Assembly (NCBI GenBank): GCA_024280835.1
Contig: JAJRPJ010000006.1
Span: 1-64,000 of the forward strand
Origin: Candidatus Zixiibacteriota bacterium
Lineage (GTDB): Bacteria > Zixibacteria > MSB-5A5 > GN15 > JACZUZ01
Length of the DNA: 64,000 bases
Direction: 5' to 3'
Shown: in pieces, positions 1-64,000 of the stretch
Layout of the letters: each line of letters begins with the position of its first letter
Position numbering within the stretch: the stretch's first letter is position 1
Program-made: the position numbers and the translations under genes
Notes under the pieces: model-generated
Told to the model about the DNA's origin: nothing
The model's database searches: none
What the model saw: only the letters and a program-made list of their open reading frames with translations

Positions 1-2
1 CT

Positions 3-1574
3 TCACAATGGAAGAGAGTTAACAAACTCGCTATCGCTCTTCTTGTGCCAGCTTTGATTGCCTTGGCTAGTATCGGTAGTGGTGATATTAACGCCAAGCC
101 AAGTAAGTCGGGCGAGAGCAATTGTGTTTCGTGTCACAGTAGGCACAATTCGGCATTGGTCATGCAATGGGAAGATTCCCGTCATGCGGCCGAGGAGGGT
201 TCTTGTGTTGACTGTCACGGCGCTGATGAAGGTGACGTTGATGGTTGGATGCATGAGGGTGAGTTTATCGCAACTTTGGTGACACCTAAGGATTGTGGCG
301 GCTGTCATGATAAAGAACTCTCTGAGTTTTCTGGTAGTCATCATGCTAAGGCTGGCGAGATTATGGCATCGCTGGACAATGTTCTCGCTGAGAAAGTTGC
401 TGGTTTGCCACATAACAATGCCGACGCTATTAACGGTTGCTGGCAGTGTCATGGTAGTATTGTTAAGTTCCAAAGAGACGACAAAGGCGAGATCAAACGC
501 GACAAGAGAGAAGGCAGGCCTTTGCTTGATGCAGACACTTGGCCGAATAGTGGTATTGGTCGTTTGAATCCTGATGGTTCCAAGGGTTCTTGTAATGCTT
601 GTCATTCGCGTCATAATTTTGACGCTAAGCTAGCGCGTTCTCCTGAGAATTGTGGTAAGTGCCATATGGGTCCTGATCACCCACAGATTGAAATCTATAA
701 TGAATCGAAGCACGGTATTGCATTCTATGCTAATCGTGACAAGATGGCTTTGGATTCTGATACATGGGTTCTGGGCGAGGATTATTCTGCGGCGCCGACT
801 TGCGCTACTTGTCATATCAGCGCCTACAAAACCGCTGATGGTGTTCAGGTTGCCGCAAGTCATGATGTTGGCGAGCGTATTAGTTGGACGTTGCGTCCGA
901 TTGTTAGCAACAAGCTCAATATGATTATCTATGAGGATGGTTTCAAAGAAGACTATCCTGGTTCCAGAGAATTGCCTAAGGTTGGCGACAAGGTTATGAC
1001 TACTGAGAAAGTGGTTGTTGACTATGAGCTGGAGAGTAGGAAGGTTGAGCGCACAGTTGCTAAGCTTGTCGGTTGGAATGAGAGACGTGACAAGATGAAA
1101 GGCGCTTGTAATAATTGTCATAGTGGTAGTTTTGTTGATAATTTTTACACGCAGTTTGATGGTCTGGTTGATTTGTACAATGAGAAGTTTGGTATTCCTG
1201 CCAAGCAGATGATGAATGACTTGAAAAAGGACGGCGTATTGAATCCTGATGCTCCGTTTGAGCATGAAGTCCAATGGGTTTTCTGGGAGTTGTGGCATCA
1301 TGAAGGTCGTCGCGCACGTCATGGCGCTAGTATGATGGGCCCTGATTACACTCATTGGCATGGTATGTATGAAGTTTCTAAGCATTATTATATGAAATTC
1401 TTGCCTGCGGTTGTGAAGGCGGCGGCTTTGAAGAGTCCTGAGATGGAGAAAAAGTATCAGGATAGAATTGATAAAATGATGTTGCAGGAAGAGCATAGCT
1501 GGAAGAAGGGTTTGAGCCCTGAGGAAGCCAAGCGCCTGCGTGAGATGTACGAAGACCGTTATGACGAAAAGTAG
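3..1574 (+). CDS. Octaheme cytochrome c, hydroxylamine oxidoreductase-like (5' end cut by window)
   Basis: The protein has eight CXXCH c-type haem motifs (CVSCH, CVDCH, CGGCH, CWQCH, CNACH, CGKCH, CATCH, CNNCH), the count typical of the HAO/octaheme nitrite reductase family. Members oxidise hydroxylamine or reduce nitrite/hydroxylamine in the periplasm. A family-like motif, DYTHWHGMYE, lies near residue 440 in a C-terminal helical region. The frame stays open to the window edge and encodes KLAIALLVPALIALAS just before the first haem, so the signal peptide begins upstream of base 1 and the GTG at 45 is not the true start. Whether the P460 cross-linking tyrosine is present cannot be settled by eye, so oxidative versus reductive direction is unknown. 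Confidence 0.85.
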   Translation, partial: SQWKRVNKLAIALLVPALIALASIGSGDINAKPSKSGESNCVSCHSRHNSALVMQWEDSRHAAEEGSCVDCHGADEGDVDGWMHEGEFIATLVTPKDCGGCHDKELSEFSGSHHAKAGEIMASLDNVLAEKVAGLPHNNADAINGCWQCHGSIVKFQRDDKGEIKRDKREGRPLLDADTWPNSGIGRLNPDGSKGSCNACHSRHNFDAKLARSPENCGKCHMGPDHPQIEIYNESKHGIAFYANRDKMALDSDTWVLGEDYSAAPTCATCHISAYKTADGVQVAASHDVGERISWTLRPIVSNKLNMIIYEDGFKEDYPGSRELPKVGDKVMTTEKVVVDYELESRKVERTVAKLVGWNERRDKMKGACNNCHSGSFVDNFYTQFDGLVDLYNEKFGIPAKQMMNDLKKDGVLNPDAPFEHEVQWVFWELWHHEGRRARHGASMMGPDYTHWHGMYEVSKHYYMKFLPAVVKAAALKSPEMEKKYQDRIDKMMLQEEHSWKKGLSPEEAKRLREMYEDRYDEK

Positions 1575-1620
1575 AGTTGTAGCGCATATTTTGGTCTGTT
1601 AGTTCATTATTTAGTACGAG

Positions 1621-1656
1621 CAGGGAGGTGACGAAAAGTCGCCTCCCTGTTTTTTT
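1621..1656 (+). terminator. Rho-independent terminator of the octaheme cytochrome gene
   Basis: A 12-bp stem (CAGGGAGGTGAC / GTCGCCTCCCTG, one G-T pair) with a GAAAA loop is followed directly by seven T. Confidence 0.85.
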
Positions 1657-1682
1657 GTGCCTGTTCCTGATTGATAGTACAT

Positions 1683-1830
1683 TGAAAATGGGTTCGTTTT
1701 GTATATAGGAGTGGTTGGTCTTGTGATGTTGTAATGATCTTGTAGGTTGAGTGTGTCATCACTATGGGGCGGGGATGGGAAATTAGTGTGAGGTTGTAGG
1801 GAATTTGCGTATATCGTCTTGAATCGTATT
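1683..1830. repeat. Truncated copy of the RAYT-unit flank
   Basis: From TTGAAAATGGGTTCGTTTTG to the REP at 1831 this stretch is a diverged copy of 2250-2383. Shared blocks include GTGAGGTTGTAGGGAATTTG and TTGAATCGTATTGTCGAAACC. It has no coding potential and looks like the right part of a deleted RAYT unit. Confidence 0.6.
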
Positions 1831-1857
1831 GTCGAAACCGCGAGGGTTTCGTTCTAC
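1831..1857 (-). repeat. REP palindrome 1 (minus orientation)
   Basis: Read on the minus strand, GTAG is followed by an imperfect CGAAACCC...GGTTTCG palindrome, the arrangement of REP sequences mobilised by RAYT transposases. Confidence 0.7.
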
Positions 1858-1898
1858 TGAACTACTGAACTAAGTCGGATGTACATAAGAGACCTAAA

Positions 1899-2132
1899 GT
1901 GGATTACATCGTACACTATATTTCATTATTTGCATTTGTCTGCATCTTTGCAGTCGGATGGCAGTTACGAATGTTATTGTGGGATATTTTCTCGCCCAAG
2001 TCAGAAAATCTGTCTATGTTTCTCTCAAAAGAATCGTGGAGCGATGAATTACGTCATATGTTGAAAGCAATTGTTGGAATAACTCTTGCTTTCGCAATAG
2101 CTGAGTGGATGATGGGTAAGTGGTTTTTCTGA
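1899..2132 (+). CDS. Small hypothetical membrane protein
   Basis: This 77-residue protein (GTG start) has two hydrophobic stretches, around residues 4-27 and 55-77, joined by a polar loop rich in K, E and S. That suggests a small inner-membrane protein with two passes. I recognise no family. It sits alone between REP 1 and REP 2, which point outward from it, so it may be cargo or a resident gene invaded by REPs. The start is not fixed by a clear ribosome binding site. Confidence 0.4.
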   Translation: MDYIVHYISLFAFVCIFAVGWQLRMLLWDIFSPKSENLSMFLSKESWSDELRHMLKAIVGITLAFAIAEWMMGKWFF

Positions 2133-2174
2133 ATACAAGAATTACGCCATCAAGAAGTAGAAGAATAACAGTTC

Positions 2175-2201
2175 CGTAGGTCGGAACCCTTGCAGTTTCG
2201 A
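2175..2201 (+). repeat. REP palindrome 2
   Basis: GTAG followed by GTCGGAACCC-TTG-CAGTTTCGAC, the same family as the other REPs around the RAYT gene. Confidence 0.7.
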
Positions 2202-2383
2202 CACTTTCTCTGTGGGCTACTCTCCATATTCTCCAGTGGTGGTTGAGTTGAAATGGGTTCGTTTTGTTTATAGAGGCACTGGATTTGTGGTGTTATGTTC
2301 TGAATGTGCCATCACTATAGTGTGTTGGTGAGAAATTGTGGTGAGGTTGTAGGGAATTTGTGGATATTATCTTGAATCGTATT

Positions 2384-2411
2384 GTCGAAACCACAAGGGA
2401 TTTCGACCTAC
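2384..2411 (-). repeat. REP palindrome 3 (minus orientation)
   Basis: On the minus strand GTAG leads into GTCGAAATCCC-TTGT-GGTTTCGAC, a near-perfect palindrome matching REP 4. Confidence 0.75.
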
Positions 2412-2421
2412 TGCTATAGTA

Positions 2422-2682
2422 TCATTGGGGGATTAGGTAATAAACCATACCTGAGAATAACAATATTGTGAGTAGCGATTGCACTGACACTAATGTTTTT
2501 TCTAGTTTGATTTTGAACGAGATCAAAAATATCGCAAATTCAATGACTAATACAGGTAGCATTACAAACATCACTGCTATTGTCCTAGACACCTCGTTAA
2601 CACCTGAGAACAACTCAACTGTCACGAGGGATATTCCACTGGCTATGAGTAGGAGCCCACACATTTTCGAATGCTTTCTCAT
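2422..2682 (-). CDS. Small hypothetical membrane protein
   Basis: This 86-residue ATG-initiated protein has three hydrophobic segments, roughly residues 8-25, 34-55 and 64-84, separated by short charged loops, suggesting a three-pass inner-membrane protein. No family is recognised. It lies between REP 3 and REP 4, which again point outward from it, mirroring the arrangement of the unrelated small membrane gene at 1899-2132. Confidence 0.5.
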   Translation of the reverse strand: MRKHSKMCGLLLIASGISLVTVELFSGVNEVSRTIAVMFVMLPVLVIEFAIFLISFKIKLEKTLVSVQSLLTILLFSGMVYYLIPQ

Positions 2683-2714
2683 TACTTACTTCACGCCCTC
2701 TTTTGTCAAATTAC

Positions 2715-2742
2715 GTAGGTCGAAATCCCTTGTGGTTTCGAC
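2715..2742 (+). repeat. REP palindrome 4
   Basis: GTAG plus GTCGAAATCCC-TTGT-GGTTTCGAC, placed just beyond the 3' end of the RAYT gene and pointing towards it. Confidence 0.75.
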
Positions 2743-2756
2743 ACTTTCTTTATGGG

Positions 2757-3260
2757 TTACTCTCCGTATTCTCCATCGTGGGTTGGATTTGATTGGCAAC
2801 CCCAGTCTTTTTTGTAGACTCCGCGTTTCGCGTATTCGTGGATTGAGGTGTGCTTATATGAAAACGGATTGTTCGTTAACCCATGTTTTACGGGGTTGTA
2901 GTGAATGTAATCAATATGTCTATTCATGTCCAATTCGTCACGTATGATATGATCCCAGTAACGATTTTGCCACAGGCGGCCTGATTTGAGACTGTGTTTC
3001 GTTCTGTATCCTGCGGAGAAAATTAGCTTAATCCTGCGCATCAGATTTGGCACGTCTAACTCTAACGGGTCTATTAGCATATGAAAATGGTCGGGTAGGA
3101 TTGCCCACGCGTGTAGATGGTATGATTTGTTGAGGCCTGTTTTTTCAAGGGCATTCCATAGTAGGTCTACATGTTCAATTAGAATTGGGTTGCGTTGATG
3201 TGTTACATGGGTTAGGAAATAGGTTTGGCCTTGTTTGAAATGGCGGCGGATGTTGGTCAT
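2757..3260 (-). CDS. REP-associated tyrosine transposase (RAYT, Y1_Tnp family)
   Basis: This 167-residue protein carries the hallmarks of the TnpA_REP/Y1 transposase family (PF01797). The HUH motif PDHFHMLI is at residues 57-63, and the catalytic tyrosine helix is DMNRHIDYIHYNPVKHGL with Tyr118. Related enzymes cut and join single-stranded DNA at REP hairpins next to a GTAG tetranucleotide. The gene lies between REP 4 (2715-2742) and REP 5 (3282-3308), which face each other. Both catalytic motifs are intact, so it may be active. The length is normal for the family. Confidence 0.9.
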   Translation of the reverse strand: MTNIRRHFKQGQTYFLTHVTHQRNPILIEHVDLLWNALEKTGLNKSYHLHAWAILPDHFHMLIDPLELDVPNLMRRIKLIFSAGYRTKHSLKSGRLWQNRYWDHIIRDELDMNRHIDYIHYNPVKHGLTNNPFSYKHTSIHEYAKRGVYKKDWGCQSNPTHDGEYGE

Positions 3261-3281
3261 GGTTGAATATGAATCGTGAGA

Positions 3282-3308
3282 GTCGAAACCGCAAGGGTTT
3301 CGACCTAC
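3282..3308 (-). repeat. REP palindrome 5 (minus orientation)
   Basis: On the minus strand GTAG plus GTCGAAACCC-TTGC-GGTTTCGAC, just upstream of the RAYT start codon. Confidence 0.75.
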
Positions 3309-3490
3309 TTTTGTCTGGGAATTGTATACTTGACATGGAAGAGCAATTGAGTGATTTTTGAATCAAGCAATTGGTAATGGGCTTGTTTTGCCGATGACTG
3401 TTTCTTGATATTGATTGTTTTCTATAAGCTAATAACAACTAAAGGGGCGGTCTTATTACCTCACTTTCGAGACATCTATTTGTATGCGCA

Positions 3491-4276
3491 TTGACACTTG
3501 GCCTGTTTCTGTGCCCTGCGCAGAATATCTGTGCAAAAGACGCTGAACCTAGCTCTTCCGTTGAGACCGTAACTACAACCGAACGCTTTGGAACGCAGAG
3601 TAAGCGGTATGAACGTCGGTCGTTTTTTCTGCAGTTCTATGATGACGGTTCGTTTCTCGCTAGTCGGCCTGATTTTTATTTGTTGATGGGAGGGATTGGC
3701 GCCGCTCCTTACGTTTTCCCATCGTTCTTTGATGACGAATCAGTTTCACTCAATAAAAGATGGGGCGAGTCTGTTCGGGCGCAGGACTTTTTTAGGTATG
3801 GAAATTGGATGGGGCAGGCGACTTTGCAGATTGGATTGGCTGGGCTGAATATTGGGATTGGTAAACTTATACATTCGCCCAAGATGCAAGCGTTTGGTGA
3901 AGATATTATTCATGTTCAAGGCTACAACGCTCTCGTGACACTATCGATGAAGTTTGTTGTTAATCGCAAACGTCCTAATGGCGGTTCATATGGTTATCCA
4001 TCGGGACATACATCGACTTCGTTTGCTAGCGCTAGTGTTATTTATAGTCATTTCGGAAAAGTTTGGGGCGCCGTGGCTTTTGTGGGGGCGTCATATATTG
4101 GACTCTCGCGGATTGCAGATAACAAACACTATGTGAGTGATGTTATCGCTGGGGCTGTTATTGGAAGCTATATTGGATTGCGAATTGGTAATCGGTCGAA
4201 TCAAAAGAACTCTTTGTCGGTTGTTCCTACTGTGGGGCATAGGCAGGGCGGGTTGGCTGTGACTTGGCGGTTTTAA
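3491..4276 (+). CDS. PAP2-family membrane-associated phosphatase
   Basis: The three phosphatidic-acid-phosphatase motifs are all present: K-x6-RP (KFVVNRKRP), PSGHTS and SR-x5-H-x3-D (SRIADNKHYVSD). Family members dephosphorylate lipid phosphates such as phosphatidate or undecaprenyl pyrophosphate at the outer face of the inner membrane. The TTG at 3491 would cut a signal peptide. In-frame codons from 3455 encode TSLSRHLFVCALTLGLFL, and AAGGGG at 3442-3447 sits a normal distance before an ATT codon at 3455. Translation may therefore start at that ATT. The residues after the predicted signal peptide (AKDAEPSS) look like a mature N-terminus. Confidence 0.85.
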   Translation: MTLGLFLCPAQNICAKDAEPSSSVETVTTTERFGTQSKRYERRSFFLQFYDDGSFLASRPDFYLLMGGIGAAPYVFPSFFDDESVSLNKRWGESVRAQDFFRYGNWMGQATLQIGLAGLNIGIGKLIHSPKMQAFGEDIIHVQGYNALVTLSMKFVVNRKRPNGGSYGYPSGHTSTSFASASVIYSHFGKVWGAVAFVGASYIGLSRIADNKHYVSDVIAGAVIGSYIGLRIGNRSNQKNSLSVVPTVGHRQGGLAVTWRF

Positions 4277-4347
4277 CTAGGTGTGTGTCACTGTACAGCT
4301 CAAGCTTGAATATTCTTCCAATTACATAGTATATATAGTGAAGCCAG

Positions 4348-5175
4348 ATGTCTTCTTTATTCGTAATTGGCTTGGCTATAACTTTGGGAATTGATATGGA
4401 ATTATTATTGGTACTAGGGATCGGCCTGTTTGTTGGATTGGTGTCATTATATAAGGGAGTGGTTAGCTATCGTCGTCGGGCGATGATTGTGGATATTCCG
4501 CGTTCGAATATTAATTCGTTGGCGATGGGGCTGGTTGAGATTCATGGAACTGTTAAAGGGCCGAGCGTTGGCGCAAGTCTTGTGACGCCATTTTCGAAAA
4601 CTGAATGTGTGTATTATTCTTACAAGATAGAGGAGTTACGTAAGAGCGGGAAGAACTCTACCACTTGGGTTAAGATTGCTGGTGATGTTCGGGAGACGCT
4701 CTTTACTGCAATTGATGAGACTGGTGAAGTTACGGTTGACCCGAGTGAGGCGGAGTTCAGTCTTGAGGTTCATCGCGAGTACAAGTTTGATTCGGGGTTC
4801 TTTGGTGGGATGTCTAATTTTTTGGATCGATTGACTAATTGGAATCCTACTTCTGGTGAGGTGATTGACTCTATGCCGATGGAGGAGTTGAAGCTAGTTG
4901 ATTCTTCTGGTTTCAATTGGTACACAACTGGTGACAGACGGATTCGTGAGTATTGTTTGGAGCTTGGTGAGAAAATATTTTTGATTGGCACTGCGGTTAG
5001 TGATCCTGCGCGGAATGGTGAGGCTTTGATTTGTAAGGGTTCTAATGAGCCGATGTTTTTTATTGGTGATCGCAGTGAGAAGGAAATGTTGAATTCTTTG
5101 AAATGGAAGATAGTGATGCAGTTGGGTGGCGGAACTGTTATTATTGTTGGTTGTATGTATATGCTCTTTAGATAA
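4348..5175 (+). CDS. GIDE-domain membrane protein
   Basis: The 275-residue protein has an N-terminal hydrophobic region (residues 1-38), a soluble domain, and a C-terminal hydrophobic segment (GGGTVIIVGCMYMLF). The soluble part resembles the GIDE domain of MUL1-like proteins: 'LVEIHGTVKG', 'TPFSKTECVYYSYKIEE' and 'RIREYCLELGEKIFLIGTA'. Bacterial members lack the RING finger, as here, and their function is unclear. They often sit beside lemA, as this gene does 56 bp upstream. The pair probably acts together at the membrane. Confidence 0.7.
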   Translation: MSSLFVIGLAITLGIDMELLLVLGIGLFVGLVSLYKGVVSYRRRAMIVDIPRSNINSLAMGLVEIHGTVKGPSVGASLVTPFSKTECVYYSYKIEELRKSGKNSTTWVKIAGDVRETLFTAIDETGEVTVDPSEAEFSLEVHREYKFDSGFFGGMSNFLDRLTNWNPTSGEVIDSMPMEELKLVDSSGFNWYTTGDRRIREYCLELGEKIFLIGTAVSDPARNGEALICKGSNEPMFFIGDRSEKEMLNSLKWKIVMQLGGGTVIIVGCMYMLFR

Positions 5176-5231
5176 AAGAGCAGATAGCTTTGTAGATAAT
5201 TCTGTGCTTTTGCAAATATAGGAGGTTTGAT

Positions 5232-5792
5232 ATGGGTATGGTTATTGGAGTTGGGGCGCTGATTGTTATTGTTTTGCTGATTGGGATGTTGGTTTCGATT
5301 TATAATCGTTTGGTTTTGTTGAAGAATAATATCAATAAGGCTTGGAGTAATATTGATGTTTTGTTGAAGCAGCGTCATGACGAATTGACCAAGTTGCTTG
5401 AGGTGGTCAAGGGGTATATGAAACATGAAGAGACTGTGTTGACGAAAGTTACTGAGGCGCGGACGGCATTTATGAATGCGGGGAGTGTGCCGCAGAAGGC
5501 GCAGGCCAGTAATATGTTGACTGGGGCGCTGAAGTCATTGTTTGCGGTTTCGGAGAATTATCCTGATTTGAAAGCTGATCGGAGTTTTGCGCAGTTTCAG
5601 AATCGGATTAGTGATTTGGAAGATCAGATAGCTGATAGGCGTGAGTTCTATAATGATTCGGTGAATATTTATAATATTCGGATTGCGCAGATTCCTGATG
5701 TGATTATGGCTCGGATGTTGGGTTATAGCGAGCGCGATTTGTTTGAAGTTACTGAGGACGATAAGCGGGATGTTGCGATTGATTTTGGGTGA
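5232..5792 (+). CDS. lemA: LemA family protein
   Basis: A single N-terminal transmembrane helix (residues 4-22) is followed by the family signature 'YNRLVLLKNNINKAWSNIDV' and 'LLKQRHDELTKLLEVVKGY', then a long helical-bundle domain. The length (186 aa) is typical. AGGAGG precedes the ATG at the usual distance (5220-5225). LemA proteins are membrane-anchored helical proteins of uncertain function, frequently next to GIDE or TPM-domain genes, as here. Confidence 0.9.
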   Translation: MGMVIGVGALIVIVLLIGMLVSIYNRLVLLKNNINKAWSNIDVLLKQRHDELTKLLEVVKGYMKHEETVLTKVTEARTAFMNAGSVPQKAQASNMLTGALKSLFAVSENYPDLKADRSFAQFQNRISDLEDQIADRREFYNDSVNIYNIRIAQIPDVIMARMLGYSERDLFEVTEDDKRDVAIDFG

Positions 5793-5899
5793 GGGGAGAG
5801 TTGGACATACTGCAAAACTGAAATTTGTGAAACAAAAAGAATTGAGGTAAGTTATATTGATGTGGGCAGGAATAGCAGACAAGCAAATATGGGATTGAT

Positions 5900-6814
5900 A
5901 TGATTTATTATGTAGAGGGCGATCTTTTCGAATCGCCCGCACAAACTCTCATCAATACTGTCAATACAGTTGGGGCAATGGGAAAGGGTATCGCTTTATC
6001 CTTCAAGCGCCATTTTCCTGCGATGTTCAAGGAGTACCAGCTCCAATGTGAATCGGGTGATGCTAAGATTGGGAAACTCTTGATTCATAGAACACCACAC
6101 AAATGGGTACTTAATTTCCCAACAAAAGAGCATTGGCGACAACCATCTAAGTTGGCATACATTAGGCTAGGTTTACAGACTTTTGTAGAATCATATGAGG
6201 CCGCACGTATTTCTTCTGTGGCATTTCCGAAACTCGGATGTGGTAACGGAGAACTTGACTGGGATGATGTGAAGCCTTTGATGGAGGAGTACCTCAAAAA
6301 GCTGCCCATTGATGTGTACATTTATGTGTCTAAAAAATCGGCATCACCTGAACATCGAAATCTCAAAGAGATGAAAAGATGGTTGATGTCTGAACCATAT
6401 TCTTATCCATTTTCAGAGTTTTGGGGCAATTTGACAGAACAAATTGCTCGTCAATCCAATTCGAATAGTGATGTCTTAGATGGTTGGCAAGTTACAATTG
6501 TTGATGACCTCACGCGATTCGTACTCAATAACGATGAATTTGTCATTCCTAAAGAGGGCGACGAAAGTGGAGTTGGGTGGCGAGAAATTTGGCAGTTTGT
6601 TAGGTCAAAGGGTCGCTGCTTTTCTTCCGATTTGCAAAGCATGGGCATTTCAAACGCTTCTCCTGTTTTGAAGATTCTATCGCAGCTACCATTTGTAACG
6701 CGATTTATTCATGTCACGGAAGATTCTCCTTTGGGTGTTCACTTGCAACCTCAAAGCCCCAACCTAGATTTTTTTGGCTCAACTAGTAATATTGATCAAC
6801 CTGAGCTAGTATAA
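5900..6814 (+). CDS. darG: DarG-like macrodomain antitoxin (DNA ADP-ribosyl glycohydrolase)
   Basis: Residues 1-150 form a macrodomain of the DarG type. GDLFES (7-12) begins it, the NTVNTVGAMGKGIA loop (19-32) binds ADP-ribose, FPTKEHWR (73-80) carries the lysine expected for DarG catalysis (K76), and GCGNGELDW lies at 113-121. DarG removes ADP-ribose from thymidine in DNA and neutralises DarT. Residues 160-304 form a second domain ending in a DLQSMGISNASPVL segment that resembles the DarG C-terminal toxin-binding part. It lies 2 bp upstream of the toxin, so antitoxin precedes toxin, the reverse of the classic darT-darG order. The coding strand is visibly richer in C than the neighbouring genes, suggesting recent acquisition. 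Confidence 0.85.
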   Translation: MIYYVEGDLFESPAQTLINTVNTVGAMGKGIALSFKRHFPAMFKEYQLQCESGDAKIGKLLIHRTPHKWVLNFPTKEHWRQPSKLAYIRLGLQTFVESYEAARISSVAFPKLGCGNGELDWDDVKPLMEEYLKKLPIDVYIYVSKKSASPEHRNLKEMKRWLMSEPYSYPFSEFWGNLTEQIARQSNSNSDVLDGWQVTIVDDLTRFVLNNDEFVIPKEGDESGVGWREIWQFVRSKGRCFSSDLQSMGISNASPVLKILSQLPFVTRFIHVTEDSPLGVHLQPQSPNLDFFGSTSNIDQPELV

Positions 6815-6816
6815 CT

Positions 6817-7770
6817 GTGAGTCAGGGAATTGATCCTCTCGTCAGCGCTCACATTGCCACAGCCAAATCTATCGTCGCAGCTGATTGGATACCACATTAC
6901 CTTTATCACCATTCAGACATATCTAATGTGGTTCAGATTCTCGAATCTGGAGAATTACTATCAAGAAAATCGGCTATTGATACAAGTTCTCTTGTGGTAG
7001 ACTCAGCTAGCGTCGAAGTTCTGGATAAAACACCAAAGTGGGTTGAGTCTTGTGTGCGACTCTATTTTCGACCTAGAACCCCACCGTTATTCCATATCGA
7101 AGGTATTCGCTCAGCATCTCATAGTAAGACTGCCTATGATGCACGTTGCCCCGTTCCAATCTATTTGCTCTTTCGCGCTGAGACTCTACTTTCCATGACC
7201 GACATGCGTTTCAGCGATGGTAACTTATCCCGCAGCGATACGACAAATACCTACAACGATCTTCAGGATCTTTCAAAACTAGACATTGAGAAGATTTACA
7301 ATGACAGCGGGTCGCCATCGGATGGTGACCGACAGGAAATCACTCGTTGCAAGTGCGCAGAAGTAGTTATACCAAATAAACTCAAGCTAGGTAGCAACCT
7401 AAGTCATGTATGTTGCAGGTCTGAGGCCGAGAAAGAGACACTTTTGAATAGTTTGACCAATTCGACAAGAAAACAATATTCTCAAGTTGTTCGTGTCGTA
7501 CCATCATGTTTTTTTCGAAGATGGAGTTATGTAGAGAGCGTCAATCTGCTTGGACGTGAAATTCTCTTCACAATCAATCAGGAGAATCTTCTGGATAAAT
7601 GCACATTCGACTATGAACTTGTTTCTTCGGCAGAAACAAGAAAAATCACTCTCGATAAACCGATGAACAAAATCCAACTCAAGCCGCATTCTGGAACTTA
7701 CACGATTACTCTCAATATTGATAACATGTTGGCATACAAAGGAGTATATGACCCCATAATGACCATCTGA
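6817..7770 (+). CDS. darT: DarT-like ssDNA thymidine ADP-ribosyltransferase toxin with C-terminal extension
   Basis: The N-terminal ~210 residues match the DarT/DUF4433 fold: YLYHHSDISNVVQILESG (29-46), the NAD-site YFRPRTPPLF (83-92), YDARCPVPIYLLF (107-119), FSDGNLS (132-138) and the probable catalytic glutamate in CAEVVIP (E182). DarT attaches ADP-ribose to thymidine in single-stranded DNA and acts as a toxin or anti-phage effector. A further ~100 residues (215-317), alternating hydrophobic and polar and ending in 'TYTITLNID', look like an added beta-sandwich. The GTG start lies 2 bp after the antitoxin stop, so the two are co-translated. Confidence 0.85.
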   Translation: MSQGIDPLVSAHIATAKSIVAADWIPHYLYHHSDISNVVQILESGELLSRKSAIDTSSLVVDSASVEVLDKTPKWVESCVRLYFRPRTPPLFHIEGIRSASHSKTAYDARCPVPIYLLFRAETLLSMTDMRFSDGNLSRSDTTNTYNDLQDLSKLDIEKIYNDSGSPSDGDRQEITRCKCAEVVIPNKLKLGSNLSHVCCRSEAEKETLLNSLTNSTRKQYSQVVRVVPSCFFRRWSYVESVNLLGREILFTINQENLLDKCTFDYELVSSAETRKITLDKPMNKIQLKPHSGTYTITLNIDNMLAYKGVYDPIMTI

Positions 7771-8002
7771 TGACTATGGATTCTACATACGCCAAATAAC
7801 AATTAGCAGATTGTCTATTGTCAGATCACCGTCTTTTCTGCTTGACGGATGGGGGTTTTGGGTGTTTATTGTCGGGCTTCTTGGGGCGTGTGGTTTGCGC
7901 CTCTTTTAGTGTTTTTTTCGATAGAAGATTGATGTTTGTTGGTGGGATTTTGGTGGTTTTTGCCGCTTTGGACTGCCGCAACTAATTGTAGGATAAGTGA
8001 TT
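7771..8002. other. Intergenic region upstream of rpmH
   Basis: A 232-bp stretch that becomes strongly T- and G-rich after 7850. In many bacteria dnaA or its boxes lie next to rpmH. I see no TTATCCACA-type DnaA boxes, no dnaA fragment and no RNA gene here. AGGATAAG at 7990-7997 is the likely rpmH ribosome binding site. Confidence 0.6.
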
Positions 8003-8158
8003 ATGCCAAAACGTACTTTTCAGCCATCGAACCGTAAGAAACTCAATGATCATGGGTTTCGGGCTCGGATGGCTACCAAAGGCGGAAGAAGAGTCCTAGC
8101 GCGTCGTCGTGCTAAGTGTCGGGCCAAGCTTTGTGTCACAGTTTCAACGAAAAAATGA
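8003..8158 (+). CDS. rpmH: 50S ribosomal protein L34
   Basis: The ATG at 8003 opens a 51-residue basic protein beginning [13 protein letters not shown] and containing [22 protein letters not shown], the signature of L34. Canonical L34 is 44-49 residues; here a short tail (CVTVSTKK) is added. L34 is part of the large ribosomal subunit. Its 3' end overlaps the longest possible rnpA frame. Confidence 0.97.
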
Positions 8159-8684
8159 GGATTTAATTCAGCGAGCGGATGACTTTCGATCTGATTTGGC
8201 GGGTATTTCTTCGCTAGAGCAGGCAAAATTTGGGTCTATGCCGCGTTCGCTGTCCTTGAAGAATCGTGAGCGCATTCGGATATTATTCAGAAGCGCAAAA
8301 AGGCGGTCGGGTAGAACTCTGACCGTCTTTTATCGTATCTGTATCAACAGTGGCGCTGAAGAAGTCAGCGAAAATAGCCCAGCGAAATGGCTGGTGGCGA
8401 TTCCGAAACGAACTGGTAACGCGGTTAAGCGTAATAAGATTAGACGTGCTCTGAGAGAGACAATTCGGCTTTGGCCGAATCGGGCGCAGGTTGAGGGCGA
8501 GGTTATTGTTCGGTTCAATGCGCCGTTTAAGAAGAAACAGAAGAATTCTGGAAAGCAGAAGCAAGTTGTAATCGGCCAAGTGACGAATAAGAATTCAGTT
8601 GATAAAGAGTCATTGCACGGATTTCAGTTGGAGCTTTTGGGATTGCTCGAAGAAATGTATTCTAGCGTAGCTAAAAACAAATGA
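8109..8684 (+). CDS. rnpA: Ribonuclease P protein component
   Basis: The basic domain '[28 protein letters not shown]' followed by '[24 protein letters not shown]' contains the RNR signature (AVKRNKIRR) of RnpA, which binds RNase P RNA and helps mature tRNA 5' ends. The longest frame starts at a GTG at 8109 inside rpmH. The canonical N-terminus instead corresponds to the ATG at 8238 (MPRSLSLKN), giving 148 residues. A long overlap with rpmH is known from Thermus, so the longer start is possible. Residues 140-165 are a K/N/Q-rich insertion before the C-terminal helix. The stop overlaps the yidD start. Confidence 0.92.
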
Positions 8685-9031
8685 ATCATTTACAGTCAGA
8701 AACGCTTGTGATTGATAGCGAAAAAGCTCATGGCTCCGAGAGGACATTGCTGGTTAGAGGCGTGTTGATTAGAAGCTTGTTGGCGAAACTTGGTTTGCCG
8801 ATTAAGTGGCTTTTTATTGCTTTGATTTGGTTCTATCGTTACACATTGGGCGTGTTTATGGGTGGGTCGTGCCGGTTTGAGCCGTCGTGCTCGCATTATG
8901 CCGAAGAGGCGCTGCACAAACATGGGGCGCTCAAGGGTTTGTATTTAGGTATTAGAAGAATTTTGCGCTGCAATCCTTGGGGACCATTTGGTCCTGATCC
9001 AGTTCCTGAGCGTGAGAATAGTAGTAATTAG
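8681..9031 (+). CDS. yidD: Membrane protein insertion efficiency factor YidD
   Basis: The 116-residue protein contains the YidD signature '[32 protein letters not shown]', then '[18 protein letters not shown]'. YidD is a small amphipathic membrane-associated protein that assists YidC-dependent insertion. An N-terminal ~35-residue polar extension precedes the usual start region. It overlaps rnpA by 4 bp (ATGA) and is followed by yidC, the standard order. Confidence 0.95.
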
Positions 9032-9094
9032 GTTCTTAGTGACACTCACAAAAATTCCATTAAAGATTCTATAAGAAAGAAGCCGTAAGACGTC

Positions 9095-10963
9095 GTGGAT
9101 AAGAAAACACTCATCATAGTAATTCCGTTGGTAGCATTGGTTATTTTTTGGGGACCATTGATGGTTTCTTTGGGCTTGGTTGATCCACCATCTGAGACTG
9201 CGAGGCGCGCTGCCGAACAACAAGAGGTCTCCGATTCTCTCTCGTCCAGAGCTTCTAATGAAGCGACGAATCATCCGATGGCGGATACACAAAACGCAAA
9301 TGGTTCATTGCGTGACGCTGGTGACGTGGTGAACAATAATTCAACGATTGACACGACTAGCGCTACTGGTGAGATGGTTTCAGCTGACACTATAATAGTT
9401 GAAACGAAGTTATATACAGTGGCGCTTTCGACATTGGGTGGCGGTCCTGTTTCTATTAAGCTCAAGAAATTTAACTATGCCTATGGTGAAAAAGAGCTGA
9501 TTGAGATGATTTCGAATTCGAAGGAGTTCAAATCACAAAAAGCGGAGCCGCAAATATCATTTTCGGGTGGAGAGTTTAACCTTAGTGATCTATTGTATAC
9601 AGTTAGTACGAGTTCGACTCGTCTGGATGCACAGTCATCAGAGCAGAGAATTACATTTACTTACACCAGTCCTAATGGTGGTGTGATTCAAAAAATCTAT
9701 ACGTTTTATCCTGACCGTTATTCTTATGACTTGCAAACAGTGATTCCTGATCGCCAGACTTTTGGTTTTGATCGTAGCTATCAGGTTGTTTGGGGAACGT
9801 CACTGAAGGCAACTGAAGAAGATCAGCTTGGTGATTATAATGCTTCATTTGCTATGGCATTGTTTCCTAGCGGTCCGACAACATTTGGTTCGACTGGTAT
9901 ACCGTTTTTTGGTAATGACTGGGAGGACGATAGGTTCAATGTTTCCGAAACTGATGATGTACAGTGGATGGGTATTCGGACAAAGTATTTTACAGCGACA
10001 CTGATTCCGCGTTCATCTGTTGGAGAGCGGGCGATTGCTTATGGATATAAAGAGAATGTTAAGGACAGTCATGGCGAAAAAGTTGCTCGCAAGCATATTT
10101 TCGCTGGCTTAGCATTGCCGATCAAAGCTACGTTTAGAGAAATCAATGATACACTGACGGTTTATGTTGGTCCTCTCGACTGGGAGCGGATGAGTTCTTA
10201 TGACGTGGACATGCAGGAGATTTTTGACATTGGTACGACTCCTGTTGTGGGTTGGATGATTCGAATTGTTGCAGTGCCGATTATTTGGCTCTTGCCGCAT
10301 ATGTATGACATCATTCCGAATTATGGTTTCGTGATTATTGTGTTGGGTCTTATGGTTAAGCTTTTGGTTTGGCCGCTTTCTCGCAAGTCGGTTAAGTCTA
10401 TGGCGGCGATGAAAGAACTTCAGCCACAGTTAGAAACGCTCAAGGAAAAACATAAGAGCAATCCGCAGGCGCTACAGAAGGCGACGATGGGTCTCTATAA
10501 GGAGGCGGGCGTTAATCCTCTAGCGAGTTGTTTGCCGATGTTGATGCAGATGCCGCTTTTGTTGGCGCTCTATCGTGTGTTCTATACGACGATTCTGTTT
10601 CGTGGCGCTCCGTTTATTTGGCAGTGGGAAGATCTATCACGTGGCGCTAACGGTTGGATTGATCCTTATATGATTTTGGTTTTGTTCATGGTCGGGTTCC
10701 AGTTTGCACAGCAAAAAGTTAGTATGGCCGATCAGAAGAACAAGGCGATGATGTATATGATGCCTTTGGTTTTTGGATTTATGTTCCGCACGGTGGCGTC
10801 TGGATTGGTGATTTACTGGACAGTCTTTAATGCGTTTTCGTTCTTTGAGCAATTATATGGTAATCGTAAGAAAGCTCGTGAGCATGTTCAGATCAAAGGC
10901 GCACCTGCTATTAGCGCTGCGCCAGTCGCCAAGAAAAAGAAAAAGTCAAAGAAGTCACGCTAG
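9095..10963 (+). CDS. yidC: Membrane protein insertase YidC
   Basis: The 622-residue protein has an N-terminal transmembrane helix (residues 5-25), a large periplasmic beta-domain (about 100-370) and a C-terminal Oxa1-type membrane domain with 'YGFVIIVLGLMVKLLVWPLSRKS', 'KEAGVNPLASCLPMLMQMP' and a lysine-rich tail (KKKKKSKKSR). The large periplasmic domain is typical of diderm bacteria. YidC inserts membrane proteins alone or with SecYEG. The start is GTG. Confidence 0.96.
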   Translation: MDKKTLIIVIPLVALVIFWGPLMVSLGLVDPPSETARRAAEQQEVSDSLSSRASNEATNHPMADTQNANGSLRDAGDVVNNNSTIDTTSATGEMVSADTIIVETKLYTVALSTLGGGPVSIKLKKFNYAYGEKELIEMISNSKEFKSQKAEPQISFSGGEFNLSDLLYTVSTSSTRLDAQSSEQRITFTYTSPNGGVIQKIYTFYPDRYSYDLQTVIPDRQTFGFDRSYQVVWGTSLKATEEDQLGDYNASFAMALFPSGPTTFGSTGIPFFGNDWEDDRFNVSETDDVQWMGIRTKYFTATLIPRSSVGERAIAYGYKENVKDSHGEKVARKHIFAGLALPIKATFREINDTLTVYVGPLDWERMSSYDVDMQEIFDIGTTPVVGWMIRIVAVPIIWLLPHMYDIIPNYGFVIIVLGLMVKLLVWPLSRKSVKSMAAMKELQPQLETLKEKHKSNPQALQKATMGLYKEAGVNPLASCLPMLMQMPLLLALYRVFYTTILFRGAPFIWQWEDLSRGANGWIDPYMILVLFMVGFQFAQQKVSMADQKNKAMMYMMPLVFGFMFRTVASGLVIYWTVFNAFSFFEQLYGNRKKAREHVQIKGAPAISAAPVAKKKKKSKKSR

Positions 10964-11009
10964 TTACTTAGCGAACGAGATTTTCTTTGATTGCATCTAG
11001 GTCTTTGCC

Positions 11010-12434
11010 ATGACCGACAATAATTCTGATAATTCCGCCAATGGACATATTGACGCCAACGAATTGATAGCTTCGATTATTACTCCACCTGGTGAGGGTG
11101 GAGTTGGGGCGATTCGTGTGGCCGGTGATGGCGCGCGAATGTTTTGTGCGCCGTTTCTCAAATGGGGGGCCAATTCTGCGCCCCTCCCTGAATCATTCTC
11201 TCTTAAATTGACTGTGTTTTCAATTCCTGAATCAGGTGTGGCGCTTGATGAGGTGATGGCTGTCTGGATGCCTAAGGGTAAAAGTTACACAGGTGATGAG
11301 CAGGTGGAAATTTACTGTCACGGCGGTCGCGTTGTTTTGTTAAATATTTTGCGGGCCTTGTATGACGCTGGCGCGAGACCTGCTGAGCCAGGTGAGTTTA
11401 CTAAGCGCGCGTTTTTGGCTGGGCGGATTGATCTGACAAAAGCTGAAGCTGTTGCTGAGTTGATTTCGGCTAATTCACAGCGTTCTTATTCTGCGGCGCG
11501 TGACAATCTGTTTGGTAAGACATCTTCTGAAGTTGACCGTCTGCGCAAATTGACTATGACACTTGCGGCGACATTTGAGGCGCAGGTTGATTTTCCTGAA
11601 GAGGAAATTGACCCTGATGAGTATGATAGTCTAATCGGTGACATTGTTGATATTCGTGATTCAATGCAGAGGTTGGTTGATTCGTATCGGTCGGGAGTTG
11701 TCATTCGTGACGGATTCAAGATTGCTTTGTGTGGCAGGCCCAATGCTGGGAAGTCTTCACTGTTTAATGCGTTGCTGAAAAAGAATCGAGCGATTATTAG
11801 TTCTATTGCAGGCACTACTCGCGACTATCTTAGTGAATGGATTGAGTTGGGCGGTTTTGCTGTTGAGATAACTGATACAGCTGGGCTACGCGAGACGACT
11901 AATGAGATTGAAACTGCTGGGCAGAAGTTTGCTGGTGAGATTGCTAATGCTTCGCATTTGGCATTGTGGCTGGTTGATTGTAGCGCCGAGAATTGGCGCG
12001 AAGAACTTTCTGGTGACACACCGCCAGAAACAAAGACTTTAATTGCGTTTAACAAAATTGATTTACCCGAGGCTAAACCTGAGAGTGACACAACTTTGAC
12101 TTTCGGTGGGAAACAGTGTGAGACACTCGCCATTTCTTGCAAGACCGAACAGGGGATTGAGGCTCTAGAGAGGCGTATTCTAGTGGAGATTGAATCTTTG
12201 CTTAGCGATCAGACTGACGGGGCGATTATCACAAGTGAACGTCATAAGCAAAAACTCTCTGAGGCGATTGTGGCGCTGGATGCAGTTGACTCTGGTCTTA
12301 AGAATCGTTTATCACCTGAATTGATTGCCTTTGATATGAAAGCGGTTTTGCAGGCGCTTGATGAAATCACAGGTAAAGTTTATACCGATGATTTGTTGGG
12401 TGTGATTTTTTCTTCTTTTTGTATCGGTAAGTGA
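11010..12434 (+). CDS. mnmE: tRNA uridine-5-carboxymethylaminomethyl(34) synthesis GTPase MnmE
   Basis: The N-terminal tetrahydrofolate-binding domain (IASIITPPGEGGVGAIRVAG) precedes helical regions and a G domain with P-loop GRPNAGKSS (~242-250), DTAGLRE (~289) and NKID (~349). The C-terminal FCIGK motif contains the conserved cysteine. With MnmG it modifies U34 in tRNA wobble positions. It follows yidC without the jag/khpB gene often found between them. It is separated from mnmG by two minus-strand genes, and its stop directly abuts the convergent gene's stop with no gap. Confidence 0.97.
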   Translation: MTDNNSDNSANGHIDANELIASIITPPGEGGVGAIRVAGDGARMFCAPFLKWGANSAPLPESFSLKLTVFSIPESGVALDEVMAVWMPKGKSYTGDEQVEIYCHGGRVVLLNILRALYDAGARPAEPGEFTKRAFLAGRIDLTKAEAVAELISANSQRSYSAARDNLFGKTSSEVDRLRKLTMTLAATFEAQVDFPEEEIDPDEYDSLIGDIVDIRDSMQRLVDSYRSGVVIRDGFKIALCGRPNAGKSSLFNALLKKNRAIISSIAGTTRDYLSEWIELGGFAVEITDTAGLRETTNEIETAGQKFAGEIANASHLALWLVDCSAENWREELSGDTPPETKTLIAFNKIDLPEAKPESDTTLTFGGKQCETLAISCKTEQGIEALERRILVEIESLLSDQTDGAIITSERHKQKLSEAIVALDAVDSGLKNRLSPELIAFDMKAVLQALDEITGKVYTDDLLGVIFSSFCIGK

Positions 12435-14837
12435 TTACTTCAGTATTAGCAGTTTCTTTGTGTCTACAAAAGTTCCAACTCGCAATTTATAGAAATACAT
12501 TCCAGACGGTGTGTCTTTCGGCTCCCAGACTAGACTAAGTGTCCCAGCGCTTTGTGTTCCTGTGAAGGTTTTGACTGTTTGGCCGCTGATGTTGTAGATT
12601 TTTAGCGAATAGTCAGAGGTAGTTGGAAAGTCTATACGTATAGTGGTGGATGGATTGAAAGGGTTGGGGTAGTTTTGGTATAGGGCGAACTCGGTTGGTA
12701 GGGTTCCTGGGCTGGGTTCGAAGCTGTCATCGACGTGCATGACTTTGCCGTCATAATCGGAAGCGTCAACTGCTAGCAAGGTTCCGTCGACTTCTAGTAT
12801 TTCGCCTGCACTAATTCTCTCTGTACCGATGTCGGCTACGAGTACGCGTGTTGTGCCGTCTGGCTTGCCGACCCACATGGTCATATTGTTTGCCAACAGT
12901 TTTGGGGTCACGTCACCAGCAAACACAAAAAGTATTGCCCCGAGTTCTTTGTTTGTTGAAATCACTTTACTGGTATTTGTGACTTTTATCGTATTGGATA
13001 GAGGAGCCAAGTCATCCTCGTGTATATAGTCGCCAGTTATTTTGCGGATTAAGTAAACCAAATCTGCGACTGTGAGTGGAATTCCATCGCGGTTTACTTC
13101 GGATGCGGCGATTGAGCCTTCTACATGTACACCGAAAGCGGGAATACCATTGACCAAGTATTCTATGAACATACTGGCGTCTGCGACTTCATTGCTGAGG
13201 CCGTTAAGGTTAATGTCACCTCTGTCGTCAATTTCGATTGGACAGTCTAAGCGTACCCCACCATTGTAGAATTCGATTTGCCTATGAGGAGTTGCAAATC
13301 CGTAGCTTGCCGAACACGACGTTGGAATTCCATTTATCCCAGGTAGGACACCGTTCAGGTCTGTGGTTTGTATGTATTCAAATCTATCACGCTCTATTAA
13401 TGTCGAGTCTATATCAAAAACCATATCACTAATGAATACATCACTACCGCTTGTCGACGACAATAGATTGTCACCACAATCAATCCATTTCCATCTCACA
13501 GGAAAGAATGTGCACGCATAGTTTCTATTACCAGTTACTTGAAAATGTAATCGTACGATTTTGCTGGAGCCAGCGCTGAAGTTTGTGTAGCCGAGAGGGT
13601 GATGTGAACCATCGTTTGTCTCTGCAACTGCGACAATTCTTATGGGGTAAAGGCTGCAATCTTGTCCACAGTTCCGTTCAAAACGGAAGGTAAAGTATTC
13701 CCATTCATTGTTTTCGATAAAACCTCCAGCTGAAGCGCCAAACAGGCTTAATCCTTGATGATCCCAATCAATAAGAAAATCTAGGCCGCCAATGGGGACT
13801 GATTCATATTTTTCATCGAGAGTGATAGCTATGTCCACTACCTCACCATGAAACACCTTGTCTTTCACTTCAATGCTTAAGCTAAAATCTGGTTTGACTG
13901 TGGCTGTTACTTGACTTGTGTCAGCATTGCTTGGGTTGAGCTGTTCGCAGGTTTCGGTTCGATCTGTGACTTTGATGAAGAACTTGAAGTCACCGAGGTA
14001 GTCGGTTGTTTGTTGGGTTGGCCATCTGACTTTTCCATGATCATCAATAGTTGGTGTTCCGGGGCCGGCAAAGTCTATGATGGAGTATGAGAATTGTTGG
14101 GTGGCGTGGTCGCGATCGATAGCTCTCATCGAAAATGATACTGTGTCACCCCAGATGACCGATGTGTTGCTGTTCCTTGGCATTTTGAATAATACTGGTG
14201 GTTTGTTTTGAACACCGATTGTCAAGTTGCATGTATCAGATAGGCCGTAGTCATCTGTGACGATTAGTTCAATTGATGATTCGCAAACATGTTCTAATTT
14301 GTCGGGAGAGATATTCAGCAATCCGTCTTCAGTGATTTTTACGAATAGGGCCGAGGCTAGACCGAGAGAGTAATGTAGACTACCTATGCCCAGATCAACC
14401 TCTAAGTCTCGGGCTGTGACTTGTGTTGAAAATGATGCTCCGATGGTCGTCACTATTGTTTGCGGACATTGAATCTCTGGCGCTGAGTTTACAATGGTAA
14501 TTTCAAAGACACAAAAAGTTTCTGCGTCATTTTCAATTCGGGTGGCGACTTCAATTTCTATTGTCTTACCTATATCGGAAACGGAGGGGAAATAGAGGCC
14601 AAAACCATCGACGACCATTTGGACAGTTCCTGAGCCAGTTGTTGTTGCCGAGTAGGTGACTTGTCCGTCGAACTCAGTATCGTCAGGCGACATATAGAAT
14701 TCAATTCCGAAATGACCAGGTAGGGTACTGGTTTTGGGTGGAGGGCATCCCGCAGAGGCAGTCGGAGTTATCGCTAACATAAATATGAAAGCGATAATTT
14801 CGATTGGCTGCGCGTGTTTGAGTGGATTTAGCTTCAT
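12435..14837 (-). CDS. Secreted protein with Ig-like, cohesin-like and dockerin-like domains and sorting tail
   Basis: This 800-residue protein starts with a signal peptide (IIAFIFMLAITPTASAG). Two cadherin/Ig-like beta-domains follow (about 120-330). A cohesin-like segment comes next (about 340-500: 'GGLDFLIDWDHQGLSLFGAS'), then a dockerin-like EF-hand pair (DDRGDINLNGLSNEVADA...VNRDGIPLTVADLVYLIRKI). The C-terminus is a FlgD-like sorting tail (YQNYPNPFNPST...SGMYFYKL...KKLLILK). It is probably exported and surface-attached or released. It is a paralog of the next gene upstream. The palindrome ACTATATATAGT abuts the start codon. Confidence 0.8.
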   Translation of the reverse strand: MKLNPLKHAQPIEIIAFIFMLAITPTASAGCPPPKTSTLPGHFGIEFYMSPDDTEFDGQVTYSATTTGSGTVQMVVDGFGLYFPSVSDIGKTIEIEVATRIENDAETFCVFEITIVNSAPEIQCPQTIVTTIGASFSTQVTARDLEVDLGIGSLHYSLGLASALFVKITEDGLLNISPDKLEHVCESSIELIVTDDYGLSDTCNLTIGVQNKPPVLFKMPRNSNTSVIWGDTVSFSMRAIDRDHATQQFSYSIIDFAGPGTPTIDDHGKVRWPTQQTTDYLGDFKFFIKVTDRTETCEQLNPSNADTSQVTATVKPDFSLSIEVKDKVFHGEVVDIAITLDEKYESVPIGGLDFLIDWDHQGLSLFGASAGGFIENNEWEYFTFRFERNCGQDCSLYPIRIVAVAETNDGSHHPLGYTNFSAGSSKIVRLHFQVTGNRNYACTFFPVRWKWIDCGDNLLSSTSGSDVFISDMVFDIDSTLIERDRFEYIQTTDLNGVLPGINGIPTSCSASYGFATPHRQIEFYNGGVRLDCPIEIDDRGDINLNGLSNEVADASMFIEYLVNGIPAFGVHVEGSIAASEVNRDGIPLTVADLVYLIRKITGDYIHEDDLAPLSNTIKVTNTSKVISTNKELGAILFVFAGDVTPKLLANNMTMWVGKPDGTTRVLVADIGTERISAGEILEVDGTLLAVDASDYDGKVMHVDDSFEPSPGTLPTEFALYQNYPNPFNPSTTIRIDFPTTSDYSLKIYNISGQTVKTFTGTQSAGTLSLVWEPKDTPSGMYFYKLRVGTFVDTKKLLILK

Positions 14838-14862
14838 ACTATATATAGTACGCTATCAATAG

Positions 14863-17280
14863 CTATTTTAGTAGGACCAGTTTCTTGGTGGCTACGAAGT
14901 CTCCGGCTTTGATCTTGTAGAAATACATTCCTGAGGGCAATTCGCTTGGTTCCCAGATTATATCAAGAGTTCCGGCACTTTGGGTTCCTGAGAATTTTTT
15001 TACTTTTTGGCCGCGGACGTTGTAGATGGTGAGTGAGTATTCTGAGGTTTTTGGGAAGTCGATGCTGATGGTTGTTGATGGGTTGAAGGGGTTGGGGTAG
15101 TTTTGGTGTAGAGCAAAGGATGTTGGCATGACGGTTTCTAGAATTGGGGAGAATGCGATACCGTTATAGTTGGCAGCTTCTATTGAGAGCAGGACACCAT
15201 TGGTTTGCAGGACATCACCTGCGTTGATGACTTCGGAGCCAATATTGTAAACCAGAGCCTGTGTATTGCCAGCGACTTGGCCGACTTTGAGATTCATGTT
15301 GGTAGCGAGTAAGTCTATGTCTGCATAACCATCAAAGACAAACAGAGCGGCTCCTATTTCGCTATTAGATGAAATTATTCCGTCACGAGCGGTGATGATG
15401 ATTTCATTTGGCGTGAGAGTTTCATTTGGCGTGAGAGTTTCTTTTGGCAAAGGTTGTGCGTCGCCGACGATAACACGGATTAGATAGACGAGATCAGCAA
15501 CGGTTAATGGTAGACCGTCACCATTGACTTCAGAGGCGGCGATTGATCCTTCGATATGTGAGCCGAAGGCATTTAGGCCTTCAACGAAATAGTTTGTGAA
15601 CATTGTTGCATCGGCGATTTCATTGGAGAGACCATTGAGATTGATGTCACCTCGGTCGTCGATTAAATCAGCGCAGATAACCTGCACTCCGCCATGCTTG
15701 AAATCGATAAAGCGGATGGGAGCGGCTTTGGCGGTTGAGACATCGCAAGCATCTGGCGCCCCAGTTGAAGTTGGGAATGTTTGGTCGGCGCCCGTTACTT
15801 CGGCGCGCATGCCATGAATGATATTGTCTGTATCTGTTCCGATATGATCGAAGACTCTGCGGCTGATGTAAAGAGTGTCACCACCTGTTGATGAAATGGC
15901 ATTGTCGCCACAGTCCAGCCAGCACCAGCGAATCGGCGCGAACTGACAGGCGAGGTTGCGGTCGTTTGAAACGAGGAAAGTTAGGCAGGCGAAGTCATCA
16001 CCGACAACCAACTGATTGTTGGTTGGGTGACTTGAACCGTCGTTTTGGTCGGCGATACCAATGACACGGAGTTTTCCTGATGGGCATCCGCCAGTGCAAT
16101 TGCCATTGGGACCGAAGCGATAGGTGAAGTATTCCCATTTGTAGTCTGGGAAAATGTTGCCTTCGGTGGCGCCGATGAATGAGAGAGCGCTGTTGTCATA
16201 CTCTATTAGGAAGTCAAAACCAGCGGCGGAGAAAGACCCGCCGTCATAGTTGAGGCAAACTTCTACTTGATGGCCTTGCAGAGAGCCGCCTAGTGGAGCG
16301 GTTTTGTCGGTTTGGTCGATACTGACGCAGAACGGCTCAACGCCAATGGCGGTCATTGTCAGGCAACATTCATCGGTGTCGATGCCATCTGTGACACTAA
16401 TACAGACTAGATAATCAGTGTCGGCGCCACCTACATCAAGATCATCGGGTGCGAAGGAGACAGCGCCCGTTGTTGGATCGACAGTCACTGGACCAAATGG
16501 CGGCGGCGAGACAGACACTAAGGAATAGACATGTGTGTCACCTGCGTCTGCGTCAGTGACACTAGCAGGTGGAGAGGTTGTGGCGCTACCTGAAACGAAA
16601 ACAATATTTGGTGGACAGATTAGAGTTGGTGGAGAATTGTTGAGATCGACTGCAGTGACACAAAGCGCTGAGGTTCGTGTTCCGCCGACATTTAAGTCCC
16701 CAGAGCCAGCTTGCCATTCGGCAGGTGAGCAACAGCTTCCATCTGGAGTACCCATTACCCATTCACCTGCGGGTGGAAAGAACGCTGAATCAATGCAAAG
16801 AATACCACCATCAACACCTGGAAAAGTAATTGTAAATCTTAGACCGTCAGTTAAACCAATCGGTCCATAAGCAACAAAATCTGAGGAGAATCCCCCACTC
16901 AACCAAGAACTAGGTAATGTGCCATCGAATACATCGGTTCCAGGAACTAATCTTGGTCCCCCAAAATCAAATACATTTGGGTCGTTCCATAGTCCAACAT
17001 TGTGAGGAGCGCTATTCCATACAATATCTGTCAGAGAGCCATCTGGGCTGTAGAGAGAGAATCCTAGAGTCGCCCCTTGCGTAATACCGTCTGATTCCAT
17101 TTGTACGGTAAAAGTGTAGGTTTGTGTATGTCCCACTTTGAAGTCTAGCCCATTGACATCATCAACGAAAAGAGCTCCCGCTGTTATTGTAGCGGTGGCC
17201 CCAGTTCTGGCAAAAACATCTGGTACAAGCATGGAACAGAGAGAGACCAATAGCGCTAGTTGGACTAGATTTCTGAACAT
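14863..17280 (-). CDS. Secreted cohesin/dockerin-like protein with sorting tail (paralog)
   Basis: This 805-residue protein has a signal peptide (LVQLALLVSLCSMLVPDVFA) and an N-terminal beta-domain. A cadherin-like domain follows around residues 215-310 ('DADAGDTHVYSLVSV'), then a cohesin-like domain (about 315-490: 'AAGFDFLIEYDNSALSFIGA'). Next is a dockerin-like region (DDRGDINLNGLSNEIADATMF...VNGDGLPLTVADLVYLIRV). The C-terminus is the same FlgD-like sorting tail. A short tandem repeat (TLTPNE twice, DNA near 15410-15440) separates dockerin and tail. It differs from its 12435-14837 neighbour mainly in the N-terminal half, suggesting tandem duplication and domain swapping. Confidence 0.8.
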   Translation of the reverse strand: MFRNLVQLALLVSLCSMLVPDVFARTGATATITAGALFVDDVNGLDFKVGHTQTYTFTVQMESDGITQGATLGFSLYSPDGSLTDIVWNSAPHNVGLWNDPNVFDFGGPRLVPGTDVFDGTLPSSWLSGGFSSDFVAYGPIGLTDGLRFTITFPGVDGGILCIDSAFFPPAGEWVMGTPDGSCCSPAEWQAGSGDLNVGGTRTSALCVTAVDLNNSPPTLICPPNIVFVSGSATTSPPASVTDADAGDTHVYSLVSVSPPPFGPVTVDPTTGAVSFAPDDLDVGGADTDYLVCISVTDGIDTDECCLTMTAIGVEPFCVSIDQTDKTAPLGGSLQGHQVEVCLNYDGGSFSAAGFDFLIEYDNSALSFIGATEGNIFPDYKWEYFTYRFGPNGNCTGGCPSGKLRVIGIADQNDGSSHPTNNQLVVGDDFACLTFLVSNDRNLACQFAPIRWCWLDCGDNAISSTGGDTLYISRRVFDHIGTDTDNIIHGMRAEVTGADQTFPTSTGAPDACDVSTAKAAPIRFIDFKHGGVQVICADLIDDRGDINLNGLSNEIADATMFTNYFVEGLNAFGSHIEGSIAASEVNGDGLPLTVADLVYLIRVIVGDAQPLPKETLTPNETLTPNEIIITARDGIISSNSEIGAALFVFDGYADIDLLATNMNLKVGQVAGNTQALVYNIGSEVINAGDVLQTNGVLLSIEAANYNGIAFSPILETVMPTSFALHQNYPNPFNPSTTISIDFPKTSEYSLTIYNVRGQKVKKFSGTQSAGTLDIIWEPSELPSGMYFYKIKAGDFVATKKLVLLK

Positions 17281-17653
17281 TTTGGCTTCCTGCTTTCTTT
17301 GCGAGAGGACTTAGGACTGTTGCGCAGCGAATTCGCAAATACCGTTTAGCTTCTTTGCCGAGCATGATTGGTCAGGTAACCAAACAATGCTAGCAATTTG
17401 ATAGCTCTACAGTTGACATTTTGGATATTGCTGTGTTCCGTGAAAAACAGAGTTCTTGCAAGTATTTACTAAAAGACGCTACTGAAGATAAATATATGGA
17501 TGTTCGCTAAATTAGCAAGCGGTATTTGCGACTGTCAAATCGAAGCTATTGTCTCATTAAAAGAAAATTCGCTCCGGCGGTATACATATGGCTGTGTATA
17601 TTATATAGTATAGCCTAATGTGGCTAATGGCTACCCTTCCACCTTAAACAATT
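17281..17653. other. Divergent intergenic region between secreted protein and mnmG
   Basis: This 373-bp AT-rich gap must hold promoters for both directions. There are AT-rich stretches at 17487-17520 and 17581-17615 (TATATTATATAGTATA), but no clear -35/-10 pair, hairpin or ORF stands out. Confidence 0.5.
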
Positions 17654-19543
17654 GTGGTTCAACTGATTAGACTTAGATTGACTCAAGATTACGATTTCGA
17701 CATAATTATTATTGGCGGTGGTCATGCTGGCGTTGAGGCGGCTTTGGCGGCGGCGCGGATGGGCTGTCGTTCGGCTTTGATGACTATGGACGCTGGCAAA
17801 TTGGCATTGATGTCCTGCAATCCTGCTATTGGTGGAGTCGGTAAGTCGCATATAGTCAAAGAGATAGACGCTCTGGGCGGTATTATGGGCAAGGCGGCGG
17901 ATTACTCTGGAATTCAGTTTCGGCGTTTGAATTTGTCACGTGGGCCAGCGGTTTGGTCGACTCGGGTGCAATGTGATCGTCGCGATTATAATCAGTTTAT
18001 CTGTGATACTATCAATGCTACTCCAGAAATCACGGTAATTGAGGCTTTAGCTGGGGCATTCTTGGTTGAAAACAACAAAATTGTCGGAATTGCTGATGAA
18101 AGCGGGGAAAAGTATAGCTGTCATAGTGTGATTGTCTGCACAGGGACTTTTTTGGGTGGCTTGATACATATAGGCAATACACAAACTCCAGCGGGGCGGT
18201 TCAAGGAGGAGGCGGCCTATCGACTTTCCGAATCTTTGGATTCGCTGGGTTTTGAGCTGGGCCGACTCAAGACAGGCACTCCCCCACGTTTGGATGGCTC
18301 GACAATAGATTTTGGTGTTTGTGAGGTTCAGCCGGGCGATACGCCGATACCATTCTTCTCTCCTGACCGTCAAGCCACTGAACGTCAGCAGGTTTCTTGT
18401 TATTTGACTTATACGACCGCAGAGACAAAGCGATTGGTGACTGAGAATATGACGACATCTGCTATGTTCAGTGGGGAAATCAATTCCACTGGGCCGCGCT
18501 ACTGTCCGTCGATTGAGGATAAATTTTTCCGTTTCGCTCATAAGGACAGTCATCAGATATTTCTTGAACCTGAGGGCAATGGTACGGACGATATTTATCC
18601 CAATGGGTTTTCGACTTCTTTGCCAGAGGAGATTCAATTGCAGGCGATGCGCACGGTGACGGGACTTGAACGAGTTGAGTTTCGTCGCCCAGGCTATGCG
18701 GTTGAATATGACTATTGTCCAGCCTATCAAATTAAGCAGACACTTGAGACGAAGCGTGTTGAGAACCTCTATTTTGCTGGGCAGATCAACGGAACTTCGG
18801 GGTATGAAGAGGCGGCTGGTCAGGGGTTGATGGCGGCGGTCAATGCGGTTTTGAAGCTTCGAGGTGAGGAGTCATTCATTTTGGATAGGAGCCAAGCTTA
18901 TATTGGAGTTATGCTTGACGACCTTGTGACTCGCTCTACCACAGAGCCGTATCGCATGTTTACATCGCGCGCGGAGCATCGCTTGGCTTTGCGAGAAGAT
19001 AATGCGCAGGACAGATTGTTTGCTGTAGCTGGAAAACATGGTCTGGTCAGCTCTGGACATATTGGTCGCCTTGAGAGACTTCAGGATGAGACACAGACAG
19101 AAATGGCTAGGCTTGAGAAAACTAGAGTCAGCGTCGCTGAACTTGGCGAGCTCAAGAAGCGTTTTCCGCGCAAAGAGAATCTCAGTTTGGCAGATTTGTT
19201 ACGAATGCCAGGATTGGGATTGACTGATATCGAGCAGTTTGATTCTGGGCGTAATGGAGTTTCTACGCCAGCGAAGGAACGCGCGGCGATTCGGATTCGT
19301 TATGCTGGTTACATTGCCAAACAGGATCGAGAGATCGCTCGATTCAAGAGTATGGAATCTCAAGCTATTCCAGGTAGTTTAGATTATTCTGAATTACGTG
19401 GACTCAAGAATGAGGCCCGAGAGAAGTTTTCGCGTTTTCGCCCGTCATCACTGGGGCAAGCGGGCAGAATTGAAGGTATTACCTCTGGTGATATCGCGGT
19501 TCTGGCTGTGGCGCTTAAGCGCTGGAAGAGTGTGACCAGTTGA
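17654..19543 (+). CDS. mnmG: tRNA uridine-5-carboxymethylaminomethyl(34) synthesis enzyme MnmG
   Basis: The N-terminal FAD-binding motif IIIIGGGHAGVEAALAAAR is followed by 'SCNPAIGGVGKSHIVKEIDALGG', 'IQFRRLNLSRGPAVWSTRVQ' and 'CTGTFLGGLIHIG', all diagnostic of MnmG/GidA. The 629-residue length is normal. It partners MnmE in tRNA wobble-U modification. A GTG at 17654 is taken as start; a TTG at 17678 would give a more typical short N-terminus. rsmG follows after 20 bp. Confidence 0.97.
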   Translation: MVQLIRLRLTQDYDFDIIIIGGGHAGVEAALAAARMGCRSALMTMDAGKLALMSCNPAIGGVGKSHIVKEIDALGGIMGKAADYSGIQFRRLNLSRGPAVWSTRVQCDRRDYNQFICDTINATPEITVIEALAGAFLVENNKIVGIADESGEKYSCHSVIVCTGTFLGGLIHIGNTQTPAGRFKEEAAYRLSESLDSLGFELGRLKTGTPPRLDGSTIDFGVCEVQPGDTPIPFFSPDRQATERQQVSCYLTYTTAETKRLVTENMTTSAMFSGEINSTGPRYCPSIEDKFFRFAHKDSHQIFLEPEGNGTDDIYPNGFSTSLPEEIQLQAMRTVTGLERVEFRRPGYAVEYDYCPAYQIKQTLETKRVENLYFAGQINGTSGYEEAAGQGLMAAVNAVLKLRGEESFILDRSQAYIGVMLDDLVTRSTTEPYRMFTSRAEHRLALREDNAQDRLFAVAGKHGLVSSGHIGRLERLQDETQTEMARLEKTRVSVAELGELKKRFPRKENLSLADLLRMPGLGLTDIEQFDSGRNGVSTPAKERAAIRIRYAGYIAKQDREIARFKSMESQAIPGSLDYSELRGLKNEAREKFSRFRPSSLGQAGRIEGITSGDIAVLAVALKRWKSVTS

Positions 19544-19563
19544 TTTTCAAGGAGTAATATCAA

Positions 19564-20262
19564 TTGCAAGAAAGCAGCTTAGAAGAATACAGTGTCGATC
19601 AGATTTTTGAGAAATTTGGCGGTCGACACAGGTTTGAGAGATATGTTGAGATACTCTTCGAGGAAAACGAGAAAATCAATCTTGTTTCACGTGAAACATC
19701 TCGCGAGGACCTCTATCGACTGATAGCCGATTGTCTCATTCCAGCATATCTCAGCGACAGGAACCAATTGATTACCCCCCGGAAATGGACGAAAGTTTTG
19801 GATATTGGCTCTGGTGGGGGCCTACCTTCATTTCCGCTGGCTTTGGCGATGGAAAATGTTGATTTGACGTTGATAGAGCGAACTGGCAAGAAAGCGATGT
19901 TTTTGCGGCGGACTCTTCAGGCGCTGGGCGTTAAGGGGCGCGTACTCAATTGTAATTTCCGTGAATTCGTAGATAATCCGCAAATCGTAACAGTTACAGG
20001 AGAATTACCCACGAGTGGCCCAATGGCTGTGCCGAAGTATGACTATGTTAGCATACGCTGGGTTAAGGCTGATTTTGCGATGATTCGCAGGGCGATGCCT
20101 TTGCTATCTGAGGCTGACAAGTCAAATTGCCTCCTATATTATAGCCCAGCCGAAGAATTACAAAAACTCGAGAAGGGTCAGATCAGGATCGACTCTTATT
20201 CTTACCGTTTTGTTGGCGACTCACAGGAGAAACGCCATTTGACCGTTTTTAGGCACAAATAG
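19564..20262 (+). CDS. rsmG: 16S rRNA (guanine(527)-N7)-methyltransferase RsmG
   Basis: The protein shows the RsmG signature 'NEKINLVSRETSREDLY' and the SAM-binding motif VLDIGSGGGLPSFPLAL, then 'LIERTGKKAMFLRRTLQALG'. It methylates G527 of 16S rRNA. The start is TTG with AAGGAG 10 bp upstream (19549-19554). A parS site is embedded in the codons for VSRET. About 30 residues around 145-160 (TVTGELPTSGPMAVPKYDY) form an unusual loop before 'VSIRWVKA'. Length 232 aa. Confidence 0.95.
   Translation: MQESSLEEYSVDQIFEKFGGRHRFERYVEILFEENEKINLVSRETSREDLYRLIADCLIPAYLSDRNQLITPRKWTKVLDIGSGGGLPSFPLALAMENVDLTLIERTGKKAMFLRRTLQALGVKGRVLNCNFREFVDNPQIVTVTGELPTSGPMAVPKYDYVSIRWVKADFAMIRRAMPLLSEADKSNCLLYYSPAEELQKLEKGQIRIDSYSYRFVGDSQEKRHLTVFRHK
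19683..19698. promoter_or_regulatory. parS centromere site (inside rsmG)
   Basis: TGTTTCACGTGAAACA is a perfect match to the canonical 16-bp ParB-binding palindrome. It is read through as codons of rsmG, a location shared by several bacteria. Confidence 0.95.
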
Positions 20263-20363
20263 CAATACTGCAGATTGACGTAACTATCCAGCTTCCCACT
20301 ATTGTCTCAAATCATTCACCTGCATACCTATACATGTACATTTTCAATATGCTATTTGTCAAC

Positions 20364-20379
20364 TGTTTCACGTGAAACA
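20364..20379. promoter_or_regulatory. parS centromere site (rsmG-parA intergenic)
   Basis: A second perfect TGTTTCACGTGAAACA lies in the gap before parA. Here the symmetry extends four more bases on each side (20360-20383), making a 24-bp perfect palindrome. This could also allow autoregulation of parAB. Confidence 0.95.
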
Positions 20380-20554
20380 GTTGTTTTTCTCTATGATTCG
20401 CCCTGTTTGTGGTTTTTATATTGTGTATTATTGAAACTGGAGACATTTTCGAGCTATTCGGATTGGCTACCACAGTTGACTCCGCTTTAGGTTTATGAAA
20501 AAGATAACAGCCTAGGTTTTGCCTGGCGCCTCTAATATGGGAGGGATTTTATCC

Positions 20555-21316
20555 GTGGGAAAAATAATTGCTATTTGTAATCAAAAGGGTGGTGTCGGAA
20601 AAACGACAACTGCTATCAACTTTTGCTCTTGCTTAGCTTTAGCAGAGAAGAAAACTTTGCTAATCGATTCAGATCCGCAGGGAAACAGCACTTCGGGAGT
20701 CGGTATCGATAAGTCGACAGTTGAGCATTCTATTTATGAGGTTTTGATTGGTCAGAAGACTGTTGAGGAAGCTACTCTGGCTACTGACTTGCCGACTTTG
20801 AATGTTGTGCCAGCCACAATTTCTCTGGTTGGGGCTGAGGTTGAATTGGTTAGTATGTTTTCGAGGGAGTCTCGGTTGAAGAATGCTTTGGCCTCGGTCA
20901 AAGATCAGTATGACTATATTATAGTTGACTGTCCGCCATCGCTGGGATTATTGACTATTAACATTTTGACAGCCGCCGACTCGATTTTGATTCCGATTCA
21001 GTGCGAATACTATGCTCTTGAAGGACTTAGCCAATTGCTTAACACTATTGAATTGGTGCGCTCGCAATTGAACCCAGACCTGCAAATCGAAGGGGCGCTG
21101 TTGACTATGTTTGATTCACGTCTTAATCTATCGAAGCAGGTTGCTGATGATATCCGTAACTTCTTCAAAGACAAAGTGTATGAGACTGTTATCAGCCGTA
21201 ATGTGCGTCTATCTGAGGCGCCTTCTTTTGGTAAGCCGATTGTCCAATATGATATCCTCTCTTCGGGAGCCGAGAATTATCTCGCATTCACCAGTGAATT
21301 TATAGGAGCGAATTAG
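20555..21316 (+). CDS. parA: Chromosome partitioning ATPase ParA (Soj)
   Basis: The deviant Walker A motif KGGVGKTT (residues 11-18), 'LLIDSDPQGNSTSGVG' and 'YDYIIVDCPPSLGLLT' identify a ParA/Soj ATPase. It binds DNA non-specifically and moves ParB-parS complexes. The GTG at 20555 is preferred over the upstream TTG at 20519. It yields the canonical MGKIIAICNQKGG N-terminus and has GGGAGGG (20539-20545) nine bases upstream. parB follows after 4 bp, and parS sites lie immediately upstream. Confidence 0.96.
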   Translation: MGKIIAICNQKGGVGKTTTAINFCSCLALAEKKTLLIDSDPQGNSTSGVGIDKSTVEHSIYEVLIGQKTVEEATLATDLPTLNVVPATISLVGAEVELVSMFSRESRLKNALASVKDQYDYIIVDCPPSLGLLTINILTAADSILIPIQCEYYALEGLSQLLNTIELVRSQLNPDLQIEGALLTMFDSRLNLSKQVADDIRNFFKDKVYETVISRNVRLSEAPSFGKPIVQYDILSSGAENYLAFTSEFIGAN

Positions 21317-21320
21317 GAAT

Positions 21321-22289
21321 ATGAGTAAGCCAGTATTAGGACGCGGACTTGATGCGCTCATGCGCCAGGTGGTTACCCAATCGACTCAGGCCACAGGTAG
21401 GCCGCTAGCGAAAGCCGCCGAGGGCGAAGAGAAACCCGTTAGACAGAATATGGCTGGCTCTATGCAGGCCAATGCCCCGACTACGCCGCCGAGCAAAATT
21501 GAGTTGGGTGAAGAAGCATTTGAAATCGCCTTAGAGATGATTTTTCCAAACCGCCTGCAGCCTCGTCGGACATTTAATGACGAGAGTATACAGGAGTTAT
21601 CGAGCTCTTTGAAACGTGACGGAATGTTGCAACCACTTCTCGTGGTTAAGGAGCGTGACGGTTATATGCTGATTGCGGGTGAGCGTCGGTTGCGCGCGGC
21701 GAGGTTGGCTGGCATGAGCAAGGCGCCTGTGCGAATTTTGCCGGCAATGTCGGATTCAAAACTTTTGCAGTTGGCTTTGATTGAAAATATACAGCGTGAG
21801 GATCTTAATCCGATTGAAACAGCGTTGGGCTATAAGCAATTGATGCAACAATATGGTATGAGTCAGACGGAGATGGCTGAGAAGATTGGTAAGTCACGTT
21901 CGGCGATTGCTAATTCGATTCGTTTATTGAATTTGCCAGAGCAGATTCTGGAACATGTGCGTGGCGGGAAATTGTCTGAAGGACATGCGCGCGCATTGTT
22001 GAATCTTAGTAACGTCGAAGAGCAATTGGCGGTGGCTGAGAGTGTTATCAAAGATGCGCTTTCGGTGCGTCATGTTGAACGTGAGACTAAGCGCCGTAAG
22101 GGTCGTCGTTTGATTCCGAAGCATCGTGATATTGATTTGATGGCGGCGGAAACTGATTTGAAACGTCGACTGGGAGCGCCAGTGCGAATTAAGCCAGGGT
22201 TGAAGCGCGGTAAGATTGAGATTGAGTATGGTGGTGTTGAGGATTTGAACCGATTGTTGGAGTTGTTGCAGACTGTTCGGGTTGTATAA
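21321..22289 (+). CDS. parB: Chromosome partitioning protein ParB (Spo0J)
   Basis: The protein has the ParB N-terminal ParA-interacting segment (MSKPVLGRGLDALM), the CTPase/ParB box 'LIAGERRLRAARLAG', the helix-turn-helix 'MSQTEMAEKIGKSRSAIANSIRLL', and a C-terminal dimerisation domain. The 60-residue linker near the N-terminus is Q/T/A-rich. It binds the two parS sites found 0.9 and 1.6 kb upstream and spreads on DNA. Confidence 0.96.
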   Translation: MSKPVLGRGLDALMRQVVTQSTQATGRPLAKAAEGEEKPVRQNMAGSMQANAPTTPPSKIELGEEAFEIALEMIFPNRLQPRRTFNDESIQELSSSLKRDGMLQPLLVVKERDGYMLIAGERRLRAARLAGMSKAPVRILPAMSDSKLLQLALIENIQREDLNPIETALGYKQLMQQYGMSQTEMAEKIGKSRSAIANSIRLLNLPEQILEHVRGGKLSEGHARALLNLSNVEEQLAVAESVIKDALSVRHVERETKRRKGRRLIPKHRDIDLMAAETDLKRRLGAPVRIKPGLKRGKIEIEYGGVEDLNRLLELLQTVRVV

Positions 22290-22300
22290 TTCGTGGCTGC

Positions 22301-22316
22301 CAGGTCTGAGGACCTG
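22301..22316 (+). terminator. Hairpin after parB (weak terminator candidate)
   Basis: CAGGTC-TGAG-GACCTG forms a 6-bp perfect stem just after the parB stop codon. No T-tract follows, so it may be an RNA-stabilising hairpin or a repeat remnant. Confidence 0.35.
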
Positions 22317-22437
22317 ACAGAATATAAGTGAAAACAAGTTGTACAAGAACTTGCCATATGAAAATCAAGGAAGCAGCGAAACTAGTTCATTCCTTCCAAG
22401 GGGAATCTTTACGATCTCGTATTTCGTCTCTAGTTTA

Positions 22438-22550
22438 GTAGGTCGCGTTCCGGCGTGAGCGAAAGCGAACATAGAAACCCGACATGTTTGCAGGAATCGA
22501 AAATGTCGGGTTTCTGCGTCCCATGAATGGGACTTCGGAACACGACCTAC
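22438..22550. repeat. 113-bp GTAG...CTAC inverted-repeat element, copy 1
   Basis: It begins GTAGGTCG and ends CGACCTAC. The outer 15-bp stem encloses an inner 13-bp stem (AGAAACCCGACAT / ATGTCGGGTTTCT). It is identical to the copy at 23286-23398 at 110 of 113 positions by my alignment. The GTAG/CTAC ends match those of the RAYT-linked REPs. Confidence 0.85.
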
Positions 22551-22584
22551 GAGACTCCCAGGGCCAAAGCAAAGGTAAATTACT

Positions 22585-23280
22585 ATGCAAAACAGTTACA
22601 GGAGACTCCACTTGCTTACTCTATGGTTATCACTAGGAATTCCTATGACCTCCTATTCTCAAATACCGTCACATCAAAACCCGTCAGAAATATCCAATAG
22701 ATATATGACAGGAGTTATTCGATTCAATACAACTGGCAAGAGCTACACTGACTTTGGCCTCGATTTCAGAATTCGTCGTAGAACCGAAAACTCCAGATGG
22801 AGGATCTCGCATAATATCGGAGGTATTTCTAGTGTAGGGCGCGATGGTGATGATGGAGCATTTAGTATGCAAGGGCCAATTAATTTAGGACTTTACCTTC
22901 TTACAACTCGCGTCATCTATAAAGGTGAAGACAAATATGATATTTACCGAAAACCCCTGATACTCGCTTTGACATTTCCGACAAGCAAATATGACTTTGC
23001 AATGACAAAATCAATGTTCATCGGCCTAAGTAACAATACCGAGTTCGTGTTTTTTCGAGGGAATGGGGGCATTCGTGGAATTAGCTACACTCCATATCTT
23101 TCCTATTCCATTTGGGGTTATCCAAATTCCGAATCTTGGGATTCTGTGTCACTTCACTTGCAACTTGGCCACACTCTGTTTTGGAATTTCGAGGGAGCAA
23201 GTCGATCCGACGGCTGGATAGCTGGCGTGTCTTTAATAATGGGTTTTACAGATGGAAAAATCACATACCCTACGAAATAA
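22585..23280 (+). CDS. Hypothetical secreted protein
   Basis: The 231-residue protein has a signal peptide (LLTLWLSLGIPMTSYSQ). The remainder is rich in alternating hydrophobic/aromatic beta-strands (GLDFRIRRR, FVFFRGNGGIRGISYTPYLSYSIWG, SLHLQLGHTLFWNFEGAS) and ends 'GVSLIMGFTDGKI'. This is consistent with an outer-membrane beta-barrel or periplasmic beta-protein. I recognise no family. Two nearly identical 113-bp elements bracket it (34 bp before, 5 bp after), so it may be an inserted gene. Base composition is less G-rich than neighbouring parB. Confidence 0.6.
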   Translation: MQNSYRRLHLLTLWLSLGIPMTSYSQIPSHQNPSEISNRYMTGVIRFNTTGKSYTDFGLDFRIRRRTENSRWRISHNIGGISSVGRDGDDGAFSMQGPINLGLYLLTTRVIYKGEDKYDIYRKPLILALTFPTSKYDFAMTKSMFIGLSNNTEFVFFRGNGGIRGISYTPYLSYSIWGYPNSESWDSVSLHLQLGHTLFWNFEGASRSDGWIAGVSLIMGFTDGKITYPTK

Positions 23281-23285
23281 ATTTA

Positions 23286-23398
23286 GTAGGTCGGGTTCCG
23301 GCGTGAGCGAAAGCGAACATAGAAACCCGACATGTTTGCAGGAATCGAAAATGTCGGGTTTCTGCGTCCCATGAATGGGGCTTCGGAACCCGACCTAC
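23286..23398. repeat. 113-bp GTAG...CTAC inverted-repeat element, copy 2
   Basis: Same structure as copy 1. Here the outer 15-bp stem (GTAGGTCGGGTTCCG / CGGAACCCGACCTAC) is perfect. Confidence 0.85.
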
Positions 23399-23447
23399 GT
23401 ATTGGGTGTCGTTTGATGTGATTGTATTCGTTCTTGTTAGATAGTAG

Positions 23448-23533
23448 TGTCATGCTGAGAGTAGCGAAGTATCTTGATGGATGATGGCAGGATGAATCTT
23501 GGGTAGACTCTTCGCTTTGCTCAGAGTGACAAT
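23448..23533. repeat. Inverted repeat of the 'CTTCGCTTTGCTCAGAGTGAC' type
   Basis: The left arm GTCATGCTGAGAGTAGCGAAG pairs imperfectly with the right arm CTTCGCTTTGCTCAGAGTGAC, enclosing about 45 bp. This type of dispersed element is familiar from many environmental genomes. A partial copy lies at 23738-23776. Confidence 0.65.
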
Positions 23534-23598
23534 GTGGTGTTTTGGTTGAATGTGTATTTGTGAAAGAGTGAAAGATCGAAAGAGGTTGCCGCGACATT

Positions 23599-23644
23599 GT
23601 AGGGCAGAATCATTTTGGGGCGCTAGCCACAAACATGTTCTGCC
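23599..23644 (+). repeat. REP-like GTAG palindrome, second family
   Basis: GTAG followed by GGCAGAATCA and, about 25 bases later, TGTTCTGCC. It faces the related element at 23680-23724. Confidence 0.5.
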
Positions 23645-23679
23645 ATTGGTGATGCTTTCATTGTAATTGGGGAAAGAGT

Positions 23680-23724
23680 GTCAGAACAATTTCGCGCTGA
23701 AGCGCGTAATTGATTCTGACCTAC
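23680..23724 (-). repeat. REP-like GTAG palindrome, second family (minus orientation)
   Basis: On the minus strand GTAG leads into GTCAGAATCAATTACGCGC, loop TTC, then AGCGCGAAATTGTTCTGAC, a long imperfect hairpin. Confidence 0.6.
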
Positions 23725-23737
23725 GTGACGTTGCTAT

Positions 23738-23776
23738 TAAATCTTGGGTAGCCCCTTCGCTTTGCTCAGAGTGACA
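23738..23776. repeat. Half copy of the 23448-23533 element
   Basis: AATCTTGGGTAG followed by CTTCGCTTTGCTCAGAGTGAC repeats the right arm at 23494-23530 almost exactly. Confidence 0.65.
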
Positions 23777-23827
23777 TTGCTCAATTGCGATAATAATGCG
23801 ATATTAGATTTTGTGTAGAGAATACTT

Positions 23828-24646
23828 ATGAAAACTTCGGATAAAGCTCATATATCTTTGCGGATTGTTACTGGGGATAAGACTAGTGTCTCTATTGGTG
23901 GGACGCAGTTTGGGATTTGGCCACCAGGGCGGGTGACGCTTTCTTTGGTGGGTGTTTTTGTGTTGTTGGCGATTGTTTTGTATTGGCTGACACTGGGCCA
24001 GATTGATGGGTATCAAAAACAGCTCAATGCTCAGGAGCATCGTTTGCAGGCATATCGAACTCAGGTAATGCAGCTTGAGGCGAATTTGATGCGGGCGCAA
24101 AAGATGGTGGCGCAGGTAGCTGAGATGGCGGGAGTGGAATATGATTATGAGCCGCTCTCTAGCGCTAGAGACAGCGCGCAAGCTGCTGATGACCAAAATC
24201 CTCTGGCGGGGTCAAGCTCAGCCAGCGCTTATCCTCGTGATTTGAATGTGCCATTTGGACTTCCCTTGCAAGGATTTGTGTCACAATTATATAGTGACAG
24301 CGTATCTGGTAGTGATACCAACGCTGGGAATAAATATCATCCTGGGATTGATGTGGCTGTTGGTGAAGGAACACCTGTTTTGGCGACTGCTGATGGGGTA
24401 GTTAGTTTTTCGGGGACAGATTTGGTTTATGGGTTGACGGTAATTGTTCGGCATAATGATACACTTTCGACTCTTTATGGTCACAATAGTAAATTATTAG
24501 TTACGGAGGGCATGCCAGTGATTGCTGGAGGGCGTTTGGCTCTTTCGGGAAATACTGGTCGTTCGAGCGCTCCGCATTTGCATTATGGGATATTGATAAA
24601 TGATAAAGCTGTGAATCCAGCGCGGTTTTTAGGTGACGTTGAATAA
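23828..24646 (+). CDS. M23-family peptidase, membrane-anchored
   Basis: The 272-residue protein has one transmembrane helix (residues 37-57), a short coiled coil (60-100), a serine/alanine linker and a C-terminal M23 peptidase domain. That domain contains 'HPGIDVAVGEGTPV' (first zinc ligands) and 'HLHYGI' (HxH). Intact ligands suggest an active cell-wall endopeptidase. The bactofilin gene follows after 71 bp. M23 peptidases next to bactofilins control cell shape in several bacteria, so the two likely act together. Confidence 0.9.
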   Translation: MKTSDKAHISLRIVTGDKTSVSIGGTQFGIWPPGRVTLSLVGVFVLLAIVLYWLTLGQIDGYQKQLNAQEHRLQAYRTQVMQLEANLMRAQKMVAQVAEMAGVEYDYEPLSSARDSAQAADDQNPLAGSSSASAYPRDLNVPFGLPLQGFVSQLYSDSVSGSDTNAGNKYHPGIDVAVGEGTPVLATADGVVSFSGTDLVYGLTVIVRHNDTLSTLYGHNSKLLVTEGMPVIAGGRLALSGNTGRSSAPHLHYGILINDKAVNPARFLGDVE

Positions 24647-24717
24647 GTGATAGTGTAGCTTGATTGACGGCTAGCGGTGGTTAATGAACAATGGCCAACA
24701 AATTTGGATAATAGACG

Positions 24718-25293
24718 ATGATATTTTCTTCCAAGCGCAATAAAGGCGGCAGCGACAAAGATGACGCCAGCAAGATAGCAAAAGCGGATAGGAGAGTAAC
24801 GATGTTAAGTAGCGGCTCAAAACAATCAGGTGATCAGATGAATACAATTCTCGGCAAAGACACAACTTTTACTGGTACAGTGGAAGTCAAAGGCGGACTG
24901 CGCATTGACGGAGTTGTCAAAGGCAAGATTATTTCTTCGGACGAAGTGACAATCGGTTCCACGGGCGTGGTTGAGGCCGAAATTGAGGCTAATTCTGTGG
25001 TAATCGCTGGTCGTTTGTTGGGCAATATTGTCGCTAGTGAGCGAATTGAATTGCAGGCGAACTGTGATGTTGAGGGCGATTTGCGCTCCAAGTCATTGGT
25101 AATTGAGCAAGGCGCAGTTTGCTGTGGTGGTTGTCAGATGAAAGAAGGCAGTCGCCCTAGTTCAAGCAGTTCGTCGAGTAAGCCTTCAATGGCTATTTCG
25201 ATGGATGATAGTTCTGATGACAACGATAAAGAAGCTGTCAGCTCATTTGGGCTTCCATTTTCCGGCAAGTCTAAAGAAAAAATGAAGGCTTAG
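24718..25293 (+). CDS. Bactofilin
   Basis: Residues about 40-140 form the bactofilin right-handed beta-helix: 'ILGKDTTFTGTVEVKGGLRIDGVVKGKI' with repeated G-x-[VIL]-x-[AG] turns. They are flanked by a lysine/serine-rich N-terminus and a Ser-rich C-terminus. Bactofilins polymerise without nucleotide into cytoskeletal filaments. The cluster parA-parB-peptidase-bactofilin recalls the link between bactofilins and ParABS described in Myxococcus. The CCGGCQ segment is cysteine-rich and unusual. Confidence 0.9.
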   Translation: MIFSSKRNKGGSDKDDASKIAKADRRVTMLSSGSKQSGDQMNTILGKDTTFTGTVEVKGGLRIDGVVKGKIISSDEVTIGSTGVVEAEIEANSVVIAGRLLGNIVASERIELQANCDVEGDLRSKSLVIEQGAVCCGGCQMKEGSRPSSSSSSSKPSMAISMDDSSDDNDKEAVSSFGLPFSGKSKEKMKA

Positions 25294-25896
25294 ACTCAGG
25301 GTACTGAGATTGGCTGAATAACTGATTTGTGCATAAGTCGTGAAATTGTTGATAACCGCGTAGGGCTTTGTGCGATAGTATGTTAATGCGTGTTTCTTCG
25401 AGATGATTTATGTCTTATACACATCGGTTTTGCACAATCAGATGCCTAGTAGCAGATAATTTGACCTCAAGGTAGTCCATTTCAGTGGTGATCCTCACCG
25501 AATATATGTCTCTCCACTAGGCGCTAGTTTGTGATGTATCGCTATATATTATCACTATATATATAGTGAGGCGTGAGGTTTGATTCCAAATATTGCCCTA
25601 GGTTTCCAACGTTGAGCTCTGTTTTGAGTATAAGCAGAGGTACGGGCTGGAAGTTCCTCGTTTATCCTGCAATATCCATCAACGCAAGTAGATTTACATA
25701 CTGCGGCGACTTACTGCGGCAACTTACTGGAAAAGCTCGCAACTTATTCGTATTCTTGTTGTTCCAGCCGATAATAGGACAGAATGTCCTCGGTGGGCAA
25801 TGTTTATGAACATCCGTAGTTTGTGAATATGCCTATTTATCAAGTCATTTGAATTATAGTTATTTCAGTCCATAGCCAATAAAGTGAAAGATTCCC
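25294..25896. other. 603-bp intergenic region with DnaA-box-like motifs and a TATA palindrome
   Basis: No convincing gene. It holds DnaA-box-like nonamers TGTGCATAA (25328-25336, reverse of TTATGCACA), TGTTGATAA (25347-25355) and TTATACACA (25415-25423). It also holds an 18-bp perfect palindrome of alternating A/T centred at 25560 (25552-25569). The 78-codon frame at 25573-25809 has no family resemblance. Whether the region has origin or regulatory activity is unknown. Confidence 0.4.
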
Positions 25897-26907
25897 ATGT
25901 CAAATGAAGTAACGCCTGCGGCCGGCGACGCCCAATCTCTCGAGAGACTCCGCACTGCAGCAGCGCAAATTAAGCGTGAAGTTGGAAAAGTTATTGTCGG
26001 GCAAGAAGATGTAATTGAGCAACTATTGGTTGCGCTACTTGCAGGTGGTCATGCCCTGCTGGTTGGTGTGCCTGGTTTGGCGAAGACACTATTGATTTCG
26101 ACAGTCTCTCAGACATTGGGATTGAAGTTTTCGCGAATTCAGTTTACGCCAGATTTGATGCCTAGTGACATTACTGGCTCTGAGATTCTTGAAGAGGAGC
26201 ATGGTTCGGGCAAGCGTAGCTTTCGTTTTGTACATGGGCCAGTGTTTGCAAATATCGTATTGGCTGATGAGATCAACCGTACTCCCCCGAAAACTCAGGC
26301 GGCGCTTTTGCAGGCGATGCAGGAACATGAAGTGACTGCTGGCGGTGAGACGTTCAAACTTGATGAGCCGTTTTTTGTTTTGGCGACACAGAATCCAATT
26401 GAGCAAGAAGGAACTTATCCACTCCCTGAAGCGCAACTCGATAGATTTATGTTCCATATCAAAGTTGGTTATCCATCGGCTGAAGAAGAGCGTCAGATTG
26501 TTAAAAGCACCACGGCGATTCCTGATTACAAAATTGAGCAGGCGCTTACTGGCGCTGAGATTGTTGAATTGCAACAATTGGTGCGTCGTATTCCAGTTTC
26601 GGATCACCTGGTGCAATATGCGGTTGACTTGGCTCGAGCGACACGACCGAACGAATCAGACATGGCTCCGTTTTTGAAAGAGTGGGTTAGTTGGGGAGCA
26701 GGACCTCGTGCGTCACAGTATTTGATTCTAGCTGCTAAGACACATGCGGCGCTTGATGGTCGTCCGACTCCTGGAGTTGAAGATGTGCAATTTGCGGCTT
26801 ATCCCACTTTGCGTCATCGTATAGTGACGAGTTTTGCCGCTGAGGCCGAGGGCATTGATGTAGATGAAATTATTAGTCGTTTGCTTGAGACTATTAAGCC
26901 GCAATAA
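25897..26907 (+). CDS. MoxR-family AAA+ ATPase
   Basis: The protein carries the AAA_3 signature: Walker A GVPGLAKT, 'RIQFTPDLMPSDITGSEI', Walker B 'IVLADEINRTPPKTQAALLQAMQE' and 'FVLATQNPIEQEGTYPLPEAQLDRF'. MoxR ATPases act as chaperones for assembly of metal- or membrane-bound complexes and usually pair with DUF58/VWA proteins, as here (20 bp to the next gene). Length 336 aa is typical. Confidence 0.95.
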   Translation: MSNEVTPAAGDAQSLERLRTAAAQIKREVGKVIVGQEDVIEQLLVALLAGGHALLVGVPGLAKTLLISTVSQTLGLKFSRIQFTPDLMPSDITGSEILEEEHGSGKRSFRFVHGPVFANIVLADEINRTPPKTQAALLQAMQEHEVTAGGETFKLDEPFFVLATQNPIEQEGTYPLPEAQLDRFMFHIKVGYPSAEEERQIVKSTTAIPDYKIEQALTGAEIVELQQLVRRIPVSDHLVQYAVDLARATRPNESDMAPFLKEWVSWGAGPRASQYLILAAKTHAALDGRPTPGVEDVQFAAYPTLRHRIVTSFAAEAEGIDVDEIISRLLETIKPQ

Positions 26908-26927
26908 GTCGAAGACAAGACTGCTCA

Positions 26928-27824
26928 ATGGCTAACCAATCATACAAGTTTCTTGATCCGCAAACAGTTTCGCGTTTGGACTCGCTTGAGTTGCGCGCGA
27001 AAATGGTGGTCGAGGGATTTATCTCTGGTCTACATAAGTCTCCGTTTCATGGATTCTCAGTTGAGTTCGCTGATCGTCGGCAGTATATGCCAGGTGATCC
27101 GCTGAAGCTAGTGGACTGGAAGCACTATGCCAAGTCCGACCGATATTTTATCAAGCAATACGAAGAAGAGACTAATCTCAAGAGTTATTTGCTTTTGGAT
27201 TTGTCGGGGTCGATGGCTTATACGTCTGATGTCATTAGCAAGCGTGACTATGCAGGATCACTGGCGGCCTCGTTGGCCTACTTGAATCTTAAGCAACGTG
27301 ACGCTGTGGGGTTGGTGACATTTGACTCTAAGATTCGGAGTTATATTCCGCCTGGTTCACGGGCTGGGCAGCTCAATCAGATTCTGGCTGAAATTCAGGA
27401 GCAAAAGCCAGCTAATGACACTGATGTTGGTTCGGCTTTGCATTTGATGGCTGAGCGGATTAAGCGTCGTGGGTTAATAGTTGTGATTTCTGATATGTTG
27501 GATGATCCTGAAAAGATTATTAGTGGTTTGCGACATTTTCGTCACAATCGTCACGAGGTGATTGTTTTTCATATAGTTGACCCTCGCGAGCAGGATTTTG
27601 CTTTTCGGGATGAGGCGATTTTCAAAGATATGGAAACTGGCGAAGAAATTACGACTCTCCCCTGGCAGATTAAGAAGTCTTATTCTGAGGCCTTTAAGAA
27701 CTTTACGGACACTTTGGCTTTGCAGTGTCGCCAAAGTCGGATAGACTACCATTTGATTGACACTTCCACTCCTTTTGATTCGGCGTTGTATTCATTTCTT
27801 GGCAAACGCGCTAGGTTGTATTGA
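26928..27824 (+). CDS. DUF58 domain-containing protein (VWA-like)
   Basis: The protein shows the DUF58 core 'GLHKSPFHGFSVEFADRRQYMPGDPLKLVDWKHYAKSD' and a VWA-like MIDAS motif 'LLLDLSGSMAY' (about 87-97) with 'DVGSALHLMAERI'. These proteins partner MoxR ATPases. Here it lacks the downstream Bat-type membrane VWA genes; the next gene is sodC, 177 bp away. Confidence 0.93.
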   Translation: MANQSYKFLDPQTVSRLDSLELRAKMVVEGFISGLHKSPFHGFSVEFADRRQYMPGDPLKLVDWKHYAKSDRYFIKQYEEETNLKSYLLLDLSGSMAYTSDVISKRDYAGSLAASLAYLNLKQRDAVGLVTFDSKIRSYIPPGSRAGQLNQILAEIQEQKPANDTDVGSALHLMAERIKRRGLIVVISDMLDDPEKIISGLRHFRHNRHEVIVFHIVDPREQDFAFRDEAIFKDMETGEEITTLPWQIKKSYSEAFKNFTDTLALQCRQSRIDYHLIDTSTPFDSALYSFLGKRARLY

Positions 27825-28001
27825 TCTCCTCAAGAATTGCGAAACACAGAACTCTTCCACTTGATTTAAGTTCAATAATTCATTTCTTTGTCAGGCGGTT
27901 GGGCAATAGTACGTTTCTAGTTGTGGATGTTTGAAAAGCAGGCGCTCATCAGCGCCCATATTGAACAAAACAGTATCAATGTTGTTACACGGAGGTTTTA
28001 C

Positions 28002-28568
28002 ATGAGTTTATTCAAAGTAGTTTCACCGAGAAATGTGCTTGCGCTTGGTTTTGCGGCGCTAGTTGTTTCTTCTTGTGCCACAGCCGACAAAGAGCCCACG
28101 AAAGTTGAAACTGTTGATGCGCCGAGTCATGCTATTGTTGTGATGGCGCCGACTGAGGGCAATGATGTGCATGGGACAATTGAGTTTACCGCTGTTGAGG
28201 GTGGTGTGCGGGTTGTCGCTAATGTTACAGGATTGACTCCTGGGGCGCATGGTTTTCATGTTCACGAGTTCGGCGACTGTACCAGACTTGACGGCAAGTC
28301 AGCTGGTGGACATTTCAATCCTGAAGGTGTTGAACATGGCGGACCTGATGCGGCGGTTAGACATGTTGGTGATTTGGGTAATTTGGTAGCGGATAAAAAC
28401 GGAGTGGTCACTATGGATGTTGTCGACAAAATGCTTTCGTTTTCTGGTTCACATTCAATAATTGGCCGTGGTGTGATTATTCACGCAGGCGCCGATGATT
28501 TGACATCACAGCCGACAGGGGCCGCAGGCGCTAGATTGGCATGCGGTGTGATTGGTAGCGCTAAGTAG
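28002..28568 (+). CDS. sodC: Cu/Zn superoxide dismutase, lipoprotein
   Basis: The SOD signature 'HGFHVHEFGDCTRLDGKSAGGHFNPEG' supplies copper/zinc histidines, with a later 'GRGVIIHAGADDL' ligand and 'GARLACGVIG' disulfide cysteine. A lipobox (LVVSSC, Cys25) predicts an outer- or inner-membrane lipoprotein facing the periplasm, where it detoxifies superoxide. The ATG at 28002 follows GGAGG (27991-27995). A longer in-frame start at 27921 would bury the signal peptide and is rejected. Confidence 0.93.
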   Translation: MSLFKVVSPRNVLALGFAALVVSSCATADKEPTKVETVDAPSHAIVVMAPTEGNDVHGTIEFTAVEGGVRVVANVTGLTPGAHGFHVHEFGDCTRLDGKSAGGHFNPEGVEHGGPDAAVRHVGDLGNLVADKNGVVTMDVVDKMLSFSGSHSIIGRGVIIHAGADDLTSQPTGAAGARLACGVIGSAK

Positions 28569-28592
28569 TTGTAACAAGAGAGAGTAACAGAA

Positions 28593-30161
28593 TTATTTCA
28601 ACAAAACGGCCTTGCGGGTTTCCGCGAGGCCGTTCTTTGTTGTGGCGTGGATGAAGTACAGGCCGGAAGAGTACTCGACTGCGTTCCATGAGAATGTACT
28701 CTCCCCTGCTGATAGTGTGCCAGAGAACAACTCACTGACCTTCTGGCCGAGGATATTGTAGATATTGATAGTTACTTCTGTCTTGCCGTTAGTGACAATT
28801 GAAAAGGAGACAGAGGGGTTGAATGGATTTGGGTACGGCTCGGACAGAGTGAATGATTCGGGTAGGAGCGCTATGTCATCATCGTCTGCAACATCAGTGA
28901 CAAAATCAAAGCCATAGGCTTCAAGTAAAGTGTCATTGAGTGTCACTAAGTATTTGTTTCCATCGCCGAAGAGGTCATACCATCCTTGGATTCCTGACGG
29001 CAAGGGTTCGGTTGTGGAATCAATGACCTCTCCCGTCGCGCTGTTAAACTCATACATTGTTGTGCCCTGAATTGCCATGAAACGTTTGGGGCGTTGGGGA
29101 TGATACACGAAAGTGGTAAAGTTGAAATCAGAACTCTGCCACAGTGACGTCATGCCCAGTGTATCGTCGAATGCAAACATTTCGACATAGTTGAGATATT
29201 CACAATTACTGATTCCACTTTGGTGAATAAGGGCTCCACTTCTATTTGTATCTATCAGTGAGACACCAGCAACCAATAATGATTGTGATAGGATATTATC
29301 GTTAAGGTCATTTTCGATACATGTGCTGAATTCGTTAGGAAATGTATGGTAAGAGTGCAGTTGTTCATAGATGTTAAGTCTTGAGTTTTGCACGGTCAAA
29401 TTAGGACTTTGTAACTCATCGTAGGCATACCTGTACGCTTCAAAAAATGAATGACCATCATAGTTCTCTTCAAGAAAAGAAACAGGAAAGAGAATTTTCG
29501 TTTCCAGTTGATTCGGAAATTTGTTCCATATGTTTGTGAAGCCAGCGCTATTTTCAACGGGGAACCCTGCTACTGAATGATCTTCTAACCAACCAACACT
29601 AAATGCCAAGTTTTCGTGGCCATCACTATTGAAATCGCCACTAGACAGCAGATTAGGAAATGGAAAACCATATAGGTTCACAAAACTCCAGGCACGCTCA
29701 ATTATATAGACAGTGCTATCGGCATTCTCAGGATAATTGATTTCTTGAACAGTCAGATGTAGTTCAACGGTATCGGTTGAGAAAAACTCCCAAGGCAAAG
29801 GTCGCGCATAGTTGCGGAAGTCAAAAACCAACATTGCGATTTCTATTTTTCCGTCGGAATCGAAATCTCCGAGAACGACGGAGTGTAAACTGTCAACTTC
29901 ATTGTCAAAGACATGTTTGAAGATTGGTGTTGAGTCACCTGGCTGAGTAACTATTACTTTATAGTTATTCCATGAGGCGCTCAATGTTCTACTTATTGAA
30001 TCTGCGGGGCGAATAAACAGTCCCTTCGGTTGAGCAAGTGAAGTAGGGCTCCAATTGGGAAGTTTGGCTAGTTTGATCTCGGATATAGCTTTATCAGGGA
30101 TGAGGATTGCGCACACTAAAAGCAACGCACATGCGGTCAACTGTGAAAATCTTTGAAACAT
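28593..30161 (-). CDS. Secreted FG-GAP/VCBS-like protein with sorting tail
   Basis: The 522-residue protein has a signal peptide (LTACALLLVCAILIPDKAIS). FG-GAP/VCBS-like calcium-binding motifs follow ('GDFDSDGKIEIAMLVFDF', 'SGDFNSDGHENLAFSVG', 'DLFGDGNKYLVTL'). The C-terminus is a FlgD-like sorting tail (YPNPFNPSVSFSI...YNILGQKVSEL...SSGLYFIHATT). It is likely exported to the cell surface. A strong hairpin lies within its last codons. It converges on sodC. Confidence 0.75.
   Translation of the reverse strand: MFQRFSQLTACALLLVCAILIPDKAISEIKLAKLPNWSPTSLAQPKGLFIRPADSISRTLSASWNNYKVIVTQPGDSTPIFKHVFDNEVDSLHSVVLGDFDSDGKIEIAMLVFDFRNYARPLPWEFFSTDTVELHLTVQEINYPENADSTVYIIERAWSFVNLYGFPFPNLLSSGDFNSDGHENLAFSVGWLEDHSVAGFPVENSAGFTNIWNKFPNQLETKILFPVSFLEENYDGHSFFEAYRYAYDELQSPNLTVQNSRLNIYEQLHSYHTFPNEFSTCIENDLNDNILSQSLLVAGVSLIDTNRSGALIHQSGISNCEYLNYVEMFAFDDTLGMTSLWQSSDFNFTTFVYHPQRPKRFMAIQGTTMYEFNSATGEVIDSTTEPLPSGIQGWYDLFGDGNKYLVTLNDTLLEAYGFDFVTDVADDDDIALLPESFTLSEPYPNPFNPSVSFSIVTNGKTEVTINIYNILGQKVSELFSGTLSAGESTFSWNAVEYSSGLYFIHATTKNGLAETRKAVLLK
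28605..28640. terminator. Bidirectional terminator between sodC and the convergent secreted-protein gene
   Basis: AACGGCCTTGCGG-GTTT-CCGCGAGGCCGTT forms a 13-bp stem with one G-T pair, flanked by T-rich sequence on both strands. It overlaps the last codons of the minus-strand gene. Confidence 0.7.
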
Positions 30162-30292
30162 TATGAATCTACTCCTCTTCCCTATTGGCGGTTGGGTATA
30201 AGAACAATACTACAATATCTGTATCTGTCAAACGATTAATCCGCCTCAGGATGTGCCGCCACAATTGAGCTACGAGTATTTGGGCTATCAAC

Positions 30293-30327
30293 AAAAAACA
30301 GCCAGAGCATTACTTGGCTCTGGCTGT
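30293..30327 (-). terminator. Terminator of the DUF1579 gene
   Basis: On the minus strand an 11-bp stem (ACAGCCAGAGC / GCTCTGGCTGT) is followed by six T. Confidence 0.85.
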
Positions 30328-30356
30328 CAAATTGATAATGGGGTGATTGTCGAGGG

Positions 30357-30944
30357 CTACTGTTTGGTGTAGACGCCTTTCATGCTGACATACCAAGACT
30401 TGCCATTGTCGTGGGAGTTTTCCATCGTCCAGTCTATTTCGGTAGCGCTTTTCATGGTTGTTGTTTCACGCGTTAGGTAGTCCTCACCCATGTATGTACT
30501 GGTACCATCGAATACGAGCTTGCCGTCTTTGAGGTCACCTTCGCTGATATATTGAAGAGCTTCCATATTGTCAATCCAAGTACTTTGCCATTTGCCAGTG
30601 TTGCGATTGAAACTAATCATTGAGATGCCTTTGAACTTCATACCCATCACTGAAGTTGAAAACTCTCCACGATTGGCAGCGCCACCTAGTACGGGGGTGA
30701 TAACCAAGGTCGATGGTGAGGATGTCCATGGGGCTTCCTGAGACATGCGCATTTGGAAATCGGCTTTCCAAGTTCCAACCATCCCTGCGACCATTTTCAT
30801 TTCGGCGGGTGGTCCCATCGGCGGCATTCCGCCAGCGTGGCCGTCGCGAGCCTCAGTTGAATCTCCGGCTGAGACGGCGGTGGCCATCAACAATACTGCA
30901 CAAAAGCCAGTGAATAGTTTTTTGGAAAGTGATTTGAACAACAT
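30357..30944 (-). CDS. DUF1579 family secreted protein
   Basis: The 195-residue protein has a signal peptide (LFTGFCAVLLMATAVSAG), a short G/P/M-rich linker and a beta-rich domain. That domain contains the DUF1579 pattern: 'MVGTWKADFQM', 'GGAANRGEFSTSVMGMKFKGISMISFNRNTGKWQSTWIDNM' and 'DLTRE'-like 'DYLTRETTTMKS'. Function of the family is unknown; the fold resembles lipocalin-like barrels. Its own terminator follows. Confidence 0.8.
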   Translation of the reverse strand: MLFKSLSKKLFTGFCAVLLMATAVSAGDSTEARDGHAGGMPPMGPPAEMKMVAGMVGTWKADFQMRMSQEAPWTSSPSTLVITPVLGGAANRGEFSTSVMGMKFKGISMISFNRNTGKWQSTWIDNMEALQYISEGDLKDGKLVFDGTSTYMGEDYLTRETTTMKSATEIDWTMENSHDNGKSWYVSMKGVYTKQ

Positions 30945-31270
30945 TTTGCTTCCCCTTTGTGTAAATGACTTGTGTAGGCGCTATAGTCGAGAGTCGACAT
31001 AAGCTTGGTTTTATGGTTTTGTCCTTCATTTGAAGATACATCCGAAGAATGACTCGGCGCAAGCGATTCTTGTTCACATTATTGAGATAGAAGACTTATT
31101 AGGATCAGTTGACCGAATTCTCTCATTCAATAATTTGGGAGAAAGACAGATTTTACTTATACTGTGGGCATAATAGTGAGCGTTTTCGCTCATAGGGTGG
31201 GATTTTTAGCTAATTCGGCCGGCCAACCCGTGAACTCATTACAAATAAACAGGTTATAGACAAGTAAGTT
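30945..31270. other. Divergent promoter region
   Basis: A 326-bp gap between divergent genes. AT-rich sequence with CATAATAG at 31169-31176 could supply a -10 for the epimerase gene, but no matching -35 is clear. No ORF or RNA structure is recognised. Confidence 0.4.
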
Positions 31271-32329
31271 ATGAAGAACAAGCGTGTATTAGTAACGGGC
31301 GGGGCTGGATTTCTGGGTTATCATATTGCCCAACAATTACCAGATATGGGGGTCTCGTTTATGGCCTTCAATGACATAGCCGGATTTTTGTCAGATGAAT
31401 ACCCCGATGGGTCATTGTTGGCCAATGTGGATGTGCGTGACAAGGCGGCGATGACGGCTTTGATTAAAGACAATAATATAGAAGTGATTGTGCATACCGC
31501 CGCCGCGCTTCCGCTTTGTAAGCGTGATGAGATTTATTCGACAAATGTTGAGGGGCTGCGCAACACGTTGGAAGTCGCTCGCGATTGCGGGGTTGAGCGG
31601 TTTATTTTTATTAGCTCGACTGCAGTTTATGGGGTTCCTGAAAAACATCCGCTTTTTGAGGATGATGATGTCGTCGGGGTTGGCGCTTATGGTGAGACAA
31701 AGATTCTCGGCGAGGAGTTGTGTCGGCAGTTTCGCAGTCAGGGACTGTGTGTCACTATCATTCGTCCGAAGACGTTTATCGGCACTGCGCGATTAGGAGT
31801 ATTTCAGATTTTGTATGATTGGGTGGATTCGGGTAAACGGATTCCGATTATTGGTAGTGGGGCGAATAAGTACCAACTGCTTGAAGTTCGGGATTTGGTT
31901 GAGGCGATTCGTTTGGCGGGGACACTTGATCATAGTGTCACCAATGATGTCTTCAATGTTGGCGCTATGAAGTACGCGGAGGTTCGGCAGGATGTTGGGG
32001 CTTTGTGTGACTTTGCTGGCAATGGCGCACGGATAATGCCCACCCCGGCTCCAATTGTCAAACCCGCTCTGGCGTTTTTTGAGATGATTGGTGTTTCGCC
32101 GTTATATAAATGGGTTTATGGCACGGCCGACAAAGACAGTTATGTTTCCACTGACAAGATAGAATCTAAGCTGGGCTGGAAAGCAAAGTATTCCAATGAA
32201 GACGCGTTAATCGGTTCGCACAAATGGTATCTAGAACACAAGGACGAACTTGAGACATCAAAGACCGGCACGACACATCGTGTTGGTTGGGATCAGGGTA
32301 TTTTGGGGTTCTTTAAGAAGTGGCTGTGA
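31271..32329 (+). CDS. NAD-dependent epimerase/dehydratase (extended SDR)
   Basis: The Rossmann motif TGGAGFLG (residues 9-16) and the catalytic YGETK (about 140) define an extended short-chain dehydrogenase/reductase acting on nucleotide sugars or related substrates. 'VHTAAALPLCKRDEIYSTNVEGLRNTLE' and 'FIFISSTAVYG' are typical. The C-terminal part ('KIESKLGWKAKYSNEDAL') is normal for the family. The exact substrate cannot be read from the sequence. Monocistronic by position. Confidence 0.88.
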   Translation: MKNKRVLVTGGAGFLGYHIAQQLPDMGVSFMAFNDIAGFLSDEYPDGSLLANVDVRDKAAMTALIKDNNIEVIVHTAAALPLCKRDEIYSTNVEGLRNTLEVARDCGVERFIFISSTAVYGVPEKHPLFEDDDVVGVGAYGETKILGEELCRQFRSQGLCVTIIRPKTFIGTARLGVFQILYDWVDSGKRIPIIGSGANKYQLLEVRDLVEAIRLAGTLDHSVTNDVFNVGAMKYAEVRQDVGALCDFAGNGARIMPTPAPIVKPALAFFEMIGVSPLYKWVYGTADKDSYVSTDKIESKLGWKAKYSNEDALIGSHKWYLEHKDELETSKTGTTHRVGWDQGILGFFKKWL

Positions 32330-32341
32330 TTCGACAAGAGC

Positions 32342-32896
32342 TCAAAGTAACTTCAGAATTTCTTCGTGTAGCATTCGGCGGTATTGGATTCCTCCGCTTT
32401 TATAGTTTTTGACACGTTCGCGGAATTCGTCGAAGATGCTCATCTCCGCCCATTTGGCTTCGCGGATTTCTTGGGTGTCATGCGGTGTTATTGTTTGACT
32501 TAGCGCTTTGCAGATGAAGACGTGTGTGTACCAGCGTAGTGTGCGTGTCTCTGATGTAAAATCTACTGTGACACGCAGTAAATACTTTTCCAATTCAATT
32601 TCTAATCCCGTTTCTTCGTAGGACTCGCGCTTGATTCCATCGGTGAATGATTCATCGGGGTCTAGTCCGCCTGAGGGTGGTCTGTATAATCCTTCGGGAT
32701 AGCCGTGTTTGTTCATCACGGCAATTTGCCCAGCGGCGTTGAAGATTAGGAAAGTGACATCATGTTCTCTGCCACGCTTTTGGGTTTTCTTGATGAAGTC
32801 GAGTTCGTCTTCTGTCAGTGGCGCGGTGATGTGCTTGTCGACGGGAGTTCCATAGAGCTCTTCGGCCTCGGTGACCAGATTATTGGTTACAAACAT
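32342..32896 (-). CDS. Nudix hydrolase
   Basis: The Nudix box GLDPDESFTDGIKRESYEET-G (residues 77-97) has all catalytic glutamates (RE..EE). The enzyme should hydrolyse a nucleoside diphosphate linked to another moiety. The 184-residue protein has an N-terminal helical extension (1-40) before the beta-domain. It lies 19 bp downstream of the M24 peptidase gene on the same strand, so the two are probably co-transcribed. Confidence 0.9.
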   Translation of the reverse strand: MFVTNNLVTEAEELYGTPVDKHITAPLTEDELDFIKKTQKRGREHDVTFLIFNAAGQIAVMNKHGYPEGLYRPPSGGLDPDESFTDGIKRESYEETGLEIELEKYLLRVTVDFTSETRTLRWYTHVFICKALSQTITPHDTQEIREAKWAEMSIFDEFRERVKNYKSGGIQYRRMLHEEILKLL

Positions 32897-32915
32897 GATT
32901 AACGAATCATTACAG

Positions 32916-34214
32916 TTAGAACAGTAACAACAATTCTGTTTGTTGTGGTGTGGTTGTCACTACTGGGCCGTCTTTGGTTATCATCACGTCAATTTCAGAA
33001 CGGAAGCCGTAGCCTTTTTCGAAATTGTAGATTCCAGGTTCCAGTGAGAACACGTGGCCAGGCAACAGGGCGCGGCGGTCGGCCGTTTCGAGATTGTCGA
33101 TGTTCGGTCCGCTACCGTGGACATCGCCTGTGATTGAGTGTCCTGTACGATGAGTGAAGAATTCGCCATAGCCCGCATCGGTTATCACTTTGCGTGAGGC
33201 ATCATCTGCGTCTGCACCGTAGACCGGGCCTTTGCCGAAGTTATCTTTGATATAGTCGAAGGCTGCTTGTTGGGCGCCGAGGACATAGTTGAATAGTTCA
33301 ATATAGAGTTCTGGCGCGTTTTCGTGTTCGGGGCCATTGGCGTAGGCCATCCAGCATAGATCGGAATAGACACCATCATCTTTGTCGAACTTGGCCCACA
33401 TATCAATTAGAATTAAGTCACCCATTTTTATTTCGTTTGAGCTTTCAGGTGATGGCTCGTAGTGCGGGTTGCCAGCGTAAGCGTTGACTGCGACGATTGG
33501 ATAGTGATCGGCGACCATGCCTTCTTCGGCGTAGCGGCTCATAATGAATTGTGCGACTTCGTATTCATCGACGCGTTCTTTTGATTCGAGTTTGGTCTTG
33601 ATGTAGGCAAAGGCTTCGTCTTTGATGGCGATGTTTTTCTTGCTGGCGCTGACATGTAAGTCAAGACGTTCAGGTGACAGCGCTGCTTCGAGTTTGGCGA
33701 CTATGTCCGCTGAGCTGACTATCTCAAGTCCGAATGAGCGAATCAATTCTACTGTGCCGGCATCGACTATGCCGATGTACGGCAGGCGTCCCATGGGTGA
33801 GTATTCCATCGCTAGTTTTTTCGGCGTAGAGCTGAGGGCTGAGTTTAGTTCGGAGTTTAGAGTTTCTTCTAGGATGCGGTAGTTTGAATAAGTTATTTTT
33901 CTACCTGGCAGATCGACGAATTTGTCCTCTTCGATTTTGTGGACGAAACCTATGGGTTCGCCTTGGGCAGGGATGAAATAAAATGAGCGGCGTGTCACGA
34001 CACCTGAAAGTCCGAGGAACTCTACGGCGACAGAGTTGTGGCCGTGGAAGTCATAGAGTAGCCAGCCATCGATACCGAGTTCTTTGAGGACTTTTTGGGT
34101 TCTTTCGATACCAGCTTGGTTGAGCGTGGTGGCGGCGTTGGCTGATTGGATTTGGGTTGTGGCAGTCATAATTATTCCGAGCGCTAGGGTCTTGAGTATG
34201 ATGTTCTTTTGCAT
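32916..34214 (-). CDS. M24-family Xaa-Pro aminopeptidase-like protein, exported
   Basis: The creatinase-like N-domain and C-terminal pita-bread domain carry the metal ligands in order: 'LILIDMWAKFDKDDGVYSD' (two Asp), 'HRTGHSITGDVHGSGPNID' (His), 'FSLEPGIY' (Glu) and 'RSEIDVMI' (Glu). All appear intact. A signal peptide (TLALGIIMTATTQIQSANA) indicates periplasmic location. The ATG at 34214 is preceded by AAGGATAAG and gives a better leader than the longer start at 34247. Confidence 0.88.
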   Translation of the reverse strand: MQKNIILKTLALGIIMTATTQIQSANAATTLNQAGIERTQKVLKELGIDGWLLYDFHGHNSVAVEFLGLSGVVTRRSFYFIPAQGEPIGFVHKIEEDKFVDLPGRKITYSNYRILEETLNSELNSALSSTPKKLAMEYSPMGRLPYIGIVDAGTVELIRSFGLEIVSSADIVAKLEAALSPERLDLHVSASKKNIAIKDEAFAYIKTKLESKERVDEYEVAQFIMSRYAEEGMVADHYPIVAVNAYAGNPHYEPSPESSNEIKMGDLILIDMWAKFDKDDGVYSDLCWMAYANGPEHENAPELYIELFNYVLGAQQAAFDYIKDNFGKGPVYGADADDASRKVITDAGYGEFFTHRTGHSITGDVHGSGPNIDNLETADRRALLPGHVFSLEPGIYNFEKGYGFRSEIDVMITKDGPVVTTTPQQTELLLLF

Positions 34215-34434
34215 GGTCTTATCCTTCCATCTTCGGGATGGTTTCATTCAGGGGGCAATTGACGGAAAGATGAGGGGTTTGTCAAGATGTGCGCCTAAGG
34301 CTGGATATTTGGAGAATCTGAGACTCCAGCTCTCGGCAATATCTTATCTTGACAAAGGTTTGTAATCCTTTAGATTGAGTATGCTAGCTACTCTCCCCCG
34401 GTAACTAGACGCTCAATCCGGAAAGGAAGCATAT

Positions 34435-37400
34435 ATGGAATCAATGAGATCCCATACTCAACATCTTCTCGGCCAATCGTTTTGGTTCGCGATTGGAATA
34501 CTTGCGCTGTGTCCATTAACTGTTTCGGCTCATAACCTCGTTGAGCCACAAAGTAGCTCGTCAGGTCAAAGCTCATCCATTACGTCTACTATAGAACCAA
34601 TATTTCTGACACATCGCACTGGTTCATTTGCATTTACTGTTCCGAATGATGGCACAATTGGTTCTGGCTTAATTGGGAGGTTTACTGATGACATTACTGG
34701 TGTGGTAATTCCGAGTTTTGAGTCTCCTCAGAACTCCAACATAGAATACCTCTTCGCGGGGGCCTTATGGGTCGGAGCAATTGCCGGAGATGACACTTTA
34801 GTGGCGGTTGCCGCTGATGGTTGGGCAGATGGTTGCGCCAATATGACTCCCTCTTTGGACTATCCTGGCGTGAGAGTCATTTCAGGAGTTGGGGGTGAGA
34901 ATTTCGAAACTCAATATAGCGACTCCGTTTTACTTATTGGACATTGCGGCAACTCGGCGTATACACCTGGTCTCAACATCAGACAGAGAAGTCTTGTTTG
35001 GAGCCAAGAGCCCAATAATGATTTTGTAATCATAGAATACCATATTACATCAATTAATCCTGATACTCTTAGAGAATTGTATGTCGGACTATATTTGGAC
35101 GCTGATGTTGGCCATCTCTCGAGTATGTCTCGCCACAGCGACGATATCACTGGTTTTCTGCCCGAGGATGGCATTGCCTATATAGCCGATAATGACGGGC
35201 AATCGTCATTCAATCCGGACACATTGTGGACAGAGAGATCGGCTCGGGCTGTGATTGGCGCAAAAATTCTTGATATCAAGCATTCTGGTATTGGCGATTT
35301 GAATTCTCCATCATTCAATTGGTGGCTTAGCAACGGAACGCCAGAAAAAGATTTTGGCCCACGAATGGCAGGAACAGAGAGTGACCCATTTCGGGATTTT
35401 GGTGGTTTCTTGGGAACTCCAGAGGGCCGAGCCAATAAGTATTATATACTGTCACATCCAGAGCAAGATTATGATCAAATCGAAACGGCGCTTGATCATG
35501 CACCTGCTGGTTGGTTACCTCCGCCAGACAACGGACTGGCTGTGAATTTCGCTAATGGATTTGATGCGAGATTTTTGATTTCACAGGGAGGAATTTCGCT
35601 GGCCCCTGGTGATTCGATGGTATTTGTAGTGGCTATCGCAATAGGAGACAATCTCCATGTCAATCCTACTGACTTCGCTGATTTTTTTGATCCACTTAAT
35701 CCAAGCGCCTTTCATGACAAACTTGACTTTACAGATTTGAAAGCCAACATAGCCGCGGCAGAAGCGCTCTATGCCTCAGGATACAATACACAAGTAGTTG
35801 CTGCTCCACCGAAGCCAACCCTTGATGACAAAAACAGCGAAGAGCCATTGATGAGTTGGCTATTCAGCGCTAATCCTTCGGTTGAGGGTTATGACATCTA
35901 TCTTGCTAAGGCGCCCGATAGCGCTGTACTCTGTCAGTATGCGTTGATTGATACACCTCTATTTGTACCAGAAAACATTATTGCAACAGTAGCGACAGAT
36001 ACATTCCGTTTGACTGGCCTCGAGGACGGAGCGTGGTATTCGGTGGCTGTCTCAGTCCATCCATTGCCGGACTCATCAGCGCCAATTTCTGAAAAAATTG
36101 TCTTCCAATATGGCGTTCCCCATGCGCCAACTTGGGATAGCGCAATGTTTCTTAATGAGGACCAATTGAAGTTCCAGTATGTGAATTCCGGTGTTGCGTT
36201 GTCATTAAGTGGGAATACGCTAGAGTCGGATATTGATCACTTCAATTTGTATCGCCTGAACGATTCTCTGCGTGGGTATTTTGTTATCAACCAAAAGTTA
36301 AGACCACTTCCCGGAACAGACACTTGCAGAACTTACCCCGATGGACCACTTGATGTGGTTTGCAGTGGTGTCAATCGTGATTCGGTTTTGTTCTGCCTCA
36401 CCACTCTCACGCCATATGCGCAAGTCGCCCAGCAATCAATCTCTATCGCTAATAATTTCGGAGCGCCTACAAAACACACTTATGGTATAACAGCGGTAGA
36501 CTCGGTCGGAAACGAATCTGCACTGTCTACTTTTATACTAGGATACACAAATGCCTCAGCTAAGAAACAACTTCTATTCTTGCTCCATGATTCAGTAAGT
36601 ATTCGAGGTAATAGGTCACCAAAGTTGAAGGAAATGTATGAGTTCTATCGAAACCTACTGGCCCCTCATACTCCAGATTTCTTGACCAGAAAGCCTGTTC
36701 GTAGAGAACCAAGAGACTGGCCGCCAACTTATGAAACTAGCGCTCAATACGATATGGTAATCGTCGATGGATCAGCCACTTCTCCTTTGATAAGAGGCAG
36801 CTGGAAAACTCCTTTTGGAGCTTATGAGCCAACCAATTGGATAGTGGATTATACGCGTAGTGGCGGAACGCTTGTCGATCTTGGAATCAATTTTGAAATC
36901 AGCATTAACAGTTCAACTCCTCCTGAACTTGTGCACACCGATTATCTGCCACCCGATACTGTAAGATTCGATCTCGGCGGAAAACTTTTCGGACTAGATT
37001 CTGCTATTATGATTCCTTTCCCAAAAGGTGATTCAGCGCTTGATTCAGTCAATCAATTCTATCGTCCAGCAGGAGCGGCGGCATTAGCAGGCAACGGTTT
37101 TCCGGATCTGACTTATCATCACAGCGGCCTGTATGTTACACCAGAAGAATTAACCAAAGGACCGATACCGTTCAAAGGTGTGATTTTTCCGATCGCGGAG
37201 AACACGGAGGTACTCTATACTTGGGTTGGTGGTCGTGACACTGTTTCTGATTTTGAGGGTTTGCCGATTGGGGTGAAGTATACTCCAGAGACGCATACGG
37301 CTTATGTTTTGATTTCTAGTCCATGGGAGTGGGAATTGGAGCAGGCGCAGGCGTTTTTTGCTCGGATACTTGGTGACTTTCAGACTGATGTGACTGATGA

Positions 37401-37686
37401 GGAGCAGGAGTCGACATTACCTAAGACTTTTGCGTTGGGTCAAAACTTTCCCAATCCGTTTAATCCGACTACACAAATCAGTTACTCGGTTCCGAGGCGT
37501 TCTGAAGTGTCATTGGTTGTCTATAACATTTTAGGGCAAAGAGTGCGGATATTGGTTGATGATGTTAAAGAAGCTGGTGAGCATGTTGTGACATGGGATG
37601 CTGGTGAGTTTGCTTCGGGAATGTATTTCTATCGTCTTAACGCTGGTGAAACAAAGATTTCGCGGAAGATGGTTTTGTTGAAGTAG
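34435..37686 (+). CDS. Large secreted protein with fibronectin-III-like region and sorting tail
   Basis: This 1083-residue protein starts with a signal peptide (SFWFAIGILALCPLTVSAH), preceded by AAAGGAAG. The first ~420 residues are a beta-rich domain of unknown type ('YLFAGALWVGAIAGDDTLVAVAADGW'). Fn3-like segments follow near 460-600 and 620-740 ('PSVEGYDIYLAKAPDSA', 'HTYGITAVDSVGNESALS'). A further domain spans about 740-980. The C-terminus is the FlgD-like sorting tail (FPNPFNPTTQISYSV...YNILGQRVRIL...SGMYFYRLNAG). A surface or extracellular role is inferred. Confidence 0.75.
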   Translation: MESMRSHTQHLLGQSFWFAIGILALCPLTVSAHNLVEPQSSSSGQSSSITSTIEPIFLTHRTGSFAFTVPNDGTIGSGLIGRFTDDITGVVIPSFESPQNSNIEYLFAGALWVGAIAGDDTLVAVAADGWADGCANMTPSLDYPGVRVISGVGGENFETQYSDSVLLIGHCGNSAYTPGLNIRQRSLVWSQEPNNDFVIIEYHITSINPDTLRELYVGLYLDADVGHLSSMSRHSDDITGFLPEDGIAYIADNDGQSSFNPDTLWTERSARAVIGAKILDIKHSGIGDLNSPSFNWWLSNGTPEKDFGPRMAGTESDPFRDFGGFLGTPEGRANKYYILSHPEQDYDQIETALDHAPAGWLPPPDNGLAVNFANGFDARFLISQGGISLAPGDSMVFVVAIAIGDNLHVNPTDFADFFDPLNPSAFHDKLDFTDLKANIAAAEALYASGYNTQVVAAPPKPTLDDKNSEEPLMSWLFSANPSVEGYDIYLAKAPDSAVLCQYALIDTPLFVPENIIATVATDTFRLTGLEDGAWYSVAVSVHPLPDSSAPISEKIVFQYGVPHAPTWDSAMFLNEDQLKFQYVNSGVALSLSGNTLESDIDHFNLYRLNDSLRGYFVINQKLRPLPGTDTCRTYPDGPLDVVCSGVNRDSVLFCLTTLTPYAQVAQQSISIANNFGAPTKHTYGITAVDSVGNESALSTFILGYTNASAKKQLLFLLHDSVSIRGNRSPKLKEMYEFYRNLLAPHTPDFLTRKPVRREPRDWPPTYETSAQYDMVIVDGSATSPLIRGSWKTPFGAYEPTNWIVDYTRSGGTLVDLGINFEISINSSTPPELVHTDYLPPDTVRFDLGGKLFGLDSAIMIPFPKGDSALDSVNQFYRPAGAAALAGNGFPDLTYHHSGLYVTPEELTKGPIPFKGVIFPIAENTEVLYTWVGGRDTVSDFEGLPIGVKYTPETHTAYVLISSPWEWELEQAQAFFARILGDFQTDVTDEEQESTLPKTFALGQNFPNPFNPTTQISYSVPRRSEVSLVVYNILGQRVRILVDDVKEAGEHVVTWDAGEFASGMYFYRLNAGETKISRKMVLLK

Positions 37687-37748
37687 AGTAACTACTTGCA
37701 CAAACGATTGCTGAAGAGTTTGTCTTGTCGACTTGGCGAAGAATGAAC

Positions 37749-38282
37749 TCAATTGCGTCCATTCTTGAGTTCGCGAATCCCTTTCATTGACAACTCTCTA
37801 CCCTCGCCTGTGGGATAATTTACATCCTCTTGGCCCCAAATCCACTTATAGGCCTTCAGAACAGCCTCGAGTGATTCTCCAGGCAGTGACTGAAGCGACG
37901 AATCGATTGCGACTGAGTCGGGTTCTTCACCTGAGCACACTCGCTCAAACAGTTTAACTAAATCATCTACCAATGAGGGATAAGCTTCGACTTTCAGTTC
38001 CAAATCAGTCAGAATTTGTTTGTGTGAAATTTGCCAAAATGAAGACTCTGTGGGATCGTATATCCAAACCAAAAAGTCCTCCTTTTTGGGACGACCATAG
38101 ACCGATTTCCCACCTGGTTTAGCTATAACAATTTTTCTTCCATCAGAAATGTGCTCAACAAGGTATCCTCTGTAGGGAATCTTTTCCAACTCCTTACGAA
38201 ACTGCTCTGGATTTGAATTCAATAGTTTCAACTCTTTGAGGTCGATAGAATGTTCGTACAAATTCTTCTTGGTTTTGTTCAT
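37749..38282 (-). CDS. Unknown protein linked to the restriction-modification cassette
   Basis: I do not recognise this 177-residue soluble protein. It contains 'HISDGRKIVIAKPGGKSVYGRPKKEDFLVWIYDPTES', which resembles a small beta-domain, then helices ('LVDDLVKLFERV', 'SLEAVLKAYKWIWGQED'). The ATG at 38282 follows GTGGAG at a good distance and is preferred to the GTG at 38294. It starts 25 bp after the nuclease gene on the same strand, so it may be a control or accessory subunit of that system. Confidence 0.55.
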   Translation of the reverse strand: MNKTKKNLYEHSIDLKELKLLNSNPEQFRKELEKIPYRGYLVEHISDGRKIVIAKPGGKSVYGRPKKEDFLVWIYDPTESSFWQISHKQILTDLELKVEAYPSLVDDLVKLFERVCSGEEPDSVAIDSSLQSLPGESLEAVLKAYKWIWGQEDVNYPTGEGRELSMKGIRELKNGRN

Positions 38283-38306
38283 GTAATACTCCACGTTGCG
38301 ACAATG

Positions 38307-38927
38307 TCAGAGTCCGAGAATCGTAGCAACAAAACCCGTTCTGGCGTAAAACGCACGACTAACACTACCATGTCCGGGTCCCTTGGTGCGAGGTTGGACT
38401 AAAGTTCCCATCTTGCCAGTAAGAGCACCAAAACCATCTGCTCGAATAGTATCTCTTACTTCTTCATAATCTTCTTCGACTTGGTTGTATAGTTCCTGGT
38501 CCCCAAGGTCAAACGTGCCAACGGAAATCAAGCGTGATGACAACTCTTCTTTCGAATTGAACATTCGAGCACATACCACCATTTTCCGCAATTTCGCAAA
38601 TAGGTGACTATCTACGAAGGATTTCTGTCCAACATTTATCGGATCAATCATGGTGATCGCCATCGTTTCCTTGGGAACAACTTTACCTGACTGCAGGACC
38701 TTTAGAGGTACAACTTTTAGCTCCCAAGAGCCAAAATTCGGCGACTGGGCAGAGTTTAACGGCAATTCCAAGAATCGCTCAATTACATGCCCCGCCCAAC
38801 CTTTGTTGATTTTGTCACCTCGCCACACCGTCACTTCATATGATGAAGCAAGTTGCACAAGATCTTTGCCGATCAAAGTATTGAGTCGAGAAATGGCTTC
38901 TCTACGCTCCACATGCTTCCCTTTCAA
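38307..38927 (-). CDS. MutH/Sau3AI-like restriction endonuclease
   Basis: The segment 'NKGWAGHVIERFLEL' followed by 'NFGSWELKVVPLK' matches the MutH/Sau3AI nuclease core, including the catalytic E-x-K (ELK). Family members cut at or next to GATC. The aspartate usual before E-x-K seems replaced by Asn in a slightly shorter loop, so activity is not certain. The start overlaps the methylase gene by 26 bp, giving a restriction-modification operon. Length 206 aa, close to MutH. Confidence 0.75.
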   Translation of the reverse strand: MKGKHVERREAISRLNTLIGKDLVQLASSYEVTVWRGDKINKGWAGHVIERFLELPLNSAQSPNFGSWELKVVPLKVLQSGKVVPKETMAITMIDPINVGQKSFVDSHLFAKLRKMVVCARMFNSKEELSSRLISVGTFDLGDQELYNQVEEDYEEVRDTIRADGFGALTGKMGTLVQPRTKGPGHGSVSRAFYARTGFVATILGL

Positions 38928-39753
38928 AAAGTGAAGATCGCTGAATATCCTCAGTTCTTTTCAATCGCTGTTGGGCAACAGAAAAATACTCTTTTTCCTT
39001 TTCAATCCCCACAAATCTCCTGCCAAAACGTTGCGCCGAAACACCAGTGGTGCCGCTCCCCATGAATGGGTCAAGAATAATGTCATCTTTGTTAGTGCTG
39101 GCTAAGACTATTCTGTCAAGTAGTGATTCTGGCTTTTGTGTAGGATGTTTTCCGAACACTTTCTCGTCAGCTCGTGGAGTGCCAATCGACCAAACACTTC
39201 GCATTTGCTTTCCAGGTGCCTTTATTTTGTCCTTTGGAAAATTCCCGTTCTTCATAGCATCGTAATTGAACGTGTGCTTTCCTTTTCGAGATTTACGCGC
39301 CCAAATAATAGTTTCATGACTGGCCGTGAAGTATCTACAAGAAAGGTTTGGGCTTGCATTTGGCTTAAACCAAGAGATGTCATTTAGAACATGGTACCCT
39401 GACAGCTGCAAAGCAAAGCCACAGGCGTAAATGCTGTGATATGTACCAGAAATCCAAATCGTACCATTTGGCTTGAGGACTCTGCGGCAGGCATCAATCC
39501 ATCTTTTGTGAAATTCAAAATCCGCTTCAACCCCTTTGCTCTTGTCCCACCCCCCCTTGTTGACACTAACGGCGCGACCAGCATGACAGGTGAAACCTCC
39601 ATTCGACAGATTATATGGTGGATCTGCAAAAATCATATCCACACTTTCTTCGTGAAAAGATTGCAGAACGTCAAAGCAATCGCCCAAAAAGAGCTTTGTA
39701 GTATTACCGATCTTTACTGCCGGAGTAATGCTTTGAATCAAATGCGTCTTCAT
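38902..39753 (-). CDS. Site-specific DNA adenine methyltransferase, DpnA-like
   Basis: The catalytic motif DPPYNLS precedes the SAM motif 'LDPFMGSGTTG', the order of beta-class N6-adenine methylases. Other stretches ('VSVNKGGWDKSKG', 'IWISGTYHSIYACGFALQLSG', 'PNLSCRYFTASHETIIWARKS', 'GKHPTQKPESLLDRIVLAST') are like DpnA/M2.DpnII, which methylates GATC including in single strands. It is the first gene of the cassette and protects DNA from the adjacent MutH-like nuclease. Length 283 aa is typical. Confidence 0.88.
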   Translation of the reverse strand: MKTHLIQSITPAVKIGNTTKLFLGDCFDVLQSFHEESVDMIFADPPYNLSNGGFTCHAGRAVSVNKGGWDKSKGVEADFEFHKRWIDACRRVLKPNGTIWISGTYHSIYACGFALQLSGYHVLNDISWFKPNASPNLSCRYFTASHETIIWARKSRKGKHTFNYDAMKNGNFPKDKIKAPGKQMRSVWSIGTPRADEKVFGKHPTQKPESLLDRIVLASTNKDDIILDPFMGSGTTGVSAQRFGRRFVGIEKEKEYFSVAQQRLKRTEDIQRSSLFEREACGA

Positions 39754-39866
39754 TGGTTATCTCTTCCAATCATCCCAAGTATTGTAGTAGGATATACAAC
39801 CCACTGCCCTCCTGAGGCTTATCTATTGTTGTGCTTCGTCTCGCAATAATTACTAGATTACGTGTG

Positions 39867-40304
39867 CTAATGCACTGGCTCAAGGATGTTCAACTCAATG
39901 TTTAATGGGAGATTTCCTGTTGTCTTCATCTTTGTGTACGCCCGTTGACTAAGTATAACTATTGCATCGTATCCCATTCCAAGCGCCCCTTCTTTCATCC
40001 TTGCGTCTAGCTCGAATCGCCATTCTATCGACTCCGTATTGTCTTCTGGCACAGTCCCACCGAACAAAACAGTCTGCACATACGGCTCATCCCCTACAAC
40101 TGGATTGCGCACAGTTACCTTTTCGGGTATATCCAAAGGTCGCCCCCAAAACTCAGCATTTCCGAACATTGAAGAATAGAACTTGCCACGTTTGCGATAG
40201 GCCAAGGGGTCTCTTGGTGGGACGTGCCACCAATCTTTTCGATTGATTCGCGCAATCAGTCTCGCAGTTGCCGCTTCTTCCTTGTCTGTCACGAACTTGC
40301 CCAT
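39867..40304 (-). CDS. Hypothetical protein upstream of the methylase
   Basis: A 145-residue soluble protein of unknown family. A basic N-terminus ('TARLIARINRKDWWHVPPRDPLAYRKRG') is followed by mixed beta-segments ('ESIEWRFELDARMKEG', 'YDAIVILSQRAY', 'LNIELNILEP'). It lies 113 bp upstream of the methylase gene on the same strand and is C-rich like that cassette, so it may belong to the same defence island. Function unknown. Confidence 0.5.
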   Translation of the reverse strand: MGKFVTDKEEAATARLIARINRKDWWHVPPRDPLAYRKRGKFYSSMFGNAEFWGRPLDIPEKVTVRNPVVGDEPYVQTVLFGGTVPEDNTESIEWRFELDARMKEGALGMGYDAIVILSQRAYTKMKTTGNLPLNIELNILEPVH

Positions 40305-40450
40305 CTGAGAGGTCAGTAATTGTTATATCGCGGTATGACCGCGGTTGCTTTCCTTCAGTCAGTATGAAGATACGAAGTTCAGCCCCAATGGCGCAAGCGA
40401 AATAGGAGAAATGTGATATTGAAGCAGGTACTGTAACAGAGAATTGCGAC

Positions 40451-41701
40451 TCAAGTGCACAAACGATTGGCTAGTAGGTGTAGGAAGAGGCCTACGTCGG
40501 TTACTACTCCTATGGCTTGGTGAGAGCCGCGGTCTTTTAGTTTGGTGACTACTGGGGGGTTGATGTCGACGCAGACTGTGAGGACGCGCGCAGGTATCAT
40601 GTTGCCGACGGCGATCGAGTGTAACATCGAGGCGAGCATCAAACACACATCGGCGCCTTCGAGGATTTTGCCATAAGCGGTTTGGGCTTCGTTCATGTCG
40701 GTGATTGTTTCAGGCAATGGGCCGTCATCACGGATTGAACCAGCCAAGGCGTACGGCACATTGGCTTTGACGATTGAACTCATCACTCCGCGGTTTAACA
40801 ATCCCGCCTCAACCATATTTTTTATCGAGCCAGCGCGGCGAACTTCGTTGATGGCGCGCAAGTGGTGACTGTTACCACCATCGATGGCTTCGCCAGTTTT
40901 GGTGTCGATACCTAGTGAGGTTCCGAAGAGTTGGTTTTCTATATCATGTACGGCGAGAGCATTGCCTGAAAGTAAACCATGAACATAGCCTTGTTCGACT
41001 AGACGTCCGAAAGAACCCGAGCCACCTGTGTGAATGAGTACGGGTCCAGCGACTACGACGATTTTTTTGGTTCGGTCAGACATGACTTCGGCGACTGAAT
41101 CAACAACAATTCTTACGACACGTTCTGAGGAAACATCTCCTGTCATAAAGCCGAATTCGGATCTGTCACGTTCGACAAATTCGGCTTCAACTCTGATACC
41201 CTCTACCCCAACTACAATTTTGTCACCTGATTTCAGGTCGCGTTGTTTGACGCACTTGGCTTTGGTTGCGGTGTCTTTGCCATAGACAACGATAGCGCCA
41301 TCCATGCGAACATTGTCAACTTGTATGGTGTGGCCGTTGTAGGTGATTGTTGTTTTGTGATTGGTAGTAGTGTAAAAGTCTTTGGGGGCTACGCCATCGG
41401 CTGGGGAGATTTCGACTTTTACTGAATGTTCGACATCAATTTCGACACCCAAGTCAATTAAATGACGCGCTATTGCATCACGTGTAGTTGCATTCTCTGC
41501 GGTGTAAGTGGCTTCTAGTACTGATTGATCGTCGTTGGTTTTTCCAATATCGAAACGGTCAATTGAAAACTTTCCATCTTCACGGATGATAGTGTCGAGA
41601 ATCTCTTTCATGATTCCAGAGTCGACGAGATGACCAACAGCGCGAAATGATTTGCGGAGATTATTGTCGCTGTTGGGTTGTGCGGATGATTCGTTGGTCA
41701 T
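40451..41701 (-). CDS. Archaeal-type ornithine cyclodeaminase / LOR-SDH domain protein (TIGR00300-like)
   Basis: The C-terminal half is highly typical: 'GPVLIHTGGSGSFGRLVEQGYVHGLLSGNALAVHDIE', 'HHLRAINEVRRAGSI', 'NVPYALAGSIRDDGPLPETITD' and 'VCVDINPPVVTKLKDRGS'. This is the LOR/SDH-type family that includes the Methanococcus enzyme converting ornithine to proline with loss of ammonia. The N-terminal ~100 residues are a small ferredoxin-like domain. The enzyme is cytoplasmic. The TPR gene lies 25 bp upstream on the same strand. Confidence 0.75.
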   Translation of the reverse strand: MTNESSAQPNSDNNLRKSFRAVGHLVDSGIMKEILDTIIREDGKFSIDRFDIGKTNDDQSVLEATYTAENATTRDAIARHLIDLGVEIDVEHSVKVEISPADGVAPKDFYTTTNHKTTITYNGHTIQVDNVRMDGAIVVYGKDTATKAKCVKQRDLKSGDKIVVGVEGIRVEAEFVERDRSEFGFMTGDVSSERVVRIVVDSVAEVMSDRTKKIVVVAGPVLIHTGGSGSFGRLVEQGYVHGLLSGNALAVHDIENQLFGTSLGIDTKTGEAIDGGNSHHLRAINEVRRAGSIKNMVEAGLLNRGVMSSIVKANVPYALAGSIRDDGPLPETITDMNEAQTAYGKILEGADVCLMLASMLHSIAVGNMIPARVLTVCVDINPPVVTKLKDRGSHQAIGVVTDVGLFLHLLANRLCT

Positions 41702-41726
41702 AGTGACTTGGATATTGGTTTTTTTG

Positions 41727-42812
41727 TCAACGGGTCGTAGCGCTATCGGGTCTAGTTCTGGATTCTTTGCTGGATTCTTTGTAATACTTGGTGGCGCCGT
41801 CTATCATTTTTTTCATTGTTTCGTATTTGCTCTTATCGACACGTTGAACTTTCATCAACTCTGCATTGGCTGAATCTGGGAAGCCTTGGAAGGCATAGCA
41901 AATGCCAAGACCGAATCGTGAGTTGATGAAGTTTGGATCACGGCTGAGATTTTCTTTGAAGAGCGGTACGGCTTGCTTGTAGACACCTGCGCGAGAATAG
42001 AGAACTGCGAGACGTTGGCGGAGTTCGAGATTTTTTGGATCACGTGAGATTCCGATACCATAGTGTTCTTCTGCGCTCCAAAAGTCACCGATAGACTCAG
42101 AGACCATGCCCATATTGTAGCGCAAGTCACCTGTGTCGTAATTTAGTTCCACGGCGCCTCTATAGCTCTTTAGCGCTTCTTTTGGTTTTTCTAGGCCAGC
42201 ATAACTGTTTCCGATTAAGAAACTAAGCTCACCGTCAGCGGGAGCTAAAGAAAAAGCGCTTTGGAGAGTTGAGAGCGCCTCGGTGAAATTACCTGCAGAA
42301 ACAAGCGCGACACCATAGTTTTTGAGATAGGCTCCATTCTCGGGAGTTAGTATGACGGCTTGGGCATAGCTGGCCAAAGAATTAGTTGTGTCACCAAGTG
42401 AGCCATAGGCGCTTCCTAGGAGATTGTATATGTCACCATCGGAATGACCAGCTTGCTCGGCGCGCTTTAGATAGATGAGAGCTTGCTGATTGTCGTCGCT
42501 CATTGTCAAAATGTAACCGACATTTTTTAGTGCATTGCGATTGAGGCTGTCTTGTTCAAGCGCTTTGAGATACAGGTCTTTGGCTTTGTCGAGTTTTCCA
42601 GCCTTGAGAAGGCTACCTGCCTCTTGTAATAAAACAGTTGTGGAATATGATTTGATTTCTGCCTTGGCAGTTTGTCCTAAGAACGCTATGAGCGCCATTG
42701 AAAATCCGATAAGTGACAGAATCACAATCTGTGATTTGAGACTGCTAAGAATTTCTCTAGTGTTCTGAATGAAACTTGATTTGGATAGAAGCATTTGCTG
42801 ATTGTCTTTCAT
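41727..42812 (-). CDS. TPR-repeat protein, membrane-anchored or exported
   Basis: A hydrophobic N-terminal segment (IVILSLIGFSMALIAFLG, about residues 29-46) is followed by consecutive tetratricopeptide repeats from residue ~58 to ~330 ('AGSLLKAGKLDKAKDLYLKALEQDSLN', 'LGSAYGSLGDTTNSLASYAQAVILTPEN' and others). TPRs mediate protein-protein contacts. The C-terminal tail is rich in K, S and R. Its partner is not evident. Confidence 0.85.
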   Translation of the reverse strand: MKDNQQMLLSKSSFIQNTREILSSLKSQIVILSLIGFSMALIAFLGQTAKAEIKSYSTTVLLQEAGSLLKAGKLDKAKDLYLKALEQDSLNRNALKNVGYILTMSDDNQQALIYLKRAEQAGHSDGDIYNLLGSAYGSLGDTTNSLASYAQAVILTPENGAYLKNYGVALVSAGNFTEALSTLQSAFSLAPADGELSFLIGNSYAGLEKPKEALKSYRGAVELNYDTGDLRYNMGMVSESIGDFWSAEEHYGIGISRDPKNLELRQRLAVLYSRAGVYKQAVPLFKENLSRDPNFINSRFGLGICYAFQGFPDSANAELMKVQRVDKSKYETMKKMIDGATKYYKESSKESRTRPDSATTR

Positions 42813-43268
42813 AGGAATTACCGTAAGTCTTGATGTTGTAATTTACGTTATCGGTTATACACGCCAGCCCTCAAGTTGGGCTATGAGATTAGTATCAAAT
42901 TTGGCGCTTGTATTTCTGAATTAGAAAAAACCCGCCCAGAAACTCTGAGCGGGCCTTTCTGAATGATAAACAGGGCAGGGGTTCAATCCATTGACTCTCT
43001 GGGAATATCCTATTCCTCAAGGAATTCCTGCCCTAAAATCTGTTTCCCCCTCTTCCCTATCATACTCCGAGATGGTGACCGCTAAGCGGGCCAAGGAGAA
43101 AACGCTCAAGAAGAAGTGACACAGAAAACGGCTTGCGCGATTCTCATGTATCTGATTATTCACGCATTATCTGCGCGGACAATGTCCCAGAATATAGCGC
43201 TGAAACAATATTTATTCCAGACAATGCTACGGCAAATATTGGGGAAACACAGAAAACGAATGTCGAAA
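42813..43268 (-). ncRNA. Candidate structured RNA between rex and the TPR gene
   Basis: This 456-bp gap has no ORF. On the minus strand a nested structure closes with AGGGCAGG (43027-43034) pairing CCTGCCCT (42972-42979), with inner helices including TCCTTGA/TCAATGGA and GAATA/TATTC. It is followed 20 bp later by a rho-independent terminator (42953-42925). The combination could be a small RNA or the structured 3' leader of the rex transcript. It does not match SRP RNA, tmRNA or RNase P motifs that I know. Confidence 0.35.
42925..42953 (-). terminator. Rho-independent terminator
   Basis: On the minus strand CCCGC-T-CAG / CTG-G-GCGGG pairing (one internal mismatch, 5-base loop) is followed by six T. 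It ends transcripts from the alr-rex direction or the candidate RNA. Confidence 0.75.
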
Positions 43269-43970
43269 TCAGCTTAAGCCTAAGTCGTTGGGAGACTTAA
43301 CGGCATTGATCGAGAGCGCGAATGTTAAATACTCAAGTTCCATGGTCATGTCTTCACGACGCACGAAGACATTCTCAGGTGTATTTAGATGAATCGGAGC
43401 AAATGTCAGAATACCACGGACACCCGCTGAAACTACGATATCGGTGATTTCTTGGGCGACTGACGCCGGTACCGCGAGAGCAACGATCTCGATTTCGTGG
43501 GCCAGTAGCTCTTCTTTGAGGTTCTTGATGTCCGAGACTAGGAGGCCTTTGTGTTTGCTCCCGATTTTGCGCTGGTCGTTGTCGAATACCAAGCGGATGT
43601 CGAATCCGCGCTCGGGGAACTCTTTGTGGCCTACTAAGGCCGAGCCGATATTGCCGACTCCGATGATTGCCAAGCGCCAGCGCTTATCTAGGCCGAGGAT
43701 TCCAGCGATTTTGACTTTTAATTCACTGACAGGATAGCCGAGGCCACGTGTGCCGAATGAGCCAAAGAAACTGAGATCTTTGCGAACTTGTGCTGGGGTC
43801 AGGCGTTTGATGCTGGCTAATTCTTTGGATGATATGGTTTTAACACTATCGGCCTCTAGGGCACCGAGGAGACGCAAGTAACGCGAGAGTCGATGGATTG
43901 TTGAGTCTGAGATTTGTTTTGGCGTGCGAGTTTTCGCTGGGGCTTCAGATTTGTTTTCGGTGTCCGTCAT
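43269..43970 (-). CDS. rex: Redox-sensing transcriptional repressor Rex
   Basis: An N-terminal winged-helix ('TIHRLSRYLRLLGALE', 'ISSKELASIKRLTPAQVRKDLSFFGSFGTRGLGY') is joined to a Rossmann domain with GVGNIGSAL (~101-109). The domain then shows 'GFDIRLVFDNDQRKIG' and a C-terminal swapped helix. Rex senses NADH/NAD+ and represses fermentative and respiratory genes when NADH is low. An N-terminal ~20-residue K/T-rich extension precedes the DNA-binding domain. A Rex operator lies 43 bp upstream of the start codon, implying autoregulation. Confidence 0.95.
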   Translation of the reverse strand: MTDTENKSEAPAKTRTPKQISDSTIHRLSRYLRLLGALEADSVKTISSKELASIKRLTPAQVRKDLSFFGSFGTRGLGYPVSELKVKIAGILGLDKRWRLAIIGVGNIGSALVGHKEFPERGFDIRLVFDNDQRKIGSKHKGLLVSDIKNLKEELLAHEIEIVALAVPASVAQEITDIVVSAGVRGILTFAPIHLNTPENVFVRREDMTMELEYLTFALSINAVKSPNDLGLS

Positions 43971-44012
43971 TTGTGAATCTCAACTTGTAGTTTGGCTACT
44001 GAGAAGTGCAGC

Positions 44013-44030
44013 ATGTGAACTCTTTCACTA
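44013..44030. promoter_or_regulatory. Rex operator
   Basis: ATGTGAACTCTTTCACTA matches the Rex consensus TTGTGAA-N4-TTCACAA at 12 of 14 fixed positions. It lies between the predicted promoter and the rex start codon. Confidence 0.75.
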
Positions 44031-44046
44031 ACTATAGCACATAGAA

Positions 44047-44075
44047 ATAGTATAGCGAAGCGTGGTGAGTGTCAA
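44047..44075 (-). promoter_or_regulatory. Predicted rex promoter
   Basis: On the minus strand TTGACA (44075-44070), 17-bp spacer, TACTAT (44052-44047). The Rex operator lies 16 bp downstream of the -10, around the start of the transcript. Confidence 0.5.
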
Positions 44076-44154
44076 GGTTGTGGTTTTGGGCGGAGATTTG
44101 CGTTTAAGTCAGAGAAGGCGCCCCGAGGGACGCCACTACGGGGGGGCGTTAGTA

Positions 44155-45330
44155 TTAGAGAATTATTCGTTTTAGGTGGGGAGCTAGGTTGGTTAGGGTG
44201 TCGTAGTTTATTGTTCGACAGCAACTGGCCCAGTGGTCGGCGGTGATTGATTCGGCTCCGTTTTGGCCGAGGAAGGTGACTTGATCTTCTAGTTTGGCGG
44301 AGGTGATAGCGCTGATGTCGAGCATGACATTGTTCATGCAGACTCGGCCGATTATTTTTGCGCGTTTGCCATGTAGTAGTGCGTAGCCAGAATTAGACAG
44401 ACGCCTGTCGAGACCGTCGTAGTAGCCGATTGGAACGACTGCGATTTTAGTGGCGCGCTCGGCGCGGAAGGTTAGGCCATAGCCAACTGACTCACCAGCT
44501 TTGAGGACTTTGATTTGTGCGATTCGTGAATGTAATGAAGCTACTGGTTTTAGTAATGCGGTCTGGTCTAGTTCGGGATGAGCATGTCTAAAAGATAGGA
44601 TAGTTTCGCGCGAGGGCCAGTAGCCATAGAGTGAGATACCTGGCCTGATCATATCGAAGCGCGTTTGTGGCGCGACAAGATGCGCCGCCGAAGAAGCTGT
44701 GTGACATAGTTGTGGTTTGAGATTGTTCTTGGATAGAAGTTTCAGGGCGCGATGGTAGCGCTTTAGTTGTAGTTCGGCGAAACTTCTGTCTGTTGTGTCT
44801 TCTATATTTGCGAAGTGTGTCGAAAGTCCACGGAGTGTGATGTGTTTGTTGGCTTTGAGCGCTTGGATAAAGTTGGGCATGTCTTTGTTAGCTATACCCT
44901 GACGATTGGCGCCCGTTTCGATTTTCAAATGAACATGCGCTTTTGCTTTGGAGCGTTTGGCAGCTACAATCCAAGTTTCGAGGTTCTCAATATTATATAG
45001 TGTCGGTTCGACTGAAAGCGCGAGAGCCTCTTCGGTGTCGGTATGCTGTATGTATCCAACTGACAGCAATTTACCTTTCCAGCCAGCTTTGCGCACTGCG
45101 CGCGCATCTTCAATTGAGTGTGCCGCTAGATAGTCGACTTGATTTTTTTTCAGCAGGCGTGTGATTTCTTTAAGTCCATGACCGTAGGCATTGGCTTTGA
45201 TCGGCGCGCAGATTAGAGGAGCGACAGAAGACTGATTGGCGCCTCCAAGTTCGCGCAGGAATTTGATATTTTGCGCAAGGGCAGCGGAATCGAGTTCTAT
45301 CCATGAGAGCGGGGCCTTCGAGGTCTTCAT
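44155..45330 (-). CDS. alr: Alanine racemase
   Basis: The PLP lysine lies in 'PLICAPIKANAYGHGL' (about residue 45). The second catalytic residue, tyrosine, is in 'SVGYGLTFRAERATKIAVVPIGYYDGLDRR' (about 284). Both are diagnostic of Alr, which makes D-alanine for peptidoglycan. The ATG at 45330 gives the usual short N-terminus before 'SWIELDSAAL'; a TTG at 45366 would add 12 residues. rex lies 184 bp downstream on the same strand with its own promoter. Confidence 0.93.
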   Translation of the reverse strand: MKTSKAPLSWIELDSAALAQNIKFLRELGGANQSSVAPLICAPIKANAYGHGLKEITRLLKKNQVDYLAAHSIEDARAVRKAGWKGKLLSVGYIQHTDTEEALALSVEPTLYNIENLETWIVAAKRSKAKAHVHLKIETGANRQGIANKDMPNFIQALKANKHITLRGLSTHFANIEDTTDRSFAELQLKRYHRALKLLSKNNLKPQLCHTASSAAHLVAPQTRFDMIRPGISLYGYWPSRETILSFRHAHPELDQTALLKPVASLHSRIAQIKVLKAGESVGYGLTFRAERATKIAVVPIGYYDGLDRRLSNSGYALLHGKRAKIIGRVCMNNVMLDISAITSAKLEDQVTFLGQNGAESITADHWASCCRTINYDTLTNLAPHLKRIIL

Positions 45331-45626
45331 GGAGGTCAATGTGTCAGGTTCAGAATCAAACAGCAAGAGATAGTACGCTCATAAACGCGGTGTATCTTAA
45401 AAGTCAATCTGATTCGAGTTGAAACATGCGCCGGCTTTACTATCTGCAAACACAGAGCGATGTGGGTTGGAATTGTCAATGATTTGCATATTGTGGCCGA
45501 TACATCGAGATACAAAGTATAGGCAGGACAAGACGGTCCTGTAGCAATTCAGTGATTATTGGATAATCGACAGTTGAATGGAATCAACGCTGCGGCAACC
45601 TTCACCAGTAAACAAGGTGTCACAAT

Positions 45627-46973
45627 ATGTTGAACACGTCACAATTCTTTGGCAATTTGGTCAGCCAGTACGTCGACAGATACAATCGTATCGCCGAGCA
45701 ATTTGGCAGGCCTCGCGTACCTTCCACTTCGATAGACTCCCCATCAACTAATCCCGCCAATGAAACATTTGCTCAGCCGAAAATTGGTGAGCCGATTCAG
45801 GACAGCGCTCTTTTGGCGCAAGCGCCGACACTTGAGGCTCCGACGAGTGATATTGAGCGCGCCAAGCAGGATATTTATCAAAGCGAAAATCGGGATTCGC
45901 AGCCAAGCGAGGTTGATGATTCGGATTCTGCAAACAGTGTCTCTGAACCATCTGAGTCCGCTACTTATTCAAACTCATTCACTAATCTTCGCTACAAGTT
46001 GAAATTGGAATTTAATATGCAGGCGATTGAGCAAACTGTGCAACAATTGAGTGTGCGGCAAGACTCAGAATCGACTACCACAGATGAATCATTTGAGCGT
46101 CTATTCTCTGGTGGTTTTAATTTTAGCGCGGATTTGAAAATCTCAGGAACTTCGGTTCAGACATCAGGGACCAATAACCCTAGAACCGACAATGGCCTCG
46201 CGATTGGTAAGTATCGCCACGCTGAGAATATAGAGCATGGTCGTGATTTGCAGCGTTCAGCGGCGCGCACAAAAGAAGAGCTTCCAGAGGACGCTCGTGG
46301 TCAATATCAGGTAGCGGTTAACCGCTTTTCTTTGAGATACAAGACCGACGCGCAGTTTTCGGTTAGTCATTTCTCACGTTTTCAGTCACATGTGAAGCAG
46401 CTTGCTGGAGAGAACCCTGAGTCGGTTGGCCAGTATTCTGACCAAGCGGGACGCTTGGCTCAAAGCGCATCGGGTGATGTTGTCGGTCAGTTCTTTGATA
46501 CGGTCGACAGTTATATGAGTGACAAAGAGGCGAATTTGGTTGAGAACGCCGAGCGGTACTTTGATCTGGCGGCGGAATCTTTGGGACTTTCACCCGAGGC
46601 AGTTCAGGCGGCCAAGGCTACAGTTACAGGCAGAATTGAGAGTTTCTTTGATTCGGTGGAGAACAATTTGGACACTCTAAAAGCAAAGTTTAGTGGTGGG
46701 GGCGAGTCGACTGTGGTTGATGAAAACTTGGCGGCTTTGGAGCAGACTCCTGTTTCAATTGATGGCTCCAGCTTGGGTCAATTGGCTCAGACACCGACTG
46801 ATAATGAAAATTCAATGCTTTCAGCTTTGCTTTCGGCTATGCAACCTGAGGAATCAGATGAATCTGACGACCACGAGCCACTGACCGCAGCAGTCAACCC
46901 ATTGGCCCCAGAGCGGACATCGGCTCCAGAAGAGATTGAGCCATTTGCTATTCCACAACAATTGGGATTTTAG
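45627..46973 (+). CDS. Unknown protein with disordered acidic region
   Basis: A 448-residue protein of no family I recognise. There is no signal peptide. Residues 1-30 are helical ('FFGNLVSQYVDRYNRIAEQFG'). Residues 35-125 are Ser/Pro/Asp/Glu-rich and probably disordered. Residues 125-185 contain 'YKLKLEFNMQAIEQTVQQLSV' and 'FERLFSGGFNFSADLKISG'. A helical domain spans 230-350 ('RFQSHVKQLAGENPESVGQYSDQAGRLAQS'). The C-terminus is again acidic. A strong terminator follows, so it is monocistronic. Confidence 0.75.
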   Translation: MLNTSQFFGNLVSQYVDRYNRIAEQFGRPRVPSTSIDSPSTNPANETFAQPKIGEPIQDSALLAQAPTLEAPTSDIERAKQDIYQSENRDSQPSEVDDSDSANSVSEPSESATYSNSFTNLRYKLKLEFNMQAIEQTVQQLSVRQDSESTTTDESFERLFSGGFNFSADLKISGTSVQTSGTNNPRTDNGLAIGKYRHAENIEHGRDLQRSAARTKEELPEDARGQYQVAVNRFSLRYKTDAQFSVSHFSRFQSHVKQLAGENPESVGQYSDQAGRLAQSASGDVVGQFFDTVDSYMSDKEANLVENAERYFDLAAESLGLSPEAVQAAKATVTGRIESFFDSVENNLDTLKAKFSGGGESTVVDENLAALEQTPVSIDGSSLGQLAQTPTDNENSMLSALLSAMQPEESDESDDHEPLTAAVNPLAPERTSAPEEIEPFAIPQQLGF

Positions 46974-47014
46974 GTACTTAGAGAGAACAAATAGTTAGTC
47001 CAAGCTAGACTATT

Positions 47015-47049
47015 GCGGTCCGTCTGAATTACCAGCGGACCGCTTTTTT
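47015..47049 (+). terminator. Rho-independent terminator
   Basis: GCGGTCCG / CGGACCGC (8-bp perfect stem) followed by six T. Confidence 0.9.
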
Positions 47050-47223
47050 GTGCCTAGTGACATAGAGATTCATGAATTGTCTGAAAATTGTAGCTTTTGG
47101 GTTACAAGAAGCTTGATTCAACGCTTTAAGATTTGTTTACTTATCATAGTGACAAGTTGTACTTTGTCATTGAGAATGACTATAGACATTATTCACAGTA
47201 TTGTTCACAAGAATTACTACACG

Positions 47224-48021
47224 ATGCGCACAGAACAACTGATATCTATCGCCGATAACCTAAAGTTGGTAAATGAGCAAACTCAGAGAGCAGCTCAAAA
47301 AGCTGGCCGCCAAGCAAGTGAGATTACTTTGCTGGCGGTGAGCAAGTTTGCCTCTGTTGAAAAGATTGTGGCCGCTTATCAATGTGGTCAGCATTTTTTT
47401 GGCGAGAGTCGTATTCAGGAATCGCAAGCTAAGATTGAGAGTTTACGAGATAGACTCCCCGAAGCGAAATGGTCATTGATTGGTCATTTACAAAGTAACA
47501 AAGCTGTTAAGGCGATTGAGCTGTTTGATCAGGTTCAGTCTGTGGATTCATTGAAGATCGCTGAAAAACTAAGCGAGCAGGCATCTAAAGCCAATCGCAC
47601 TTTGGAGGTCTTGCTTGAGGTTAACAGTTCTGGCGAGAAGCAAAAATATGGAGTTAGTTTTTCGGAGGCTCCAGAACTTGCCGAACAAATTAGTAATTTG
47701 AAGAGTATCAGTCTTGCGGGCCTGATGACAATTGGGCCGCATACCGAAGATGAAGTCACTATTCGCAAGGCCTTTGCAGAGACAAGGACATTGTTTGATA
47801 GTTTGAATTCATTTTTTGTGAGATCAAGTGTTGTAGAGTCAGGAGCCGCGGAGGCGCTTGGGCAAGAACCAATCAATCAAAAGACAATGGGTCAAAAAGC
47901 AATCGGGCAATTGTCGATGGGTATGTCTGCGGATTTTGAATTGGCGATTGCTGAGGGATCGACTGAAATTAGGATCGGAACGTCGATTTTTGGGCCTCGC
48001 GACTCAAAATTAAGAACATAG
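47224..48021 (+). CDS. YggS family pyridoxal-phosphate homeostasis protein
   Basis: The PLP lysine is in 'ITLLAVSKFASVEKI' (K41), followed by 'HFFGESRIQESQAKIESL', 'WSLIGHLQSNKAVKAIELFDQVQSVDS', 'VLLEVNSSGEKQKYGVS', 'LAGLMTIGP' and 'LSMGMSADFELAIAEGSTEIRIGTSIFG'. Members bind PLP without enzymatic activity and buffer it. The ATG at 47224 gives the canonical N-terminus; the long in-frame extension to 47050 runs through the preceding terminator and is rejected. An insert (GQEPINQKTMGQKAIGQ) precedes LSMGMS. Confidence 0.93.
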   Translation: MRTEQLISIADNLKLVNEQTQRAAQKAGRQASEITLLAVSKFASVEKIVAAYQCGQHFFGESRIQESQAKIESLRDRLPEAKWSLIGHLQSNKAVKAIELFDQVQSVDSLKIAEKLSEQASKANRTLEVLLEVNSSGEKQKYGVSFSEAPELAEQISNLKSISLAGLMTIGPHTEDEVTIRKAFAETRTLFDSLNSFFVRSSVVESGAAEALGQEPINQKTMGQKAIGQLSMGMSADFELAIAEGSTEIRIGTSIFGPRDSKLRT

Positions 48022-48102
48022 TGAAACGGAATAAAATATTCTTGGCCATCATTTGAGCTTAGGTTAATGTCTTCCCTATCAAGCAGATAGAGAGATACGG
48101 AC

Positions 48103-48243
48103 ATGGGCAATGATAGTGATTTATTGAGACAAGTTAGGTTGGCGCTGAATTTGGCGCATCGTACTGACGACAATTTAAGAGTAGGGTGGAATGTTTCTAT
48201 CTTACTTAATTGTCAGATCACTGATGTAGCGGTTCGGCGGTAA
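48103..48243 (+). CDS. Possible 46-residue protein
   Basis: An ATG-initiated frame between yggS and divIVA (MGNDSDLLRQVRLALNLAHRT...) encodes a mostly polar, possibly helical peptide with no recognised family. GAGA lies about 10 bases before the ATG. It may equally be non-coding. Confidence 0.2.
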   Translation: MGNDSDLLRQVRLALNLAHRTDDNLRVGWNVSILLNCQITDVAVRR

Positions 48244-48330
48244 GTAGCCAAATTCAGCGGAAGAGTTATTGCAATAAGCTGAATGCCACTGACACCTTGG
48301 ACATAGACATCAGAGATCGGACATAATCCA

Positions 48331-49404
48331 GTGAGCACAGAACAAGAATCGTCGTTGGAATTGGAGTTTCAGGAACCTGATATGAGCATGACACCGAACG
48401 AAATACGAAATGCAGAATTCGGAACTTCGATGCGCGGTTTCAATCGCGAAGAAGTTGATCAATTCATGCAAAAGACAGCCACTGCGCTTGAGGCGTCATT
48501 GACCGAGACAGCCGATTTGCAGGAGCGATTTGATAAGCTGCATGTGAAATACGACAAGCTTGTCGCTATGGAGGATACTCTCAAGTCCACTCTGCTCGAA
48601 GCTCAGAAAACTGCTGACACAATGCGCGCTAATGCTGAGAAGGATGTTCAATTGTCACTTGAGCGCGCACGAGGTAAGCAAGAAATTATTGAAGAGCAGG
48701 CGCGTCAGCAAACGGTGTTATTGCAGGACAAAATTGATGAATTAGATAAGATTCGTTTGGATTATCAGGAGAAGATTCAACAAACAATTTCATCGCATAT
48801 GAAATTGATTGAGGACATTTCATTTAGCGCAGAGTTTCCGATTGACGCTGACAATATAGTTGAAGACAATTCCTCAGATATTGAGCAAACCGAATTGGAG
48901 CCAGCTGAAATAGAAGAGGTGACACTCTTTGAATCTGTTGTTGATGAGACCCAAGAAACAACAGAAACAGAAGAGAACCCGTCACTACATTCGGCGCTAA
49001 CTGATCTTGACGAAACAGATGCAGGTCTTGTCCCAGAAGAGTTAGCGCCACTAGCAACGCCTTCGGCTTCCGAGGCAATTGCTCAGGCAATCGAAAGTAC
49101 ACTTCCAATTGATGGTGATTCAGACGAAAGCCTCTACAAGAAGCTTGCAACAGATGACACTGAACCTGAGCTACAGGCCAACTCAGAAACAGACACTGTC
49201 GAAGAGACTCAAGAAGAGGCAGTTGCAGAAGCAAAAAAGCCAAAGTCCAGTTCAGCGCTAGAGAGCGGAGCTGATGGGATTGTGGTTTTTGGGCGTAAGG
49301 AAGATCGCGAAAAGGCAGTTGAGGAAAATGCTCGTATACTCAGCGAACTTGATTCGGTGGTTGACAAATTTGCCGAAGAGTTGCGCGAGATCGATAGCAA
49401 ATAG
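48331..49404 (+). CDS. DivIVA domain-containing protein
   Basis: The N-terminal DivIVA membrane-curvature domain is clear: 'MTPNEIRNAEFGTSMRGFNREEVDQFMQ'. A coiled coil follows to about residue 165 ('LQERFDKLHVKYDKLVAMEDTLKSTLLEAQK'), then a long acidic, probably disordered region (165-325), and a short terminal helix ('RKEDREKAVEENARILSELDSVVDKFAEELREI'). DivIVA proteins mark poles or septa and recruit division or segregation factors. The start is GTG. The neighbouring yggS is a common partner. Confidence 0.88.
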   Translation: MSTEQESSLELEFQEPDMSMTPNEIRNAEFGTSMRGFNREEVDQFMQKTATALEASLTETADLQERFDKLHVKYDKLVAMEDTLKSTLLEAQKTADTMRANAEKDVQLSLERARGKQEIIEEQARQQTVLLQDKIDELDKIRLDYQEKIQQTISSHMKLIEDISFSAEFPIDADNIVEDNSSDIEQTELEPAEIEEVTLFESVVDETQETTETEENPSLHSALTDLDETDAGLVPEELAPLATPSASEAIAQAIESTLPIDGDSDESLYKKLATDDTEPELQANSETDTVEETQEEAVAEAKKPKSSSALESGADGIVVFGRKEDREKAVEENARILSELDSVVDKFAEELREIDSK

Positions 49405-49443
49405 GTTTTGCAAACAGAGCTCTTTGCGCAACCAATATATCTC

Positions 49444-49471
49444 TTGACACATTGGTTATCTAAGCTATGTT
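49444..49471 (+). promoter_or_regulatory. Predicted promoter of the fibre-like gene cluster
   Basis: TTGACA (49444-49449), 16-bp spacer, TATGTT (49466-49471), upstream of the 49638 gene. Confidence 0.4.
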
Positions 49472-49637
49472 GACTGTGGCGCATGTCTCTGCTGGGTTAC
49501 TGTTAGTCTAGGCGCTTATTTGAGACATCCACCGAGAATGTTGCAATTTGTTGCATAGTTTTTTTTGTTACTTCTATACTAACTACCGAACTTCGTCGTC
49601 ACTGTTGTGGTTTACTTTCTTGTTTCATCTTAAACTA

Positions 49638-51158
49638 ATGCTCTCTCTCCGTTCAAAAGCGCAAATACTATCTCTGGTGGTATCACTTATCTCCTTGGTG
49701 ACAGCAACACCACTTCTTGCTACAGTACCACAAACAATTACATTTCAGGGATTCTTGACTGACACTTCTGGAGATCCTTTAGAGGATGGCTCTTATACTA
49801 TTCGATTAGTTATTTATGACGCGCCAATCGGTGGCGCTGTTCTTTGGGACGCGGGGGCTCAATCCGTTCAAACACTCGGCGGATTATTTAGCTATACACT
49901 TGGCGCTAATGTTACATTCCCAGCTACTTTGTTTTCTGGACCAGAGAGATATTTGGGAATTTCTATTGGCGCTGATGCAGAATTGTCGCCACGGATTCCT
50001 TTTAGGAGCGCTCCTTATGCGCTAGAGGCGTCACATACCGATTCGAGTGAAGTGGCGCTACTCTCACATACGGCTTTGACAGCGAATCAGGCGGACTCGG
50101 CGCAATTTGCGCAGGTAGCAGGATTGGCGCTATCTGCGAATGTATCTGGTAGCGCCAACTTAGCTGAGTTTGCTGACTCTTCTAGAATTGCGGTAAATGC
50201 AAACAAGTTAGCTGGACTGGCTCCCAATTTCTATTTGGATTGGAATAGTATTACCAATATGCCGTCTGGATTTGCCGATGGTGTTGATGACGGCGCATCA
50301 TTTTCTGCTGGCGGGGGCTTGCAACTGGCTGGTGGAGTGTTTTCTGTTGCGCCATCAGGAATAACCGAACAGATGATTGCTGTCGATGCGGTCACGGCCG
50401 CCAAGATTGCAGTTGGGGCTGTTGGTAGCTCTGAAGTGGAAAACAATTCACTGACTGCAACAGATTTGGCGGCAAACTCTGTCGGGACATCGGAGATAGC
50501 CAATAACTCTGTCACCAAGAATGACATGGCGCCGAATTCAATCGGGGCCGAAGAGATTATCGCAGGAACAATTGACTCATCAAAAATTGCAGATAGTTCA
50601 ATTACGGGAGCCAATATTGCAGCCAATAGTATTAGTCTGTCACATTTGCAAAACAGCAGTTTTACCGCAAACGAATTGCTTGATGAACCAGGAGTCGCTC
50701 AGGTCACTGGCGCTTCATTCTTGACTGTCCCCTCGCTGACAACGGTTTCATCTTTGACGATTACTGCGCCAGCAAGCGGTTATGTTATGGCTTTGGCAAG
50801 TTTTGAAATGAAGGTTGATCATATTTTCGGAGCCGCCTCGCAGGCAATTGTTGGGCTTTCAAATACCAGTTCGTCATTGCCCAGTGACCAGAACAAGAAT
50901 GTTGATATCCCATCCAGCGCTAATACAGGAAGATTCATATCTATTGTCTCTTTACAGCGCATATTTTTTGTAAACGCAGGCGCCAATACGTTCTACCTTT
51001 TGGGCCGAAAGACCACCTCATCAAGCCCAATTTGGTCAACCTTTGATGTGACATTTTCCTTGGTCTATTATCCTACAGCCTATGGAGCCGTTTCTGTTTC
51101 ACTTCCAGTTGACCCCACCTCTGATAGCAGACCAAAAACTGATGATTCTTCAGAGTAG
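49638..51158 (+). CDS. Secreted stalk-and-head protein 1 (decapeptide repeats)
   Basis: After a signal peptide (ILSLVVSLISLVTATPLLA) the N-terminal domain begins 'PQTITFQGFLTDTSGDPLEDG' and is shared with the next three genes. The middle has an A/S/D-rich region, then 11 consecutive ten-residue repeats (DNA 50358-50687) of the form S-[IVL]-x4-[IVLM]-x2-N, for example SLTATDLAAN and SVGTSEIANN. The C-terminal ~130 residues form a beta-rich domain ending 'VYYPTAYGAVS', also shared. The pattern suggests a fibrous stalk with a head. The ATG at 49638 is preferred to 49548, which would precede the signal peptide by 30 residues. No sorting tail. Confidence 0.75.
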   Translation: MLSLRSKAQILSLVVSLISLVTATPLLATVPQTITFQGFLTDTSGDPLEDGSYTIRLVIYDAPIGGAVLWDAGAQSVQTLGGLFSYTLGANVTFPATLFSGPERYLGISIGADAELSPRIPFRSAPYALEASHTDSSEVALLSHTALTANQADSAQFAQVAGLALSANVSGSANLAEFADSSRIAVNANKLAGLAPNFYLDWNSITNMPSGFADGVDDGASFSAGGGLQLAGGVFSVAPSGITEQMIAVDAVTAAKIAVGAVGSSEVENNSLTATDLAANSVGTSEIANNSVTKNDMAPNSIGAEEIIAGTIDSSKIADSSITGANIAANSISLSHLQNSSFTANELLDEPGVAQVTGASFLTVPSLTTVSSLTITAPASGYVMALASFEMKVDHIFGAASQAIVGLSNTSSSLPSDQNKNVDIPSSANTGRFISIVSLQRIFFVNAGANTFYLLGRKTTSSSPIWSTFDVTFSLVYYPTAYGAVSVSLPVDPTSDSRPKTDDSSE

Positions 51159-51254
51159 TCTGTAACTCATTTTTCCACTGAGACCTATCAACCCCGCTAG
51201 AAGACATTTCCGACCTGAGTTGGTTTCAAGTTGATTCAAGAGTAAAGTAATTGC

Positions 51255-51282
51255 TTGACACTACCTGAACATGGACTATATT
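51255..51282 (+). promoter_or_regulatory. Predicted promoter
   Basis: TTGACA (51255-51260), 16-bp spacer, TATATT (51277-51282), upstream of the 51394 gene. Confidence 0.5.
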
Positions 51283-51393
51283 AATTCACAGTATTACTTT
51301 ATTTACATTCTTACCTAGTAAGATATACCGATTTGTTCAGACGAGATACTACTGATTTTTTACTGTCATTTGCCACACCACAGGAGAAAAATT

Positions 51394-52941
51394 ATGAAAC
51401 GCTTTATTCGTGTTATTGCTATTGCTTTAACTGGACTCGGACTTTTGGGTTCTATCGCACAAGCTGCTGTGCCACAAGTCATTAGCTATCAAGGTCGTCT
51501 TACGGATGCAGGAGGAAACCCCGAAAACGGGGTATTCTCAATAGAGTTCACGATTTATGACGCATCGGTAGCTGGGGCTGTTTTGTGGTCGGAAGTTCAG
51601 GTGGCTGTTACTGTTACTAACGGACTCTTCGCTGTAAATCTTGGTACCGTCTTATCTATCAGTGACGGAGTTTTCGATGGCACAGATACCTATTTAGGAG
51701 TAAAAGTCGGAACTGATCCAGAAATCACTCCACGAACAAGGATTGCTTCAACCGCTTATTCAAATCGTATTAGCACAATCGACGGAGCTTCTGGCGGAAC
51801 CGTTACAGGAGATGTGGCAGTTGTCGCCAACTCAATCGGCAACGGACTGAATGTTCAACAGAGCGGTGGCGGTCGTGCGGCGCTATTTCAGAATAATGAT
51901 GTTTCCAGCACTTCACCGGCAATACAGGGAACGCATATTGGTCAAGGCGCTGGAGGCTCATTCTTCAGTGACGGCGGAGGCGCTGGAATCGTGGCTTCAG
52001 CTACCGCTGGAAATGCCGCTGAGTTTAGCGGAGCAGTTCTTAACGGCGGTGATTGGACGGCCACTGATGGTGCTGATACATCGCTGAGAGTTGATGTTAG
52101 TCTTTCACAACTTAGCACCTACGGCGGAGATGGTCTCGAGCAGATTCGTCTTTGGGGTCAGGGCTGGGGTGAAATTTATTTGTACGACAGTGATGTTGCT
52201 AATGACCGCACTGTCAAACTTACGGCCAATACGTCCGACGGAGGAGAGCTTGAACTGACCGATGGAGATGGTTCTTTGACTATTGACTTAAACGGTGGTC
52301 TGACTGGTGATGCATCGGTTGTAATTCCCATTGGCGCTATTAGCGCAAGTGAAACACTTGAAGAAGCAGGTGTCGCCAATCGAATCCAAGGTAGCGGAAT
52401 AGCGGTCTCGGGCGGCGCTGACGTAGATATTCTTGTTCGTACTATTACGGCTCCTACTGACGGATATGTGATTGCATTTGCTTCTGGACAGGTCGATTTT
52501 TCCCATATCAGCGGTGGCTTCACCTCTGTTCGCTTCGCAATTGTTCCTCCCGGCGGAACACTGTTTGCTGGTCCGAATGTAGAACCGACAATCTCGGGTA
52601 ACGCTCCTAGTGGTACATACAGAATTCCAGTTTCCATTACTGCCGCATTCTCAGTTACTGCAGGCTCACATCAGTTTAAGATTCAGGCGGACGAAACCTC
52701 CTCAGGTTCGGGAACCCCGACGATTCGAGACGGACAGTTGACGCTACTATTTGTACCGACAGCATATGGATCTTTTACATCGAATTTGGATCCTGCTCCA
52801 CCTATTGGGCAAGACTCACCAGAGGCCGAATTGGCTTCAGCGAAGCAATTCAACACCAAACGAATTCAAGACGAGGTTAGCGCTATGCGCGCAAAGTTGG
52901 ATGCACTGCAAGATCAACTCGACACACAGACTCAAGAGTAG
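51394..52941 (+). CDS. Secreted stalk-and-head protein 2
   Basis: A signal peptide (IRVIAIALTGLGLLGSIAQAA) is preceded by AGGAG and an ATG at 51394. The shared N-terminal domain follows ('PQVISYQGRLTDAGGNPENG...TYLGVKVGTDPEITPRTRI'). The middle differs from its paralogs: glycine-rich beta-repeats ('GTVTGDVAVVANSIGNGLNV', 'GGGRAALFQNNDVS', 'GGGAGIVASATAGNAAEFSG') and 'YGGDGLEQIRLWGQGWGEIYLYD'. The C-terminal beta-domain ends 'LLFVPTAYGSF', then a short coiled coil ('RIQDEVSAMRAKLDALQDQLDTQ'). Confidence 0.75.
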   Translation: MKRFIRVIAIALTGLGLLGSIAQAAVPQVISYQGRLTDAGGNPENGVFSIEFTIYDASVAGAVLWSEVQVAVTVTNGLFAVNLGTVLSISDGVFDGTDTYLGVKVGTDPEITPRTRIASTAYSNRISTIDGASGGTVTGDVAVVANSIGNGLNVQQSGGGRAALFQNNDVSSTSPAIQGTHIGQGAGGSFFSDGGGAGIVASATAGNAAEFSGAVLNGGDWTATDGADTSLRVDVSLSQLSTYGGDGLEQIRLWGQGWGEIYLYDSDVANDRTVKLTANTSDGGELELTDGDGSLTIDLNGGLTGDASVVIPIGAISASETLEEAGVANRIQGSGIAVSGGADVDILVRTITAPTDGYVIAFASGQVDFSHISGGFTSVRFAIVPPGGTLFAGPNVEPTISGNAPSGTYRIPVSITAAFSVTAGSHQFKIQADETSSGSGTPTIRDGQLTLLFVPTAYGSFTSNLDPAPPIGQDSPEAELASAKQFNTKRIQDEVSAMRAKLDALQDQLDTQTQE

Positions 52942-53010
52942 CGGTAGTATTGACTGAAACATGCATGATTATTTGATACCAAGCGCCCCACAAAAAGTCA
53001 GAGGAAGAAC

Positions 53011-53916
53011 ATGAACAGGATTTGCAAGCGTCTCACTATTACAGCTGGAATGTGCCTAGCTATAGCGGCGACTAGTATTTTTGCGGCAACCCCGAACACA
53101 ATTAACTACCAAGGGCGACTGACGGACGCGGCTGGAGACCCAGTGGCTGATGGTGGCAATTTGATTAAATTCGTTATTTATGACGCTGCTCTCGGTGGAG
53201 CATCGCTTTGGAGCTCTGGGTTCCAGAATGTAGCCACTGTTAACGGACTCTTTACTTATGACTTGGGATCTAATGTGGCGCTTCCCGATGGTCTTTTTAC
53301 TGACACTGGGCGATACTTGGGAATTACAGTTGGTATTGACCCAGAGATATCACCTAGAAGTCAGCTTGAGACTTCTGCCTATGCCTATCATGCGCTTCGA
53401 GCCGACACAGCCTTGTTTGCTGAATCAATGGTAGGAGTAACTCAGATTTTCGATATCGGCGAATCAATTATCACGGGATTCCTGAATGTCCTGGGAACGG
53501 ATTCGATTAACTGCCCCGCGGACGGATTCGTCATGATGAATATGTCGATGGGTATGAACGCCAATCACCTCAACGGCAATGAGGACGTGCTTTTTGTTTT
53601 TCTCTTGGACAGCGCACTTCTCATGACCCCGGATCAGGATGGTCGCACCTGGGCTTTGCCTTCAACACTACCCAATGGATTGTACTCAAATCCTATACAC
53701 CTTCACAAAGTGTTCCTTGTCAGCCAAGGCTGGAATGAATTCAATGTAGTCGGTTTTCAGAATCCAGGAGGTGGAACAGACACTTTCAATTCTCAGGACG
53801 TTACTGTCTCCCTGTTGTACATCCCACAGTCATTCGGTAGCGTAGCAGATGGCTCTCCTTTACCAGCGAGTTCACAATTCAACTCGTTGCCAAAGAAAAT
53901 AGAACGAACAAAATAA
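53011..53916 (+). CDS. Secreted stalk-and-head protein 3 (short form)
   Basis: A signal peptide (LTITAGMCLAIAATSIFAA) leads into the shared N-domain 'PNTINYQGRLTDAAGDPVADG...RYLGITVGIDPEISPRSQL'. Here the variable middle is almost absent and the C-terminal beta-domain ('DSINCPADGFVMMNMSMG...VSLLYIPQSFGSV') follows directly. Length 301 aa. AGAGGAAG precedes the ATG. The next gene starts 34 bp later, so the two form an operon. Confidence 0.75.
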   Translation: MNRICKRLTITAGMCLAIAATSIFAATPNTINYQGRLTDAAGDPVADGGNLIKFVIYDAALGGASLWSSGFQNVATVNGLFTYDLGSNVALPDGLFTDTGRYLGITVGIDPEISPRSQLETSAYAYHALRADTALFAESMVGVTQIFDIGESIITGFLNVLGTDSINCPADGFVMMNMSMGMNANHLNGNEDVLFVFLLDSALLMTPDQDGRTWALPSTLPNGLYSNPIHLHKVFLVSQGWNEFNVVGFQNPGGGTDTFNSQDVTVSLLYIPQSFGSVADGSPLPASSQFNSLPKKIERTK

Positions 53917-53950
53917 ACGAATGAGAGAAAGACCTGGACGGAAACAACTT

Positions 53951-55291
53951 ATGAACAAATTATCTAAACGCCTCATTATTACAGTCGGTCTGTGCCTAAT
54001 TGTTGCAGCAAGTAGCGTTTTGGCCACGGCTCCAAACACAATTAACTATCAAGGCCGTCTAACAGACAATGCGGGAGACCCCGTTGCTGACGGAGCGTTC
54101 TTGGTGAAGTTTGTCATATATGACGCTCCTGCCGCTGGAACGGTACTTTGGGATGCGGGGTTTCAAAATATCAACACTGTCAACGGGCTATTTAGTTATG
54201 AGCTTGGCTCTAATGTTGTATTTCCCAATAATTTATTTGCTGATACAGCTCGATGGTTAGGGGTCACAATTGGTGTTGACGCGGAGTTGGCGCCTCGCAC
54301 AAGAATCACTTCGCAGGCATTTGCCCGTCAGGCGGTTGTCTCTGATACTGCTGGTATCGCCGCTACGGTGTTTGATAATAGTATTACTGGTGTCAAGATT
54401 GTCGACGGGACGATTGACTCAGTGGATATTGCCAATCAAGGGATTGGGGCTGATAATTATGCATTCAGTTCGATAAGTGGGGCACATATCGTTGATGGGT
54501 CAATCTCGGGACTTGACATTGCTGATGGCTCAATAAACGCGCTGGATATTCAGAACAACTCTCTGGGCGGAAATCAGATCGCTGATAATTCTCTGACGGC
54601 AAATGATTTGGCCATCAATTCTGTCGGAGTCAGCGAAATAGCTGCTAATGCAGTTGGATCGAGTGAAGTTATCAATAATTCTTTGACGGTAAATGATTTG
54701 GCCGCCAATTCTGTTGGAGCTTCAGAGATTGCCGCAGGCGCAGTTAGAACTTCAGAAATTCTTGATGGCACGATTGGTGTGATTGATTTTTCGAGCGCCG
54801 CGCTTCCATCGGTTGGGATAACAGCCCTGTCTGGTACGTTTTCTTCGACATCCTACACTACCGTGGATTCAATCGTCATAGTTGCCCCAGGTCCTGGACA
54901 GCTGATGATAAATGTTCAAGGGCACTATTGGCTCGATGCAGACGCCTCTTCAACAACATCTACTCTTGGGAGCTGTGTTTTACTTCTCTCTACCATAAGA
55001 AACTCTTCTTCTTCGCCTGGTTCTCCAAGCACAAGTGGAAGCTGGTATTCTATTGACCCAGATAATGCATCCTCAACGAATGCCACGCCAGCATTTCACA
55101 TGACGAGAGTAGAGACAATCGGCTCCGCGGGAACTTACAAGTATTTTCTCAATGGCAGGACCACCAGCATCGCTTGGCCAGTTACTCTTATCTCACCGAC
55201 AACAGCTACGGTGATGTTCTTTCCGTCCTCTTTGCCAGTTAGCAGCGCTCCACCGACAAGCCAGAATCAGGCACAGGAGAAGAGTCAGTAA
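53951..55291 (+). CDS. Secreted stalk-and-head protein 4 (decapeptide repeats)
   Basis: A signal peptide (LIITVGLCLIVAASSVLAT) and N-domain ('PNTINYQGRLTDNAGDPVADG') nearly identical to protein 3 are followed by 14 ten-residue repeats (DNA 54380-54799), such as SISGLDIADG, SLTANDLAIN and SVGASEIAAG. The C-terminal beta-rich domain ends 'VMFFPSSLPVS'. The ATG at 53951 places the signal peptide correctly; the ATG at 53921 would add ten residues. The head domain is more diverged than in the other three. Confidence 0.75.
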   Translation: MNKLSKRLIITVGLCLIVAASSVLATAPNTINYQGRLTDNAGDPVADGAFLVKFVIYDAPAAGTVLWDAGFQNINTVNGLFSYELGSNVVFPNNLFADTARWLGVTIGVDAELAPRTRITSQAFARQAVVSDTAGIAATVFDNSITGVKIVDGTIDSVDIANQGIGADNYAFSSISGAHIVDGSISGLDIADGSINALDIQNNSLGGNQIADNSLTANDLAINSVGVSEIAANAVGSSEVINNSLTVNDLAANSVGASEIAAGAVRTSEILDGTIGVIDFSSAALPSVGITALSGTFSSTSYTTVDSIVIVAPGPGQLMINVQGHYWLDADASSTTSTLGSCVLLLSTIRNSSSSPGSPSTSGSWYSIDPDNASSTNATPAFHMTRVETIGSAGTYKYFLNGRTTSIAWPVTLISPTTATVMFFPSSLPVSSAPPTSQNQAQEKSQ

Positions 55292-55388
55292 TCAGAAGCC
55301 ACAACAAGAAGAAAGTCCTTGACCTGAATCCAGAAAAAACTATACTATGGGTAGTATTGGTCTCCGAAATACCCCGAAGGGAAGTATT

Positions 55389-56114
55389 ATGAAAAAATCT
55401 CTGTTACTCACCTTATTTTTCAGTCTCTCAGTTTTGTTGGTTGCTGGAAGTTTTTCCAGCCCCAGCTACGCAAAAGGCGCAAAAAAAGAAGCCGCCAAAG
55501 CGGAAAAAACTGTGGCTAAGTCATCGACTACCAAGGCCACTACTTCAAAAGAGACAACCTCTTCAAGCGCAAAGACGGAAAAAACAACAGCAAAGACTGT
55601 AACGAATACAACGGAGTCTTTGAGAAGGTCTGAGGAGCTCTACAAAGCCCACGGAACTTCAAGCGCCGAGATTGAGGCTTTGATACGTAAATATAGTGGC
55701 GCAAGCGCCACATCGAGTTCTCCAGCTGCTGGCGAGCAAATCAACTGGCAGGTAATCGCAGGTGGTGGTGGATCTGGTTCTTCGACCAATTTTGGTGTGG
55801 TTAATGTGATTGGTCAAACTGCTGTTGGAATGGGTTCTTCGACCAATTTCAATGTCAATCATGGTTTTTTGCAGACTTTTGCCTCAGCTGGTTGCTGTGT
55901 AACCGCTGGTGACTATAATAATGATGCGACTTTTAATATCGCCGATGTTACCGCTGGAATCGCGCGTATTTTTTCTGGTGGCGCAGCCCCAAGCTGTCAG
56001 GATCAAGCCGATTTCAATAGTGATAATTCGTTCAATATCGCTGATGTAACCGCTGGTATTGCGCGCATCTTTAGTGGTGGCGGCGCGCCAGTCTGTGGAA
56101 CCACAGGAACTTGA
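55389..56114 (+). CDS. Secreted dockerin-like protein
   Basis: A signal peptide (LLTLFFSLSVLLVAGSFSSPSYA) is followed by a Lys/Ala/Thr/Ser-rich linker (residues 25-75). A region then contains 'INWQVIAGGGGSGSSTNFGVVNVIGQTAVG' and a second STNF motif. It ends with two dockerin-like EF-hand repeats ('GDYNNDATFNIADVTAGIARIF' and 'ADFNSDNSFNIADVTAGIARIF'). The ATG at 55389 follows AAGGGAAG. It closes the fibre-protein cluster before a terminator and could bind a cohesin-like partner. Confidence 0.75.
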   Translation: MKKSLLLTLFFSLSVLLVAGSFSSPSYAKGAKKEAAKAEKTVAKSSTTKATTSKETTSSSAKTEKTTAKTVTNTTESLRRSEELYKAHGTSSAEIEALIRKYSGASATSSSPAAGEQINWQVIAGGGGSGSSTNFGVVNVIGQTAVGMGSSTNFNVNHGFLQTFASAGCCVTAGDYNNDATFNIADVTAGIARIFSGGAAPSCQDQADFNSDNSFNIADVTAGIARIFSGGGAPVCGTTGT

Positions 56115-56142
56115 TATTTCCTATATTAAATTGATTATCCTT

Positions 56143-56177
56143 GAGCGGCGCTGATATTTCGGCGCCGCTCTTTTTTT
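56143..56177 (+). terminator. Rho-independent terminator of the secreted-protein cluster
   Basis: GAGCGGCGC / GCGCCGCTC (9-bp perfect stem, 10-base loop) followed by seven T. Confidence 0.9.
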
Positions 56178-56349
56178 CGTGCGATTCCTCTGCCCGGCTT
56201 CCCTTCAATACAACTATTGCCAAGAGTTCTGGCTTGCTTTTTGGACGGCTGTGTAACAGTATAATGTCCATGGAGAGCAATAGAGAAAAGCTCTCATTGG
56301 ACAAGTAAAATTCACTATTGAAATAGACACTGATGAAACAAAGAAAATC

Positions 56350-57171
56350 ATGAAAGATCTGAAAACTCAAATAGACTCTGCTGTCAGTCATATTCGCCAA
56401 AAGACTTCGGCAACTCCAACTATTGGCATCATTCTCGGGACAGGCCTTGGCTCATTGGTAGAGGGTTTGGAGCTGGAGGTTGCGATACCTTACGATGAGA
56501 TTCCGCATATGCCAGTTTCGACTGTTGAGTCACATCATGGTGAGTTGTTATTTGGCGTTCTTTCTGGTAAGCCAGTTGTTTGTATGCGTGGTCGGTTTCA
56601 TTATTATGAAGGCTATAGTATGAAACAGGTTACTTTTCCTGTGCGAGTGATGAAAGCTCTGGGGATGAAGACCTTGATTGTCTCAAATGCCTCAGGTGGT
56701 TTGAATCCAGTTTATAGTGAAGGTGACATCATGTTGATTAAAGATCACATCAATTTGTTTCCTACCAATCCATTGATTGGCGGCAATGATGACACACTCG
56801 GAGCGCGTTTTCCTGATATGCACAATCTCTACAATGACAAGTTGCGTATTCTGGCTCACAAGGTGGCGCTAGAGCGCCAATTGCATTTGCAAGAAGGTGT
56901 CTATGCGGCGCTGACGGGGCCATGCTTAGAGACCGCTGCTGAGTATCGGTATTTGCGAATTATCGGTGGTGACACTGTGGGGATGAGTACAATTCCAGAA
57001 GTAATTGTGGCGCGTCATCAGGGAAGCAAGGTTTTGGCATTTTCGATTGTCACCGATATGGGGCTACCTGATAATATGCAACCCTGTTCGATTGAAAAGG
57101 TGATTGCGATCGCTGGTGAGGCCGAGCCAAAATTGCGTAGAATTATAGCTGGTTGTGTGGAGCAAATGTAA
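56350..57171 (+). CDS. punA: Purine-nucleoside phosphorylase
   Basis: The motifs 'TIGIILGTGLGSL', 'VSTVESHHGELLFGVL', 'VVCMRGRFHYYEGYSMKQVTFPVRVMKALG', 'LIVSNASGGLNP' and 'GVYAALTGPCLETAAEYRYLRIIGGDTVGMST' define the trimeric (inosine/guanosine) PNP class. The enzyme splits purine nucleosides with phosphate for salvage. The 273-residue length is standard. Its TAA stop overlaps the ATG of the next gene (TAATG). Confidence 0.96.
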   Translation: MKDLKTQIDSAVSHIRQKTSATPTIGIILGTGLGSLVEGLELEVAIPYDEIPHMPVSTVESHHGELLFGVLSGKPVVCMRGRFHYYEGYSMKQVTFPVRVMKALGMKTLIVSNASGGLNPVYSEGDIMLIKDHINLFPTNPLIGGNDDTLGARFPDMHNLYNDKLRILAHKVALERQLHLQEGVYAALTGPCLETAAEYRYLRIIGGDTVGMSTIPEVIVARHQGSKVLAFSIVTDMGLPDNMQPCSIEKVIAIAGEAEPKLRRIIAGCVEQM

Positions 57172-58535
57172 TGAAGGATTCTAATTCGTCAGCGACAGTA
57201 CTTGCGGTGGTGACTGCCTTGCTGCTTTCGCTTCTGCCTCTGAAGGTTCAAGCGCAAGACACTAATTCAGAGCCAGAAATTTCGATGTCGACAGTAACGC
57301 TTTGGAATGACTCACTGCAAAGTTTGCGGGCCCCAGATTTGATTCCGAGGCAATATGCCTCTTGGAAGAAGCATTACGAAAAAACACTTTCTGACTATCA
57401 GCGTGACGCAAATGGTTCTTCATTTTTGCGCCGCGCTCAACATTGCGCCATAGAGTTTGCGGAGATTGAACCGCAGGCTTTTGCGGCGCATTTTTTGGTA
57501 GAAGTTGATAGAGCTTTGAATAGCGCTAAGCAAGCTGGAGCTAAACGTTACGCCCCTCTGACATTATCGCGAGCCGAAATGTATTATGAAAAAGCTATTG
57601 GTGCGCTCAATGCCAACCGCAACAATCTAGCTAAGGCAAAGCTAGAAAGGTCACGCGCCAAATATGAAGCGGACCATGCTTTGGCAATTGCTAACCAAAT
57701 CATACCGCAGGCCAATCAAGAGCAAAGCTCTGAGCAAACAATACTTAATTTTGAAAAACAATTACAACATTTAGGTGAGGCGCTTGAAATTCAATTGCGC
57801 TTTTCTGATGGTAGTGACAGAGCGATTGCCGATCTTATCCAAGCCACAGTAGATGTTAAACTCGAACGACAAACAGCGCAGGAAAAACTTGAACAAGTGA
57901 ATAGTGCTTTCAGAGAGGTCTTCAATGAGATTGGCATCTCTGTCCCACAAGGTGACGATGAGCAGGCTTATGTGTCAGCGCTTAGCGCTGAGTTTGGACA
58001 ATTGGTGCGTGAGCTTGATGATAGCAAACGTGAACTCCGTCAGTATCGCGCGCGAGTTAGCGAATTGAGAATCGAAAAAGAAACCGCCGAGACAATTCTT
58101 TCTTCTAAGGAAGCTAAGGAGAGGCGTTTCAGTCAAACACGAGCATTGTTCAATTCTGATGAGGCGATTGTTCTCTATAATGGTTCGCAGGATATTGTGA
58201 TTCGTTTGCGGGGTTTGACATTCCCTAGTGGTGTCGCACAGCTCTCGCAGAAGCATGATTCATTGCTGGCGAAAATTACTCAGGCTCTGGCTTTGTATGC
58301 CAATGCGCATATTGTAGTTGAAGGCCACACTGACAATACTGGCGGGGCGAAACTGAATATCAAACTATCTGAGAAACGCGCCAAGGCGGTGATGGAGTAT
58401 TTGATTGAATCCAGCGGTCGTCCTGCAGGTGACTTCAAAGCCATAGGTTATGGCGCCGAAAAACCTGTGGCTAATAATCAAACTGACTATGGTCGCAAAG
58501 AAAATCGCCGAATCGATGTTATTTTGGTTCGCTGA
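57171..58535 (+). CDS. OmpA-family protein with coiled coil
   Basis: A signal peptide (VVTALLLSLLPLKVQAQ) precedes a helical region (DUF4398-like, 'AKQAGAKRYAPLTLSRAEMYYEKAIGALNANRNN'). Coiled coils follow (180-330: 'RELRQYRARVSELRIEKETAE'), then a C-terminal OmpA peptidoglycan-binding domain: 'IVVEGHTDNTGGAKLNIKLSEKRAKAVMEYL', 'IGYGAEKPVANN' and 'NRRIDVIL'. It probably anchors the outer membrane to peptidoglycan. The ATG at 57171 overlaps the PNP stop codon. Confidence 0.9.
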   Translation: MKDSNSSATVLAVVTALLLSLLPLKVQAQDTNSEPEISMSTVTLWNDSLQSLRAPDLIPRQYASWKKHYEKTLSDYQRDANGSSFLRRAQHCAIEFAEIEPQAFAAHFLVEVDRALNSAKQAGAKRYAPLTLSRAEMYYEKAIGALNANRNNLAKAKLERSRAKYEADHALAIANQIIPQANQEQSSEQTILNFEKQLQHLGEALEIQLRFSDGSDRAIADLIQATVDVKLERQTAQEKLEQVNSAFREVFNEIGISVPQGDDEQAYVSALSAEFGQLVRELDDSKRELRQYRARVSELRIEKETAETILSSKEAKERRFSQTRALFNSDEAIVLYNGSQDIVIRLRGLTFPSGVAQLSQKHDSLLAKITQALALYANAHIVVEGHTDNTGGAKLNIKLSEKRAKAVMEYLIESSGRPAGDFKAIGYGAEKPVANNQTDYGRKENRRIDVILVR

Positions 58536-58593
58536 TTTTTGCTGATTCTTGGGGATCAACTAGTAAGCCCAGCATCTATAACGGTTTCTATCT

Positions 58594-58797
58594 ATGCTCA
58601 TCACACATTGTATTTGCCATGAAGTTTCGTTCGCGAAAATCAAGAAGCTCTCTGAGTCTATGGAAACTTCTGAGATTGGTGCGCTACAGAAAGAAATTCC
58701 TTTTGGCGGTAATTGCGGGATGTGCCTGCCCTATATCAAGCGGATGCTCAAGACTGGTGAGACGGTCTTTAGCGAATTGGTAACTGACGATGTATGA
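58594..58797 (+). CDS. Bfd-like [2Fe-2S]-binding protein, copy 1
   Basis: The 67-residue protein has C-x-C near the start (CICH) and C-x2-C near the end (NCGMC), with the spacing of bacterioferritin-associated ferredoxin (Bfd), and ends 'LPYIKRMLKTGETVF'. It probably binds a [2Fe-2S] cluster and works as a small electron-transfer or regulatory protein. It overlaps the next, homologous gene by 8 bp. Confidence 0.75.
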   Translation: MLITHCICHEVSFAKIKKLSESMETSEIGALQKEIPFGGNCGMCLPYIKRMLKTGETVFSELVTDDV

Positions 58798-59074
58798 GTT
58801 TCTCAAATGCCGCTGTCATGGTGTGCGATTCGCACGTATGAAAACTTTGGCCGAAGAGAAGGGGCTGACGACTGTCGCAGAATTGCAGAGGCATGTGCAG
58901 TTTGGTGATAATTGCCGGCGTTGTCTGCCCTATGTTCGGCAAATGCTGGAAACTGGTCAGACGGTTTTTAGGGTTATGGAAGTCGATGATTTTGAGGAAT
59001 TGCCAAATCCAGAAGTAAGCGCTGAAGTTGATTCTGGTTTCAGCGGCAAGTATGACGACGAGGATGAGCTTTAG
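58790..59074 (+). CDS. Bfd-like [2Fe-2S]-binding protein, copy 2
   Basis: This 94-residue paralog has the same pattern: C-x-C (CRCH), then NCRRC and 'LPYVRQMLETGQTVF', plus an acidic C-terminal tail ('YDDEDEL'). Tandem duplication with the preceding gene is evident. Two such proteins might form a pair or bind different partners. The ATG at 58790 is inside the end of copy 1. Confidence 0.75.
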   Translation: MYEFLKCRCHGVRFARMKTLAEEKGLTTVAELQRHVQFGDNCRRCLPYVRQMLETGQTVFRVMEVDDFEELPNPEVSAEVDSGFSGKYDDEDEL

Positions 59075-59296
59075 AAGTTTTCCCGCAAGGTTCGACTACC
59101 AATAACTAGCTTTACAAGCCCTCTCAAAACGCCTACATTTGCCACCGAAGAATAGGGTGTTCGAGTTGATTTGAGCGCCAGTCAAACGCCATGACACCAA
59201 GCCCTGACACCAACTTGGCGTTTGATTCTCACAGACTAAATAGCACAGATTAGATAACACTTCTTAGATAACATTTTCTCATTAGAACGTAACCTC

Positions 59297-61009
59297 ATGT
59301 CCTTTAAGCAATTCGATAGAGATTTTACCTGGCCGAAAGCCGAAGAAGATATCCTTGAGTTTTGGGATAAGGAGCGAATATTTGAGCGTGCCACCGAGGC
59401 CGCCAAAGACCGCGAGCAATTTGTTTTCTATGAGGGTCCGCCGACTGCCAATGGTCGACCTGGGATTCATCATCTTATCTCACGGACGATTAAAGATATG
59501 GTCTGCCGTTACAAGGCCATGCAAGGATTTCGGGTTGACCGCAAAGGCGGCTGGGATACGCATGGGCTGCCTGTTGAAATTGAAGTTGAAAAACGTCTCG
59601 GCCTGAAGAATAAGAAGGATGTTCTCAAATACGGTGTGGCTGAGTTCAATCAGCAGTGCCGTGATTCGGTATTTACGTATCTTGAGGATTGGAATCGTCT
59701 GACACGTCGGACGGCGTTTTGGCTGGACCTTGAAAATCCCTATGTGACACTTGAGAATAACTATATCGAATCTGTGTGGTGGATACTCAAGGACTTTTTC
59801 GATAGAGATCTTATTTATCAGGGACATCGGACTGTGCCTTTTTGCCCGCGTTGTGGGACTGGTCTTTCGTCGCATGAAGTTGCGCAGGGCTATGAGGAGG
59901 TTTCCGATCCTTCGGTGTATGTGAAAATCAAGGCGCGTGACAAAGATTATTCGTTCTTAGTTTGGACAACTACGCCTTGGACATTGCCATCGAATGTAGC
60001 ACTGGCAGTTAAGAGCGACGCTGAGTATGCAATTGTTCAAATCGGCGCTGAAGAGGGCGCAGAAAAAATTGTTCTGGCTAAGGATTTGGTTGAGCAGGTC
60101 TTTGCGATGCTTAAACGTGACGACAAGAATGCGCCCGATCCCAAGATACTCGAAACAGTTAACGGCTCTGAATTTGTTGGTGACGAGTATGAACCGCTCT
60201 TTGATTTCTATCCAGAGTTTAAGGCGCCGGCATATACAGTTGTCGCCGCGGACTTTGTGACACTCAATGATGGTTCAGGTATTGTGCATATCGCGCCAGG
60301 CTTTGGCGCGGACGATTACGAAGTCGGTAAGCGCGAGGGATTGCCTGTACCGCAGGCGATTGAGCCGAATGGTCACTTCAAAGACTTAGCTGGTAAATAT
60401 GCGGGCATGTGGATCAAAGATGCCGACCTTGAGATTATCAAAGATTTGAAAATCGCTGGGCAGCTTTTTAAGAAACAAAAATATGTTCATAGTTATCCGT
60501 TTTGCTGGCGTTGTCATTCGCCACTGATTTATATTGCTCGTCCAAGTTGGTATATCCGTACGACACAATTCCGTGGCGCTATGCTGGAGAGTTCGCAGGC
60601 GGTGAATTGGAAACCGCCAGAGACTGGTTCAGGGCGGATGAACAATTGGCTGGAGAATAATATTGACTGGTCAATTTCGCGGGAGCGATTCTGGGGTACG
60701 CCTTTGCCATTTTGGAAGTGCGAGGCTGAGAAGTGCGACAAGGTGCGTGCAGTTGGCTCGGTTGAGCAATTACTGTCCGAGGCCACAAATCCTCCTAGCG
60801 TCGATGAGCTTGATTTACATAAGCCTCAAATGGATGAGGTTACGCTGAAGTGTGAGTGTGGCGGAACTATGCGGCGGATTCCTGAGCTTTGCGATGTTTG
60901 GTTTGATTCGGGCGCGATGCCCTTTGCGCAGTGGCATTATCCTTTTGAGAATAAGGAACTAGTCGAGCAGATTACGTTCCCAGCGGATTTTCATTGCCGA
61001 GGCGATTGA
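59297..61009 (+). CDS. ileS: Isoleucine-tRNA ligase, N-terminal part (frameshifted)
   Basis: This part contains the HIGH-type motif 'PPTANGRPGIHHL' (48-60), 'WDTHGLPVEIEVEKRLGL' and the editing domain 'SFLVWTTTPWTLPSNVALAV'. It continues to 'FPADF', just before the KMSKS half. The frame ends at 61009 with HCRGD. Removing one C at 60992 joins it to the next frame ('FIAEAIDQTRGWFYSLL'), so the two frames together are one IleS of about 1105 residues. The sequence is of the eukaryote-like IleS2 type. The shift is probably a sequencing error or real mutation; programmed shifting is discussed separately. Confidence 0.9.
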   Translation: MSFKQFDRDFTWPKAEEDILEFWDKERIFERATEAAKDREQFVFYEGPPTANGRPGIHHLISRTIKDMVCRYKAMQGFRVDRKGGWDTHGLPVEIEVEKRLGLKNKKDVLKYGVAEFNQQCRDSVFTYLEDWNRLTRRTAFWLDLENPYVTLENNYIESVWWILKDFFDRDLIYQGHRTVPFCPRCGTGLSSHEVAQGYEEVSDPSVYVKIKARDKDYSFLVWTTTPWTLPSNVALAVKSDAEYAIVQIGAEEGAEKIVLAKDLVEQVFAMLKRDDKNAPDPKILETVNGSEFVGDEYEPLFDFYPEFKAPAYTVVAADFVTLNDGSGIVHIAPGFGADDYEVGKREGLPVPQAIEPNGHFKDLAGKYAGMWIKDADLEIIKDLKIAGQLFKKQKYVHSYPFCWRCHSPLIYIARPSWYIRTTQFRGAMLESSQAVNWKPPETGSGRMNNWLENNIDWSISRERFWGTPLPFWKCEAEKCDKVRAVGSVEQLLSEATNPPSVDELDLHKPQMDEVTLKCECGGTMRRIPELCDVWFDSGAMPFAQWHYPFENKELVEQITFPADFHCRGD

Positions 61010-62612
61010 CCAAACTCGCGGTTGGTTTTATTCGTTGCTAGCGATTGGCACAATGCTCAAAGCTGGACATCCAGAACTTGGAAGTTGCCAGACTGGGCAG
61101 GCGTTTAAGAATGTCATTGTCATGGAGTTTATTCTCGATAAACATGGCAAGAAAATGTCCAAGCATAAAGGCAATGTAGTCAATCCGTTTGAGATGGTTG
61201 ATAAATACGGCTCTGATCCTTTGCGTTGGTATATGCTGACAACATCGAGTCCTTGGACACCAACGAAGTTTGACGAAGAGGGACTCAAAGAGTCACTACG
61301 TAAGTATTTTGATACATTAAAAAACTGTTACAATTTCTTGGCGCTGTATGCCAATATCGACGGTATTAAAGATATAGCTGAATCTGAAGGTGTGACAGTA
61401 GTTGAGTATCTCGAGAAACGTGCGGACAAACCCGAGCGGATTGATCGTTGGATAGTCAGTAAGTACAATTCGATAGTCACCAATACAATCAAAGAGTTGG
61501 ATGATTACGAATTAACACGTCCTTTGCGCAAGCTTAGTGATTTTGTCATTGATGATCTTTCCAATTGGTATGTGCGTCGTAATCGTAAGCGGTTCTGGAG
61601 CGCGGGTGATGATGCGGGCAAGATGCGCGCCTATTTGACGCTCTATGAGATTTTGCTAGGTATCAGTAAACTTACTGCGCCTATTACACCCTTGATTTCT
61701 GAATTGCTCTACCGAGAACTATCGACTAGCAAAACTCTGGCTGAAACTCCGTCGATACATATGACACAGTTTCCACAGCCAGAGACAAGTTTGATTGACG
61801 AAGAGCTTGAAGTGACGATGGGGCTTGTGCAGAAAGTTGTGAAAATGGGAAGGGCAATAAGAGCTGAAGAGGAAATCAAAGTCCGTCAACCTCTTGCTAC
61901 GATGCTTCTTGCAGTTTCATTACAATCTAGATTGGACTTATCTAATGACTCTAATGTGATGCTCTTGGAATCAATACAAGAGTATGTGTCCGATGAGCTA
62001 AACATAGAAACTATTGAAATCAAGAACAGTATTTCCAGTGACGTTTATCGATACCAGCCGCCTAGCCTAATTTTTAGTAAAGCTGGTAAAGAGTATGGAA
62101 AATTAGTACCACATATCAAGAAATACCTTGAAACTGCATCAGCAAGCGAAATACATAAAATTCAAGCTCAAGAACCCATAGAGATCAAAATCGATGGAGA
62201 GAGTATTACGCTTCAGCCTGAATTTGTTACCCCCCCAGAAAAGCGCTCGGTAAAGGGATGGGCTATTGATTTCCACTCAGATTCAGAGATAAAAATTGCT
62301 CTCAATACTGTTATAAGCGATGACCTAAAACACAAGGGCTGGGTACGCGAAACAGTAAATAGGATTCAAAATCTACGTAAGCAAGCAAACTTCAAAGTCA
62401 CCGACAAAATAGAAATATCTATTGTAACAACTAAGACACTCAAGGAGGCTCTCAATATCCATGAAGATCTCTTGCGCCGTGAGACTCTAGCTGAGAAATT
62501 GCAGATTGATGATTTGGAAAACTCCAATGGAGCGGAGAATAGCTCTCAGGATATTTCTCAAGAGTTTGATATCAACGGCGAGAAGGCCACTATTTCACTT
62601 GTTCGTGTGTAA
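60993..62612 (+). CDS. ileS: Isoleucine-tRNA ligase, C-terminal part (frameshifted)
   Basis: From 60993 the +1 frame reads 'IAEAIDQTRGWFYSLLAIGTML', then the KMSKS loop 'HGKKMSKHKGNVVNPFEMV' (KMSKH), the anticodon-binding domain ('RPLRKLSDFVIDDLSNWYVRRNRKRFW') and a C-terminal domain ('RIQNLRKQANFKVTDKIEISI'). It has no convincing start of its own (the first is at 61035, inside the conserved region). It is therefore the continuation of the preceding frame, not a separate gene. Confidence 0.9.
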   Translation: MAEAIDQTRGWFYSLLAIGTMLKAGHPELGSCQTGQAFKNVIVMEFILDKHGKKMSKHKGNVVNPFEMVDKYGSDPLRWYMLTTSSPWTPTKFDEEGLKESLRKYFDTLKNCYNFLALYANIDGIKDIAESEGVTVVEYLEKRADKPERIDRWIVSKYNSIVTNTIKELDDYELTRPLRKLSDFVIDDLSNWYVRRNRKRFWSAGDDAGKMRAYLTLYEILLGISKLTAPITPLISELLYRELSTSKTLAETPSIHMTQFPQPETSLIDEELEVTMGLVQKVVKMGRAIRAEEEIKVRQPLATMLLAVSLQSRLDLSNDSNVMLLESIQEYVSDELNIETIEIKNSISSDVYRYQPPSLIFSKAGKEYGKLVPHIKKYLETASASEIHKIQAQEPIEIKIDGESITLQPEFVTPPEKRSVKGWAIDFHSDSEIKIALNTVISDDLKHKGWVRETVNRIQNLRKQANFKVTDKIEISIVTTKTLKEALNIHEDLLRRETLAEKLQIDDLENSNGAENSSQDISQEFDINGEKATISLVRV

Positions 62613-62731
62613 GATAGACAGCGAAATCGTTGGTAAAGATTTCAATTGTTGTTGTAGAATTTTAGGTGGCGCTACAGGTAGGAAAACTCGCAGATTTGAC
62701 TCGAAGGTGTTTTGAAAAGCATGAGAGCAAA

Positions 62732-63112
62732 ATGAGAAAACGCGAACTTGAAAGATTAGAGAAAGCCCTGTTGAAGAGGCGCGAGGAGATTGTTAAGCAA
62801 GTCGAGTTGCTGCGCAAAGGGAATCTTGATACGTCATATAAGGATGCGACGGGGGCGGTTTCCAGCCATACAGATCATATGGCCGATCTCGGCACGGATA
62901 TGCAGGAGCGAGAAAAGGCATTCTTGTTTGCCAGTAAGCAAAGCAGATTCATTTACAATATCGATGAAGCGCTGCGGAGATTGAAAGAAGATCGCTACGG
63001 AGTCTGTCACACTTGTAATAAGAAAATCAGTTTCGAGCGACTTATGGCTGTGCCCCATGCGCGGTATTGTATAGAGTGCAAATCCGCTGAAGAGAAAGCC
63101 AAGAATAACTAA
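62732..63112 (+). CDS. DksA/TraR-type C4 zinc-finger protein
   Basis: A coiled-coil N-terminus ('RKRELERLEKALLKRREEIVKQVELL') is followed by a C4 zinc finger CHTC ... CIEC. The tip carries 'HTDHMADLGTDMQEREKAF'. Family members bind the RNA polymerase secondary channel. The ATG at 62732 gives the usual N-terminus; a longer frame from 62666 adds 22 atypical residues. It lies between ileS and lspA, a common arrangement. Confidence 0.88.
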   Translation: MRKRELERLEKALLKRREEIVKQVELLRKGNLDTSYKDATGAVSSHTDHMADLGTDMQEREKAFLFASKQSRFIYNIDEALRRLKEDRYGVCHTCNKKISFERLMAVPHARYCIECKSAEEKAKNN

Positions 63113-63230
63113 TAGGTCGCATGCTTTCGCCCAGTGGCCAGTTTGCGAAATTTGGTTTCTAGATAGCTGTAGCGCTAGTAGACATCGTCTTTCCAGTCTT
63201 AATGCAAAAACGTCAATACAAGAATCCTCC

Positions 63231-63923
63231 ATGAATAGTGATAATCCTACATCAGATTTTGATTCGACCGTTAATGCTGATTCAGCTTCAGATCCATTGA
63301 AGATAGAAGAGCCGACTGAATCTCGTCAACCATTGACCAAATGGTTGGTGGGTATCATCGCTTTTGTCATATTCTTCGATCAACTCACAAAACATTTGGC
63401 GCTTGAAGCCCTTGGCGATATCCCAGGTGGATCAATTTCTGTTATCGGTGATTTCCTACGCTGGACATTGGTTTACAATGAAGGCGGCGCAATGGGAACC
63501 AATCTTGGCGGTTCAGCGCTTTATGGAGTTATCGGAATCGGTATTTTATTGGCTCTCGGCTATTATCTCTGGCATAACCGTCATGAAAGTAAGATCGCGC
63601 TACCACTAGCCTTGATTGCTGGCGGTGCAATTGGAAATCTGATTGATCGTTTTCAAATGGGTAAGGTTGTCGACTTCATCGATGTTGATTTCTTCAATAT
63701 CGCGATTATGGGGTTCCGTCTTGAGCGTTGGTGGACATTCAATATTGCAGATTCGGCTATTAGTGTGGCCCTGGTGTATATGCTCTGGTACTCGCTGCGC
63801 CCCCAGCCAAAACCAACTGATAAATCAGAGGGGTTATCTGAAACCAGTGAGAATATTGGTGAAGATGTTGCAGCGGAAGTTGACAATAGTGGAGTTGATG
63901 AAAGTCTCAGAGAGAGTCAATAA
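63231..63923 (+). CDS. lspA: Lipoprotein signal peptidase (signal peptidase II)
   Basis: Four membrane helices follow a ~35-residue acidic N-terminal extension. Signature motifs are 'FFDQLTKHLALEAL', 'TLVYNEGGAMG', 'GGAIGNLIDRF', 'VVDFIDVDF' and 'WWTFNIADSAISV', which supply the two catalytic aspartates. The enzyme cleaves lipoprotein signal peptides such as that of SodC here. The acidic C-terminal tail (about 35 residues) is longer than usual. Confidence 0.96.
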   Translation: MNSDNPTSDFDSTVNADSASDPLKIEEPTESRQPLTKWLVGIIAFVIFFDQLTKHLALEALGDIPGGSISVIGDFLRWTLVYNEGGAMGTNLGGSALYGVIGIGILLALGYYLWHNRHESKIALPLALIAGGAIGNLIDRFQMGKVVDFIDVDFFNIAIMGFRLERWWTFNIADSAISVALVYMLWYSLRPQPKPTDKSEGLSETSENIGEDVAAEVDNSGVDESLRESQ

Positions 63924-64000
63924 TGAAAGACAGCGCCAAGAATCTTGTTCCACTAGCTTGACAATCAGCAAATATGGATTAAATCTATCTATGAAGGGCG
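63924..64000. other. Start of the downstream region (window edge)
   Basis: 77 bases after lspA. An ATG at 63991 could begin the next gene, but only three codons are visible, so no call is made. Confidence 0.3.

Follow-up and report, generated by a model that had tools for sequence, protein, structure and literature searches.

A tandem array of genes for probable MAT-like fibres with exchangeable tips and a linked candidate anchor gene in Candidatus Zixiibacteriota

The window analysed here, a 64-kb stretch of a Candidatus Zixiibacteriota genome, contains four co-directional ORFs with signal peptides at positions 49638-55291, where a first-pass annotation had placed an array of four secreted proteins (Table 1). 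Their common plan leads from the signal peptide to a beta base of ~110 residues (the N-domain), a stalk where one is present, and a tip of ~140 residues. The middles are as that annotation had described, namely decapeptide repeats in two proteins (P0001 and P0004, 10-residue period with z 8-9 against shuffles), glycine-rich repeats in P0002 and none in P0003. The coordinates it gave were accurate, however, the unit does not end there but runs on to a companion gene. As also noted before, none of the four fibres has a T9SS C-terminal sorting domain in profile searches; Por_Secre_tail is present in neighbours at 12435-17280 and 34435-37686. Pfam holds no family for the N-domain, the tip or the companion domain, and a PDB sequence search gave no convincing match. 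P0001 is 70% identical along its whole length to the syntenic gene of a sister species, P0003 has a relative with 56% identity (in L007), and the stalk, tip and tail of P0002 share 39% identity with a protein of another family (L102).

Table 1. Positions of the fibre genes, the companion gene and their parts in the window
Feature	Position	Strand	Details
Fibre gene 1 (P0001, 506 aa)	49638..51158	+	Signal peptide, N-domain, helical segment, ten decapeptide repeats, tip
N-terminal MAT-like domain, fibre 1	49719..50045	+	Leave-one-out profile E 1e-39; NF053851 E 5.5e-7
Decapeptide-repeat stalk, fibre 1	50385..50684	+	10 units, consensus like NSLTxxDLAx; period 10, z 8.2
Tip, fibre 1 (modelled TNF/C1q-like jelly roll)	50682..51098	+	Foldseek to BC2L-C lectin 2wq4
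Fibre gene 2 (P0002, 515 aa)	51394..52941	+	N-domain, Gly-rich beta stalk, tip, C-terminal coiled-coil-like tail
N-terminal MAT-like domain, fibre 2	51463..51786	+	Leave-one-out E 8e-32; NF053851 E 8.4e-7
Glycine-rich stalk, fibre 2	51787..52359	+	191 residues separating N-domain and tip; no decapeptide period
Tip, fibre 2	52360..52782	+	Leave-one-out E 1e-18
Fibre gene 3 (P0003, 301 aa)	53011..53916	+	Tip directly after N-domain, without stalk
N-terminal MAT-like domain, fibre 3	53083..53412	+	Leave-one-out E 2e-47
Tip, fibre 3 (modelled TNF-like jelly roll)	53422..53850	+	Foldseek to TL1A, TNF, RANKL, TRAIL, E 2e-4 to 8e-4
Fibre gene 4 (P0004, 446 aa)	53951..55291	+	N-domain, ~14 decapeptide repeats, divergent tip
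N-terminal MAT-like domain, fibre 4	54023..54352	+	Leave-one-out E 1e-47; NF053851 E 3.2e-7
Decapeptide-repeat stalk, fibre 4	54377..54796	+	Period 10, z 9.4
Divergent tip, fibre 4	54794..55246	+	Leave-one-out E 3e-4; swapped relative to sister species
Companion gene	55389..56114	+	Signal peptide, linker, 47-aa 'SSTNF..GQT..SSTNF' domain, two dockerin-like repeats
Companion (GQ) domain	55734..55874	+	Relatives in part similar to NF058579 'CPR-type pilus protein PamT'
Dockerin type I-like repeats of companion	55905..56111	+	PF00404 E 0.0012, below cut-off
Terminator-like hairpin closing the fibre/companion unit	56143..56170	+	12 pairs, 9 G-C, T run; consensus match only

An N-terminal domain common to all four proteins, earlier put at ~100 residues, is confirmed by profiles built each time from the other three (E 8e-32 to 1e-47, 106-157 bits; best shuffled-sequence score 11 bits), and in P0003 AlphaFold models it as a confident beta domain (pLDDT 96-98). 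The search across genomes that had been suggested located this base in 121 of the 133 genomes of the phylum, with 1-26 copies each, and every one of the 83 complete tips found is preceded by it. Two further N-domain copies in the array's own genome end in S74 (Peptidase_S74). A viral contig (L088) encodes a fibre gene and a companion, the latter with a terminal YLPLVL motif that resembles known cellular sorting motifs. The proposed C-terminal domain ending 'xPTAYGS' stands for P0001, P0002 and P0003 (leave-one-out E 7e-45, 1e-18 and 2e-12) but not fully for P0004, which ends 'FFPSSLPVSS' and is only marginally related to the other tips (E 3e-4, 16.7 bits).

The identities of N-domains and of tips are almost uncorrelated (Spearman 0.15). 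The N-domain and stalk of P0004 are 74% identical to the syntenic sister-species gene, the tip is not alike (20-26% identity), and as read from these alignments the tip has been swapped at this locus between the two species. In all 14 tandem pairs the tip is less conserved than the N-domain, both at the protein level and at silent sites. Intrinsically fast-evolving tips were rejected as an explanation, with cross-genome pairs that have similar tips showing a tip more conserved than the base, although this argument is weak because the pairs were selected for tip similarity.

The GQ domain of the companion occurs in a single copy in the array genome. Of 44 companion relatives in 18 genomes, 41 have an N-domain gene on the same strand no more than 5 kb away (0.5 expected), and this linkage spans several phyla. 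The companion is absent from 10 of the 12 genomes without the N-domain versus 12 of the 121 with it; several fibre genes have no adjoining companion. Its relatives end in dockerin-like repeats or, in some other genomes, in a T9SS tail. In the array's companion two repeats can be seen by eye, scoring 19.4 bits against PF00404 (cut-off 22.9); neither dockerins nor cohesins score strongly, and many secreted proteins here contain modules of these kinds. The genome encodes a PorU sortase, and those of its cohesin-like proteins that are readable to the end have T9SS tails. The 47-residue domain of relatives in several lineages is partially matched by NF058579 (PamT; E 5e-9 to 3e-5), the relatives scoring 24-36 bits against a cut-off of 240, while the array's own companion has no match to this model, and a literature search found no published description of PamT. 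A conserved neighbourhood by itself leaves the role of the companion unfixed, and instead of anchoring the fibres it could assist their folding or export as a chaperone, or be other cargo of the same secretion route; S74-ended fibres bring their own chaperone and other fibres may need one. However, its ends are attachment and sorting modules atypical for chaperones, and we consider these alternatives to anchoring somewhat unlikely.

Structure models give the tip a TNF/C1q-like jelly-roll fold with moderate confidence (pLDDT mostly 57-88, not high). The P0001 model resembles the BC2L-C lectin 2wq4 (Foldseek probability 1.00, TM 0.59-0.66 by target), also the best structural match of the MAT tip Bd2734 (2WQ4; PMC10769870), and 4-1BBL is matched at TM 0.62. 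These two, TNF, ExsFA/BxpB, the Pgp3 C-domain and the carbohydrate-binding domain of a cyanophage short tail fibre, all near the tip models, are obligate trimers. A sequence comparison with solved TNF/C1q-like members gave no PDB match at E <= 1. Bd1399 (8okh) was rejected as a close structural relative, being a member of the DUF4360 beta-sandwich family (PMC10792529), and so was Birnavirus VP2 (TM about 0.25), which has jelly-roll topology alone in common with the tip. The earlier proposal of fibres or adhesins with interchangeable stalks is well supported because the tip fold is nearly always trimeric, the decapeptide stalk of fibre 1 matches phage tail-fibre PHROGs (E 5.6e-16), stalk length ranges from 1 to 440 residues among fibres, and copies and tips differ at one syntenic locus between the species compared. 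The models cover monomers alone, in which the stalk is unfolded. Secreted trimeric rods might instead form a matrix or sheath, their heads binding neighbouring rods or polysaccharide of their own cell and not foreign surfaces. The exosporium proteins ExsFA/BxpB (TNF/C1q-like) are among the best tip matches, and a housekeeping role is suggested by the base being present in 121 of 133 genomes. However, a fixed self-structure would account less well than recognition of varied partners for the tip exchange, the divergence of tandem copies and the wide range of copy numbers, and we regard a matrix function as quite unlikely.

The N-domains of all four fibres match NF053851 (Bdello_MAT_N, NCBIfam) at E 3e-7 to 2e-6, with 28-30 bits under a cut-off of 60 and an alignment confined to positions 2-76 of the 162 in the model (first half). 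Similarity to Bdello_MAT_N was detected in 20 of 21 relatives and in none of 14 control genomes. On this profile evidence the N-domain is related to that of the MAT superfamily, if below the curated cut-off. Published work on Bdellovibrio MATs, which include 13 S74 and 8 non-S74 members, describes trimeric fibres displayed at the surface with exchangeable tips (Caulton et al., 2024; PMC10769870). The same mosaic is seen here, with a conserved N-end, exchangeable tips and, in one genome, four non-S74 members (the array) beside the two that end in S74. The first-pass annotation had called the array a candidate undescribed surface system, a label that a match to a described adhesin family would count against; the N-domain matches the MAT superfamily, therefore such a match exists in part, at a score below the NF053851 cut-off, and "undescribed" is unsupported in that form because the MAT properties are published. 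As far as could be found, the phylum-wide use, the present tip family and the companion gene are undescribed. Given the sub-threshold score and purely monomeric models, the N-domain could be a general secretion-associated fold with a convergent likeness to MATs, on unrelated monomeric carbohydrate-binding proteins. This is improbable: as in MATs, the domain immediately follows the signal peptide and occurs in proteins with S74 tips and fibre repeats, and of 10 more genomes, carrying labels of several phyla, 9 also give the MAT match.

The idea that the proteins belong to, or remain from, the tail fibres of a prophage or tailocin is suggested by the PHROG matches of the decapeptide stalks and the resemblance of the tip to phage receptor-binding domains. 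It is rejected because no tail or capsid genes are recognised among the ORFs of the window and the N-domain occurs in 0 of 50,697 phage records (and only 8 of 2.9 million viral contigs), with the array also syntenic amid housekeeping genes in the sister species and Sec signal peptides on all four fibres, leaving this reading a very slim chance. We know of no virion proteins with Sec signal peptides.

Overall, we consider it probable that the array encodes a limited set of adhesive fibres of MAT-like type, with the companion as proposed anchor. Each fibre protein would be exported via its signal peptide, and three chains would join into one fibre, with the conserved N-domain remaining at the cell, presumably at its surface. 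The decapeptide or glycine-rich segment would form the stalk and the C-terminal jelly roll a trimeric head, probably glycan-binding. Tandem copies would keep a common base while recombination, through replacing tips or homogenising bases, diversifies the heads. The companion may tie the base of the fibre to the surface; in this genome its dockerin-like repeats would bind T9SS-sorted cohesin-like proteins, and in other lineages its own T9SS tail would serve. More tentatively, and with a chance we put a little short of even, MAT-type fibres may be half of a two-part system over several phyla, in which the 47-residue domain of an adaptor grips the base and its tail (dockerin, T9SS or other sorting end) fixes it on the cell. 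If true, this adaptor would be a surface element of the sort left unidentified by the MAT authors (PMC10769870), and the companion gene may be a concrete candidate answer to how such fibres stay on the cell. With these findings, fibres of the prey-recognition type, described in a predatory proteobacterium, reach almost all sequenced genomes of an uncultured phylum, and such wide occurrence suggests that recognising surfaces with swappable heads is also frequent among non-predators. The way recognition repertoires diversify is naturally recorded in tandem arrays, where bases are conserved and heads exchanged.

Among known systems, the head-stalk layout that had been proposed recalls YadA-type trimeric autotransporter adhesins, but the array proteins end in the tip without a C-terminal membrane anchor (no Pfam YadA match in the four fibres) and the order is reversed, with the conserved domain N-terminal and the head C-terminal. 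Phage tail fibres ending in an S74 chaperone or a lectin tip are similar in their stalk repeats and in the Peptidase_S74 of the own-genome paralogues, and differ from the array in its signal peptides, cellular neighbourhood and lack of virion genes. PamT is comparable through the 47-residue domain of companion relatives, far below the model's cut-off. The N-terminal domain of BC2L-C, a trimeric TNF-like fucose lectin of Burkholderia cenocepacia (2WQ4), resembles the P0001 tip at the level of fold, with 8-13% identity and without a fibre bearing an array-type N-domain. The MATs of B. bacteriovorus differ in that the array N-domain falls under the NF053851 family cut-off, the array proteins are much shorter (301-515 aa versus about 1,000), one tip family dominates instead of many, the genes form a tandem array with a companion, and the host is not a known predator. 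With MATs they share the signal peptide, a beta N-domain directly after it, a fibre-type stalk, several paralogues per genome and exchangeable C-terminal tips, including S74 and TNF-like ones.

The four consecutive genes singled out by the first-pass annotation form a fibre repertoire that is like the mosaic adhesive trimer (MAT) superfamily of Bdellovibrio. They lie in a genome of 3.31 Mb that is 96% complete and has mostly Candidatus Zixiibacteriota among its named relatives, and their products (P0001 to P0004, in gene order) share a base domain of ~110 aa, the N-domain, which starts at the likely signal-peptide cleavage site and scores 106–157 bits vs. 11 in shuffled sequences (leave-one-out profiles). 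The N-domain is separated from the tip, a C-terminal head domain modeled as a jelly roll in P0001 and P0003, by 212, 191, 3, and 159 residues, respectively. A 10-residue period is present in the middles of P0001 (z 8.2) and P0004 (z 9.4), while that of P0002 is Gly-rich and lacks the period. The layout originally described, including middles that are decapeptide, glycine-rich or absent, is therefore real. The proposed common C-terminal domain held up in part, being clear in P0001, P0002, and P0003 but marginal in P0004 (leave-one-out profiles), whose tip, judged by its sequence, doubtfully belongs to the same family. Pfam and NCBIfam searches agreed that none of the four has a sorting tail of the T9SS type, although such tails are frequent among proteins near the array. 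In many members the tip is followed by the conserved motif 'YEVDLRELELKA' and a helix-like tail, which are not present after the tips of P0001, P0003, and P0004. A DivIVA-family gene directly 5' of the array keeps this position in the same genus and family.

Features of the window and of related loci
Feature	Position	Strand	Description
DarTG pair	5900-6814, 6817-7770		toxin-antitoxin; macrodomain DarG (E 7e-64), DarT (E 8e-17)
T9SS-sorted tandem	12435-17280	-	two proteins of ~800 aa
Restriction pair	38307-39753	-	type II restriction enzyme and methyltransferase
DivIVA-family gene	48331-49404		E 1.5e-25
P0001 gene	49638-51158	+	506 residues, signal peptide
P0002 gene	51394-52941	+	515 residues, signal peptide
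P0003 gene	53011-53916	+	301 residues, signal peptide
P0004 gene	53951-55291	+	446 residues, signal peptide
Companion gene	55389-56114		directly after array; secreted; 47-aa domain, two dockerin-like repeats
Fibre gene, L069	6604-7584	-	extra sister-species copy beyond companion gene
Fibre gene, L091	557-1975		example with motif and tail after tip
Putative duplicated unit, L135	971-5402		two fibre copies, own companion after each
Fibre and companion, L088	5830-7438		contig listed as viral

The search for the N-domain across genomes that had been suggested was productive: within the phylum 121 of 133 genomes carry it (1–26 copies each), and it also lies on contigs labeled in their records as KSB1, Calditrichaeota, Nitrospirae, Omnitrophota, Verrucomicrobia, Elusimicrobia, Chlorobiota, Ignavibacteriae, Deltaproteobacteria, and Patescibacteria. 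The tip was found in 91 of 130 genomes. All 83 distinct complete tips were preceded by an N-domain within the same ORF, with stalks of 1–440 residues, and N-domain identity correlated weakly with tip identity (Spearman 0.15). The array of the sister species (G001) has five copies; it occupies the same locus, flanked by DivIVA/YggS-like genes on one side and purine nucleoside phosphorylase/OmpA/IleS genes on the other. P0001 is 70% identical to its G001 counterpart over the whole length; P0004 and its own counterpart share 74% identity across N-domain and stalk and differ in the number of repeats, and that counterpart ends in an unrelated tip. A protein from another family also carries the stalk, tip, and tail of P0002, at 39% identity.

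The N-domain was more conserved than the tip in 14/14 adjacent tandem pairs, at both residues and silent sites (Wilcoxon P 1e-4 each), with silent differences somewhat inflated in tips aligned at 30–50% identity. In the clearest pairs (L135, L115, L076, and L061) silent divergence was 0.3–1.0 in the N-domain and saturated in the tip; the contrast is weak in the window's own pairs. Because silent divergence differs, the two parts of one gene pair differ in age, and recombination has therefore replaced tips or homogenized bases.

Single-chain AlphaFold2 models of P0003 (49 alignment rows) gave pLDDT 96–98 for the N-domain and about 57–88 for the tip, and that of P0001 was similar, with an unfolded stalk. 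In Foldseek searches of the PDB the P0003 tip grouped with TL1A, TNF, RANKL, and TRAIL; for the P0001 tip the matches were BC2L-C lectin 2wq4 (TM 0.59–0.66 by target), 4-1BBL, ExsFA/BxpB, the C-domain of Pgp3, and the carbohydrate-binding domain of a cyanophage tail fibre. These structural matches are trimers, and from the models we infer that P0001–P0004 may also trimerise. 2WQ4 is also the nearest structure to the MAT tip Bd2734 (PMC10769870).

The companion domain (47 aa; consensus ExINWQVIxxGGxxGxSTNYxLxGTxGQTAxGxxxSTNYxLxxGFWQ) occurs once in the entire genome. With a profile seeded from loci found via the N-domain, 41 of 44 companion domains in 18 genomes lay ≤5 kb from a same-strand N-domain gene (0.5 expected by chance; 31 downstream, 10 upstream), comprising 25/27 in Zixibacteria and 16/17 in other phyla; genomes without a seed gave 16/18 by our own count. 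Within the phylum it was absent from 10/12 N-domain-lacking vs. 12/121 N-domain-bearing genomes (Fisher P 1e-7, uncorrected for kinship and completeness). Relatives near fibre genes include those of L007, L008, L012, L018, L073, L076, and L135; in the last, the fibre and companion genes look as if the pair had duplicated as a unit. In L088 the companion overlaps the fibre gene and has YLPLVL at its end, a putative sorting motif of cellular type, and this contig is probably a cellular fragment. In most Zixibacteria the companion has dockerin-like repeats at its C-terminal end; a T9SS tail takes their place in L134, L100, L019, L020, L032, and L034. A partial match to NF058579 ('CPR-type pilus protein PamT') is seen in some companions; a literature search found no paper for this name. 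The genome also encodes the T9SS sortase PorU (667 bits) and cohesin-like proteins, the complete ones read ending in T9SS tails.

Most likely, the fibre proteins would be exported via Sec and form trimers with the base at the cell and the head pointing outward. The companion would bind the base and attach it to the surface, here possibly through its dockerin-like repeats to T9SS-sorted cohesin-like proteins and in other lineages by its own T9SS tail, while the heads may bind glycans on other cells, particles or matrix. We consider the companion gene the new part of this finding, and it is the part most worth testing.

Elsewhere in the window, the T9SS-sorted tandem may be part of a surface system built on cohesin and dockerin, since its 14863-17280 protein has a weak cohesin-like match. 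A DarTG pair is also present, and GC skew is reversed in the stretch holding the restriction-methyltransferase pair.

Pfam holds no family for the N-domain or the tip. The sole significant NCBIfam match, in 4/4 proteins, is NF053851, the model of the MAT N-domain (E 3e-7 to 2e-6; 28–30 bits vs. a cut-off of 60; model positions 2–76 of 162 aligned). It matched in 20/21 related genomes, always below cut-off, and in 0/14 control genomes. MAT proteins form fibres displayed on the cell surface; behind the signal peptide stands a beta N-domain of ~130 aa, the stalks are trimeric and beta-helical, the tips have been exchanged and include S74, TNF-like, C-type lectin, and new sandwich types, and the authors name no surface partner for the N-domain (PMC10769870). 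Bdellovibrio has S74 and non-S74 members in one genome, and the same split is seen here, where two N-domain proteins outside the array have Peptidase_S74 at the C-terminal end (656 aa, E 5e-11; 922 aa, E 2e-16). It is for this shared split and the NF053851 matches that we call P0001–P0004 MAT-like; strict membership is not asserted because the cut-off is not reached. Thus, rather than the undescribed surface system first envisaged, the array is a variant of an already known kind of fibre.
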